Positions 1 through 64,000 of a stretch of 64,000 nt of DNA are shown here, one piece after another (within the stretch, counting starts at the first letter, position 1; the number at the start of each line of letters is the position of its first letter). The notes under the pieces were generated by a model. It made no database searches. It worked only from the letters and a program-made list of their open reading frames with translations, and was not told the DNA's origin. Position numbers and translations under genes: made by a program. The stretch covers positions 4,277,207 to 4,341,206 of the forward strand of contig NC_054886.1 of assembly GCF_018320785.1 (NCBI RefSeq), read 5' to 3'. The stretch is from Cheilinus undulatus. Taxonomy: Eukaryota; Chordata; Actinopteri; Labriformes; Labridae.

Positions 1-1955
1 AATTCATTTTTGAAATAAAGTTTGTTAAAAAGATCGATGTATTATTTTGTCAATTTGTTGAATTTGAATAGAGTTTTTGTAAAAAAAAAAAAAAAAAAAA
101 AGGTGACATATATTTGCACATGTGTAGTACAGATCGGGTTTCCAGGACGGATCGGGTAGCAACAGCGCCGTTTGTAGCTCTGCTTCAGGGGTGTGCCGGA
201 AAATAGGTACATGTGGAAATGAAGCAGGATGCGTAAGCTGTTTCCCTGAGGATATTGCGCAAGGCAGCAGGTATTTAATATTACATGAGACCCAAAAGAT
301 TCAGGGCTTTAACCACAGATACAGTTCAGCAGGGTTCCCCAATTAATTTTTCCTGATCGCCAAAATATTTCAAGGACAGAAAGCCTAGGGCCAGACATTG
401 GATTTTTTTAAATTTGCTAAATTTTTTCAGGTCAGTCATAAATACGCTATCCTTGTATCAGGTGGCAATTTTGTCCCATTTCTAACATTTTTAAGACCCA
501 CTGATGCTAAATCTACAAGACTGGAATATCAATTATAAACATTCATTCTGTATAACTGTTTTTGGCTTTAAAACTAGTCCTAGTTTCCCCTAGTTATTGT
601 CCACAATATCTGACCTCACCCTGAGATTATTTCACCTGACCTGAGATCAGTGCAGAGTCTGGAAAGAGAGAGGGGGGGAGATCCTGCGGAGATGTTTCCC
701 TGACTGCTCATAGAGCTACAAACCCTCACCTACTGAGTGAAAACTTGACTTATAAACATGTCTGCACTACTACAGTCATTCCTGTGCATGTCCGTTCTCT
801 CTGAATACACCTGAGATCACTGCACACATCATGAAGTGGCTAATCTCCGTGCGCAATTTAGAAGCCTTTTAGTGCTGCGCCAAGACCAAAACTGCCAAAC
901 CTCTGAAGTCATAGGACAGTCTGTGTCCACATTAGGATTAAATATTCCATTATAAAGACTTTGTTTTATCGTTGTGAGAGGAATTTTTACCATTTGATGA
1001 GACCTATACAGAGATAAATACGCTGCAGGATTTATAAACCATGTCCTGTATAAACGTGATTAAGACCACAATTGCACGTCTTGTTGACATTAAATTAAAT
1101 CATATGTAAATAAATGTAGTTGATATTAGTTTGGCATTACACATTTTTATAATTACTGATTAAATCAGGCTGGAGATTGAACTGAGTCTCTCACCAAAGC
1201 AAGACACAATGTCTGCATTTGTGGCTAACGGACTGTTACGCAGGGAAAGTATTTGCTATCCTGAGAGCAGCTGTTTAAATCCCCCACAGGGATAGAAGTT
1301 TGGTTTTAAAAGGAAAAAACCTCTGAGTTTCGTTAGGTCTGAGATGCAGAAAACTTGTCAGAGGTGCGGGCAGAGCTGGACTCTATGAGAATCCGTGCAG
1401 CTGTGCACAGTGGTTAAATTCTTCATCTTAAAAAAAAGAAAAAACTCATTTAGACAAAAATAAATCCCTTTCCTTCGATCTTTAAAATCATGCAGGCTGT
1501 ATCAGACGCTTTTTGGAAAGCATGTTTGCAGAGCTGAGGTGATGAAGTAGGTGCGCTCTGCTGTGTGCGTCTTTTTACGATGTTCCTCCCTGCTCTAAAG
1601 AGAGTTCAGTGTACCACATTTAACTCATTTATTGCATCATATTACATCCTTTCCTTGCTATAGATATAGAAATATCATGATAAATTAGTGAAAATTTGTA
1701 TTTTAAACACCTTAGTAAGTAAATATTGAAAATTATTATTATTTTTTTAAATTTTCTTCTTTCTTCCCAAATGCCTCGCGGGCCAGATACCACCTGCTGG
1801 CGGGCCGGACCTGGCCCGCAGGCCGCCATTTGGGAATGGCTGCAGTACAGTCAAGCACACGCTCGATGTTCACATGTTGGCCATATTTTGTGTTGTTCCC
1901 AGAATAAATCCCTGCCTTATACCCAAAAAACATAATTTTATAAACTAAAACATTC
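1..1955. other. Gene-poor flank, no gene recognised
   Basis: AT-rich sequence with a poly-A run near 81-101. I see no exon with flanking splice sites and no coding region that resembles a known protein. A short GC-rich patch near 1785-1835 repeats the GGCCC-type motif often found next to the ends of hAT-like fish MITEs, but no matching terminal repeat was found, so it is not called as an element. Confidence 0.5.
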
Positions 1956-2272
1956 TGTCATGTTACAGTTCTTGATTTGTTATACTCCTGAGTTTCTCTT
2001 GTGTTTTTCTGTTTATTCTGTATATTTTTCACAGTTCTATTTTTAATTTGAATTTAGGTTTTCTTTAAGTTTTGTCTAGTTTGTACTTCTGGTATTTTGA
2101 GAGTGTTTCATGTCTAGTTTAACTCCCTGTGTTTGTATTTGTTTCCTTGCTCCCCTCCTAGTGTTTCTTATGGTTTGGATATCTTCCCACTTCTCCAGTG
2201 TTCCTGTGTATTGTGAAGTTTCCTGTTTTATTTTGTAGTTGCCTTCCCTGTGTGTGATTCAAGTTTTTCCAT
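1956..2272 (+). mobile_element. Old diverged LTR fragment
   Basis: This stretch begins with TGTCATG and runs parallel, with much divergence, to the reverse complement of the LTRs at 28142-29040 and 30465-31384. Shared words include the segment reading tttcctgttttattttgtag near 2220-2240. It is read as an old fossil fragment or solo LTR of the same or a sister LTR family. No second LTR or internal region is visible nearby. Confidence 0.5.
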
Positions 2273-2353
2273 AAAGCTCTCTACGTACTGTTCTTGAGCT
2301 AATCTGAAGGCCACATGAAGTTTGGAGGTCTGTAGCAATTGATTTGGAGAAAG

Positions 2354-2640
2354 TTAGCGACCTCTGTACACAGTTCCCGGTCGCCTCCACTCTGTTATAA
2401 TACCACTGACAGTTGACTGTGGAATATTGAGGAGCGAGGAAATTTCACCACTGGACTTGTTGCACAGGTGGCATCTTATCACAGTACCACGCTGAAATTC
2501 ACTGAGCTCCTGAGAGCGACCCATTCTTTCACAAATGTTTGTAGAAACAGTCTGCATGTCTAGGTGCTTGATTTTATACACCTGTGGCCATGGAAGTGAT
2601 TGAAACACCTGATTTCAATTATGGCAGCCCACCAGAATCC
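2354..2640 (-). mobile_element. Tc1-like transposase fragment (N-terminal part)
   Basis: On the minus strand about 65 residues read like the N-terminal helix-turn-helix of a Tc1-type transposase: MGRSQELSEFQRGTVIRCHL followed by SSGEISSLLNIPQSTVSGII. The DDE catalytic part is absent and no terminal inverted repeats are evident, so this is a truncated DNA-transposon relic. The adjoining sequence to about 2640 resembles a dispersed fish Tc1-type end. Confidence 0.7.
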
Positions 2641-3775
2641 ACGTGTCCCTCTGGGCTGCCCCATGACTGCCCACCTGATTTTTGATTGAATTAATTTATA
2701 AAGGCCTAATTAGGCCTCATTTACCTGTTAAATCTAAACATTTAATTTTCAGATATGAAAAACATTTCATGTCAGTGGCTTTTAAATACATAAAGGATTG
2801 TATGTAAATGTAGTGTATGTCAAGATACCTTTGTGATAAAGGTTACAAAGCCAAATCCGATATGAGATTATGATGAAAAAGACATTGCCAATATGTGGAC
2901 AGTTCAGAGGTGATGGACACTGCTAATGCTTACGCTGTGAATGTTTCTACTAATTCACTATTTTTGTTTGTCATTGTTTTGCTTTTTATCTACATAGATT
3001 TAGTTAAATGGTTGGTAAATTCTCTTTACTTTTATTTTAGTGTACTATTTAGTTTTGTTTTCTCTTATTATTTGTAACTTTTTCATTGCTGTTAATGTTC
3101 TAAAAGGCAAAAAGTGAATTACAAAAAAAAACATCAACAATTTGGTTTTTGACAAGAAGTTAGTTGAACAAATTTTCTAGGTTTCGAGATTTTTGCATTG
3201 TGTTGCTTTAAAATCACAGTTTCCTTGTTTTGTTCTGTCAAATTTATTTGAAAGCAAACTAAAACTAAGGAGAGCCTGCTCTCTTAGTTTTTAACCTTAT
3301 GATGTTTTTTTAGAAATAGATTTTTATGGTCTCGGTCTTGTCTCATTTTCAGACTCTACTCGGTCTTGACTCCTTAAAGTCTTGGTCTCTGTGCACTCTG
3401 GTCTCAGGCATTTTCTGGTCTTGACTTAAACACATAGCCTGTTTGATGGAAAAAAAAACTTTTTCCCACATGCTGTGCTATTAAATTGTCTCCTAAAGAG
3501 TGAAGCTCTTTTGAATTAATAAATATTCAATTCCATGTTGTTGTTTTTTTAATTTAAACTCACATTTACCGATGTAGTGCTGCAGACGGGGCCTGTGCCC
3601 ACTGGTGACAGTAGCAGTCACTCATTCAAATAAAGTTTTCTAGACATGAGAGCACAATATGGAGAAAATTACTGCAGAACATAGTCATATAGGACCCATT
3701 TCACATAATTTTGTGCATAAAAATGTAGCATAAATAAGTTTAAAAAACAGACTAATCCCCAAAGACAAAGAAGCA
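2641..3775. other. Intergenic, nothing recognised
   Basis: AT-rich sequence left of the duplicated cassette. No exon, RNA gene or clear repeat was recognised. It ends where similarity to the start of unit 2 begins, at the word ttatgaagagaaag (3776). Confidence 0.5.
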
Positions 3776-4218
3776 TTATGAAGAGAAAGTGTTTTAAAAG
3801 TTGGGTTTGCAGGCTTGAGAGTGCTGAGGATCATGTCAGAGATAAATCAGCATCCCCCAGTATCACAGCTCCTCCCATCACAGATCACACCTCAGACCAA
3901 ACTCTCATAAACTCTCATGAGTCCTGCCCTGCTGACTGCAAGGTGTCAACTGCACGTGCTCATATCAAAGCATTCTCTCTGCTGAGAGAATGGCTTCTCG
4001 CCTACTTATTGGAGAGATGAGAGACAGCAGCTAAACCACAGCAGGAGAGGTTCCCCTCTACTTACACTGTTAAACTATAAAGTACATGTTGACCTACTTA
4101 GCAAACATTTATCCACTGAGTAAGAGTCGGACTGCTACTGAACACTCCCTCTATTTATATTAAACCCACTTTGACTAAGTAACAAACTTTACTACAGTGC
4201 AGGCGTACCGTACGGACA

Positions 4219-5292
4219 ATGATGAGCGTTACCTTGGTAACAGTTTTCCTCTTTACCTCCAGTAAGTACAACCATCTTTATTTTACCATTCTGCATAGTA
4301 AACTACCAGAATTACTCACTGTTCTAAGCTGTTTTAAAACAAATTTTTCTGATGACTCTTCTCTGTTCAGGTTGTATTTCTTTCTCCGTGTGTGAGTTTC
4401 ATACTATGGACGCTCAGCCTGGAGTAGACGTCATGCTGCTGTGCTCCAATTTTACCGATGTGCCCATTCACATCGGCTGGTTCAGACTGAACAAAACATC
4501 CAGCGTCAGACAAATCTCCTCCATGTTAACCGCTGGTAGAAATGCTTCTCTCTTTGGTGAATTTCAACATGGCCGCCATGAAATGACATCCAACTGCTCT
4601 CATCTGTTTCTCAAGATCAGACAGGTGGATTCTAGTGACTCTGGATTATATTTCTGTGGATTTAACAAAAATAACACCACCGTTATTGTCAGTGCAACGT
4701 CTTTTAAAGTCCAAGGTAAGATGCTATAAAGTTACAGCCTTTCATATTTGATAAACACATTTTTAGACAGAATTGTGACTTCTACTACTCTTCCTGTAGG
4801 AGCATTTGATGGATTAAGCAGCCCTATGATCCTGATCCTGGGTGCTCTGGTTGTTCTCCTCACGATTGTCATCTTAACTCTGGTTGTTATAATCAGAAAA
4901 CGTCCTGCAGGTATTTGCTGATGCATAATTTCCTGTAGAATAACCAGCCAAAACCATTTATTTAACCATTTAATGACTAGATGTTTTATTTTTGTTGTTT
5001 AGCCCATAAAGAGGAACAGAATCCACCGCTACATAAGGTATTAAAGATTTTTATTCTGATTTCGCATTTTTCTGCATGTTTTTGTCTACATTTATCTCAT
5101 TCTAATGTGTATTATTTACAGAATGTGGGTTCTGATGATGTGACCTATGCAGCGGTGCAGTTCCATGCAAAAGCAAACAGCAGGAAACGGTCTGCAACAG
5201 AGAACAATCAACAGACAATTGTTCTGTATGATGCAACAGCAGAGAGCAGCAATAGTCAGTGTGTGGATCTCAAACCAGATGCCGCTTTTTAG
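4219..5292 (+). CDS. Receptor A1: single-V Ig-domain ITIM receptor
   Basis: Likely a small inhibitory type I membrane receptor of immune cells, about 234 residues. Exons with consensus splice sites: 4219-4261 (signal peptide, two tandem ATGs), 4371-4715 (V-type Ig domain), 4800-4910 (transmembrane), 5003-5037 (linker), 5122-5292 (tail). The V domain has the canonical Cys39, Trp51 and Cys110 with a DSGLYFC motif and several N-glycosylation sequons. A hydrophobic helix lies at about residues 139-161. The tail carries VTYAAV around Tyr187, which fits the ITIM consensus for SHP phosphatase recruitment. Exon phases (1-1-1-0) keep the frame throughout. There is no J-like motif and no second Ig domain. 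Family placement among fish NITR, DICP or CD300-like receptors is uncertain. It is the intact counterpart of A2. Confidence 0.85.
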
Positions 5293-7316
5293 TGAGCAGG
5301 AATAGCTCTTAGGGTCTTACCTGGAGAAATATTTCCCCCAGAAAACCTTCAAACCTTTATTTTTTGTCGCTGTATGTATTTCCATCGTATGTGTGTAAGA
5401 AAGAACATGCGAGATAATTATCACTTATTCTGCAGAAAACCTGTTCCAAACTTGACTTTGTACATAATGCATTTTTTTGTAAAAATGAACAAAACCATCA
5501 TCTGATGAAGGTGACACCAAGCTCTCTACCTGCTCGGATTTCTATATTATTTTCAGTAATTATTGGCGCTGGATTCTGGCTCTTGCAAATGTTTAGAAGA
5601 AAAGTGAGAAATTGTTCTGTGTGCATTTGTATTTCCATGTTTAAAGCACCTCTTTTTCATTCATCTTTAATTGACATGAAATTAAAGTAGTCCGAAATTA
5701 ATTTCTATTTTCACAAACGTCTTGAATTCCTATCTCACTCCAATTAGTCCTTCATTGTTCATTAATTAGTCCTTCATTGTTCATTAGTTTTAGACTTTTC
5801 CTCAGCTGATTCCCACCAATTTGCCTTTTATTTTCCTTTATTCCCTTGTTATTCCTCTGAAGGTCTGCTGTTATTTTTGATGCACATTTTCAGTCTGTAA
5901 GCTGAAAAAATGTCACACACTGAAACCTTGCATAAGTCTGATACATTTTATTCACAATGACTAAGAAAATTAATTTTAAAAAAGGCAAACCGCATCGTAC
6001 TACAAAGAGAAAAAAAGTAGTGAAAATGATTATGTGCCTCCCTGAAACACACTCACTGACAGAGATGGTCATTCAGCACCAGTTTATTCATCACAGCACC
6101 GTGCCAGGTTGGAGAGATGGAGAGCAACGTTTTTATTCAGACTGTTTCATGGCAGTTAGTACAAACTTTGGCACACTATTGATTTCGTGGATGATATCAG
6201 CGTACTCAAGCAAAGCGCAGCGTTTAAAGTGAGGTTTCAGTGCGAGAGGAGGAAGGGGCTGAGCGAGCAAGAAGGCAGGAAGGAAGCAACAGGTGACAGT
6301 TTCAGTATCAGTGTGCAAGAATGATCAACACTTCTGAAGTTTGTTTTTCTTTTTAACATGCTAAAATTTTGAATGAAAAGCTGACTCAATGTGCAAAGGC
6401 CTTTATTTCCAGCTCTTCACCCCAACACTTAGGTACATTCACACTACAGGCCTTAATGTTCAATGCTGATCGTTTTGCTCTGATCTGAGCTTTTTGTTTT
6501 CTGTTCACACTGCGGTCAAATTCCAAAAGATCAGATATGCATCTGATTAAATACCACATATGAAGGTGGCCTGAATCTGATATTAAAACTGTCATAAAGA
6601 AATTCAATTTGAGTTATATGAGCAAAAAAACAAGATTGTGGTCACTTTTAACTGCAGTGTTAACACAGCTTTATTCCAGGCATTCTCGAATTTCCCACTT
6701 TTTTACTTTTTCCACTTTCTTCCCCTCTTTCCCTTCTTATCTTTTCAACCTCTCTTCCAAATATTCACCATTATTCCACCTATATTCCACATTTCCCCCT
6801 TTTTCCCCAGATATTTGTTTATCCTGCTTTATCGCTCCTTAATCACCACTTATTCCCCCTTACTTCCCCTTTCACACCTTTATTATTCCCTTACAGTTTG
6901 AGGCTACCACTTTTGTGTTATGGCATACTGTAATGCACTAATTCATCATGAAAGAGTCTTATTTTGTCATTGAAAACATCATTATTGGTTAAAAATGACA
7001 GCCTAAGTGTGTGGGCTCTCACTTCCCACATAAGCAAGTGTCATTTAATAGTCTGAACAGTTAAATAATTCCTTTGCAAAGATGACAGAGAAGTTTCTTA
7101 CTTTAACATCATAGTAGAGTCCCTTTAAGTCTATGCTTTTGTCCAGAAATTCAACATATCAGTACAGAAATGTTAAATATACTGGATTTACTTGCATTTC
7201 CCCTGGGGATTAATAAAGTGTCTATCATCTATTTATGTATTTCTTTTGCACAGCTGGAAATACTTGACTCCATTTTCAGTGTTGTTTATCGCTGTCCTTG
7301 TAAAATTGTTCTTATA
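5293..7316. other. A1-B1 intergenic region shared with unit 2
   Basis: Aligns with 35490-37685 of unit 2, so it predates the duplication. Contents include the presumed A1 3' UTR, a sequence near 6380-6600 resembling a dispersed fish repeat (a 'ttcacactgcggtcaaa' type block), and a pyrimidine-rich tract at about 6690-6895 on the + strand. Open frames across the pyrimidine tract are compositional and are not called as genes. Confidence 0.55.
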
Positions 7317-10300
7317 GCCACCCACTGCGCAATGCGACATCGGAGTGACGTCATAGCTATGTCATTGTTGAACGTCTAATTTGGTCCACTGAAGGGTTTG
7401 TTTTGCAGCGCCAGGCAACGTCTTCTTTCAATGTCTGTTGAACGTCTAGCGTTGACGTCCGTCCCACTGCGAGATTTGACGTCTTTTCTATCATATTTGG
7501 GACGTTCAATTGAAATGTCAGATTGACGTCTTTTCTGTCATATTTTGGACATTATATTGTAACGTGGGATTGATGTCTTCTGTCATATTTTGGACGTTAT
7601 ATTGTAACGTGGGATTGATGTCTTCTCTGTCATATTTTGGACGTTATATTGTAACGTGGGATTGATGTCTTCTGTCATATTTTGGACGTTTAATTGCAAC
7701 ATCGGATTGACGTCTTTTTCCGCCGTCTTCTGAACGTGACATTTATAGTCCTAGTGTGGTCATTTTTTGACGTCTATTAGACACTTTTCCAGAGGGTGGA
7801 GCACATGTTTCCTACCAGTTAATTTTCCAGAAGTTTGGATCAGCAGCAGAAAATGCATTACTCCTTTCATTGGTCTCGTTATCACCTGCTGCTGAGAAAA
7901 TGATCCTTTTCCAAAAACGCCGTTTGGTTGTCTAACTGGAGATGAATACAACACAACTCCTTTTCCAACTCACTACTGAGCCAAACTAACGGAAAATATC
8001 TGATAAGAAACATGTCCTCCACCTTGTGGAAACATGGGACTACAGTCATACACATACAAATAAACCACAATTCAGTAACCCCATTTCAATTTTTATTCAA
8101 ATATAAACAAACAATTACTTGCAATAAAGTTTTCTTCAGTGGCTGGCAGGTGGTTGTCCGGGCATCGAGAATCCTCCACCTCCATGTCTCTGTGGCGCAT
8201 GTTTGAGGTGCTCAGACAAATTTGCTCTAATGTACTCCTCCGTGGCTGTGGAGTTAAATTTCATTATCCCTCCTGCAAACAAAGAGACAAATGATTTAGA
8301 TGTATGCAAACGTAATTGTCAGTCGTCACCATATTCGTAAGCAAAAATATGTTTCCTGTGCATCCACTACCAATACTGGATTAATACAAAACCATCTCAG
8401 CAACTGTTAACTGAAATACCCACGTTTAGCTGTGTTGCTCATTGCACAAATTGTAAAGGTGAATAATCAGGCTTCCAACGTTATAAAATACAACACCAAT
8501 TGGTATTATTAAAGTTTCCAAACTTTTTTTGAGGAGTTTATTTTCAGAGAATTGTGACTATACCATCTTTTACTTTTAACTTTGCTGTCTTTGCTTCTTC
8601 CTTTTGGGAATAAAATCTATATCTATCAAGTTATAATTAGCATGTTTTGTTTTTGTTTTTTTAAGTCAGAAGGGAAGGAAATGGTTCCCAAGTTATTTTT
8701 TATAGACTGGTCAGCTTGAAACTTGGGCTTACCTTGTATAGCTCTATAAACCTTTGTTCCCTCCAAAGGCCTTTTCCCCTTGCCCTCAAATTAAATTGGG
8801 CCATAAGGCCATTGGTGAAGAGCCTAAAAAAATGCATTTAAATAATTAAATGTCAAGTATACATGTAGGAACAACAATACACATTAAATAAACCCTTCAC
8901 ACTAGCTGATCAGTGTTTCTTGGGTGGTCCTCCTGTTATCCCTTATCTCCTTGTCAAGCACAGCTGCTCTATAATCTAACTATACATTTGGTTGTGAACT
9001 TGTATTTTAATTTAATTTTCAGCTATTCGGACATGCTCAGAAAGAAGGCAAATGATAAAAAAATTAAAAAACTAAAAAAACCTGGCTTACTTGTAACAGT
9101 CGTATATCCCTACCTCACCATCACCCTATATCCTGTGATAAATTCCCATTTCCCTTAGATACTGTAGCAGTATCTTTCCCTGCACCCTATCCCCCATGTT
9201 TGACGCGCCTGTGTCTGAGGGACCGCTGCAGTTGTCTGCCGAGGAGCAGACACATAGTTCTGGCTTTTTCAGGCAATGAGCAGCATCACTGAGAGTTATT
9301 GACAAAGTGTGGTAATCAAACACGGTTTACCAGTAATTAAAACAGGAAACGGTAATACTATCAGAAATTTTACCGCGGTTTATCATTTTACCAGTAACCG
9401 TTACATCTCTTACGTATACAACATAGAATTAAATAGGTTAACCAAACTTACCTCCAATTTTGAGGAACACTTTCTTCTTTTTCTTTCGGCTTCTTCTTTC
9501 TTCTTTCAGCCTGGAACACGTCTCACCACCAGGGATGCAGGTAGAAAGGCTGAGTTAAAACGCATGCTGCCAATTAGTAATGTGCGGATGGATACGGAAA
9601 TGGCGATACCTCTGATACCAGATCTTTATGCTTTAAAATCAATTCTCAAATCAAAATATCAATACTTTTGACACGTCTGCCATCTGAGGTAATGTATATT
9701 ATTAAGATTAACACAGTGGAAAGTAACTAAACTATGGAGATTTTGTCTTAAATACACTGTTGGTGGGAACTACTTTTCCTTCCGCCTGAGTAAGCACAGC
9801 TGCACGTCAGTCACATGACTCTGTTTATGAAGCTCTGGCTGAATCTCAATCTCCCCCCTAAACCCTGAGCGCTCTTTGACAAGTGACTGGACCTGGAAAG
9901 TGATTGAGTGCATGAGGCTGCAAGGGCTTGAAGTATTATAAATAGGAATGGGACAGTCCTTTGTTTTTTTGTTGACAGCAACGCATCATGCTCATTAAAA
10001 CTGCAGCTTTCGGACTTTTTTTTTTTTTTTTTTTTTTTATTTCTTATTTTTGTTTAAAGTTGAGTAGGATTCAAAATTAGCTGGAGTTCTCCAAACTACA
10101 TTTTAGTTGAGTCATAAAAACAGCATTAAACAAAGATCTACTTCCACAAATGGCATTGATGAGCTTGACAAGAGCTAAAAACAATTATACCTTGCCTATA
10201 TGCCTATTTCGTTCACTGATGAAGGCTGTTTTATATATAATATTCCTACACGAAAACTTCTTTTTTGATTGCACCCTCCATGTTTTTTGTTGACCCTCTA

Positions 10301-11035
10301 CTAACTAGGTCACTCTATTGGATGATATTCATATCAACAATAATCACACTTATTCCAGATTGATATTTTTCATTCCACAATGTGCGTATAAAAAAAATAT
10401 GGGCCTATAATGTTGGGTGGAAATCAATTTATGGGTGGAAATGAAATGCTTGGCGGAGGTCTGCGCTCTTGGAGTGCTTTTCTACTTTTTAATGTACTCT
10501 GTATAGTGCTTTTGAGTTCTTTTTAAGCGCTTTATAAAATAAACATATTATTAAATTGCCTACATATGTCAAAGACGTTTAAATGACGTCAAAAAATTAC
10601 CTGGTTCAAAGGTCAAAAGTTGAACGTCAATATGACGTCCCAGTTAGGTCATGGTTTGACGTCCAAAAAGGAGACCTAGTTTGGACGTCCAGTAGATGTC
10701 AAGAATTGGTCATGGACTGACAAACCCATTAATCTCACTTTTCTTTTTTTTAATGTAATCTTTACAGCGTCTTTGAGTTCTTTTTAAGCGCTCCATAAAA
10801 AAAGTTATGATTAAATTTCCTGCACCTGTCAAAGACGTCCAAATGACATCCAAAAAATTACCTGGTCCAGATGTCAAAAGTTAAACGTCAATATGACGTC
10901 CAAGTTGGGTCATGGTTTGACGTCCAAAAAGTGGACCTAGCTTGGACATCCAATAGATATCCAGAATTGGTTATGGACCGACGGACCTATTATAGACATG
11001 ATATGCACATCTATCTGACGTCCAGTGTTTAGTGG
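7317..11035. mobile_element. 3.7-kb insertion with GACGT-rich end arrays
   Basis: Absent at the corresponding point of unit 2 (near 37685), so it was inserted in unit 1 or lost from unit 2. The left arm (about 7330-7740) is a tandem array of roughly 45-60 bp built on gacgt, ttggacgtt and gtaacgtgggattga words. The right arm (about 10560-11030) carries related gacgtcca and tcatggtttgacgtc words in two long copies. The ends read CCCACTGCG.. and ..TTTAGTGGGC, so both start with CCCACT when read inward, a short imperfect terminal repeat. The interior holds a possible spliced gene remnant on the minus strand. A CACTA-like DNA transposon is one possibility, but the superfamily is unproven. Confidence 0.6.
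8136..8829 (-). pseudogene. Transposon-borne gene remnant, DUF4806-like
   Basis: Two minus-strand exon-like blocks. One at about 8733-8829 is bounded by a ttttttag acceptor and a gtaagc donor and reads LFTNGLMAQFNLRGRGKG followed by LWREQRFIELYK, resembling the C-terminal part of DUF4806 proteins found in many animal genomes. The second, 8136-8272, follows a tttgcag acceptor and reads MKFNSTATEEYIRANLSEHL and ends in a PGQPPASH C-terminus. The simplest junction of the two puts the second block out of frame, so an extra small exon is missing or the copy is decayed. A basic block at about 9450-9520 with a gtaagt donor may be an upstream exon. The function of this family is not known to me. Confidence 0.35.
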
Positions 11036-11359
11036 GCAGCATTATCCACAGTCCTACAGAGTCACAGCAGTCGCTGTTAGTAAAACTCCTTTAGCTCTGA
11101 TATGGTCCAGCACAGATGTGAGCCATAACAAAGCAAGACCTGCATTTCATATGATTTATAGCTGAGCATTAAGAGGAAAACCTTTATGGGGAGATTTGAT
11201 AAGAAATTACGGCTCTTACATGGCCTAGATGTGACTGACGGACAGTCTCAGAACCTAAACCCATCAACACCAAACCTCTTATTCAGTCCACATTCGTACG
11301 ATAATCATGAGCCAAATCTGGCCCGAATCTGAAGTTAATGTTTACGGTCACCTAAATCA
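11036..11359. other. Shared intergenic DNA
   Basis: Matches about 37700-38000 of unit 2. No gene is seen. Confidence 0.5.
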
Positions 11360-12097
11360 CAGGTGTCAAACTCAAGGCCCGGGGGCCAAATCTGGCCCAT
11401 GGAACAGTTAAATCCGATCCACAAGATGATCGCATATTTCTGTTATAACTAGCCCATCAGTATGAGGTCTGCAAATTTCCTCAAGTATAAAATTGTGAAC
11501 TTATCCTTGATGATTTAAGATATCCTTGTTAAGTTATAAAATCTGAAAAAGGAGTGAAAATATTTAGATGAGAAGTCAGGAATGTGGGAAAAGAAATTAA
11601 TTTGTGTTTTAACTCACATTTTCAATTTAGCATCTCACAATTAGGACTCAAACTTAGGATTTTGACTTTTAATTTCATACTTTGAGAATTTCAACTCATA
11701 ATTTTGACTTCTCATATAATATTTTGAGCTAAAAGTTTCATAATTCAAATTTTTCAGTGATATTTTGACCTTTTTAACCAATTATTTTGTATTTTATCTC
11801 ATATTTTCAACTCCAAACTTTGACTTCATAATCCCATAGTTTGACCTTTTAGATTTTTACTTCTTTCTAACATATTTGCCTTTTGAAAACATTATTTTTC
11901 AATTTCATGTTTTGACCTTTTTTAACTAATAAATGCACTTTTCTCAGATTGTGAGCCTTTAAACTTTTCTTTTTAACTTTTTAAATGTCAAAATTGTTTA
12001 TCATCAGGTTTTGTTTTTCTTTTTTTTTTCATATTTTATTACAGTTAGACCTGAATCCAGAATCCGGCCACTGCTGTGATTGAGTTTGACACCCCTG
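11360..12097. mobile_element. hAT-like MITE
   Basis: Begins CAGGTGTCAAACTCAA and ends with the reverse complement of CAGGGGTGTCAAACTCAA, an imperfect terminal inverted repeat of about 16 bp typical of non-autonomous hAT elements of vertebrates. The ends contain the usual ggccc-type words. The interior is AT-rich with repeated 'ttttgac' phrases and no coding capacity. It is absent from unit 2. A convincing 8-bp target duplication was not found. Confidence 0.7.
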
Positions 12098-12099
12098 GC

Positions 12100-12136
12100 A
12101 TAGATGGATGGATGGATGGGTGGACAGATAGATAGG

Positions 12137-12168
<32 letters not shown>

Positions 12169-12182
12169 ACGATAGAACGATA
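12100..12182 (+). repeat. GATG/GATA microsatellite
   Basis: Tandem tetranucleotides, first GATG then about ten GATA copies ending in AACGATAGAACGATA. A shorter GATC/GATA tract lies at about 38036-38064 at the matching place in unit 2. Confidence 0.9.
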
Positions 12183-12669
12183 ATTTTGTTTCCATAGCAA
12201 CACTGGATGCGTCAGAAGTTGTGCTAACTGGACTTGCTACAGAACTTTTTCCATACTTGCACAAACACAGCTTTTCCAACTGTGATGACAAAACAGTCAC
12301 CTGACTGGACCCTCCGCCAACGTCTGCAGTTTGGATCTGACCCAGTTAGGGTTAATGGAAAAACTTTGAGAAGAATTGCGGAGGAACGGCGAGTGAATTC
12401 CCACGTCAGGACATTATTTCTGTTTGTGAGTAAACTTGTTCAGCTCTACAGTAAAGGGCAGATTGTTGACATGGTGGGATCTTTACAGAAGCGTGTTTCT
12501 GCATCTTTGTGTGGACGTAGATGTTCCTGAAACACTGCATTGGCATTATTTTGGCATTGTTTTTGAATAAGGTAAAACCTCTAGTTTGAAAAAGTATCCA
12601 CCATGGACAAGGCCTGAGAGCCACACAGAAACTAACTAGACTAAGGAGTGTTTAGACACACACACACAC

Positions 12670-12850
12670 GTGTGACAAACAGGACAGGTGAAACTAGTTA
12701 GAACAATCAAAGTGGAGGGAAAACACAAAGGCAAAGAGAACACTAAAAGTCAAACAAAAGGGATGAAAACTGAAGCTAAAACTGAAAATAGAAACAATAC
12801 TTAAAATCAAGACCATGAGAGAAGCAGATCAAACATCAACTCAAATGTGA
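12670..12850 (-). mobile_element. Old LTR-family fragment
   Basis: Words such as gacaggtgaaactagttaga and atcaaagtggagggaaa parallel the LTRs at 28142-29040 and 30465-31384, with many differences. The matching place in unit 2 (near 38790) lacks it. It is a short fossil fragment without internal coding sequence. Confidence 0.5.
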
Positions 12851-13797
12851 ATACAGAAATACAAAAAGTCAGGTGGGGGGTGTAGTCAAATTTTTTGTCA
12901 AGCCTTGTGTGGCTTGTTTTTCAAAGTCTGGGTCAGCTTCAGCACCTTTTTTTTTCTTTCTTTTTTTTTTGTGAGTCTCTTTTCTCCCAATATCTCTGGT
13001 GGCTTTCACACTAGGGGCCCAGTTCCAGATCCGAGTGCACTTGAGTCCCAAGCCCAGTTAATTTTGGTCTGTATGAATGCAAGCAAACCGCATCCAGGCC
13101 GATTCAAGTGGACTCTGGCATGGTTTGCATGAGATGTGAATGCAGCCACGACCGGATACGGGACAGAGTGTCTTATCAGCTACGTGACACTGTAAAGACT
13201 AAACTTCTTCCCATGGAGTGGCAGTTTGTTCACAATTTTCCTCAATAAAAGGTAGAAATGATCTGAATCAAATCAACAAACAGTCTGTTATGACTCACCT
13301 TATGGATGAACGAAGGTTGGAATCAGTGAGATGAAATGCAAAGGCAATAAAAGTCTCCTGACACCTAAAAAAACGCTGTTTCCATGCAGCACTCATAAAC
13401 TCCTCTGAGCTGCTCAAAGATGTGTAGATACTAGCATCTCCAAAGGTGGTTTTAAATCATCCATGGTGGCAGGAAGGACTTTTTGCCATCTTAACATAAA
13501 AACAAACTTTGCCCAGGTAATGACTCAAGTGGTTGCCATGGTAGCTTCTTCTTTCTCCTCCTTGGTGGGTTTGTAAACCAGCTACGTTTGTACCCCCCAC
13601 CTGTTGTGTTAGACTGAGTCTATACACTAGAGAGCCTGGGAAGGGATCAGTCTTGCTAGTGTGAAAGCAAGCCAGCAGAGGAAGGGGGAGGGGGTTGAAT
13701 CGATTTGAAACAACTGGGTCTTGTGTGAAAGCACTCTCTGTCTACCAGGTGAAGCCACGTCATCATCATCATCATCATCACTCCAATACCAAGGCAT

Positions 13798-13854
13798 AAC
13801 CAGATGTGTTCTGCTGCCCTCTAGTGTCAAAGGTGCAGCAGAACACATCTGGTT
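13798..13854. repeat. Perfect 20-bp inverted repeat (hairpin), unit 1
   Basis: The arm AACCAGATGTGTTCTGCTGC at 13798-13817 is followed by a 17-nt loop and its exact reverse complement at 13835-13854. A CAT trinucleotide run sits just upstream (13761-13780). The same hairpin occurs unchanged at 39428-39484 in unit 2. Confidence 0.9.
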
Positions 13855-14545
13855 TTGTCTTGGCCCTCATATATTCTGCCATGTCATTGTTGCCAATTAA
13901 AAACCACACATGGCCCAAAAGTCAGAAGTAATTTTTGGGTTAGATGCTCCAGTTACCAAAGACTCACTGAGGGGAAAAGTCTGGAGATACGTCAGAGCAA
14001 ATGTGGTTCTGATTTGGCCCTCATACGTTTTGCCATGCCACATTTCAGCCACAGATCCCACATGAATGCCACATTGGCCCAAAAGTTGATGCTATCAGAG
14101 AGGGAATGTCTCTGATTGGTTGAGATGGGAATTTCCAGCTGCTACAAGCTGCAGACAGTGAATGGTAACCGCTGAGCTCTGTGAGGATGACAGAGGGCAC
14201 CACAGGCATTTGTAGTAGCTACTTTTCACCTGTAGAGGGCAGTCACCATGCACATGTATTTGACACAGAAGCATCCATCTAAATACCCATATTCAGAGAT
14301 TTTTTTTTTTTTTTTTTTTTTTTTGGTGTTGCTTTAATGGCTGAAATCATTTCCTGAATTTAATCAGATTCCAGGAACCTTCAGTTGACCAGTTATCTCT
14401 GAAAAGGAAGAGAATCATGACGTCTGTGCAGTCTCATTAAACCTCTAATCTCTCGTCATGCTCACCACATAACAGCCACAGTGAAGTCAGCTACCATCCT
14501 TTTACACTGTGACATGCACTCAATCTTCTCATTACTGCTGCCCCT

Positions 14546-15607
14546 TTAACCTAAGAATTACTGAGCTGCTTGTAAAAACACCATCTACTGCAGGGGTCAT
14601 CAAGCACATTTGCACAAGAGCCAGATTTAGTCTTGGCAGAGACTCTGGGGGTTCAAAACATAATATTGAATCTATATTTGTATCATCTTTCTAAACGCAG
14701 GACGTCTTTAGGCATCACCAATGAGATCCACCCCTATTATCTATAATGCAGCAGGCCATAAGGACACAGGCCTGCCTGTAAAATTGTCTACTACTTCTTT
14801 CTGCAACATTTTTTTTGCCATTCTTTACCCATTTTTGATTATTTTTTGCCATTTTAAAACCAATTTTTCACTCTTTAATCCCTTTTTGCAACTTTCCTGC
14901 CAAGTGTTGTCCGTGCGCCACTCTTTAACAACTTTTCACTACTTTGCCAGGCTATGTTTGCTATACTTTTTAACACTTTTAACCCATTTTCATCACTTTT
15001 TCCTGCATTTCGCCTCTTTAACCCCAATTTTTGCCATACTTTAACCACTTTAAACCACTTTACCTGCATGTCTTATCCCTGTTTGCCACCTTTATATCCA
15101 TTTTGCTGCTTTTTAAACCCCATTCATTACTTTTTTTGCAACATTTTTGACACTTTAACCTATTTTTGATATCCTTTGCCCTTTTTGCCACATTTTAAGC
15201 TCTTCTCACCACTTTTCCTGTCATTTTTGTCCCTTATCACGCACTTATCACTCATTTTTTCCATGCCCTAACCCCTTTTCATCACTTAATCTGGCCATTT
15301 TTGCAACATTTCTGCCAGTGTTAACTCATTTTTAATCAAATATTTACTATGTTGGCTGATAAGTAAATTTCTGTAACACAGATCAAATGTCAAGTCATTC
15401 TAAAACTATTTCAGTATTAATGGTTTATGGGTTGGATTAACAGCTGGAGATATTTTAAGCCAAAAGATACTCTTAAAACCAGAAAAATCTTCTTTTCCTC
15501 CTTTTCTGAATTTATTGATCTTCTGGGGGCCAGAGAGGAAGCTTTGGAGGGCCTGATATGGCCCTCGAGCCGCCAGTTGATGATTGGTTATTTATTGTGT
15601 AATTTCT
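14546..15607. mobile_element. Pyrimidine-rich hAT-like insertion
   Basis: Present only in unit 1, inserted between sequences that are contiguous near 40168 in unit 2. A core from about 14591 (CAGGGGTCATCAAGC) to 15587 (GTTGATGATTGG) has imperfect inverted ends of hAT-MITE type. The interior on the + strand is made of irregular copies of phrases like 'ccatttttgccactttt' and 'aacccattttcatcac'. The long open frames here are compositional. Confidence 0.6.
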
Positions 15608-15917
15608 GCTAGGGCTTATTTTTTACAGGTATCATTTTTATATTGAATGATTTTAGTCATGGTACTGACCCCTGTGGGACGTCACAGGTCATGCATTGGC
15701 ATCTTGACCTCTGGTTAGCCATCTGAACAAAGATCATCCCATTACCATGTCTTCAGCCAATCAAGAGCTAGCCCTCCTCCACCACACCTTTACATCTTTT
15801 CAATAAGTCATGGTTGACTGTATCAAAAACCTTTTTAAATCGATAAATGTTCTGTGTTTTGTTTTCCAAGTCTTTGAACAGCCATCCAGTAAGAGCACCT
15901 AACTAAATTATGATGCA
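15608..15917. other. Shared upstream flank of receptor B1
   Basis: Aligns with about 40170-40475 of unit 2. No gene is recognised. It ends in ATGATGCA, which is duplicated on the far side of the next insertion. Confidence 0.6.
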
Positions 15918-16549
15918 CTCAGAGAGCGCAGACCTCCGCCATTAGCCCTATCTCCCAATAGTGAAGAATCGTTTAAAAACAATCCTGGATCCAGACAGTG
16001 ATCCGGATCACTCCCAAAATCTAATTTGCCAATTACTCCTACGTGTGGACTGTCATGGCAGAAGCACCCATGGTCTCACTGGACAACTGAAAGTCATGGC
16101 AGAGAGTGAATATTCCTCTATTCCTCCCAGCATTGTGAGTATTCTCGCTTCAATTTTGCTGTCTTTCTCTCTGTTACGCTCCAACTCGTCTCCTCGACCG
16201 GGCGTGCGTCTTTCAAACTCTACTAACTCCAAAACTTTGAATAGAAACACACCAAAAATATGCTGCTGGGATTGACGTTACTCATGTCCGCCATCTCCTG
16301 GTGTAAAGTGTTAACAGCGCAGACCTCCGCCATTAGCCCTATCTCCCAATAGTAAAGAATCCTTTAAAAAATTCCTGGATCCAGACGGTGGTTTGGATCA
16401 CTCCCAAAATCCAATCAATTCTTCCTTATGCCATTTCTGACATTTCCTGAAAATTCCATGAAAATCCGTCCACGACTTTTTGAGTTATGTTGTTAACAAA
16501 CAAACGAGCAAACCCACCTGGTCACATAACCTCCTCGGCAGGGGTAACA
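15918..16549. mobile_element. 632-bp retroposon-like insertion with 8-bp target duplication
   Basis: ATGATGCA occurs at 15910-15917 and again at 16550-16557, and unit 2 has one copy with nothing between (near 40470), so this is a clean insertion. It starts CTCAGAGAGCGCAGACCTCC and ends ..CCTCGGCAGGGGTAACA. A block of about 100 bp (gcagacctccgccattagcc..) occurs twice, at about 15926 and 16317. The part near 16440-16500 (aaaatccgtccacgactttt, gttaacaaacaaac) resembles the 3' tail of fish RTE-type LINEs and derived SINEs. The class is tentative. Confidence 0.7.
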
Positions 16550-16790
16550 ATGATGCACATCAGAAAATAAAGGTTTAAATTCAATGGCTCGGTCGACTTC
16601 CGGTCTGGCCGTGTGGAGATGTAGAAGCGCACTAGTCTGAGCTCCCGCATATTAACCTAAAAGATCAGTCAACGAGCAAGCTCTTAGATAATCATACGGA
16701 TTCTTTGTTTCTTTAACGGTGCGTGCAGTGTTACAATGTGAAAACTTCAAGTTCCAGTCAGTTTCTGTGGAGTTATATCGATTTTGCGAG

Positions 16791-17620
16791 ATGCCGGACC
16801 TGAAGAAAAACGTTAAAGCTACGGAGCATGCAGAAGGCGTGAACTCAGCTGACCCCGGTCAATCAGCCATACTCCATGCGATCACGTCTGTAAAAACTGA
16901 ACTGCTGGCAAAGATTGATGAGAAAGCAGAGACACAAAATACCAAACTGCGCAAACAAATCAGCAGCCTGAGGGGGGAGATGAAAGCGGCTATTGACCGT
17001 GCTAATTCAAGAGCAAGTGTTTTGGAGGAGCGCACCGCTAGCCTAGAAGCTGCAGCTAATGACCACTCCAACACCATTGTTAAACTGGAGCAACAGATGT
17101 CCCAGCTGAGCAAAGAAGTAATGAGCCTAACGGAGAAGTGTGAGGATCTAGAGGCACGATCACGGAGATGTAACTTGCGCATATTTGGGATAAAAGAGAG
17201 ACGAGAGGAGGGCACCGTTTGAGCTCTTTCATCGCCGGTCTGCTACAAAAGGCACTGGACCTGGACAAGCTGCCCGTCATAGACAGAGCACACACTACAC
17301 TACAGAAAATTCCAGGTGAAGGACAGCAACCGAGAGCGTTTGTGATCAAGTGCCACTACTATCAAGAGAAGGAAGAGATCCTGCGGAAAGCCTCCATGTC
17401 ACGGACTCTGGTCTCTGAGCATGGCGACAAGACACAGGTATTCTCCAACTACACACAGGCAGTTGCTCGGCAACGGGCGGCATTCAAGCAAGTGAGAAAA
17501 CAACTGCGGCAGTGCGAGGGAGTCCGATACGGGATGTGGTATCCAGCCAAGTTGAGGATTACAACTCCGGACAGCGTGCAGAGAAGCTTCACTGATCCGG
17601 TAAAAGCAGAGGTTTTGTGA
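16791..17620 (+). pseudogene. L1 ORF1 (RNA-binding protein), frameshifted
   Basis: The start MPDLKKNVKATEHAEG at 16791 is preferred over an upstream in-frame ATG at 16719 because it follows an L1-like 5' UTR. The first frame (to 17222) is a long coiled coil (about residues 35-125) leading into the RRM-like start RRCNLRIFGIKER. The second frame (about 17219-17620) continues with PRAFVIKCHYYQEKEEIL and the C-terminal domain RYGMWYPAKLRIT and FTDPVKAE, typical of the Transposase_22 family of LINE ORF1 proteins. One frameshift near 17219 separates the halves. In the family the trimeric protein coats LINE RNA. Confidence 0.85.
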
Positions 17621-18602
17621 AGGAACTGTCCACTGCCCCATAATATTCACCACTCAGGATATACTCACTTCTTTACATCTTGAATGCACTGATGAAAAGC
17701 GTAAGAGGCTGATCTGACCGGTAGTCATTTAAGGACAGTAAATGTGTGAAAGAAAAAATGCTGCTATATTTTTCTCTTGAGCCAGCTCATAATTGTTATC
17801 AGAAATCAGTGCAAAAAATAATAGTCAAAGCTAGAGCTCAAGTAGTTGTCTTTCTCCTGTTCCCTTTTCTGCAACATGGACAAAATGAACATATTTCGCT
17901 CTTGTAATGAATAGTCAGTTCTCTCTGGTGGAGCAAGTTCCTCCAATTCTGATATAACTGACTTTACTTCTTGCATTTAAAGGTGTTTAAATTTTGCATA
18001 CTTGTGTTTAAAGACAAGTTGAAGGTTTTGACTTGCTGTAGTATTTAATTTTTTTCTTTTTTCTTTTTTTCTTTTTTCTTTCTTTCTTTGAATCTGCTAT
18101 TGTGTAATGTCAAGCAGCATTCTTTGCACATAGATGCACGGATGCAGTTTCGCATTTGCGTACAAATATACTGACATCCTCATGCACACTTTCAGGCAAT
18201 GTAGTAACACAAATTTGAGCATAGATATTAACGTACACATTTAAGGAATTTTGTTGACTTAATGTTGAGCTATCAAGCTAAAAGGTTATTGTAATAGGTT
18301 TTTGTGGGCCTCAGGCACTTTAGTATAACGTGAACTTGCTACTTCACAGTGCCTTGGGATGGGGGGAGGGTGCAGTCACTCAGCTGGGGAGAGGCCAGCA
18401 ATGGTTGTTTTTTTTTTTTCTTCTTTCCTTTTTTGTTTTTGTTTCTTTAGGGGGTTGTGTATTTTGGATTATGGCCTGTTTTCTGTACTGTTTTTACTCT
18501 TTCTTTCTCTTGTTCTTCCCCCCCCCAAACTGTAGGGTTAGAGATGTGGATCCTATCATAGGTGCATTTGTCCAGACATCCCTCAACTTCCTTACCTGAT
18601 AC
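17621..18602 (+). other. L1 inter-ORF spacer
   Basis: Noncoding T-rich stretch between the two L1 ORFs, with CT-rich runs near 18047-18090 and 18410-18450. It is much longer than the short or overlapping junctions usual in mammalian L1. No separate inserted element with target duplications was recognised in it. Confidence 0.6.
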
Positions 18603-21600
18603 ATGGCATCCATAGATGGGTTGAGTAGGACAACAACAAAATTTGTAAGCTGGAATGTGAGGGGACTTAATCATCCTGTTAAGCGAAGTAAGGTTTTCTC
18701 CCACTTAATCAAGCTTAAAGCAGACATAATATTCTTGCAAGAAACACATTTATGTACATCAGATATTTTTAGGCTACAAAGAGGTTGTGTGTCACAAATC
18801 TTCCACTCTAAATTTAATTCCAAGTGCCGGGGAACAGCCATCCTAATCGGCAAAAATGTGCAATTCATTTCTTCAAAGGTAGTGGCAGATAAAAACGGCC
18901 GCTCCATTATTGTCCAGGGTAGGTTGTTTAACTTACCGGTCACCTTAGTAAATATTTATGCCCCAAATTGGGTTAACCCCCAGTTCTTCAAGGAACTATT
19001 TGGCTGTATTCCAGAGCTTATTACACATCACCTAATAATGGGAGGAGATTTTAATACAGTTTTGCAGCCTTCCCTGGACCGCTCTAAAATTTCACTAGGT
19101 GCTATCTCCAAATCTGCTTGTAGTATAAGGGCCTTTTGCCAGTCCAGTGGTGTTGTAGACCCATGGAGATTTAAAAATCCAACTTCAAAAGAGTATTCCT
19201 TTTATTCTGCGGTGCACCAAACGTACTCTAGAATAGATTTTTTCCTGTTAGATGATAAAATGCTTACAGTGTTGAGAAATTGTACTTATAACAGTATTGT
19301 CATTTCAGACCATTCACCAATCATCATGGAGCTTCAGCTTCAGGATAGTGCAAATATGCAGCGTAATTGGCGACTCAACCCAGATCTTTTACTGGATAAG
19401 GGTTTTGTAGACTTCTTATCAGGACAGATTGATTTCTTCCTTGACACTAACCAGTTACCGGGTACTAAAATATTCACTCTTTGGGAAACACTGAAAGTAT
19501 ATCTACGGGGTCAGATAATAGAATACACAGCCCGTCTCAGAAAGAGTAGGTTAAAATGCCTCACTGAAATAATTACACTTATTCATGAGGTCGATCAGCA
19601 AAATGCAGCCTTACCATCTGCAGACCACTATAAGAGGAGGATCGCACTGCAGACAGAGTTCAACCTCCTTACCTCAAAACAAGCAGAGGAGCTGTTCTTA
19701 TAATCAAGACAAAATCATTATGAGCATGGGGAACGGGCAAGTAGACTGCTCTCTCAGCAGTTAAGACAACATTCAGCTGCTAACTTCATTACGGAAACTC
19801 AAGCGTCGGATGGTACTGTTAAATCTGATCAGAAAGACATTAATAATGAATTTCAAACTTTTTATTCTGCTCTATACACCTCAGACACACCACTGGACAA
19901 CAGTTTTTTTTTTTGACAAATTAGACCTGCCCGCTATAAGTGAGGACGATGGAACAAGCATGGAGGAACCGATATCTGTTATTGAAATTGAGCAGGCAAT
20001 CAAATAACCACAATTTCTGTACTGCTAAAAAAAAGATAAGGATCCAATCAAGTGTGAATCCTACTGACCTATTAGTTTACTCACATGTGATTATAAAATA
20101 CTTAAAAATTCTCGCCCTTAGGCTGGAATCTATAATACCGACTGTCATACACCCAGACCAAACAGGGTTTATAAAGGGGAGACAGTCATTTTACAATCTT
20201 CGCCATCTTTTCAATGTAATTTATACTGCCCATTCATCACAGATCCCAGAAATAGTAATATCATTGGATGCGCACAAAGCTTTTGATCGTATTGAATATA
20301 GACATCTTTTTAAATCCCTACAGAAATTTGGATTTGGCCAAATTTTCATCTCCTGGATCCAAACAGTCTACACCTTACCACAGGCATCAGTGAGGACTAA
20401 GAATATCTGCTCTGAATACTTTACCCTACAAAGGGGCACAAGACAGGGTTGCCCACTGTCCCCCCTTCTCTTTAATCTTGCTATAGAGCCTTTAGCTGTA
20501 GCTTTACGTCAGAATAATGAAATACTGGGTATCACCCGAGGTGGGCAGGAACATAAAGTTTCGTTATACGCAGACGACCTTTTGTTATTCATATCTGATC
20601 CTGAAGCTTCAATCCCAAAGTGCATGGACATTATATCACACATTATATCAGGCTATAAAATTAATTTGACGAAGAGTATATTGTTTCCAATCAATAGAAA
20701 AGCAATAAGAATGCCACTTGACTCATACTCATTTAAAGTTGCAACTGGCCCTCTCATATATTTGGGAGTTAAGGTGACGCGTTCTTACAAAGATCTTTTT
20801 ACAAACAATTTTCAACTGATTATGAATCAAACTAGGGACAATCTCAAACGTTGGTCAGCCCTGCCATTGTCTCTCGCTGGTCGGATCAACTCAGTGAAGA
20901 TGATTATTCTGCCTAAATTTTTATATTTATTTCAGACTGTCCCCTGTCTTCTGTCAAAACAATTTTTTAAAGATTTAGATAAATGCATCAGCACATTCAT
21001 TTGGAACAAACTATCCCTCGTGTACGTAAGCTGTTCTGGAGAGGCGTAAGGCAAACGGTGGCCTTGCATTGCCAAATTTTTTGTTTTACTACTGGGCAAC
21101 TAATGTACACAAACTAACTATGTGGTATGATGGCCTGATGAATAGAGAAGCCCCACACTGGGTCATTATGGAACAGCTGCCATGCTCACCAGTGTCCCTA
21201 GCCTCTGTATTGTGTGGCCCCCTGCCTCTGGCTATGGGGGCCCATGCCGATAGTCCTGTTGTCAGAGATACACTTCGTATATGGACCCAGTTTCGAAAAC
21301 ACTTTGGACAAACACAGGCTTTAACATCTATGCCTTTAATTTCAAATTCTCTATTTAAACCTTCTTTAATAGACTCATCCTTTCAGATGTGGTTCGACAG
21401 GGGAATCCGTTGTGTGGGAGTCCTTTTCATAGATGGATTGTTTAGCCCCTTTGACCATCTTTCAAAGAAACACAACCTGCCAAATTCACAGTTCTTCAGA
21501 TATTTACAAATCCGCGATTTTACACGTACAAACTTTCCATCATTTCCATCAAAACCACCCGTTTGTCCACTTGATGAATGTCTGCAGGTCAAGCCTCTTC

Positions 21601-22262
21601 AATCTGGCCATATTACCAGACTATACAGCATTATACAGAAAATGGAGGGTCAGTCTCTGCGGTACTTGAAAGCACAGTGGGAGGAGGATTTAGACACAAG
21701 GCTTTCTGATGATCTTTGGGAAAGAGATATTAAAAGAGTTCATTCATCATCAATTTGTATGAGACACGGACTATTAGAGTTTAAGAACCTTAACTGCCTT
21801 CACTACTGTAAAGCTAAATTGGCTGTTTCCCGGTTCTGACCCAATTTGTATCAGATGCCATCAGGCCCCAGCTACTTAGGACATAGGTTTTGGACATGTT
21901 CAAAATTAAACAGATTCTGGTCCAATATTTTCGACACCCTCTCACACATATGTGAGAGAAAGTTTGATATAGAGCCAGCCACTGCAATTTTTGGGGTTGT
22001 TCCTGCAAATAGTGGGTTAACCAGTCATCAATCAGATTTGATAGCTTTTTCAACATTATTAGCCCGCAGGCTCATTCTACTTAACTGGAAATCACTGATC
22101 CCTCCATCTCACTCCCGCTGGATATGTGAGGTTATGTCATTCCTCAAATTAGAAAAAATCAGATGCACAGCTCAGGGCACAGTGCAGAAATTTAAGAAAA
22201 CTTGGCTTCCTTTTCTTGAATACTACTCAAATAAATATGATGCCAAGACCCTAAATCAGTAA
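18603..22262 (+). pseudogene. L1 ORF2 (endonuclease and reverse transcriptase), broken
   Basis: Starts MASIDGLSRTTTKFVSWNVR. The apurinic-type endonuclease domain (18640-19340) shows SWNVRG, LQETH, YAPN, GGDFN, SRIDFF and SDHSPI. After a stop at about 19703 and frame changes between about 19810 and 20050, the reverse transcriptase (about 20110-20720) shows TGFIKGRQ, SLDAHKAFD, RGTRQGCPLSPLLF and the catalytic YADD near 20567. A further stop lies at about 21049. The C-terminal part (21069-22262) spans more than one frame and contains a Cys/His-rich segment near 21845-21900 (CIRCHQ, then LGHRFWTCSKLNRFW) as in L1 ORF2 tails. At least four interruptions make it non-functional. Confidence 0.9.
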
Positions 22263-22680
22263 CCTTTCACATCCCTACCCCACCCCCTCTTTCTCGCTTT
22301 TCTGTTTGTCGTTGGTGTTGCTCGATAGAACTTAATCTTGTTATATTTATTCATATTGTTGTAACTGCAAATACAAATATTTTATGTAAGAATATGTAGC
22401 ATACTCTCACGGAAATGTAATACTCAAGTGAAGCACGCAGTAGAGCTTCTCTTTTTTCTGTTTGTTTTCTGTAATTTTTTTCTTTCTTTTTTCTCCTCTT
22501 TTTTTCTATTTTTATTGTTTATTGTTGTTTTCCTTTGTATTACAGTCTCATTTGATATTGTTCACTTTGTTCTACCTAAAACTCAATAAAAACATTAAAT
22601 TAAATTCAATGGCTGATTGGTTGTGATCAGGCTTTTCACATCTGAGTAACTAAAATAGTAAATAGCATCTCTATGGTGCA

Positions 22681-22775
22681 CAGACCCCGCCCCTTTGATA
22701 GACTCTGCCTCTTTAAACCTCATGTAGGACATCTGCTGTATAAAGAGTGATAACAGTCACTCAGTCTTGTGCACA
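22681..22775 (+). promoter_or_regulatory. Receptor B1 core promoter
   Basis: A GC box (CCCGCCCC, 22687-22694) and TATAAA at 22739-22744 lie 32 bp or more upstream of the ATG (22776), with an initiator-like tcactcagtc between. This implies a very short 5' leader. The same arrangement occurs at B2 (TATAAA 40633-40638, ATG 40670). Confidence 0.6.
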
Positions 22776-25700
22776 ATGAGGAAGTTTATCTTGGTGTCAC
22801 CTTCTCTTCTCTGCAGCCTCTGTAAGTACGACACTATTTACTCCTCACCAGTGACTGCTCTGATTATCATTTAGAGATTTAAATCATTATATCCTCAGCT
22901 GAAGTGGTCACATGTCTGTTTCAGTTTGGATGGTTGGCTCTGAGTCTCACACTCTGGAGGTCCAGCCTGGTGAAGATGTCACACTGCTCTGCTCCAACTT
23001 CACCAGCGGTGCTGCTCAGATTACCTGGTTTAAACTGGTCAACAGAAAAGAGTCTCCCTGTGTGGCCCACATGTTTGAATATGGCGAACCTGCTAGACTC
23101 TGCAGTGGATTTCAAAAGGGAAAATTTGAAATGACATCAAACATCTCGACTGTTTTTCTCGACATCAAAGAAGTAGCTTTGTCTGACTCTGGGGTGTATT
23201 TTTGTGGATATACTTGGGTCAAGTCTAAAGTATTTTTTAATGCTACATTTTTGGAGGTGCAGGGTAAGTTTCTACAAAGTTTATTCCATCTTTTAAGTTC
23301 CTTTGAATGGGTTAATGATGCACTGATACTACTTTTTCAGCCTAAGCACAGGTAAATAAATTTGGGTATTTGCCCATACCAAACAAAAATATGAACTCTA
23401 GGGCAGTTATTAGAATTATTTTGGAAGTATGTACTAAATGACAGTTTAGCCATATCTCCATGTAGTGTTAATGCGGTGAGTAGGAAGCCAACTCATAACA
23501 CTTTTGAGAGCATAGTACAATAATTTAGCCAAGCCCTTTGTGATTTAAAACTGCGCCGACGCCATTTGCAGCAGTGCATGCATACGTTAGTACGTTTACA
23601 CGTTCACCTTTACAGACCAGATACCTTTCTCAGCCCAGGTACCAGCTCTTAAACCTGGGTATTCACCCAAATTATTTTAAAAGTATGTTTTAATTACATC
23701 GGATGTTTCCCATTCTGTCCTCCTGACAAGTTAGCAGCATAGTCAGCACTCTACTCTGCTTTTGTCATCTTCATTTATGACAAAATATTTCCAAACTGCA
23801 AACACAGCTCCAGCTTCAACCACCTGTTCGTGCAATGAGAGGCTACTGTCCTGCTGTAAAAATACATAGAGTACAGCATCTGCAATCTTATATCAGGTTA
23901 ACTACTTACTGTTAACCCTCAAATACCAACATGATGGCAGCAGGCTTTTACTGTACTCAAATGCTGCAAGTAATTAAACTTTTCACTGTTACTCAAATAC
24001 TGTAATACCTCTTTCCCACTGGCCGAAAAACCTGTTTAAACCCGCTAACAATCGGCTCCCGTCGGCAGTGGGAAAGGCTCTAATTGGCATTCAGACCTGC
24101 TTCAACTGACCCTGCAATGGACACGGGTTTTTATCGGCTCTCCTCCGATCGGCTCCAGTGGGGACGTCACAGCCGGGTGAACGCGGGATGATTTTGGCGT
24201 AACTTGCCTACGTTTATATTAATACAAGTAATACATTTATATTACTTGCCTGATGTGCTGGAGGAGGCAGGAGTTGAAAGGCAGAAATTTCGCAGTACGG
24301 CAGCGCAGTTTAACGGCACATATAAACACAAAAATGCCCTTGTCATAATGAACATATCCGCTGAGAAAAATAATTTTTCCACGGACAGATTTAGCTCATT
24401 CAGCCTGTTAAAATCTCATGGATTAGCTCATAAAGCGCCGTGCGTCCTTGCCGTGTGCAGCTGGAAAGAGAGATCCTTTTCAAACGATATAATCTATTAA
24501 CTAGGGGTGTGACAAGACACTTATCTCACCAAACAAGACAAGATTTGGGCCTACGAGACGAGATGAGATTTTACACTTTTTTTTAATTTTGGAAAAAAAT
24601 ACATAGGTGGATAATATGTCCTTTATTCAGGTCATTCAGGTCTATTCAAAAATGTTTGAACTAAGTACTGAATAGGCTATCAGTGCTTCCAAAGAGTATG
24701 TTTTGTCTAACTTTGACTCAAACTGTACATCTTAATGCTCTTCAAATCAAACCTTTCATTTTAAGGCTACGAAATCTTTAATTTACTACACTATGCATTC
24801 ATTGCTACAATTACAATAACTTTTTTTAATATTATACTTATTTATATATTATAAAAGCATTAAGATGATTATAAAAGTACTTTAAGCATTGTTTAAAACA
24901 GACTGAAATATAAAGAGCTGCATCAGTAAAATCAAACTATTTTTAATCCTCTTTAAGGACATCCATATTTAAAACACTCAAAATAAATCTTTAAATCAAT
25001 AACATATTAGCTATAATTTAAAGAAATAGATTATTCTATCAGTTTGTGGTCTTTTTTTCTCAAATGAGCTTTAACAGTGTTGGACAGGACGCACAGATGA
25101 GCGTGTGTGTTAATGTGTGTGCGTTTGTGAGTGAATGTGTGTGTCTCTGCTCTGTCTGCTGTCATAAAACAAACAGGGTGCGTTTAACTGGAGCTAGAAC
25201 TTCGCTTTTTGGAGCTAACAGCGGACTCTATGGTGCTCAAACGGCACTGGCGTGCACAGACTTTTTCAAGGGCAGGGGCAAAAAGAAAATAAAAGGGGAA
25301 CATACAGCGCGTTCTCGCCACTGAAGAGTGCGAGTTTTGCATGTTTTCGAGGGCACTTTAGCCCAAGAGGGCATTTTGGCTCTCGAGGGCGCTTTAGCAG
25401 ACGTTTTGGCTCTCGAGGGCACTTTAGCACATGATTTTTGCTCTCGAGGGCCCTTTAGCACATGTTTTGGCTCTCAAGGGCACTTTAACATGTGTTTTGG
25501 CTCTCAAGGGCACTTTAACTCATGTTTTGGCTCCCAAGAGGGCACTTAAGCATGCATTTTGGCTCCTAAGAACGCACTTTAGCATGCGTTTTTCAACAAT
25601 TGGGCAACGAGGGGGGGCGACCTACTCCCCGCACACCACTGTCAAACAGAGTTTTTTTTGCTAAGTTTACCGCTGCAGTATGCAGACCCATTGCGCTACA

Positions 25701-28700
25701 CATGTTAAGCTTCTGACTGATGATACGCACAGCCAACAGCTGATGGATGTGTGACTGACAGAAGGTGAGATGAGAAGGGGGCATGACGAAGCCGCGACTC
25801 AAAGTTACAAAGTCACGAATAGCGGCACTACGAGCGAGTCTGCGCGCATACACCAACTAAATAAACACTGTATTCTCATCATTTCATCAATTCACGCTGT
25901 TTAACAGCACATATAAACACAAAAAATGCTTTTCTGGCTCACTCTTGTCATAATGAAAATATCTGCTGAAAGCTATTATTTTTTCGTGAACAAGTCAGGC
26001 TTCTACAGCCTTGGATTTCTCATGCATTATCACATGAAGCGCAGTGCTGCGTAATGCAGCTGGAGAATGGGAGACTTTTAAAATAAGTTGTTTCTATTTC
26101 CCTTTATCATATGTCTGCTCCTTGGAAATGACTATATATTCATTTTTTAGTTTTCACCTTTAAATCTCGGTCTGAAAACTCTGCCGTCTCCTCCATCAGC
26201 TGTTAAGCCAGATGACAGCTGATGGAGGTGACCGGAGTTGGACAGGCTTAAGTTTCTGTTTTAAATCATTAAAAAAGATTGATGTTTGGCTAATATTTCC
26301 AAGAAGCAGATAGATGTGAAAAATTGAAATAGAAACATTGTTTAGAAACGGCTCTCCTTAACTTCATTTGGCTCATAAGTAGGAAGCACTGCGCTTTACT
26401 GGATAATCCATGAGAAATTCCAGGCTGTAGGAGCTGAATATGTCAACAGAACATTAAATATTCTCAGTGGATATCTTTGTTATAGAAAGACTGAGCTAGA
26501 AAAGCATTTCAGTGTCTTTATTTGTGTTTATTCATTGCTGTGCTGCAATGGGCGCATATAGCCTTTCAAAATGAGATTTATATTTCCCTTTTCACATTTC
26601 TCTCTGCTGTGTTCTTAAACCCCCTCTCTACGACTTAACAGGCTGAACTGCTGATGACTTCATCAGACGGCTTCATTCGAGCTGCAACGCTCAGTTCAGA
26701 CTGCTGCGACTCACTGTAGAACCGTCTTGCATCGCGAATCTGATGCTGATGATGATGTCTCCAACGTGATGACATCAGCTTGAGGCAAAAAAACAGCCAT
26801 GCAGCTCGCCTGCTGGCGATCACACTCGGGTCTGCTGGCAATGGGAAGGGAGTCACTTGCCGATTGATAGCAGGTTTACCCATGTTTTTAAAAAAAACGC
26901 TTTTGCACGCTAATTTTACCATTTTCCCACTATAATTAGCAAGTAAAAGGGTTTTTTTTTTAACGCGGGTAAACAAATGCCTATATGAGTCATGTTTTCA
27001 CTGTTACTCAGATTGTGTAAGAAGACTCTCTGTGGTTAAGTGCCTTATTTCTGATGCATATGTGCACTCATCAACTACCTGAAATGATCCTATCTACCTC
27101 GTGTAAATCTGACCACATCCTTAGAATTTTTTTTTCTGCTCATGTCTAGTCAGCATGCTTGCACCCTTTGCCCATCTTGCAACCGTACTCTCAATACACA
27201 CGGCTTGTATATCCCAGAAAAAATCTTTTAATATTTCATTTAAAAAGCTGAACAGAGTCCAATTCCTTGTTGTGTAGAAATACTTGGCCAAAAAAGCTGA
27301 TTCTAATATAAAGGAGGCTTTTAATTTGGAGACACTCTGTTATTTCTAATTCTCTCCATCTGAGTGATATAATTGTACTTAAAAAAATATCATTCATTCA
27401 TCATTTTTTTTCAGCAGGTTTAAAACAAAATGCAGTGTTTGAAAAAGGTATATTAAAACAACAAAAAGCTGCTTCTGAAAATATGTCTCCTGGGTCAGTT
27501 TAAAAAAAGGGATTTATGTTGATCTTAAATCAGTGTAAAGGAAGTGAATGATCATGAGATAATACAACTATGTTAATATGACTTAACTAACTTTATTATT
27601 TATTTTACAAATTTAATGAGAGAAATGGGCAGTATCTTAGGCAGTCAGACTCCTTCATGATGACTTCATGTACTTGATCTGGTAGTGAGGCAGACAGCAG
27701 GAGTAGGATAGCCCGCCTAGGAGTCTAGACATCCGTGTGGTTGTTGATGAGAGATGCAGGATCAGATGTACACTTCTGAGAAGCTGGACCATGAACCAAT
27801 GAGGTGCTTGGAGTAGCAGACTGAGGTATGCAGAATGAGATGAGTGGAAGATCTGGACTAGATGCTGATGAACTGAAAGGAGGTGGCTGGGGTGGAGGAG
27901 GGTCGCATTGAAATGATCGGCTGACTGTAAAAGAGAATGACAGATATAGAATATGGCAGGTGCATGATGATTGTTCAAATGACATTGTGGCAGAAACTGA
28001 TTAGCTTAGTACTTGAGAGGGAACGCCCATAATCAGCTGATCACAGGAGCGGGAAGAGAGAAAGAATGGAAGAAGGGAGAGATGTGAAATGTCCTGACAT
28101 GCATCGATTTTCCTCAAACATGACTCCTCCCAAAACATGACTGTCACGGATTTCAGGCAAAAAAACTCAAAAGGGAGGACCCAAATGCAGATAACTGAAA
28201 TGACTGATTTAATTAAACAAACAAACTTACTTGAAACTAAAACACTGGAATCAAAATCAACTAAACAAAATCCAAAAGAAGCACGAGGAGTAACTGACAC
28301 GAGGAAGACATTTGCAACGAACCGACACAGACACAGGGAGACACAGAGCTTATATACACAGGGAGTGATTAACAATGGCAGACAGGTGTGGACAATCAGA
28401 CACAGGTGAAACTGGTGAAGGATAATCAAAGTGGAGGGAAACTCAGGCAGGAAGCTAAACTGGAATCACACACAAGGGAAGGCAACTACAAAATAAAACA
28501 GGAAACATGGAGCCTAACACAAGAAGCACACAAGGACTGAAAACTGGGCACAAGAAGCTAAACTACAAAAACACTGAAAACACAGGAGGATACAAAGAAC
28601 CAAGGAGGGAAACTCAAACACAGGGAGTAAAACTAAAACATGAAACAAAACAAGAAGCACAGGGAAACTTAAAATGAAACAGGGAATTAACTAAACATAA

Positions 28701-31700
28701 AACACAAGGAGCAAAAACATAACATGAAACAGGGAAATAAACTAGACATGAAATACATGAAGTACTACACATTAAACACAGGGGAAAACCTAAACATGGA
28801 ACACAGGGAATTATTAAATACAATAAAAAACTAGACACATGGAAAATAACAAAAGCCCAAAATACACAGAAACACAAAGACTATATAAAACACTAAAAGC
28901 TGAACAAAGGAAACACAAGGGCTACAGATAACATCTAAGAACTAAACCAAATACAAAGTCAAACTAGAAATCACAGAATTCACAAAGGGAAACCATAGGA
29001 AAACTCAGAGACATAATAAACCAAAACCTGGGTCATGACAGAGTCCCTCCCTCAAGGGACGGATTCCAGACGTCCCAAAGAAAAAAACCTAAAACAGTTG
29101 ATTAAGCAGGGTGGGAGGAGGGGAGCCAGGAGGAGGGACCAAGAGTTCAGGTGGGCTGTCAGGGGGCAGCCCAGACGGGCACGAGAGTTCAGGTGGGCGG
29201 CCCAGAGGGGCACGAGAGATCAGGTGGGCGGCCCGGAGGCAGCCCAGAGGGGCACGAGAGATCAGGTGGGCGGCCTGGAGGCAGCCCAGAGGGGCATGAG
29301 AGTTCAGGAGGGCGGCCAGGGGCAGCCCAGGAGGACACGAGGGTTCAGGAGGGCGGCCCAGGGGCATCCCAGGAACACAGTTGGGGGTCAGAACCATCGA
29401 CGGGGAGCCAGGAGCCAAGGTCTCCCTCAGGACCTCTGACAGGGAGCTAGGAACAGAGGTCTGGACGGCCACAGATGAGGAAATTAGGAGCTTGGGTCTG
29501 GACGGCCACTGACGAGGAACCAGGAGTTTGGGTCTGGACGGCCACTGACGAGGAACCAGGAGTTTGGGTCTGGACGGCCACAGATGAGGAACCAGGAGCT
29601 TTGGTCTGGATGGCTTCCGGCGAAGAGTCAGGATCTGGGGTCTGGACGGCCTCTGGCAGGTAGTCAGGATCTGGGGTTGGATGGCCGCCAGCAGAGAATC
29701 AGGATCTGCGGTCCGGACGGCCTCCAGGGAAGAGTCAGGATCTGGGGTCTGGACGGCCTCCAGGGAAGAGTCAGGATCTGGGGTTGGACGGTCTCCAGCG
29801 AAGAGTCAGGATCTGGGGTCTGGACGGCCTCCAGCGAAGAATCAGGATCTGGGGTGTGGACGGCCTCCAGCGCAGAATCAGGAGCTGGAGTCCAGGCAGT
29901 CTCCAACATCGAGCCAGAAGCAGGGTTTCGGTCAGCCTCTGATGTCGAGCCAGGAGAGGGGGTCCGGGCAGCCTCAGGTGATGCAGAGCCAGGAGGTGGA
30001 GGCAGAATAGCCTCCAGTGGTGTCTCTTGTAAACCAGGCCAGGCAGACGGCGCTCTGCCGGGACTGGTGGCAGACGGCGCTCTGCGGCTCTGGAGATGCG
30101 TGGCTGAGGCTCTGCGGCTCTAGAGACACGTGGCTGAGGCTCTAGGGCTCTGGAAGCTGGAATCTCTGGGGGACTGGAAGCTGGACTCTCTGGGGCACTG
30201 GAAGCTGGACTCTCTGGGGCACTGGAAGCTGGACTCTATCTCCGGAGAGTCAACGAAAAACTAGCAGCCAATTAGGCAGGGACAACTTGAGCTCAGGCTT
30301 TAGAGCAGCTTCTCTCTTTGCCCTTCGAAGAGCAGCTCCTCTGTACAAGGGGTGAGTCTTTTTGTCCTTCCACAGTCCATAATAAGGAACCAAAAAATCA
30401 ATGAGTTCAAAAAGCTCATCACTAACCTGAGCATCTGCTGGGTCCATTACTGTTCGGTTCGTTCTGTCACGGATTTCAGGCAAAAAATCTCAAAAGGGAG
30501 GACCCAAATGCAGATAACTGAAATGACTGATTTAATTAAACAAACAAACTTACTTGAAACTAAAACACTGGAATCAAAATCAACTAAACAAAATCCAAAA
30601 GAAGCACGAGGAGTAACTGACACGAGGAAGACATTTGCAACGAACCGACACAGACACAGGGAGACACAGAGCTTATATACACAGGGAGTGATTAACAATG
30701 GCAGACAGGTGTGGACAATCAGACACAGGTGAAACTGGTGAAGGATAATCAAAGTGGAGGGAAACTCAGGCAGGAAGCTAAACTGGAATCACACACAAGG
30801 GAAGGCAACTACAAAATAAAACAGGAAACATGGAGCCTAACACAAGAAGCACACAAGGACTGAAAACTGGGCACAAGAAGCTAAACTACAAAAACACTGA
30901 AAACACAGGAGGATACAAAGAACCAAGGAGGGAAACTCAAACACAGGGAGTAAAACTAAAACATGAAACAAAACAAGAAGCACAGGGAAACTTAAAATGA
31001 AACAGGGAATTAACTAAACATAAAACACAAGGAGCAAAAACATAACATGAAACAGGGAAATAAACTAGACATGAAATACATGAAGTACTACACATTAAAC
31101 ACAGGGGAAAACCTAAACATGGAACACAGGGAATTATTAAATACAATAAAAAACTAGACACATGGAAAATAACAAAAGCCCAAAATACACAGAAACACAA
31201 AGACTATATAAAACACTAAATAAACTGAACTAAACACTAAAAGCTGAACAAAGGAAACACAAGGGCTACAGATAACATCCAAGAACTAAACCAAATACAA
31301 AGTCAAACTAGAAATCACAGAATTCACAAAGGGAAACCATAGGAAAACTCAGAGACATAATAAACCAAAACCTGGGTCATGACAATGACTCTACCACCTC
31401 TTTGCTGTTGTTGCAGCCTTGTTGGGACATGGTGGCCATCCACCAACTACTCCATCCATATGGACCATCCAGTGTAGCACAGCATTCATCAGTGAATTAA
31501 ACTGTTTGGGAAATAGTCTTCATGTATTTCTGAGCCCACTGCAATCATTTCTCCTTGTGGGCGCTGGTTTAGGGTGGCTAAAATACAGCTTCACATATAT
31601 CAGCAAGCCTCTGAAGGATTCTGTTGGGACTCCAGAGGCACCAGCAGCTTTAATACCTGTCTCCTACTCATCAGTGGATTTTTCACAGCTGCTCGCTTAA

Positions 31701-32862
31701 TACGATGGATTTGCCTCGCAGAAACTTTTCTTAATACGCCTTTATCTGAACAAATCCGTCGGTGCTCTGAATCAGCCACAGATCCTTTCACAGTTTGGTG
31801 GTTAATGTAAGCACCAAAACTGTGTGGGAGCTTCATGGAATGGGTTTCCATGGCCAAGCTTGCAAGCATCGCATCACAGGAGGGTTAATGGTATTGGGCT
31901 GTGTTTCAGGGTTTCGCCTAGACCCCTTATCTCCAGTGACAGCCAGTCTTAATACTTCAGCATACCAAGATATTTCGAACAATGCTCATTTTTGGGAAAG
32001 GTCCTTTTCTATTCTAACATGAGTGTGCCACGGTGCACAAAGCCCAGACTATAAAGACATGATTTGATGAGCTTGGTGTGGAAGAACTAGACTGACCTGC
32101 ACAGAGCCCTGACCTCAACCCTAGCGAGCTCCTTTGATGAACTTGGATGGAGATTGTGAGCCAGAAACATCCAAAATTTGTGGAAAACCTTCCAAGCAGA
32201 GTGGAGGCTGTTACATTTGCAAAAGAGGGGCAGCTCCATATGAAAGTCATTCTTCTATGTCCATCTAAAAAAAATAAATCAGATTGTGAGCCACAAGCGC
32301 TGAGCTGAACAGTGTTATTTCATGATCTGTTTTGTTGTAGATGATCTGGATGGAATGACAAAGCTGATGCTCCTGATCCTGGCTGGTCTGGCTGTTGTCC
32401 TCGTAATGATCATCATATGTCTGCTTGTTAAAATCAGACAGCTTCAGAAAGGTGACACTGACTTTTCTTCATGTTTCACAGCCCTTTTTATCAAACTGAA
32501 ACTGTATGAGTGAAAAAACCACAGCTATTTCTACAGCTGAACATGTTTTATTTCTGTCACATAGCTCAAAATGAAGAAAAGAATCCACAGCATAATGAGG
32601 TAAAGGTTCATTTCTTTTTCTGTACTTTAGCTGACGTGAAACCACCGAAATATGATTAATAATCAATAATATTCCTATGATTGTTATTAATGTGTGATTG
32701 GAAATATTTGATTCACAGTGTCCCGGCTCAGATGACCTGAACTATGCCGCCGTGACTTTTCATCCAAGAGCAGAGAGAAACCACAGACAGGCTTCAGACA
32801 GAGAAGTGGAACCAGATTGTATTTATTCAGCCACAAGACAGACAAAAAGCAACTGCAACTGA
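22776..32862 (+). CDS. Receptor B1: single-V Ig-domain ITIM receptor
   Basis: Intact five-exon gene, about 224 residues. Exons: 22776-22821 (signal peptide [15 protein letters not shown]), 22925-23263 (V domain), 32341-32451 (transmembrane), 32565-32599 (linker [12 protein letters not shown]), 32719-32862 (tail, stop TGA). All junctions are GT..AG and in phase. The V domain shows Cys38, Trp50, Cys109 and DSGVYFC, plus an extra pair Cys61 and Cys75 that may form a second disulfide. The helix lies at about residues 137-158. The tail has LNYAAV around Tyr186 (ITIM) and a CIYSATR motif around Tyr213. The 9-kb intron before the transmembrane exon holds a foldback element, the LTR element and an old Tc1 relic, whereas the same B2 intron is 4.2 kb. 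Likely an inhibitory immune receptor; exact subfamily unresolved. Confidence 0.87.
23264..24006 (+). other. B1 intron 2, first shared part
   Basis: Aligns with 41158-41885 of unit 2 with roughly 4% differences near the exon. No further exon, such as a second Ig domain, is seen. Confidence 0.6.
24500..25880. mobile_element. Nested element with tandem array
   Basis: Begins with 'aggggtgtgacaagacactt', a start common to a dispersed fish DNA element with gacgagacgag-like words. The position interrupts the foldback element, since matching sequence resumes at about 25893. Inside, 25330-25600 is a tandem array. The right limit is approximate. Confidence 0.4.
25330..25600 (+). repeat. Tandem repeat of about 30 bp
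   Basis: About eight imperfect copies of a unit like 'ggctctcgagggcactttag' plus 'cacatgtttt'. It is open in all three forward frames because the unit lacks stops; no protein is implied. Confidence 0.85.
26190..26228. repeat. Palindrome centre of the foldback element
   Basis: Perfect 14-bp arms, CCTCCATCAGCTGT at 26190-26203 and its reverse complement at 26215-26228, lie at the middle of the larger inverted repeat. Confidence 0.85.
26977..28136 (+). other. B1 intron 2, second shared part
   Basis: 26977-27245 and 27805-28105 align with 42330-42595 and 42610-42915 of unit 2. The middle (about 27250-27800) is missing from unit 2, where the flanks join with a gtcagagtcagtag junction, suggesting a deletion there. 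No exon is seen. Confidence 0.55.
28142..29040 (-). repeat. LTR (3' LTR in element orientation)
   Basis: 899 bp, TGTCACGG..GTCATGACA, nearly identical to 30465-31384. Confidence 0.9.
29041..30464 (-). repeat. LTR element interior with tandem arrays
   Basis: Contains two tandem arrays. About 29150-29350 has units of about 45-60 bp with 'gaggggcacgagagatcagg'. About 29470-29920 has units of 45-48 bp with 'atctggggtctggacggcct'. Both strands are open over long stretches because the units lack stops. A third short array (ctggaagctggactctctgg) lies near 30150-30240. The gag-like start lies at about 30450-30250 on the minus strand. Confidence 0.8.
30465..31384 (-). repeat. LTR (5' LTR in element orientation)
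   Basis: 920 bp. It matches 28142-29040 apart from about two substitutions and a 21-bp tandem extension near 31220. Confidence 0.9.
31390..32280 (+). mobile_element. Old Tc1-like relic in the B1 intron
   Basis: Forward-strand pieces recall Tc1 transposase: [20 protein letters not shown] near 31880, then DNA whose translation recalls the '[15 protein letters not shown]' region near 32075-32130, then its C-terminal part to about 32240. It is heavily degraded with several frame changes. The same relic, equally decayed, lies at 44400-45310 in unit 2, so it predates the cassette duplication. Confidence 0.75.
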
Positions 32863-34051
32863 AAACAGAAATAATGCTTTTTTTTAATGCAACAGTGTGT
32901 TTTGAATTGTTTCTAGGAGTGCCAACATTTTAAATGACTTAACATTTATATCACAAGGGTCAAAAGTCACGATTTTATGTCATACTTCCTTCTTATAACT
33001 GTCTACAAAGTAATGTCTGTAACTTTGTGTTTTTCCTGCTGCCTCTCTCGGCCAGTTCTCCCTTGAAAAAGAGGTTTTTAATTTCAGTGGGACCAACCTG
33101 GTTAAATAAAGGTTGAACAAAAATAAAATAAATAATGTCAAACAAAAATTTAAAAGTAATTGTATAAATTTTCAGCTCATGGGCGGAGTAAGGGGGCTTC
33201 AGCCCAGAATGTTTTCTTAAAAGCCCCGAATCTTTCAGGTTGGTTTTTAGTATGTTGCTTATGGCCTTGCTGATAACAGCATGTAAATGTAATTTTTAAA
33301 GTAATTTAAAAAATCTGATCTTTATTTTTTTCTTTACTTTTAAGAACGTATGTACTGAGGAGGACTATGGACATTTAACAAAAAAAATATGGTATGCATT
33401 TTTAAAAAATTCTAATAAAAACAACAGAAGTTTGACTTCATTGCAGAATTTTAAAAAAGGCATGCCGTTTTTTTAATGGCCCTAATACTCTTTCATATCA
33501 ATACACTCACTGCAGTGTAAAAAATACTTTTAAAATTGTTCTAAAAATACAATTTTCAGCATTTTTGTGAATAAATTAATATCTCCAACCACAATTAAGA
33601 GTTTCAATTGTAAACCTTTTCACCAAATTCCTACCTTACCTATGTAATGTTACTTAAAATATAAACTTAAAGGCATTTGTAGGAGGCAGAAGTGAAAATT
33701 ACTTGACTCAGCATGGTGGATCATTATTTTAAAATGATAATGACACTTTTAGCTCAGTTAGGTGAAGAAAAAATGTTATCAATTAAGCAGTTTTTTGCAT
33801 AAATTTGTGCATAAAAATTCAAGGAAAGTGCCCGACCCTTGGCCATCTTTAGTTTGGGCTAAGCCTCAGATTCTAAACATATCAGGCTCCGCCCCTGATT
33901 CAGCTCTTTTAAAGTAAAAGACATAATTCAACAGAGGTCCAGCCAACTGGTGCCGTAGTCTCACAGTTAGTGAGAAGATCATGGGGAACACCTGAGAGCA
34001 GTGATTGTAGTATAAAGACACCGGTGTCTGGAAGGTCCAGTCGCTGGTTAA
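32863..34051 (+). other. B1 3' flank and unit boundary
   Basis: Aligns with 45902-47083. AATAAA words suitable for polyadenylation occur near 33104 and 33125. No gene is recognised. The tandem junction with unit 2 is at about 34052. Confidence 0.6.
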
Positions 34052-34468
34052 TTATGAAGAGAAAGTATGTTGAAGTTGTAGGCTTGAGAGTGAGGATCAT
34101 GTCAGTGGTAAATCAACATCCTCCAGTATCACAGCTCCTCCCATCACAGTTCACACCTCAGACCAAACTTTCATAAACTCACATGACTCCTGCCCCGCTG
34201 TCTGCAAGGTGTCAACTGCACGTGCTCATATCAAAGCATTCTCTCTGCTGAAGGCTGCTTATTGGAGAGGTGAGAGACAGCAGCTAAACCACAGCAGGAG
34301 AGGTTCCCCTCTACTTACACTGTTTAACTATAAAGTACATGTTGACCTACTTAGCAAACATTTATCCGCTGAGTAAGAGTCAGACTGCTACTGAACACTC
34401 CCTCTTTTCATATTTAACCCACTTTGACTAAGTAACAAACTTAACTACAGTGCAGGCGTACCGTACCG

Positions 34469-35489
34469 ATGATGATGAGCGTTACCTTGGTAACAGTTTT
34501 CCTCTTTACCTTCAGTAAGTACAACCATCTTTATATTATCACTCTGCATGGTGCACTCCCAGAATTACCCACTGTTTTAAGCTGTCTGTTGTAAAACAAA
34601 AAGTAGTTTTTTCTGATGACTCTCTCCTCTGTTCAGGTTGTATTTCCTTTTCCGTGTGTGAGTTTCATACTATGGACACTCAGCCTAGAGGAGAAATCAT
34701 GCTGCTGTGCTCCAATTTTAGCAGTATGCCCATTCACATCGGCTGATTCAGACTGAACAAAACATCCAGTGTCAGACAAATCTCCTCCATGTTAACTGCT
34801 GGTAGAAATGCTTCTCTCTTTGGTGAATTTCAACACGGCCTTTCTGTGGTATTTCTGTGGATTTAACAAAAATAACACCACCGTTATTGTCAGTGCAACG
34901 TCTTTTAAAGTCCAAGGTAAGACGTTATAAAGTGACAGCCTTTCATTTTTAATAAATTCTTGTTTTTAGACAGAATTGTGACTTCTATTACTCTTCTTGT
35001 AGGAACATTTGTTGGATTAAGCTGCCCTATGATCCTGATCCCGGGTAGTCTGGTTGTTCTCCTCATGATTGTCATCTTAACTCTGGTTGTTATAATCAGA
35101 AACAGTCCTGCAGGTATTTGAAAATGCATCATTTTCTGTAAAACAACCAGCTAAATTTTTAACTTTTAATTGAGCATATGTTTTATTTTTGTTGATTAGC
35201 CCAAAAAGAGGAACAGAATCCACCGCTACAGGAGATATTAAATATTTTTATTCTGATTTTGCATTTTTCTGCATGTTTTTGTCTACATTTATCTCATTCT
35301 AATGTGTATTATTTACAGAATGTGGGCTCTGATGATGTGACCTATGCAGCGCTGCGGTTCCATGCAAAAGCAAACAGCAGAAAACGGTCTGCAACAGAGA
35401 ACAATCAACAGACAATTGTTCTGTATGATGCAACAGCAGAGAGCAGCGATGCTCAGGGTGTGGATCTCAAACCAGATGGCACTTTTTAG
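34469..35489 (+). pseudogene. Receptor A2: decayed copy of A1
   Basis: Exon equivalents are 34469-34514 (three tandem ATGs), 34637-34916, 35003-35113, about 35200-35234 and 35319-35489. Three lesions are visible against A1. The conserved V-domain tryptophan codon (TGG at A1 Trp51) is TGA at 34744-34746. A net 65-bp deletion after 34840 removes the stretch up to the DSGLYFC motif and shifts the frame. The donor after the linker exon reads GAG|at instead of AAG|gt near 35234. The ITIM exon is still open and close to that of A1 (VTYAAL in place of VTYAAV), which suggests recent loss. Unless unusual splicing skips these parts, no receptor can be made. Confidence 0.88.
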
Positions 35490-37685
35490 TGAGCAGGAAT
35501 AGCTCTTAAGTCTTACTTGAAAAAATATTTCCCCCAGAAAACCTTCAAACCTTCATCTCTATATTTCTATCATATGTGTGCAAAAAAGAACATGCAAGAC
35601 AAATATCACTTATTCTGGAGAAAATCTGTTCCAAACTTGACTCTGTACATGCTGCTTTTTGTTTGTTTGTTTGTTTGTTTTTGTAAAAATGAACAAAACC
35701 ATCATCTGATGAAGGTTACACCAAGCTCTTTGCATGCTCACATTTATATATTATTTTCAGTAATTACTGGTTTCGGATTGTGTCGAAGTGAGAAATTTTT
35801 CTGTGTGCATATGTATTTCCATGTGTAAGGCACCTCTTTTTTCATTAATCTTTAATTGAATCAAAATTAAAATAGTCCAAATTATTTTCTATTTTCACAA
35901 ACATTCTGAATTCCTATCTCTCCTCTTAGTTCTTCATTATGACATCATCGCTGTCTCACAATTAATACTTTTAGCTACAACTGCTGAGGATCGACATTAA
36001 CGGTAGAAATTCACTGAAAACAGAAACTGAACATAATGTATTTTCACAAAAGATAACAATAGATTAAAAAATTGTCTTTAGTGGTAAAATCGTTTACATT
36101 TTTGTGCTTATTATCACTTATTTTTGCATAAAGATGATGGTATCATGTCTCGTAATCCTCATAGGAGGAAAAAAGTTGCACCATTTTGAATCCTTAATAT
36201 TTTCTCACAAATTAAATACTTTGGTTAAAACCAACAAAAAAAAGGCTTTAAAAAAGTTTTTAAATGTGTTCTGTGTTCCTCTCGTTCATCCGCCATGTTT
36301 GAGAGCAGCAACCCCAGTGTAGAGGCCCACAGCTGAACGCCCTACCATAGAGGTCTGCAGCCAGATGCCTCTCAAAATATGGTGAATTGTGTCGTACCAC
36401 CAAGAGAAAAAAAGTAGTGACGATGATTCTGTGCCTCCTTGAAACACACTCACTGACAGAGATGGTCATTCAGCACCAGCTCATTCATCACAGCACCGTG
36501 CCAGGTTGGAGAGATGGAGAGCAACGTCTTTATTCAGACTGTTTCATGGCAGTGAGTACAAACTTTGGCACACTATAGATTTTGTGGTTGATACCAACAT
36601 AATCAGACAAATCACAGTGTTTTAAGTGAGATTTCAGTGCGAGAGAGAGGAGGGGCTGAGTGAGCAAGAAGGTGAACCGGAAGGAAGAAACAGATGACAG
36701 TTTCAGTATCAGTGTGCAAGAATGATTAACACCTCTGAAGTTTGTTTTTCTTCTTTGATGTGTTAAAATTTTGAATGAAAAACTGACTCAGTGTGCAAAG
36801 GCCTTTATTTCCAGCTCTTCACCCCAACACTTAGGTACATTCACGCTGTAGGCCTTAATGTTCAATTCTGATCTTTTGCTCTGATCTGATTTTTTTTTTT
36901 TTTTTCTGTTCACACTGCGGTCAAACTCCAGAAGATCAGATATGCATCTGATTAAATACCACATATGAGAGTGGCCTGAATCTGATATTAAAACTGTCAT
37001 AAAGAAATTCAATTTGAGTTTTAAAAAAATAGATTTTGGTCACTTTAACTGCAGTGTTAGCACAGCCTTATTCATTGTATTCTGCTTTTTTTTCTTTTTT
37101 TACTTTTTCCACCTTCCTTCCCTCTTTCCCTTCTTATCCTTTCAACCACTTTTCCAAATATTCACCGTTATTCCCCTATATTCCACATTTCCCTCTTTTT
37201 CACCAGATATTTGTTTTTCCAGCCTTTCCCTTTTCCCTTTTCACACCTTTATTCCCCCCTTCTAGTTTGAGGCTACCACGTTTGTGTTATGGCATACTTT
37301 TATGGACTAATTCATCATGAAATGGTCTTTTTTTTGTGAAGGGAAACACAATTATTGGTTTAAAATGACAGCCTCAGTGTCATGCTCTCACTTCCCATAT
37401 AAGCTAGTGTCATCTAATAGTCTAAACAGTGTACTAATGCATGTGCAAAGTTGACAGAGAAGTTTCCTACTTTAACATAATAGCCGAGTCCATTTAAATG
37501 TATGCTTCTTTCCAGAAATTCAACATATCAGCACAGACATATTGTATATAATATACAGTATATACTTGAATTTCCCTTGTGATTAATAAAGTATCTGTCT
37601 ATTTTTTTATTTTTTGTGCAGCTGGAATAATTTCACTCTCTTTTCTGTGTTTTTAATCGTAGTCCTTGTAAAACTGTTCTTATAG
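35490..37685. other. A2-B2 intergenic region, first part
   Basis: Counterpart of 5293-7316, including the pyrimidine-rich tract at about 37085-37262. A stretch at about 35950-36370 is not matched in unit 1. No gene is recognised. Confidence 0.5.
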
Positions 37686-40632
37686 TAAAGGTCAGGCAGC
37701 AGCCCAGCATTATCAGCAGTCCTAGAGGGTCACAGCAGTCGCTGTTAGTAAAACTCCAGTAGCTCTGATATGGTCCAGCACACAAAGCAAGACCTGTATT
37801 TAATATGATCCATATCTGAGCTTCATGAGGAAAACCTTTATGGGAGAGTTTTGTTAAGAAATTACGGCTCTTATATGGCCTAGATCTGACTGACGGACAG
37901 TCTTAGAACCTAAACCCATCAACACCAAACCTCTTATTCAGCCCACATTCGCACGCAATTCACAAGCCAGATCTGGCCCAAATCTGAAGTTGTTTACCCT
38001 CCACATAAATGTTTAGATTTTTTTGACAGACAGACAGATCGATCGATCGATTGATAGATAGATCACTTTACTGCACAAAGTTAACTCTTTCATTTGTATT
38101 TTAATATGCCTTGAATCGTAGATTAAACAGAACAGGCCTTTCTGAATCATGCTCCATTAAATAGAGGTTGCCAACAACACTCATTTTTGAAAACTTACAG
38201 GATGGAGATTTTTGGAAACTCCGTTTTCTACGTTTCCAGACAGGGAAGATGGAGAACTTGCCCTGAAACGTCCAACTGTGTTCCAGTTTCTCCTCTGTTT
38301 GTCACAGGTGTGCGATGTTAATTTTGTTTCCATAGCAACGCTGGATGCAGCAAAAGTTGTGCTGGACTTGCTACAGAACTTTCTCCATGCTTGCACAAAC
38401 ACAGCTTTTCCAACTGTGATGACAAAACAGACACCTGACTGGACCCTCCACCAATGTCAGCAGTTTGGATCTGACCCAGTTAGAGTTAATGGAAAAATTT
38501 TGAGAAGAAAACAGGCATTACGGAGGAACGGTAAGAGAATTCCCACATGTCAGGACATTATTTCTGTTTGTGAGTAAACTTGTTCAGCTCTACAGTAAAA
38601 GACAGACTATTGATATGGTGGGATCTTTACAGAAGCGTGTTTCTGCACCTTTGTGTGGACGCAGATGCTCCTGAAACGCTGTGCATGGGGACGGGATTAT
38701 TTTTGAAGAAGAAAAAAACTTTGGTTTTGAAAATGTCACACAGACACTAACTATAGACCAGGAGTGATTAGACACACATGTGTGATCATATCAACACAAA
38801 TATGAGTTCAGAAATCCATTTCCGTAAAAAGTCTTGAGGGGGAGTAGTCAGATTTTCTTTCAAATCATGTGTGACTGTGGGTAGAAATCATCAGAATCAA
38901 ATCAACAAACAGTCTGTTTTGACTCACCTTACAGATGAACGCAGGTTGGAGTCAGTGAGATGAAATGCAACAGCAATAAAAGTCTCCTGATGCCTAAAAA
39001 AAACGCTGTTTCCATGCAGCACAAGCCATAAACTCCTCTGAGCTGCTCAAAGATGTGTAGACACTGGCATCGCCAAAGGTGGTTTTAAATCATCCATGGT
39101 GGCAGGACAGACTTTTTGTCATCTTAACATAAAAACAAACTTTGCCCAGGTAATGACTCAAGTGGTTGCCATGGTAGCTTCTTCTTTCTCCTCCTTGGTG
39201 GGTTTGTAAACCAGCTACGTTTGTACCCCCCACCTGTTGTGTTAGACTGAGTCTATACACTAGTGAGCCTGGGAAGGGATCAGTCTTGCTAGTGTGAAAG
39301 CAAGCCAGCAGAGGAAGGGGGAGGGGGTTGAATCAATTTGAAACAACTGGGTCTTGTGTGAAAGCACTCTCTGTCTACCAGGTGAAGCCACGTCATCATC
39401 ATCATCATCACTCCAATACCAAGGCATAACCAGATGTGTTCTGCTGCCCTCTAGTGTCAAAGGTGCAGCAGAACACATCTGGTTTTGTCTTGGCGCTCAT
39501 ATATTCTGCCATGTCATTGTTGCCAATTAAAAACCACACATGGCCCAAAAGTCAGAAGTAATTTTTGGGTTAGATGCTCCAGTTACCAAAGACTCACTGA
39601 GGGGAAAAGTCTGGAGATACGTCAGAGCAAATGTGGTTCTGATTTGGCCCTCATACGTTTTGCCATGCCACATTTCAGCCACAGATCCCACATGAATGCC
39701 ACATTGGCCCAAAAGTTGATGCTATCAGAGAGGGAATGTCTCTGATTGGTTGAGATGTGAATTTCCAGCTGCTACAAGCTGCAGACAGTGAATGGTAACC
39801 GCTGAGCTCTGTGAGGATGACAGAGGGCACCACAGGCATTTGTAGTAGCTACTTTTCACCTGTAGAGGGCAGTCACCATGCACATGTATTTGACACAGAA
39901 GTGTCCATCTAAATACCCATATTCAGAGATTTTTTTTTTTTTTTTTTTTTTTTTTGGTGTTGCTTTAATAGCTGAAATCATTTCCTAAATTTAATCAGAT
40001 TCCAGGAAACTTCAGTCGACCAGTTATCTCTGAAAAGGAAGAGAATCATGGCGTCTGTGCAGTCTCATTAAACCTCTAATCTCTGTTCACGCTCACCACA
40101 TAACAGCCACAGCGAAGTCAGCTACCATCCTTTTACACTGTGACATGCACTCAGTCTTCTCATCACTGCTAGAGCTTATCTTTCACAGGCATTATTTTTA
40201 TTAGAATAATTCAGTTCCTGGTACTGAGCCCTGTGGGACGTCACAGGTCATGCATAGGCATCTTGACCTGTGGTTGGCCATCTGAGCAAAGATCATCCTG
40301 TTACCATGTCTTCAGCCAGTCATGAGCTAGCCCTCCTCCACCACACCTTTACATCTTTACATTAAGTCATGGTTGACTGTATCAAAACCCTTTTTAAATC
40401 GATAAATTTTCTGTGTTTTGTTTTCAAAGTCACTGAACAGCCATCCAGTAAGAGCACCTAACTAAATTATGATGCACATCAGAAAATAAAGAAATAAAAA
40501 AAATGGCTGATTGGTTGTGATCAGGCTTTTCACATTTGAGTTACTAAAATAGTAAATGGCATCTCTATGCTGCACAGACCCCGCCCCTTTGATAGACTCC
40601 GCCTCTTTAAACCTCATGTAGGACATCTGCTG
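37686..40632. other. A2-B2 intergenic region, second part
   Basis: Counterpart of 11036-16575 without the unit 1 insertions. It contains the near-identical block 39180-39930, a poly-T run at 39931-39955, and the uninterrupted target sites of the 632-bp insertion (near 40470) and of the L1 (near 40485-40510). No gene is recognised. Confidence 0.55.
39428..39484. repeat. Perfect 20-bp inverted repeat (hairpin), unit 2
   Basis: Identical to the hairpin at 13798-13854, with the same 17-nt loop. Confidence 0.9.
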
Positions 40633-40669
40633 TATAAAGAGTGATAACAGTCACTCAGTCTTGTGCACA

Positions 40670-43600
40670 ATGAGGAAGTTTATCTTGGTGTCAGCTTCTC
40701 TTCTCTGCAGCCTCTGTAAGTACGACACTATTTACTCCTCACCAGTGACTGCTCTGATTATCATTTAGAGATTTAAATTATTACATCCTCAGCTGAAGTG
40801 GTCACATGTCTGTTTCAGTTTGGATGGTTGGCTCTGAGTCTCACACTCTGGAGGTCCAGCCTGGTGAAGATGTCACACTGCTCTGCTCCAACTTTACCAG
40901 TTCTCCTACTCAGATTACCTGGTTTAAACTGGTCATCAGAAGAGAGTTTCCCTGCGTGGCCCACATGCTTCAGTATGGTGAACCTGCTAGACTCTGCAGT
41001 GGATTTCAAAAGGGAAAATTTGAAATGACATCAAACAACTCGACTGTTTTTCTCCACATCAAAGAAGTGGATTCATCTGACTCTGGGCTGTATTTTTGTG
41101 GGTATAAGGTGGGCAGAAATCCAGTGATTGTTGATGCTACATTTTTGGAGGTGCAGGGTAAGTTTCTACAAAGTTTATTCCATCTTTTAAGTTCCTTTGA
41201 ATGGGTTAGTGATGCACTGATACTACTTTTTAAGCCTAAGCATAGGTACATAAATTTGGGTATTTGCCCATACCGAACAAAAATATGAACTCTAGGGCAG
41301 TTCTTAGAATTATTTTGGAAGTATGAACCAGATGAAAGTTTAGCCATATCTCCATGTAGTGTTAATGTGATGAATAGGAAGCCAACTCATAACACTTTTG
41401 AGAGCATAGTACAATAATTTAACCAAGCCCCTCATGATTTAAAACTGTGCCGACGCCATTTGCAGCAGTACATGCATCCGTTAGCATGTTTACACATTCA
41501 CCTTTACAGACCAGATACCTTTCTCAGCCCAGGTACCAGCTCTTAAACTTGGGTATTCACCCAAATTATTTTAAAAGTATGTTTTAATTACATCAGATGT
41601 TTCCCATTCTGTCCTCCTGACAAGTTAGCAGCATAGTCAGCACTCTACTCTGCTTTTGTCATCTTCATTTATGACAAAATATTTCCAAACTGCAAACACA
41701 GCTCCAGCTTCAACCACCTGTTCATGTACTGAGAGGCTACTGTCCTGCTGAGTACAGTTTCTGCAATCTTATATCAGGTTAACTACTTACTGTTAACCCT
41801 CAAATACCAACATGACGGCAGCAGGCTTTTACCGTACTCAAATGTTGCAAGTAATTAAACTTTTCAATGTCACTCAAATACTGTAAGGCTCTCTGTGGCC
41901 ACATGCTTCACCTCATATGTATATTAGAACTAATTCATCTACTTACCCTACTAATAACTAATCTATTCACTGCACTAATTTCTAATTTAATCTACTTCGG
42001 TGTTTCTCAACCATTTTTCCCTGGAGCCCCCCCAGGACCCAGGAGAGAAGAAACAATTACATACTGCTGTTAAAAATCAACATAAATTTTAATTGTTTCA
42101 CTGATAAAACCTTAAAAAAGGCCTATGCATGGTTTTGTTATCAAAAGACCTTTGTATAAAGTACTTAATAACTGCTTTATCACGGTTTTAAACAATATTT
42201 GCAAATCTAGTTTTGGCAGCCTCAGAGCAGACAAAGCCCCACCCCCCTAACATTTTTGGCGCCCCCCTTGGGGGTCCTGGACCCCAGATTGGGAACCAAT
42301 GATCTATTTACTGTACTCAAATTCCTATATGATTCATTTTTTCACTGTTACTCAGATTGTGTGAGAAGGCTCTCTGTGGTTAAGTGCCTTATTTCTGACG
42401 CTTATGTGCACTTATCAACTATCTGGAATGATCCTATCTACCTCGTGTAAATCTGACCACATCCTTATAATTTTTTATTCTGCTCATGTCTAGTCAGCAT
42501 GCTTGCACCCTTTGCCCATCTCGCAACCATACTTTCAATACACACGGCTTGTATATACTAAAAAAAATCTTTTAACACTTCATTTAAAAAGCTAAACAGA
42601 GTCAGAGTCAGTAGTTGGAGTAGCAGACTGAGGTATGCAGAATGAGATGAGTGGAAGATCTGGACTAGATGCTGATGAACTGAAAGGAGGTGGCTGGGGT
42701 GGAGGCGGGTCGCATTGAAATGATCGGCTGACTGTAAAAGAGAGAATGACAGATATAGAATATGGCAGGTGCATGATGATTGTTCAAATTACATTGTGGC
42801 AGAAACTGATTAGCTTAGTACTTGAGAGGGAACGCCCATAATCAGCTGATCACAGGAGCGGGAAGAGAGAAAGAATGGAAGAAGGGAGAGGTGTGAAATG
42901 TCCTGACATGCCAAGATTTTCCTCAGTTTTCTTTCTCCACAAAACCGACTACACTGATCGCAGTTATACTGATGGAAAACTTAAGAGGGGTATGGGGGCA
43001 GAATTTTCCCAGCATGCTCTTGAGCATTGTGCTTTAGGACTAAAAGTCAAAGGAAGTTATTTAAATATGATCTGATGTTGTCTGTTATGCGGTATGCACT
43101 GTTAAGACGATTTTGCATGTTAAAGATGAAAGCGTTGCTTTTGTGGTTTGACACTTTGGCAGCGTGAATGAAATTACCGAGTCGATTGCACACAGACACT
43201 GAAATGTGTCACAATATGAGCGGCATTTGACTACATTTAAAGTAGAAAGTATGATTATGTGATTCCAGTGATAAACAGTTTATGCTAAAGCTTCATGTAT
43301 TTTAGTCTCCAGTGCTTAAAAATCTGTGGGCCATATTCAAGTACAATTGAGTTAATCTAACTTAACTTAAAATATTGATACCTCATAAATACTTCATGTT
43401 GTTTTGAACATCAGGTCTGATGAGTGTAGTGATGATGCTGCAGGTTTTGTACCTTGCATGTTCAGATGAACTTACTACAAATGTAGAAAAGTTGATCAGT
43501 TGACAAAAGACAGTCAGTAGATATTTGTTGGCTCATATCAGACTTGATTTTCACAGACGTTTGTGTTCACAGGTCTGTTTTTGTCACCTCAGATCACACA

Positions 43601-45901
43601 GCATTGACACTGCCAAACAAGCTGCAACAAGCATTTCACACTCATTTTCACACTTGCACAAGAACTGTAGACTATGTTTCTCTTTTATGCATAACAGCTG
43701 CTCTACAATGTTCCATATGCATACACTGTTTTTTAATTTTTCCTAAAACCTCGGTATAAGCTTTATCAGTCCTCAACAATTATATTTCTATCTGGGTTTT
43801 ATTTGACAACATTACCAATGATGACAACGGCATCTTTTTGCAAAATAACTTAAAATCTAGTGTCCCAAACTATTCAAAACAGAGTTTCAAAACACTCACT
43901 AGTTTCAAAAGGACTGAAAACAGAAATCTGTTGTGATGTTTTGCATTAGGAGGTCATTTATAAAGGTATTTCAAAATCAGAGCTATTTCAATGAAAAACA
44001 TTTTTACAGATCCAGTTCTATATTAACATAAGATCCCGTCTTTGATATCACCTTAACAACTCTCTCAACCGTTGAACTTGTAAGTCCATGTATAGTTTCT
44101 GCCTGTGTTTCCTCTGAGGATGCCAGAATAGCCTCCCAGAGCTGCTGTTCTGGGGTAAACTGCCCTCCATCCACCCTTATAGAGCTTCCTTTAAAGGATG
44201 CTCCACAGGTTCTCAGTAAGGTTAAGTTTTTCTCCTTTTATGTCTCCAGCTAGCAGCCAAGGGCTCAGTGGGATTTTTTGCAGCATGGTGTTATCTTTCA
44301 TGACAATTTTACTCTGGAAGGCACAGTTCTTCTTTTTGTACCATGCAGTGTTAATTTTGTCAACTGAAACTATGACTAAAAATCTTTGTCGACAGCCTTT
44401 ATTTCCATGACATAAACTAGACCAACCATCCACTACTCCTCCATCTGAACCATCCAGGGTTGCACAACAGGAAACAAGACTGTTTGAAAATGAGTCTTCA
44501 TGTATTTCTGAGCCCACTGCAATCATTTCTCCTTGTGGGCGTTGGTTGAGGGTGGCTGAAATACAGCTTCACACACATCAGCAAGCCTCTGAAGGATTCT
44601 GCATTGAGAGGTTGTTGGGACTCCAGAGGCACCAGCAGCTTTAAATACCTGCCTCCGACTCATCAGTGAATTTTTTCACAGATGTTCTCTTAATAACGAT
44701 GAATTTGCTTTTACAGAAACTTCCCTAAATATGCCCTGAATCACTCAGATCTTTTCACAGTTTGGTGGTTAATGTAAGTACCAAAACTGTGTGGCGGGAG
44801 CTTCATGGAAAGGGTTTCCGTGGCTGAGCAGCTAAATGCATGCCTCGCATCACCAAGTCCAATGCCAAGCTTTGGATGGACTGCCTGACCGCATTGTTCC
44901 AACTGTAAAGTTTGGTGGAGGAGGGATTATGGTATTGGGATGTTTTTCAGGATTTAGCGTAGACCCCTTATCTCCAGTGAAGGCCAGTCTTAATGCTTCA
45001 GCATACCAAGACTTTTGGATAATGCTATGCTTCCAACAGTTTGGGGAAGGTCCTTTTCTATTCCAACATGAGAGTGCACAAAGCACAGACCATAAAGACA
45101 TGATTTGATGAGTTTGGTGTGGAAGAACTAGACTGACCTGCACAGAGCCCTGACCTCAACCCTAGCGAGCTCCTTTGATGAACTTGGATGGAGATTGTGA
45201 GCCAGAAACATCCAAAATTTGTGGAAAACCTTCTAGGCAGAGTGGAGGCTATTACATTTGCAAAAGAGGGGCAGCTCCATATGAAAGTCATTCTTTTATG
45301 TCCATCTAAAAAAATAAATCAGATTGTGAGCCACAAGCACTGAGCTGAACAGTGTTATTTCATGATCTGTTTTGTTGTAGATGATCTGGATGGAATGACA
45401 AAGCTGATGCTCCTGATCCTGGCTGGTCTGGCTGTTGTCCTCGTAATGATCATCATATGTCTGGCTGTTAAAATCAGACAGCTTCAGAAAGGTGACACTG
45501 ACTTTTCTTCATGTTTCACATCCCTTTTTATCAAACTGAAACTGTATGAGTGAAAAAACCACAGCTATATCTACAGCTGACCATGTTTTATTTGTAACGT
45601 AGCTCAAAATGAAGAAAAGAACCCACAGCAGAATGAGGTAAACGTTCATTTCGTTTTTCTGTACTTTAGCTGACATGAAACCACCAAAACATGATTAATA
45701 ATCAATAATATTCCTATGATTGTTATTAATGTGTGATTGGAAATATTTGATTCACAGGGTCCCGGCTCAGATGACCTGAACTATGCCGCCGTGACTTTTC
45801 ATCCAAGAGCAGAGAGAAACCACAGACAGGCTTCAGACAGAGAAGTGGAACCAGATTGTATTTATTCAGCCACAAGACAGACAAAAAGCAACTGCAACTG
45901 A
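40670..45901 (+). CDS. Receptor B2: single-V Ig-domain ITIM receptor
   Basis: Intact paralogue of B1, about 224 residues. Exons: 40670-40715 (signal peptide [15 protein letters not shown]), 40819-41157 (V domain), 45381-45491 (transmembrane), 45603-45637 (linker), 45758-45901 (tail). Splice sites and phases match B1 exactly. The V domain keeps the two canonical cysteines, the tryptophan, DSGLYFC and the extra cysteine pair, but differs from B1 at about 22 residues, concentrated in loop regions (SSPT for [14 protein letters not shown] for [10 protein letters not shown]). The tail ITIM LNYAAV and CIYSATR are unchanged. TATAAA at 40633-40638 serves as promoter. The pair suggests shared inhibitory signalling with different ligand specificity. 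Confidence 0.88.
41998..42301. mobile_element. hAT-like MITE in the B2 intron
   Basis: Imperfect inverted ends CGGTGTTTCTCAACC and (reverse complement) CATTGGTTCCCAATC, with flanking 8-bp repeats ATCTACTT (41990-41997) and ATCTATTT (42302-42309), seven of eight matching. A related longer copy lies at 49511-50283. Confidence 0.75.
42302..44400 (+). other. B2 intron 2, remaining sequence
   Basis: 42330-42915 matches the B1 intron. 42930-44400 is present only here; its counterpart in B1 was lost or never present around the LTR element. No exon or recognisable element is seen in this part. Confidence 0.5.
44400..45310 (+). mobile_element. Old Tc1-like relic in the B2 intron
   Basis: Counterpart of 31390-32280. 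Readable pieces include [20 protein letters not shown] and [18 protein letters not shown] (about 44890-45080), corresponding to the central part of a Tc1 transposase. It is decayed by several frame changes and lies at the same place relative to the transmembrane exon as in B1. Confidence 0.8.
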
Positions 45902-47083
45902 AAACAGAAATAATGCTTTCTTTTTAATGCAACAGTGTGTTTTGAATAGTTTCTAGAAGTGCCAACATTTTAAAAAACTTTACATTTATATCACAAGGGT
46001 CAAAAGTCCCAATCTTATGTCATACTTCCTTCTTATAACTGTCTACAAAGTAATGTCTGTAACTTTGTGTTTTTCCTGCTGCCTCTCTTGGCCAGGTCTT
46101 GAAAAAGAGGTTTTTAATCTCAATGGGACCAACCTGGTTAAATAAAGGTTAGATGAAAATAAAATAAATAATGTCAAACAAAAATTTAAAAGTAATTGTA
46201 TAAATTTTCAGCTCATGGGCGGAGTGAGGGGGCTTCAGCCCAGAATGTTTTCTTAAAAGCCCCGAATCTTTCAGGTTGGTTGTTAGTATGTTGCTTATGG
46301 CCTTGCTGATAACAGCATGTAAATGTAATTTTCAAAGTAATTTAAAAAATCAGATCTTTATTTTTTTCTTTACTTTTAAGAACATATATATGGAGGAGAA
46401 TTAGGGACATTTAACAAAAAATATGGTATGCATTTTTTAGAAATTCTAATAAAAACGACAGAAGTTTGACTTTATTGCAGAATTTTTAAAAAGGCATGCC
46501 GTTTTTTTAATGGCCCTAATACTCTTTTATATCAATACACTCACTGCAGTGTAAAAATACTTTTAGAATTGTTCTAAAAATACAATTTTCAGCATTTTTG
46601 TGAATAAATTAATATCTCCAACCACAATTAAGAGTTTCAATTGTAAACTTTTTCACCAAATTCCTACCTTACTTATGCAATTTTACTTAAAATGTAAACT
46701 TACGACATTTTTAGGAGGCAGAAGTAAAAATTACTGGTCTCCAGCATGGTGGATCATTGTTTTAGAATGATAATGACACTTTTAGCTCAGTCAGGTGAGA
46801 AAAAATGATGTTATTAATGAAGTATTTTTTTTCTATGTTGAACAACATTTTAAAAAAGGTGCATAAAACTGTGCATAAAAATTCTAGTGAAGTGCCCGAC
46901 CCTTGGCCATCTTTAGTTTGGGCTAAGCCCCGGATTTTAAACATGTCTGGCCCCGCCCCTGATTCAGCTCCTTTAAAGTAAAAGACATAATTCAACAGAG
47001 TCCAGCCAACTGGAGATCACATGAGAGCAGTGATTGTAGTATAAAGACACCTGTGTCTGGAAGGTCCAGTCGCTGGTTAATTA
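45902..47083 (+). other. B2 3' flank to the end of unit 2
   Basis: Aligns with 32863-34051. AATAAA words near 46140 and 46163 may serve polyadenylation. No gene is seen. Confidence 0.6.
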
Positions 47084-47089
47084 GTATCC

Positions 47090-47660
47090 CTGGCTACCAT
47101 TACACCATGGAGACAAAAGAACACAGGTGATGGAGACAAAACATTTCCAAGGTACTGAACATCCCCAAGAATTCAGTGAGAGAGACCACCAAGACACCTA
47201 TGGCTACTCTGAAGGAGTAACAAGCCTCAGCAGCTGAGATGGGAGAGACTCTGCAGACAACAACTGTTGGCTGAGTTCTTCACTGGTCAAAGCTTTATGA
47301 GAGAGTGGCAAAGAGAAAGACACTTGGAGAAAACTCAGATTCAGTCTAAACTAGAGTTCACCAAAAGGCATGTGGGAGACTCCATAGTCAAGTGGAAGAA
47401 AGTTCTTTGGTATGATGAGACCAAAATGGTGCTTTTAGGCCATCAGACAAGACGCCAAACACTGCACATCACCATAAACACATCGTCCTCACTGTGAAGC
47501 GCGGTGGTGGCAGCATCATGCTGTGGGGATGCTTCTTGGCAGCCAGCCCTAGAAGGCTTGTAATAATAGAGGGTAAAAACGAATGCTGCAAAATATAGAG
47601 AAATCCTAGAGGACAATCTTAATCAGTCAGAGTGCAAGCATACTGCAAAAGCTACACAGA
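47090..47660 (+). mobile_element. Tc1-like transposon fragment
   Basis: Translation pieces WKKVLWYDETKMVLLGH (47391-47445) and, in another frame, KRGGGSIMLWGCF (about 47497-47535) are hallmarks of Tc1 transposases. The first contains the first catalytic aspartate region. The C-terminal third is missing and no inverted repeats were found, so it is a truncated relic abutting the end of unit 2. Confidence 0.8.
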
Positions 47661-47663
47661 AGG

Positions 47664-47863
47664 GGACATGCCGGTAGTCAAGTGGTTAGGGAACGCACTC
47701 TGGAACGATCACTCTGCTCTTTGACCCCAGGGTCTCCACCTCTGACGTTTGATCTACAGTCATTTCCGACTGTAGTGTTCCAACTACGTATCCCAGAAGC
47801 CCCGAAATTACTCACAGGGAGCGTGAGAGCGCCCCCTTGTGCAAGCTGCCGAAAAAACACTTT

Positions 47864-47866
<3 letters not shown>
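47664..47866 (+). other. Possible tRNA-derived SINE
   Basis: The start (tagtcaagtggttagggaac) resembles a tRNA A-box region with a possible weak B-box 50 nt later. It ends just before an (AT)14 microsatellite. Without a second copy in the window the call is weak. Confidence 0.3.

Positions 47867-47894
<28 letters not shown>
47867..47894. repeat. (AT)14 microsatellite
   Basis: Uninterrupted AT dinucleotides. Confidence 0.95.
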
Positions 47895-49510
47895 GGATAT
47901 AATTCATGTTTTTAGTTGCTATCATCTCCACATACGGCATAAACGTGTTTCATTTTAAAACATGCATTTTCTTTATTTCTAATCATTGTATTTACTTAAG
48001 GATATCTAGCAGGCTAACCAGCTAGTACTATGACATGACCTCTACAAATGAACACAAACATTTACTGAAGTTATCAATTATATTCAAAAATCTATTACAC
48101 CATAGTTTATAAAGTGTAACACACTCAAAGATAGATTTATCTGATTTTAATAGTCAATTCATACATTTTTTTTATCACTTAAAATTTAACTGTCAATCTA
48201 TTCCGATTATATTGTTGTCAAGCCTTCTATTGTAATAATTTTTGTCAGATACTTTTTGTTCCATTTAGCACTTCTAAGTATTGTTTTATTGGTGGGTTGC
48301 AAACATCTTTTTCTCTGTTTTTGTCTCGTACCCCACAGGTTTCACAGGAATGGTAAGGCAGCATTGAGCAGGCGAATGCTCAGCATCACCCACATTGGGC
48401 TCTGCCCCCTATTGCACACTGCACTGAGGGGCTCCTCCCATTGGGAAAATCTCACTACAGACAGGTTTGCTCTTCCCAGATAGAGAAACTTTACTAGGAT
48501 AGTTGGCAGAAGAGTGGTACTGTGAATGTGTGATCAAAAATCTGCACAGACTGAACATTAAGGATGTACCAGGAACTGGTGGATCACTTTAAACTGAGTA
48601 AGAAAGGAGAATTCATAAATACAAATAATGAGGACTTGAGATTCTACAGCAGATTAAATTTGTGGAAGAACTACTTTTCATTCATATTAATAATATTCCC
48701 TTGTATCTGTAGCACGTCACATAAAATGAACTGAAAAGAAGAAGAGAAAGTTATAAATCTCTGCAAAATCCCCATTAATATGAACTGCAAATTTCAGTAT
48801 TGATTGAAAATAAAGCAATGAATAAGACAGTTATTACCAAAGACAGAACCCTTTATTTGATGCTGCTTTTATGTCTTGGTTAGTCTTATAAACACACCTG
48901 CAGGGAAAACAGATGTAAGCTCAAGTGGTTATATTTAGGTTATGTCATTTCAAGTCAAAATGGCATTATTTAGTTTAAAATCTGTAGCAGCATTAATGAT
49001 GATCCTGCTTGCCATCATTTGCAACAATTCAGCCTTATTTTCTATTTTGTTTGAATACTGTTAAAAAGGTTTTCTACTGAGTTTCCAAAGGGAATGGTGT
49101 AACAGTGTCCTCTGCCAGAGCACCTGCAAACCTGATTGGTCAAGACCGTGTACCATGGTCCAACTAGTGTGCTGCATGTTAATTTGCTTTAGAACATTTT
49201 TGTCTTTTTGATAAATGTGCTGTCTATCCATGTGATATTTTTATGTGAACTTTCAAAGTCAATTTGATACATTTTTGTGATCATACTGCTTTGTGATCAT
49301 ATTGATCTTTAGATGGTTTCTAGCTAAAATCTTAGCTTTACTAAGAATCTCTTTGGTGTATGTTTTCAACCAACAGTTGGGTAAATTGTTTACTTTTATG
49401 TTTTTGCATTTTTGAAGTTCATTACTAAAACAGTGACTGTGAGAAACACAATGCACTGATGTTATCAGGTACATATATGTACATTTAATGACATGCTATA
49501 TGTTTTTAAC
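47895..49510. other. Intergenic, nothing recognised
   Basis: AT-rich sequence between the receptor cluster and HAUS4. A GC-richer part near 48330-48480 has an open frame but no recognisable protein or splice context. Confidence 0.5.
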
Positions 49511-50283
49511 CAGTGGTTGTCAGCATTTTTTCCTTAGGCCCTACCCTAGGAGAAAAGCTAAGCACCCCAGGACCCACTCAGAAATGTTCAAATCCATTGT
49601 AATTGTTTAATTGTAATCTGAACATAATATGCCCACATAAATACAAAAATCAATGTATAACCTGTCCATTGTTGCGACAGTGTGCCGCTCTTGAAAACTG
49701 CAAGAGGATTGATTAATTTTAACAAAAACCTCTAAATTCTCAAATTTTAAAAGTCATGAATTTACAAGAAAGTGGACATGTTTTACTTTAAAAGTTGTAA
49801 ATGTAAGTGAACAAAAACGTAGTGTTTTTGAGATTAAAAAGTCAAAAACCAACCATTATTTTCAGTTTGGTTTCTTGAAAAATTTTGGTCTAACACTATT
49901 ATAAATGTAGGGTTTTTACAATTTTAATGTTTTTTTGTTTCTGTTGTCAAAATTTAAGACTTTATAAACTTTGAAATTGTAAGGTTTTTTTTTTTCTTTT
50001 GTATATTTCCTACTTTTTAAACTCTAAAATTCTGAGGTTATTTTCTTGTAAACATCTAATCTAATTTTCCTCCCTAAAAATGTGAACTTTTTTGATTAAA
50101 AATCAACAGATTCTCTTAATTCTTAAAAAAATATTTTAGGTTGGTCTTTATACATTTTGTTTCCAATCATGATTCTTAAAAATATATATGTACATCTAAT
50201 TTTGACAACCTCAGAGCAGACAGGGTCCCACGACCCCCTCCTGAGATCTTTGGGGTGCACAGACCCCAAGTTGGGAACCAATG
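49511..50283. mobile_element. hAT-like MITE
   Basis: Starts CAGTGGTTGTCAGC, a typical hAT-MITE terminus, and ends with the reverse complement of CATTGGTTCCCAACTTGGGG. The terminal blocks resemble the shorter copy at 41998-42301. The interior is AT-rich and noncoding. Confidence 0.65.
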
Positions 50284-50879
50284 CTTAGACAGTCTACACA
50301 ACACCGTCCCTGTGTTTTATTAAAGCTTATCACTCCAAGTGTGACTGTGAATAACCTTCTGTGGCTATCAGAATAAACAGGATGCTGGGGCCAAAGGTGA
50401 AAGTTGATTCGTAGTTTATCATCACCACTACACTTCTTTCTTTTTTTAATCCTACTTTAATGGCAAAATGAACACAGGATTGCTTTCACAATTTACATTT
50501 ACACATAGATTTACATGTGAACTGACACCAGAAGTCAGGCTTAAGTTGGAATCTGCAAAATAATATCCCAACATTGTCAACTGTGTTATTCAGTGACAGG
50601 ATTGCAGGATAGAAAGCTATTTGAAGGACAAAATACTTTGTTTTTAACCATATAAATGTTGTAATCTTTGCTTTCTTAAACTGACGTTGACAGTAAGCAA
50701 ATACAGATGTGTAGTCACATTTATACCCAGTGTAAAACTACACTGTTTATATTGAAATGTAACTTTAAAAAGGCTTGAACTCTGCATAGGCTCAGGTAGA
50801 AATAAAGAAAGTACAAGTTTTTTCCACAATTACAGACTGAGAAGATTTGACAACTTTGACAAATCTGATTTTTCTGAGG

Positions 50880-50885
50880 TTTATT
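50880..50885 (-). terminator. Candidate HAUS4 polyadenylation signal
   Basis: AATAAA on the minus strand, about 185 bp beyond the HAUS4 stop codon. Confidence 0.4.
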
Positions 50886-51068
50886 AAACAGTTTTAAGTT
50901 AGATGTTCTAATAGAAGCTTTCAGTCATCACTACTAAACATACTGCTTTACTTACTAGTGCCACAGCTTCAGTGCCAAGCATCCTAAAGCCTGTATGTTG
51001 TTGAGATCTAGGAATCATTATGAGAAAGGGATCGGTTGGTCGTTTTCTTAGAACCACACTGCATAAGA

Positions 51069-54000
51069 TCATTTGTTACTGTAGTTAGTGAACTCCTTCA
51101 GAGCCCAGTTTTTCATTTCAATCTCCTGCCGTAATCTGCAGTACTCCTCGGCCAGAGTCTCAAATTCTTTGCCCAAGATCTTAAACGAACCCAGTTTCAT
51201 CTCAACGGACTGCTTCTCCACCTGACAGGCCTTCAGCTCGGACTCCAGCGTCTGTCTGAAAATGAGCAGTGACAACGTAAAACATTTACAATTTTCTTTG
51301 TATCAAAATTTTCTGCAGGCTTAAAGCAAGTAATTAAAAACTGAATTCTTGTTTGGGTGGAGTGGTCTGAAATAAATCAGAGTGAAAAAGGAGAAACAAA
51401 TCAGAGATGGACAAAAGCCTCTTACCTTATTTTTCTATGAGCAGATATCGAGTCCACTGTGTATGTGTCCAGTTGAATTTCCACCATCTCAGTCCTTCAA
51501 GGGAAGAAGAGAAAATTAGTTATCAAAATAAAATGCATTTAAAGCCTCAATTCCAAAAAGGTTGAGATGCTGTTTAAGCTGTAAACAAAAACAGAATGCA
51601 ATGATTTACAAATCTGATTAACCCATATTCTATTCACATGAACAACATATGAGACGTTGAAACTGAGACATTTTACCATTTCATGAAAAATATTAACTCA
51701 ATTTGAATTTGATGGCAGCAACACACCTCAAAAAGTAGGGACAGGGCCATGTATACTAGTAAGGAAAGGCCTCTTGCTGAGCTTTCCACACCTGGACTCT
51801 TGTACTGTGAAGCCATGCTGTTGTAGGTGATGTGGTTTTACATTGTCTGGCTGAAATAGTCAAGTGAGCATATGTTGTTCTAAAACCTCAATCTACTTTT
51901 CAGCATTGATAGTTCCTTTCCAGATGTGTAAGCTGCCAATGCTAAAGGCACTAATGCAACCCCACACCATCAGAGATGCAGGCTTTTGAATGTGTGCTGA
52001 TAATAAGCTAGATGGTTCCTCTCTTCTTTAGTTCCCAGGACACAGCGTCTGTGGTTTAGAAAAAAGTTCAAATGTTGATTCATCTGACCACAGACCAGGT
52101 CTCCATTTAACCTCAGTCTAGTTCAAATGAGCTTTGGCCCCAGAGTTCTGAGAGACTCTGCCTCTTCCCATCATGATACTGACCTGTTATCAGTCAGCCT
52201 ATTCAGGTGTGTTCAAACTATGACCCGGGGTCTAAATGCGGCCCACGGCTCAATTTTGATTGGCCCGCAGCAAATCCTTGAAATAAATAAAAAATTACCC
52301 ACATTTGAACATGACGCGTGTACTTGACTGTATTCTACTTCATAGTTTCAGGAGAAGGCGATGCTGCGGTTCTAATTCTGTAAACAAACATTTTGACAAG
52401 AAGAACTTGTTGGTGTGTTTTTTGTGTGGCTTAATTGAGACAATATTCTACATGGTAAACATACTGGCAACCTAAGTAATAACATTATCTTATTTTCTAA
52501 CTCCCTGATAGGTTACAGCAGCAAATAGAAGAACCAATAATATTCCAGAGGCAGAGCCAACAGTAGTTAGGGCCAAGCAGGGCTCCATGAAATCTCACTG
52601 GCCTCCCCGTTTACCTGAAAATGATTCTCTATTTGCCTTGTAAGCCGTATAATTGAGTGTTACGCGTTAGTTCAGGCAGGCCACGGAGTTGAGCACTGCC
52701 ATAATCACCCAAGCCCTCATCGACTGATGACCAGCTGACTTGCTCTAAGCATGCTATTGGCTAACAGCTCTCATGCTGCCATATTTAAATTGCTCTTGCC
52801 TGGCCACGCTCTGTTGCTCCCTCTGCAAGCTGCTCTCACAACCCTCCTCCACCCCAGCTCCTCCTTTATTCTGCTTCTGACTTCATCAGTGTCATTCTGC
52901 TATCAATGAACTAGCCATTTAGGCATACTCCATCACTGAGCATACAGTATCTTAACCTACATTATACTGGTTTTACATTCTTATACATTTATCTACGTGG
53001 CCCCCGTGAGAAAAGTTTGGACACCTCTGATCTAATTTGTTGCAAAATGCTCCATCACCTGTTTTTCATTAATACCATGTACTTCTCCAGCCTTTTTTGA
53101 CACATCCCTACTTTTTTTGAGATGTGTTGCTGCCATCAAATTCAAAATTGGATAATATTTTTCAAATTAATAAATTCAACATTTGATATGTTGTTTATAT
53201 TCTATCAGAATACCACACGGTTTTTATCAAATTTGCAAATTGTTCTGTTTTTATTTAAATTTGACAATAGTTGTGATGACTTTCACGTTTTAATCTTATG
53301 CTACTGAATAATCCTTACTTGATTTTCTGAAGGACTAATTCAAATTTTCCCTCAAAATAATCCAACTTCTTCTTGTCCAAATCTGTCTGAATTCTTAGCC
53401 TGTGGTCCAAGATGAGAGACTGAAGAAGCTGAATACTCTTGATCAGCTCCTGGACACAGACCAAAAACAAAGAAAATTACATGATATCAAAATACTGCAT
53501 TGAAAAGACTTAACAGAATATATTTAAGTCTTCCATACACACAGTTATTAATAGGAGAATCTCTTCAACACTGAGGATATGTATAATCTTACAGAGAGGT
53601 AGAGCTGAGTCTGTCTTTGAAGAAGATTTGCGTTTTTTCTGCAGGTTTCTTTCACGCTCTCTGCTCTTTTCTTCTCTTTGTCCAGCTGAGCCGATAAATG
53701 GGAAAACTTAATGGTTTTCAGACCCTCACTTTCATTCTCTAGGTGACACAAAACAACATCAGGTCATCTCACAGAAAACTGGCGTGATAAAGGATGAACG
53801 GTGAATGAGATTTGCACCGGCAGGAATGGGCAGATCTCATTTTCCTACCCCACTCAGGTTGATAGTAGGTGAGGAGGCTCAAACACTTCTTTTTCAGATG
53901 TTTCTCCAGCTCTCCTGGAAGACCCTGTTTCATTCTTTGCACATTCTGTTGAAGATAAATGCTGCTTAAACTCTCAAACAACCAAGGCAGTCATTTTGAC

Positions 54001-57000
54001 TGATTTCAAAATTTGCAACATCATAACTTTGACGAAATAAAACCTTTGTACCAACAGGACCCGGACATTTCCTAAATGTGTGTATACTTGATTCTAACAT
54101 TTTATCATTAAACTTTCAAAACACAACAGAGATCTGAGTGTTACTATCTCGAATGACCATAGCAGTCAAATTGACTGCATGCTATTTACAAGGGGTGTCA
54201 TATCTCACTATTTGCTACATTTTCCCACTCTCTCTCCTGCTCTATTGTTTGTTTGTTTTTATGCTCTGTGAAGCTAAAATCTAGCTACACAGTGCATCCA
54301 GAAAGTATTTATTTCATTTTGTTGTTACAGCCTCATTCCAAAATGGAATAAATTCATTTTTTTTCCTCAAAATTCTACACACAACACCCCATAATGACAA
54401 AAATGAAAAAATGTTGTTTCTTAATTTTTGCAAATTTATTAAAAATAAAAAACATCACATGTACATAAGTATTCACAGCCTTTGCTCAATTCTTTGTTGA
54501 TGCACCTTTAGCAGCAATTACAGCCTCAGGTCTTTTTGAGAATGATACCACAAGCTTGGCACACCTATCTTTGGGCAGTTTCACCCATTCCTCTTTGCAG
54601 AACCTCTCTAGCTCCATCAGGTTGGATGGGGAGCGTCGCTGCACAGCCATTTTCAGATCTCTCCAGCAATGTTCGATCAGATTCAAGTCTGGGCCACTCA
54701 AGGACATTCACAGAGTTGTCCTGAAGCCACTCCTTTGATATCTTGGCTGTGTGCTTAGGGTCGTTGTCCTGCTGAAAGATGAACCGTCGCCCCAGTCTGA
54801 GGTGAAAAGCGCTCTGGAGCAGGTTTTTATCCAGGATGTCTCTGTGCATTGCTGCATTTACCTTTCCCTCAATCCTGACTGGTCTCCCAGTTCCTGAAAA
54901 ACATCCCCACAGCATGATGCTGCCTCCACCATGCTTCACTGTAGGGACGGTACTGGCCAGGTAATGAGCAGTGCCTGGTTTCCTCCAAACATGGCGCCTG
55001 GCATTCACGCCAAAGAGTTCAATCTTTGGTGCCTTTTGGTAAACTCCAGGTGGGCTGCCATGTGCCTTTTACTAAGGAGTGGCTTACATCTGGCCACTCT
55101 ACCATACAGGCCTGATTGGTGGATTGCTGCAGAGATGGTTGACCTTCTGGAAGGTTCTCCTCTCTCCACAGAGGACTGCTGGAGCTCTGACAGAGTGACC
55201 ATCGGGTTCTTGGTCACCTCCCTGACTAAGGCCCTTCTCCCCCGATCGCTCAGTTTAGACGGGGGTCCAGCTCTAGGAAGAGTCCTGGTGGTTCTGAACT
55301 TCTTCCATTTACAGATGATGGAGGCCACTGTGCTCACTGGGACCTTCAAAGCAGCAGAAATGTTTCTGTACCCTTCCCCAGATTTGTGCCTTGAGACAAT
55401 CCTGTCTTGGAGGTCTACAGACAATTCCTCTGACTTCATGCTTGGTTTGTGCTCTGACATGCACTGTCACCTGTGGGACTTATATAGACAGGTGTGTGCC
55501 TTTCCAAGTCATGTCCAATCAACTGAATTTACCACAGGTGGACTCCAATGAAGCTGTAGGAACATCTCAAGGATGATCAGTGGAAACAGGAAGAACCTGA
55601 GCTCAATTTTGAGCTTCGTGGCAAAGGCTGTGAATACTTCTGTACATGTGATGTTTTAGTTTTTTATTTTTAATAAATTTGCAAAAATTTATCAAAAATA
55701 AAAAACTAAGACATTGTCATTATGGGGTGTTGTGTGTAGAATTTTGAGGAAAAAAACAAATGTATTCCATTTTGGAAGGAGGCTGTAACATAACAAAATG
55801 TGGAAAAAGTGAAGTGTTGTGAATACTTTTCGGATGAACTGTATGTTGGTGTCAAATAAATAAATAAAAATCTCATTCATCATAATTTTCTTTTTGTGTC
55901 CTGAGGTGTTTTTTACCTTTCCATCAATTTATCTTCCAAATCATCCAAATTATATGCAAATAATGTCTGAGCAGTCAAAATGACTGCTATGGTCATTCTA
56001 GTAGTTGCAGAATTCTGGTAGACCGAGTATTTAGGGCTGAATAAACTTAGTTCAACACCCTTTGCTGCAAAATCAACCACTCATCCGTTGATTCATGCAC
56101 CAAAAGTACATTTTATAACTCACCTTCTCTGGTGGCATGAGGTCAATCACTTGTTGAGGGCTCAGACCCAGGACCGAGGGCTGATCCTGGTTGGTAGTGC
56201 TACTGGGATCAAGCTGTCGGATACACTGAGACACCAGCAGACACTTCTCCATCGTCTCATGGAACTATGGGCAAACACATTACCATATATAGATTTTTAT
56301 TGTCAATTAAGAGTAACCCACACAATTTCACGTCATCATTCTAGTTAACATGAAAATCCAGAGTAAAGCTTTCAAATAAACTATGCTCTAAAGTCTTAAT
56401 TATATCTTAAGTAGCCATTTTAAACTGAATGGAAACCTAATTTTCTTACCAAGAGTGATTTTAAGACTAAATATGTGTTGTCTGTGATTAACCGTTGGTT
56501 GTTTGCGTTAATCGACTACTGAATGAGTATGTGAAATAACTGTACCATGTTCTGGTCAGGAGGCACAGTAGCATGGTGCTTCCTGATGCAGTGCTCCTGG
56601 ATCATCTCCTGCAGTCCTTTGTAGAGGCTCTCAGACCTCAGCCAGTGACGCCTTTGACTCTGCAACTTCTGCTCAGCCTGGAGAACACAGCAACAGTAGC
56701 TGAAAAATACGGAAAAACCACTAAACTCTGCATTAATCAAGCACAGACAACTTCAATCTGTGTGGCTGCAGTTCATTTGTATTAACACTAGAGGTCAGTA
56801 AGTCATTCAGAATTAAATGTACATCTGAAATGAACATATTCTTTGCACAGAGTGGGAAATCCAGAAAGTTATCAAGCTATCAAGGTCTCTGCAATTTTAC
56901 ATCATAAAACATTTTTCTGAAATTGTTCCACAATTTTGAGAAGCAGTTTTTGCAGATTGGTAAACCTCTGCCCATCTTTACTTCTGAGAGACGCTGCCTC

Positions 57001-58219
57001 TCTAAAATACTCATTTTACACGTCATGTGACTGACCAGTTGCTAAGTAACCTACTTAGTAGCAAAATGCTCATCCAGCTGTTTTTCGTTAGTACCACTTA
57101 CTTTTCCAGCCTTCTACTGCCCACTCCCTACTTTTTGAGATGTGTTGCTGCCATCAGATTCAAAATGAGCTGAAATTTTTCATGAATTACTAAAATGTCT
57201 CAGTTTCGACAGCTGATATGTTGTTTATGTTCTATTGTGAAAAAAATAAGATATATTTGGTTTTCACTGGCATTTTACACATTGCCCCAACTTTTTAAAT
57301 TGTGGTTGTATTATTATAAACAGTGCAGTCTAGACCTGCTCTTCTTATACAGTGTAGCAAGTAAACATCGTGAATCAATGCTGCAAAAAAACAGACTGTT
57401 CTGACTGACTGAATGTGAAGCACACTGTGCTGCAATGTGTATGAAATGTGGTATATCAATGGAGTTTGGCTTAACTTATTAACCACAGCAGCAATTACCT
57501 GTAAGTCACCTGTTACCATGGTTACAAATTATACCCCTACAGCTTCCATTACCTTGTCCAGCTCTGTTTTCAGTGGGACAGTGAGTCCAGTCTGGTCCAC
57601 ATGCTGTGACAGAGTAGCCAGGAGTTTACAGAACTGAGGATTCTGGGTCAGATCCTCTTCTGTCATGTCGCACAGAGGGAAGGAAGCCAAAACTGGATGG
57701 GAGATCACAAGCAATGTTAAATTATTATCTACAGTCAAAGCAATGCAGTCAGTGTTACGGTTAAACTAGTGACCATATTAACCGTTGCCATGGTTACATC
57801 AGATTTAAACGGTCTTGTTTGGATTTTCCACCAAAACATAATTAATGTGATTTTTTATGTTTTAATTAAAGGCCAAACAAAGTGGCGTAAGGTGGGACTC
57901 CTTAAGCCCTCAACATATGATACGACGACAGCCACTTAAGCGTTTGACAGAAAGTCACCAGTTAACACGGTAACTCTTAAAACCATAACACCAAAACTCA
58001 TTCAATATCCCAGTTGTCTTCAATGGGTGCAAATGCTGTTATAACCTTTATACATTTTCAGCCTTCATTTAAACTCCTGAAGTAGTGACATGTGAACTTT
58101 AACAGGCTAATTTCAACAACGAGAAGCAGAAAGTGCGTGTTAAAATCCTTACCCTGTTGGTGCAAACTGTCCCCCTTCCCGAGTGACGATACCTGTGAAG
58201 GCTCAAGACCAGCCGACAT
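51069..58219 (-). CDS. haus4: HAUS augmin-like complex subunit 4
   Basis: Subunit of the eight-member augmin complex, which binds spindle microtubules and recruits gamma-tubulin for branching nucleation in mitosis. Coding exons in order: 58153-58219, 57553-57692, 56546-56677, 56124-56264, 53849-53945, 53593-53738, 53319-53449, 51426-51494, 51069-51255. The sizes sum to 1110 nt, a 369-residue protein (human about 363) with every junction in phase. The start MSAGLEPSQVSSLGKGD is the first ATG of a short first exon. Diagnostic matches to vertebrate HAUS4 include TEEDLTQNPQFCKLLATLSQ near the N-terminus, EKHLKKKCLSLLTYYQPEW in the middle and the C-terminus FETLAEEYCRLRQEIEMKNW then ALKEFTNYSNK. 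The second half is mostly coiled coil. No disabling change is seen. Introns carry several transposons. Confidence 0.96.
51547..53265. mobile_element. Long-TIR DNA transposon relic in HAUS4 intron 7
   Basis: The outer roughly 180-200 bp at each end are inverted copies; shared words on inward reading are aaaaacagaa, ttgatggcagcaacaca and ctcaaaaa..gtaggga. The interior includes text common in teleosts (ccacaccatcagagatgcag). No transposase frame survives. The superfamily was not determined. A hAT-like MITE is nested inside. Confidence 0.6.
52204..53029. mobile_element. Nested hAT-like MITE
   Basis: Starts CAGGTGTGTTCAAACTATGA and ends with the reverse complement of CAGAGGTGTCCAAACTTTTC, with ggcccacggct-type words next to the left end. 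The interior is noncoding. The target repeats are unclear (about five of eight). Confidence 0.65.
54286..55843 (-). mobile_element. Near full-length Tc1-like transposon in HAUS4 intron 4
   Basis: About 1.55 kb with inverted ends CAGTGCATCCAGAAAGTATT (left) and CAGTTCATCCGAAAAGTATT (right, minus strand), next to TA dinucleotides. Minus-strand transposase pieces: 55460-55005 (N-terminal DNA-binding helices, LQDRIVSRHKSGEGYRNISA), 55008-54565 (KHGGGSIMLWGCFSGTGRPV, FIFQQDNDPKHTA) and, in another frame, 54707-54486 (SGPDLNLIEHCWRDLK). The segment with the first catalytic aspartate is deleted between the first two pieces and there is a frameshift before the third, so it is inactive. It is opposite in reading to nothing essential, as it lies wholly in an intron. 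Confidence 0.9.
56970..57310. mobile_element. Second, truncated copy of the long-TIR element
   Basis: Matches the right part of the element at 51547-53265, with shared words ctactttttgagatgtgttg, ctgccatcaa/gattcaaaa and gatatgttgtttat. Only one end is present. It lies in HAUS4 intron 2. Confidence 0.65.
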
Positions 58220-58420
58220 CTTCTGAGCTATGCTGTTCTCCTTGTTAGCCTAGAATCGTCTTAGTTTGGGGATTTCTATCTTTAACGCTGGCAAGAAATC
58301 GATATGAAAACAGACGGTGCACTTCCTGAATAAAGTTGCGCGCCTTTACAAGAAAACCGTTCTATTGGCTAACTGGCGCATGTCGTCATCACGCAGAGGA
58401 TGGAACGTGTGGCGTCACAC
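58220..58420 (-). promoter_or_regulatory. HAUS4 promoter region
   Basis: CpG-richer than its surroundings, with an inverted CCAAT box (attgg on +, near 58363-58367) about 145 bp upstream of the ATG and no TATA box, as usual for housekeeping genes. The transcription start is not defined. Confidence 0.45.
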
Positions 58421-58862
58421 ATCATAGCAACCTAGGTTTTCGGAAACTTCTCGGGTCCGGAAAAAATACACCTGTCGCTGGCCCTATCTCTTGGGGGGAG
58501 GAGACCCGAGGGGGCGCTCTGCTCTCTTCCTATCGTGGAGCAAGAGTGGGCTTTACTTCTAACCCTTCTGCTTTCTTTTTCAGGATTCGGGTCTGAGTTG
58601 TTTTTTGTTGTTGTTGTGTTTGTTGTTGTTGTTGTTGTTGTTCAGAATTTTGACTTTAAGTCAGAGGAGAGCCTTCTTGGATCTCCAACAGGGCTGTTTC
58701 TCGCTTTGTGGGGGCCCTATCCAAGAGGCTGTTTGGGGCCTCTATTGCCACACTAGGATGGAGAGATTCCTAATCCATTAGATGATCCACAACCAGCCTA
58801 TTACACTTCATGTACAACACAGGCTACAGTCATGATAACCTCTCATACTGAATTATTTATGG
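58421..58862. other. Intergenic with GTT microsatellite
   Basis: Holds a (GTT)n run at about 58606-58641. A phrase of about 30 bp just after it (ttttgactttaagtcagagg, near 58649) recurs near 60165, beside the 42-bp minisatellite. No gene is recognised. Confidence 0.5.
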
Positions 58863-59624
58863 CCGTGATCATCGACTGGAGGCCCGAGGGTCACATCAGG
58901 CCCCCACAGCTTTTTTCTGGCCCCTAGAAGTTTAATAAATCCAGACAGTGTGAAGAGAAAATAAATATGTTCTGCTGTTTACTTTTTTAAAATAAACACA
59001 GCTACAAAGACGCCCCAAAACCAACTGAGATTGGAACAATTTTCTGATGTATGAATCAGTGTTTGATATGTTTGCATAGATCAAAGTATCAGCCACCATG
59101 TTTAGGATTCATGATTATATGAATCAGCTATTCTTGACTAAAACTGCCTTCTTCTGCATCAACTTTTTTGTCAATGTTTTTCTTCATTTTTTTTAAATCT
59201 TTTAAGTCAATTATTTTGCAAGTTTTTTCATTATTTGTTCATTTTTTTTTTGTTGTTTTTTATTTTTTATTTTTTTGTCCTTTTTTCCCTTATTTTGGGA
59301 GAGTACAACATACATGCATAAGAATCGACCCCTAAAATCTGTTTCCTGCACAGATTTTCCACCAATCATCACACAGCATTTTAGCATCAAAGGTAGTCAT
59401 AAGCAGCAAAACAGCCCCAAAAATGTGAAAAAAATATCTCAATGTGGCAGGCTGCAGTATAGGAGATCACAAAGCTAAAGGCTAAAATTACAAGAAAATA
59501 TAAATATTTTGGCAATAATTTATTAATTAGACCAACGTGTTCATATTCATTCCTCTGAAAGTCCAGCCCCCAAATAAGAACAGAATAAAGCTGGCCCTTT
59601 TGAAAATATAGTTGATGACCCCTG
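58863..59624. mobile_element. hAT-like MITE with target duplication
   Basis: Imperfect inverted ends CCGTGATCATCGACTGG and (minus strand) CAGGGGTCATCAACTATA. Flanking 8-mers are ATTTATGG (58855-58862) and ATTCATGG (59625-59632), seven of eight identical. The interior is T-rich and noncoding. Confidence 0.8.
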
Positions 59625-60230
59625 ATTCATGGTCTTGACTGTTTTTTTTTTCTGTGGACAGACCAAACAGTCATATACAGCATATAAAATACACACTAAA
59701 CTCAATAAATCAATCAGAATCAATCCTAAAGTAATGTTCAGAGGCAAATATCTGAGAAACATCTTCCACTGGATGATAACATAGCAGGTACAGTATCTGC
59801 ACAACAACACAGTTTATCATTGCAGCTTATTTAATTCTTGTATCCTACATTTGTTTTTAAACATATAAGGGATAAAGACATTTTAATTTTCCTTGGATGA
59901 AGCTGAACATTCAGCTTTGGGGCCCCCTCGTGGCTTGTGGGGCCCTGATCTCCAATGCCCGGGTGGAGACTGTGTGAGTCAAAGAAAAAAAAAAAAACAG
60001 AATTCTGAGTTATGTCTCAGAATTTGGAGTTTTTTTCCTCAGAATTATGACATCTGAGGTTTTTTTGGTCAAAATTCTGACCCAAAAAAAAACTGAATTC
60101 TGAGTTATGTCTCAGAATATGGAGGGGTTTTTTCTCAGAGTCATGAGTTTTTTTGTTCAGAATTCTGACTTTAAGTCAGAGGAGAGCTCTGAAGAGCCTC
60201 TTGGAACAATTTGACCTGATTCTGAAAATT
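59625..60230. other. Low-complexity intergenic DNA
   Basis: From about 59990 the sequence is a degenerate string of 'cagaattctgagt' and 'tatgtctcagaat' phrases, many self-complementary (gaattc-like). No gene is recognised. Confidence 0.5.
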
Positions 60231-60690
60231 AAACCTTTTAAACCTGGAGCTGGTTTTATGTCGGGATTATTTTCCCCTTTTAAACCTGTAGCTGGTTTAT
60301 GTCAGGATTATTTTCTCCTTTTAAACCTGGAGCTGGTTTTATGTCGGGATTATTTTCTCCTTTTAAACCTGTAGCTGGTTTTATGTCGGGATTATTTTCT
60401 CCTTTTAAACCTGGAGCTGGTTTTATGTCGGGATTATTTTCTCCTTTTAAACCTGTAGCTGGTTTTATGTCGGGATTATTTTCTCCTTTTAAACCTGGAG
60501 CTGGTTTTATGTCGGGATTATTTTCCCCTTTTAAACCTGTAGCTGGTTTATGTCAGGATTATTTTCTCCTTTTAAACCTGTAGCTGGTTTTATGTCGGGA
60601 TTATTTTCTCCTTTTAAACCTGTAGCTGGTTTTATATTGGGATTATTTTCCCCTTTTACACATGTGACTGGTCTTATATTGGGATTATTA
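60231..60690 (+). repeat. 42-bp minisatellite
   Basis: About eleven tandem copies of a 41-42 bp unit (gctggttttatgtcgggatt plus attttctccttttaaacctg). Copies alternate between 'cctggagctgg' and 'cctgtagctgg' over the first seven or eight units, giving an 84-bp higher-order period. Two copies carry the same variant 'ggtttatgtcagg'. The repeated MSGLFSPFKPGAG-type open frame is a by-product. Confidence 0.95.
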
Positions 60691-61490
60691 ACTGTCCGTT
60701 TTACAAATGACACATTCCACCACTTAGAACAAAAACCAGGTCATCATTTTTAGATAAAAATTTTAAACCGAAATTATTTTAAAAAAAAAGGGGGTAAGGC
60801 ATGATTATTAAGAATTCTGACTTTTTTTCTCAGAATCTTAGCAATCTCATATAATGAATTCTTTCACTGTTGTATTCTTTTTCCTTAAATTTGACTTTAT
60901 ATCGATTTTGAGTTTTTAACCTTCTAATTTGACCTGAATTTTAACTTTTTCTCCTGATTCTGACTTCTCTTTTCATCTCCTATTTTTTACATTTCATCTC
61001 ATTATTGTGGTAAACTTCCTCTTTTTTCATCAACTTCGCTTTTCTTCATTTGTTTGCTCCCATAACTGTTTAGCTTAAATTTGTTTTTTCTAAATTCTAA
61101 TCATATTACTATGAGATGTTGCTAAAGTAAGATAACTAACGTTTTCATCTCATAATTTTGACTTTTAATCATATACTGTTTTTTATCTCACAATTTTGAC
61201 TTTTAATCATATTCTCATGTTTTTTATCTCACAATTTTGACTTTTAATCATATTCTCATGTTTTTTAATCTCATAATTTTGACTTTTAATCTTATACTTA
61301 CGACTTTTTATTTCATAATTATGAATTTTTTTTTTTAATGAATTGCCTTACTTTCCCGTTAGTTTTGTTTGTTTGGTTTTTTTGTTTGTTTGTTTGTTTG
61401 TTTGTTTTTTGTTTGTTTGGGGTTTTTTGGTTCCATTTCCATGTTTCTCACTGGGGAATCCATTGCAAAGCTCCAGTCTGAACCAGTTGT
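60691..61490. repeat. Simple and degenerate AT-rich repeats
   Basis: About 61140-61320 has roughly four copies of a 40-bp phrase (tctcacaattttgactttta plus atcatattctcatgtttttt). 61365-61420 is a (GTTT)n run. Nothing is coding. Confidence 0.8.
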
Positions 61491-61499
61491 GATGTAAGA

Positions 61500-61870
61500 A
61501 AGCAGCAACAAGAGGCAGTGCAGTTATGGCAGAAGACATTAGCGTGGATGCTGCTGAAGTGCCAGTTTTACCAGAACTTGACAACATTTCTTTATTAATA
61601 GAAGAACAAAGAACAGCAGAGGTTTTTTTTTTGTTTTCAAAAACGACAAATGTCATGTATTGCCATGTCTACAGCCGCCATGGTTTGCGGTGTTATGCAG
61701 TTATCTGTGGAGCTCACTCCTTCTGTAGGGGCGCAGCTCGGTAGCGGCTACATCACGTGTTTTGTTGCTCTGATTGGCCCGTAAAGATTTGACAGAGCAT
61801 TTATCTAATCACCCTCTGAGTTTTTTCAAAGGCTCTGCCCTTTCCCAAACGCTGTCTATGAGTGGTTTTA
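61500..61870 (+). mobile_element. Dispersed repeat with possible RecQ-like helicase fragment
   Basis: The translation from 61526 reads PVLPELDNISLLIEEQRTAE, recalling the Q-motif region of RecQ-like helicase fragments seen widely in fish genomes, but the Walker A motif that should follow is not present. The downstream part (ctgattggcccgtaaag, ccaaacgctgtctatgagtg) resembles the 3' side of the same dispersed repeat. It is likely a mobile-element fragment, not a host gene. Confidence 0.35.
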
Positions 61871-62390
61871 CACGTCCATCTAGTGTGTCAGGTTAGGCTT
61901 CCATAATTAACTGTAGAAATAGTTTTATTATTTTATTTTAAGAAGACCAGTGCTGTGAGAATGAAACAAAACAGTTATAATCTGTTTAAAAAGACTTCAT
62001 GGAAGATAGACTGGTGTTTCCTCGGTCTGAGCTCCTCCAAGAGACTCCTCTCTCCTCGCCTCTTCAAAGTTTTGTCATGAGAAGTACCCACAAAGTTGGA
62101 CCAAATAGTATCAGATCGTTGCATTAACTCGTGTCTTCGCTGATACCAATACCTGCATTTTAAGCATCGGATCAGAACAACTCTAGATGAGACAGAGACA
62201 ATCACTGTCATGAAGGAGAGCAAGGTAATATGGGAGGCCTCCTTTTTAATACAAGACATTGCACCCTGATCACAGGACAGAAATACCAGTAGAAGTCTCT
62301 CACATGCAGGTGGAGACTACAGAAATACGTCAGAGAAAGAAGTATGAGCAGATAAAATAAAGAGGCTGAGTAGAACCAGTTAAACAGTAG
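61871..62390. other. Receptor C 3' flank
   Basis: Contains the presumed 3' UTR of receptor C on the minus strand. No AATAAA was singled out. No other gene is recognised. Confidence 0.45.
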
Positions 62391-63918
62391 TCATTTAAAA
62401 TACATTAATAATGAAGCATCAGTGCCTTGTAAAGCTGCAGTCCCAGGCACTTCCTGGGTCCATCTGGTGGCCGTATTTACATAAAGTAATTCCTCCTCAT
62501 AGTTGAAAGCAGGTATGTGATTTCTCTCTGCTCTTGGAAGAAAAGTCACGGGGACATGGTTCAGGTGGTCTGAGCCTGGACTCTGTGAATCAAATATTTA
62601 CAATCACACATTAATCACAATCACAAGAGCATCATCAAAGAGTCTAGCCCAGTGATACTCAACGTGGGGTTCTTGAGCCATATGTGGCTCTTTTATGTCT
62701 TAATTCAAAATATTATATATTTATAATATTATACAGAGAAGCTTTGACCTCAGAATTTATCCAGTGCAAGTCACATTGATCAGTTTATTTCTCACACTAA
62801 TACAGAAGGCTTTAATTGTCAAACATAATTTTCAGTCTGTATTTTTTTGTCTGTATATTTCCATTTCCCTTATTTGCAATTTTTTGCCACTTTTAATCAT
62901 TTTTTGCTGCTTTTAGCCCATTTTTGCTGCTTCTTTTTGCCACTTTTATCCTATCCTAGTTTTTTGCCTCTGTTATTCTGCTTTTTGCTATTTGCATTTT
63001 TTCCCCTTAGTTTTTGTACCATTTTTTTGCCCATTCAAGCTGCCTTTTGCCATTAAATGCCCATTTTTGCCCATTTATTGTTACTTTCCATTCTTTTTTT
63101 TTTTTTCGGGGCTAAGTTTTTGCCACTTTTTGACTATTTTGCTACCTGTAACTTACTTTTTGTCAGTTCTCCCCCATTTCTGCCACTTACTGTTTTTGTC
63201 AATTGTCACTATTTTTGCCACTCTTTGCTGCTTTTGCCAATCTCCACCCATTTTTGCTGCTTTTTGACCATTTTTGCCACCTGTAACAGTTTTTATGTCA
63301 CTTCTCACCCATATCTGTCACTTATTATCCTCATTTTTGACACTTTTCTGCCGCTTTTAGACCTTTTTGTCAGCTTAAACTTATTTATTGCCACTTTAAC
63401 ACATTTTTCACCACTTAGATTGTGGCTCTTGCAATTGTATTTTTCAACAATTTGGCTCTTTGGTTGTGCAGGGTTGAGTAACACTGGTCTAGACAAAGAA
63501 ATCTAACAGACTTTACCTCGCTCTGTTCTTCACTGTCAGCTCCAAAACAGAAACAACATGTGCGGTCATCTTCAGGCAGAGCTGTGGATTCAACACAAAC
63601 CGTCAGTTTGATTTTAAACAAAAGGAGGTGAAATGTAGAAGAAAACTAAAGCAGGTACCTTCCGATGAAACGCTCTCTTCTTCACTGTCAGCGCCAAAAC
63701 AGAAACAACATGGGCATGTTCGCTCACCTTCAGGCAGAGCTGCGGAGTCAACACAAATCATCAGTTTGATTTAAAACAAAAGGAGGTGAAATGTAGAAGA
63801 AAACTAAAGTAGGTACCTCCCTGAAGCCGTATAATTTCAACAGCCAGACACACGATGATCAGTGCGAGGACAACGGCCAGGATCAGGAACATCTTCCTTG
63901 CTTCTACATCTGGATCAT
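62391..63918 (-). CDS. Receptor C (partial): ITIM-receptor relative with altered tail
   Basis: The 3' half of a gene continuing beyond the right edge. Exons: 63817-63918 (transmembrane; DDPDVEARKMFLILAVVLAL then IIVCLAVEIIRLQG), 63659-63739 (linker a, ALPEGERTCPCCFCFGADSE..), 63517-63581 (linker b, ALPEDDRTCCFCFGADSEEQ..), 62391-62582 (tail, SPGSDHLNHVPVTFLPRAER.., 63 residues to TGA). Phases join cleanly (1, 1, 0). The transmembrane and tail exons are clearly related to B1 and B2 ([20 protein letters not shown]). Differences are that the ITIM tyrosine is His (LNHVPV), the linker exon is duplicated and cysteine-rich, and the tail is longer with a new LLYVNT tyrosine. The V exon is outside the window. 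Orientation is opposite to the A/B cluster. Confidence 0.8.
62650..63486. mobile_element. hAT-like MITE in the receptor C intron
   Basis: Inverted ends CAGTGATACTCAACG and (minus strand) CAGTGTTACTCAACCC. Flanking 8-mers are GTCTAGCC (62642-62649) and GTCTAGAC (63487-63494), seven of eight identical. The interior on the + strand is a long irregular array of 'tttttgccactttt'-like phrases, as in 14546-15607. Confidence 0.85.
63517..63739 (-). repeat. Tandem exon duplication in receptor C
   Basis: A segment of about 140-160 bp containing a linker exon and flanking intron (aggaggtgaaatgtagaaga..) occurs twice in a row; intron copies lie at about 63592-63658 and 63750-63816. The exons differ in length, 65 against 81 nt, because the second copy in plus order ends later and keeps phase 1. 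Confidence 0.85.
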
Positions 63919-64000
63919 CTACAACAACACAATTCATGAAATAACACAGAGCTCAGGTGGTTTACAATCTGCCTGATGTTTGACTGAACATAAGAGGATA

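Follow-up and report, generated by a model that had tools for sequence, protein, structure and literature searches.

Excess divergence between two tandem V-set receptor genes of Cheilinus undulatus lies in the V loops, at silent as well as replacement sites

The V exons of two predicted receptor genes, B1 and B2, in a 64,000-nucleotide stretch of the Cheilinus undulatus genome (the window) have diverged from one another more than their introns have, and the excess of divergence sits in the loops of the V domain, silent sites included. Between gene groups, the shared history of the 5' portion of these genes is more recent than that of the 3' portion. We consider it moderately probable that the loop variation is older than the flanks, or was exchanged independently of them, and that diversifying selection has maintained it. 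An exon that diverges more than its introns, mostly by replacement changes, looks like the product of positive selection and can mislead; here, the silent sites of B1 and B2 suggest a separate history for the loops.

Results

Gene models of B1 and B2

The spliced models of B1 and B2 each have a single Ig exon, and the B1 model has a continuous reading frame from the signal exon to the stop codon in the tail. The predicted features are:

22776..22821, + strand: B1 signal-peptide exon, open from an ATG, with a donor GT next to it
22925..23263, + strand: B1 V exon, a single Ig V-set domain (Pfam V-set, 46.5 bits), with AG/GT splice sites
22997..23241, + strand: B1 divergent block, containing all 37 B1/B2 V-exon differences
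32341..32451, + strand: B1 transmembrane exon (spliced model)
32565..32599, + strand: B1 short cytoplasmic exon (spliced model)
32719..32863, + strand: B1 cytoplasmic tail exon, with the ITIM LNYAAV and a second tyrosine motif, CIYSAT
40670..40715, + strand: B2 signal-peptide exon (spliced model)
40819..41157, + strand: B2 V exon, a single Ig V-set domain (Pfam V-set, 46.3 bits)
45381..45491, + strand: B2 transmembrane exon (spliced model)
45603..45637, + strand: B2 short cytoplasmic exon (spliced model)
45758..45902, + strand: B2 cytoplasmic tail exon, with the ITIM LNYAAV

Both V exons score above the Pfam V-set cut-off of 26 bits, and the two tails, each with the canonical ITIM, are almost identical. 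When the B2 V exon is compared with the rest of the genome, the top match is B-1 (456 bits) and B1 ranks third (445 bits). B1 and B2 probably arose by recent tandem duplication of an inhibitory receptor with one V domain, a statement that shares the moderate confidence we place in the favored explanation as a whole.

Divergence along the two genes

Of the 339 V-exon sites, 37 (10.9%) are not the same in the two genes, which reproduces the count made by eye in the first-pass annotation. Differences in the introns amount to 2/102 sites in intron 1, 35/729 in the first 750 bases of intron 2, 101/1454 in the alignable remainder of intron 2 (one poorly aligned piece counted in), 5/112 in intron 3 and 5/119 in intron 4, giving 148/2516 over all alignable intron sites; the 3' flank differs at 66/1078. 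Among the other exons, we counted 1/47 in the signal-peptide exon (22776-22822), 2/111 in the transmembrane exon (counted over 32340-32450), 2/36 in short exon 4 and 1/145 in the tail exon (position 32719 in B1, 45758 in B2), so that the two transmembrane differences and one tail difference reported earlier were found again. The V exon exceeds introns 1, 3 and 4 plus the start of intron 2 (47/1062, p = 4e-5), all introns (p = 9e-4) and all non-coding sequence (219/3762, p = 6e-4), bearing out the claim that the V exons are far more divergent than the introns. Within the V exon, no difference falls in the 72 bases at the start or the 22 at the end; the chance that 37 random changes would miss the first 72 bases is 8e-5, for a block that was picked after viewing the data.

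Silent and replacement change in the V exon

In line with the estimate of the first-pass annotation, replacements affect 22 of 112 residues, and in 7 codons the only change is silent. A further 3.5 silent steps fall within multiply changed codons, which brings the path-averaged totals to 10.5 silent and 26.5 replacement changes. The NG86 method gives a dS of 0.158, a dN of 0.108 and a dN/dS of 0.69; the maximum likelihood omega is 0.83, which does not differ from 1 (likelihood ratio statistic 0.20). Neither counting nor likelihood reveals an excess of replacement over silent change in the B1/B2 V exon. Silent divergence itself is raised, with a V-exon dS of 0.140 (0.075-0.245) against 0.046 for the nearer introns (p = 0.004) and 0.061 for all introns (p = 0.027).

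This silent excess of the whole exon depends on the reference, and a wider reference weakens it. With nearby introns as the reference, p is below 0.05 in four of six pairs; with all listed non-coding sequence, it is so only in B1/B2 and B-3/B-2, the values for A-1/A1 and C1/C2 being 0.41 and 0.08. B-3/B-1 and B-1/B-2 show no silent excess by either reference. Pooled silent tests give p = 3e-6 for six pairs and 2e-5 for four disjoint pairs against nearby introns, and 1e-4 and 0.003, respectively, against all listed non-coding sequence. A pooled test of four chosen pairs (p = 7.5e-9) was dropped, having omitted the two pairs with no excess and taken nearby introns as its reference.

Loops against the rest of the V exon

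Loops were defined after viewing the alignment and, for pairwise counts, by their distance from the conserved Cys and Trp residues, following IMGT numbering. For B1/B2, silent change amounts to 6.5/19.0 sites in the loops (34%) and 4.0/54.7 in the rest of the exon (7%; p = 0.012), a nearly fivefold difference that rests, as in each pair, on about 19 loop silent sites. Replacement change amounts to 15.5/62.0 (25%) and 11.0/200.3 (5.5%), respectively (p = 3e-5). The clustering of changes in loops that had been noted by eye is therefore present in both classes of change, and the divergence of the V framework is approximately that of the introns. B-3/B-2 behaves likewise at silent sites (7.5/18.0 in loops versus 2.5/55.2 elsewhere, p = 1e-4). 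In the sister A pair, replacement change is higher in the loops (14.5/61.8 versus 9.5/189.5), and silent change shows no loop excess (2.5/19.2 versus 8.5/50.5); neither the A pair nor the C pair concentrates its silent change in loops.

Codon models and simulations

The most direct reading of these data is plain positive selection, in which B1 and B2 have a single history and repeated adaptive replacements in the loops outpace the introns. The loop replacement excess of the A pair, with no loop silent excess, is the classic signature of such a process, and site models nominally agree with it. The comparison of M1a with M2a across five paralogues gives 2dlnL values of 26.7, 36.8 and 29.6 on three trees, and M2a assigns 12-14% of codons an omega near 8-9. 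Codons 28, 30, 33, 38, 97, 99 and 101 are picked on all three trees, codon 38 falling outside the loops as defined.

These models assume one silent rate. When the loops of the five intact paralogues are given a separate rate, their neutral rate is 3.8-8.7 times that of the rest (p = 3e-6 to 0.008 in six fits, from three loop definitions and two trees), and loop omega is 0.76-1.42, indistinguishable from 1 in all six fits. In simulations with fast loops and an omega of 0.95, M2a passes its 5% cut-off in 14 of 48 replicates and exceeds the observed value in one of 48. Because fast loops alone reach the cut-off, we distrust on their own the nominally strong site models that lack silent-rate variation; the M2a signal is weakened by these simulations and is still present, and since only one replicate exceeded the observed value, some positively selected codons are possible.

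Plain positive selection also sits poorly with whole-exon omega values of 0.63-1.11 by likelihood across six pairs and of 0.59-1.25 by counting across ten B pairs (above 1 in three of the ten), and it leaves the silent excess of the loops unexplained. We regard it as a somewhat unlikely account of the whole pattern. The first-pass annotation, which had proposed positive selection with conserved signalling and named dN/dS and site models as the check, is thus upheld as to loop clustering and the shared ITIM tail and not as to a replacement excess: omega does not differ from 1, and the nominal M2a signal is weakened by the simulations.

A locally raised mutation rate in the V loops, for example by clustered multi-base mutation, would elevate silent and replacement change together with no exchange between genes. 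Several V-exon differences do run together (23007-23009, 23213-23216 and 23222-23225), and transitions make up 17/37 of the changes in the exon, lower than the 32/47 in introns (p = 0.048). This explanation is nonetheless unlikely, given that the A and C pairs lack a loop-limited silent excess and that site incompatibilities and changing nearest relatives, described below, suggest sharing between copies.

Possible sequence exchange in the cluster

There are five intact copies in the cluster and two 3' backbones, and similarity drops in a visible step. B1 and B2 are about 90% like the upstream genes from the promoter side as far as base 16 of intron 2; beyond that base, homology does not stop and drops to about 70% over 110-127 bases in three of the six pairs compared. 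Transmembrane exons are 72-77% alike between gene groups. From the signal exon to V base 72, B2 and B-3 have no differences over 221 bases, compared with 11/160 in the preceding flank and 34/245 in the following block; over the same segment, B2/B-1 and B1/B-1 have 4 and 5 differences, respectively. Constraint could be a partial cause of this low divergence.

Conversion might merely have homogenized the flanks and tails of B1 and B2, leaving the V exon at its true age with no selection on its loops. The near identity of the 221-base segment in three cross-group pairs and the low divergence of intron 1 across ten B pairs (0-5/103) are what this would produce, yet it would then be coincidental that loops were the sites spared, and the framework part of this exon has diverged about as little as the introns. 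We find this explanation very improbable.

Within the V exons, site incompatibility is moderately significant. The PHI test yields p = 0.009-0.057 for five V exons, 0.0006-0.09 for six and, with the distant L7 exon included, 0.05-0.36. Different parts of the exon also have different nearest relatives: B2 agrees with the upstream trio at 45/46 sites of the E-F stretch and B1 at 40/46, and the FG loop of B2 is closest to the P0 pseudogene (29/37), that of B1 to B-1 (29/37). Together, the incompatibilities and shifting relatives suggest sharing between copies. Pointing the other way, sites 23086 and 23120 set B1 and B2 apart from the upstream trio. The best V-exon tree joins B1 and B2 as sisters, and with four other trees within 0.82 lnL the topology test was uninformative. 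In a GENECONV-style run test, five of 15 pairs fall below 0.05, uncorrected for the 15 pairs; B1/B2 is outside these five (p = 0.10).

The first-pass annotation had set against its own reading an alignment in which one V exon arrived by conversion from a third gene with no excess of replacement changes. That excess is indeed absent; no close donor of the present B1/B2 loops was found among the best-scoring genome matches, and replacement of a whole V exon from a third gene was rejected on this ground. The identity of the other B-group V exons (P0 included, L7 excluded) is 81-90% with B1 and 85-90% with B2.

Discussion

In the explanation that we favor, members of the B1/B2 cluster would swap sequence. 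The flanks, introns, V framework and tails of B1 and B2 would share a recent common ancestor or have been homogenized, and the loop segments would come from older, mosaic variation spread across at least five paralogues. Loops that are older and mosaic would differ between B1 and B2 in both classes of site, silent and replacement. Different loops are most likely held in different copies by diversifying selection on ligand contacts, which may also block the erasure of loop differences by conversion as the ITIM tail remains common. We infer gene conversion as the route of the loops, selection as their keeper and ligand contact as the reason. The cluster is a good test bed for how innate receptors keep loop diversity with a common signalling tail.

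A bolder conjecture, which we consider a long shot, is that germline exchange of loop-sized segments feeds V loops to several receptors with two types of 3' half. If true, templated V diversification would have an innate equivalent here, and loop-tail combinations would vary among individuals or haplotypes.

The type of pattern is already known. An account of duplicates under gene conversion by Innan and co-workers, with red/green opsins as a case, describes low divergence in introns and flanks and high divergence around functionally distinct sites (PMC3924837), and the B1/B2 introns and flanks are likewise low and the loops high. Silent and replacement change are raised together, with low flanks, in the B group and not in the A and C loops. 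Unlike the opsins, at least five copies are present here, the loops form a mosaic, and selection is inferred rather than measured.

Similar cases of receptors homogenized by gene conversion occur in the CEACAM and CD300 families. The paired receptors SIGLEC11 and SIGLEC16 are reported to have ectodomains homogenized by conversion in genes that otherwise differ (PMC5701461), a likeness to the ectodomain sequence that is similar here between receptor genes that differ elsewhere. In contrast to that pair, both tail types here bear ITIM-like motifs, so no activating partner is identified in the cluster.

The receptor family itself is single-V and ITIM-bearing; a literature search with a narrow query found no named fish family with a single V domain and an ITIM that matches B1 and B2. 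The NITRs of bony fish, as described in a medaka study (PMC2442602), are similar in having tandem clusters, V-set ectodomains, ITIM tails and strong V diversity among copies. Nearly all medaka members have a J motif, FGXGTXLXV, ending the V and/or I domain, most have an I-type second Ig domain with six conserved cysteines, and the majority have an ITIM or ITIM-like cytoplasmic motif (PMC2442602). The main text of that paper does not contain the terms gene conversion, positive selection or synonymous. B1 and B2 share the V-set domain and, in both tails, the ITIM; they differ in having one V domain, on a single Ig exon, in the spliced models and in missing both J-motif glycines (FFNATFLEV in B1, IVDATFLEV in B2). 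Matches to the structures of NITR10 and NITR11 have E values of 6e-6 to 1.5e-5, ranking below many antibodies. The same contig carries, at C22:4.080-4.094 Mb, V exons that resemble those of NITRs and have FGxG J motifs, and menin, linkage to which marks a known NITR cluster, lies on this contig at C22:10.50 Mb, about 6 Mb away.

Gene Models and Family Members

The neighbouring single-V inhibitory receptor genes B1 and B2 are complete five-exon gene models, each with a signal peptide, one Ig V-set domain, a transmembrane exon, a short exon, and a tail. Both tails carry the ITIM LNYAAV together with another tyrosine motif, CIYSAT, which falls outside the canonical ITIM pattern. LNYAAV is also found in the tails of the upstream paralogues B-3 and B-2 and of C2, a member of the related C family. 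In the tail of the third upstream paralogue, B-1 (L024, approximately 4653-4893), the reading frame gives LNHAAV in place of the LNYAAV of its relatives, which suggests loss of the ITIM tyrosine.

A DNA search of the 1.17 Gb genome, which its size and its NITR-like genes suggest is that of a bony fish, with the V exon of either B1 or B2 returned the same places, at least seven, all on C22, the contig that carries the window. A protein search returned at least 13 places, 12 of those listed being on C22. The B group comprises the pseudogene P0, B-3, B-2, B-1, B1, and B2, and the A and C families are more distant relatives. One additional copy was located as follows:

L7: 3 kb outside the window, reverse strand, V-exon copy

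The V exon of A1 (window 4394-4714) is open, and a second A-family V exon (34640-34916) is pseudogenic: it contains an in-frame stop and lacks part of the sequence. A gene relic (L019:9766-9812 and L020:3790-3867; C22:4196972 and 4200996) retains a B signal exon and a C-type transmembrane exon; relative to B-3, approximately 750 bases including the V exon are absent.

The layout of these genes resembles that of the novel immune-type receptors (NITRs), and C22 carries both menin, 6 Mb from B1 and B2, and NITR-like V exons. However, B1 and B2 lack the J glycines, and for this reason we do not assign them to the NITRs. A narrow literature search found no named family for genes of this type. V-type exons with NITR-like J motif ends occur on both strands at L008:3335-3847, L009:74-562, and L009:6300-6716 (ends FGSGTFLMV, FGNGSKLLV, and FGEGVFLSV).

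Replacement and Silent Divergence

Comparison of the B1 and B2 V exons shows 37 differences in 339 sites, with 22 residue-changing and 7 purely silent codons among the 29 changed, in agreement with the counts of the first-pass annotation. All 37 differences fall within one 245-base block. Introns 1, 3, and 4 together with the start of intron 2 differ at 47 of 1062 sites, and all alignable intron at 148 of 2516. The excess of replacements had been read as fitting positive selection on the loops, a reading that the rates do not bear out: replacements outnumber silent changes because replacement sites are more numerous. Path-averaged counts give 26.5 replacement differences on 262 sites and 10.5 silent differences on 74 (dN 0.108, dS 0.158), and likelihood with transition bias gives a dS of 0.140 and an omega of 0.83, which does not differ from 1. 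Across the ten B pairs, counted dN/dS is 0.59-1.25 and exceeds 1 beyond rounding in three (1.03, 1.06, and 1.25).

Silent divergence between B1 and B2 is itself higher than that of the nearer introns (p = 0.004), all introns (p = 0.027), and all listed non-coding sequence (p = 0.026). When two copies share one history, selection on replacements leaves the expected divergence at linked neutral sites unchanged. Plain selection would therefore leave this silent excess unaccounted for, and the excess calls for a longer separate past of that segment, flanks that have been homogenised, or a raised mutation rate. Among six pairs compared, the excess reaches p < 0.05 against nearby introns in four (B1/B2, B-3/B-2, A-1/A1, and C1/C2) and against all listed non-coding sequence in two (B1/B2 and B-3/B-2); it is absent in B-3/B-1 and B-1/B-2. 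The 3' flank of the A pair is as divergent (100 of 541 sites) as its V silent sites, so it may be the nearby introns of this pair that are atypical.

The B1/B2 excess lies in the loops, which have 6.5 differences on 19.0 silent sites and 15.5 on 62.0 replacement sites, versus 4.0 on 54.7 and 11.0 on 200.3 in the rest of the V exon, which is near the intron level. B-3/B-2 shows the same pattern, and B-3/B-1 a less clear one (silent 3.0 of 18.7 versus 1.0 of 53.8, p = 0.052). In the A pair, replacements are numerous in the loops (14.5 of 61.8) and silent changes are not in excess there, a picture that resembles ordinary loop selection; no loop effect is seen in the C pair. A codon model of B-3, B-2, B-1, B1, and B2, fitted with three loop definitions and two trees, puts the neutral rate in the loops at 3.8 to 8.7 times that elsewhere in the exon (p from 3e-6 up to 0.008) and the loop omega at 0.76 to 1.42, which differs from 1 in no fit.

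Site model M2a is favoured over M1a on three trees (2dlnL 26.7, 36.8, and 29.6). Since these models assume a single silent rate, we generated 48 simulated data sets in which the loops evolved fast, omega was 0.95 throughout, and recombination was absent; 14 passed the 5% cut-off and one exceeded 26.7. Some codons may be under selection, and recombination would weaken the test further.

Probable Exchange between Gene Copies

From the promoter side through the signal exon and intron 1 and across the V exon, B-1 is alignable with both B1 and B2, and B-3 with B2. Beyond base 16 of intron 2, similarity falls: B1/B-3, B1/B-1, and B2/B-3, three of the six pairs, are approximately 70% alike over 110-127 bases, B2/B-1 has a 47-base match, and neither B1 nor B2 significantly matches B-2. 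The transmembrane exons of the upstream B genes are 72-77% identical to those of B1 and B2, and the two longest matches between the 3' ends of B-3 and C2 have approximately 87-90% identity. A younger 5' cassette is thus joined to two older 3' backbones.

B2 and B-3 have no differences in the 221 bases from the signal exon to V base 72, and differ at 11 of 160 sites in the near flank and 34 of 245 in the V block. Over the same 221 bases, B2/B-1 differ at four and B1/B-1 at five. Among the V exons of five copies, 81 of the 171 informative-site pairs are incompatible. By PHI at three window sizes, neighbouring sites are more compatible than shuffled ones (p = 0.009-0.057 with five sequences, 0.0006-0.09 with six, and 0.046-0.36 with seven including L7). 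With polarity set by L7 and P0, B1 groups with the three upstream genes to the exclusion of B2 at sites 23007, 23215, 23225, and 23227, B2 does so to the exclusion of B1 at 23181, and no derived base in the V exon is private to B1 and B2. Sites 23086 and 23120 set the upstream genes apart from both. The 5' flank tree strongly supports B1 with B2 (24 lnL; AU approximately 0.001 for alternatives), whereas the V-exon tree favours this grouping by only 0.8 lnL.

The loops and the backbone appear to differ in part of their history. They are most simply explained by the divergence peak already known for duplicated genes that undergo gene conversion, which PMC3924837 describes for opsins: exchange between copies would keep the flanks and V framework similar, while selection for differing loops would exempt the loops from homogenisation. 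Hypermutable loops and plain selection are retained as competing explanations.

Repeats and Duplicated Pieces

Window 20000-22600 appears by eye to be non-LTR retrotransposon-like and ends just short of 22608, where B1/B2 promoter homology starts, approximately 170 bases 5' of the B1 ATG. Positions 28141-31390, within B1 intron 2, comprise a repeat-rich stretch bordered by two direct copies, which are the same at each of the 300 reported bases and by eye extend further, as in a young mobile element. Segments 13394-14062 and 39027-39692, 25.6 kb apart, are 98-100% identical, a closer match than the 93-95% reported for the other pieces duplicated between the gene copies.
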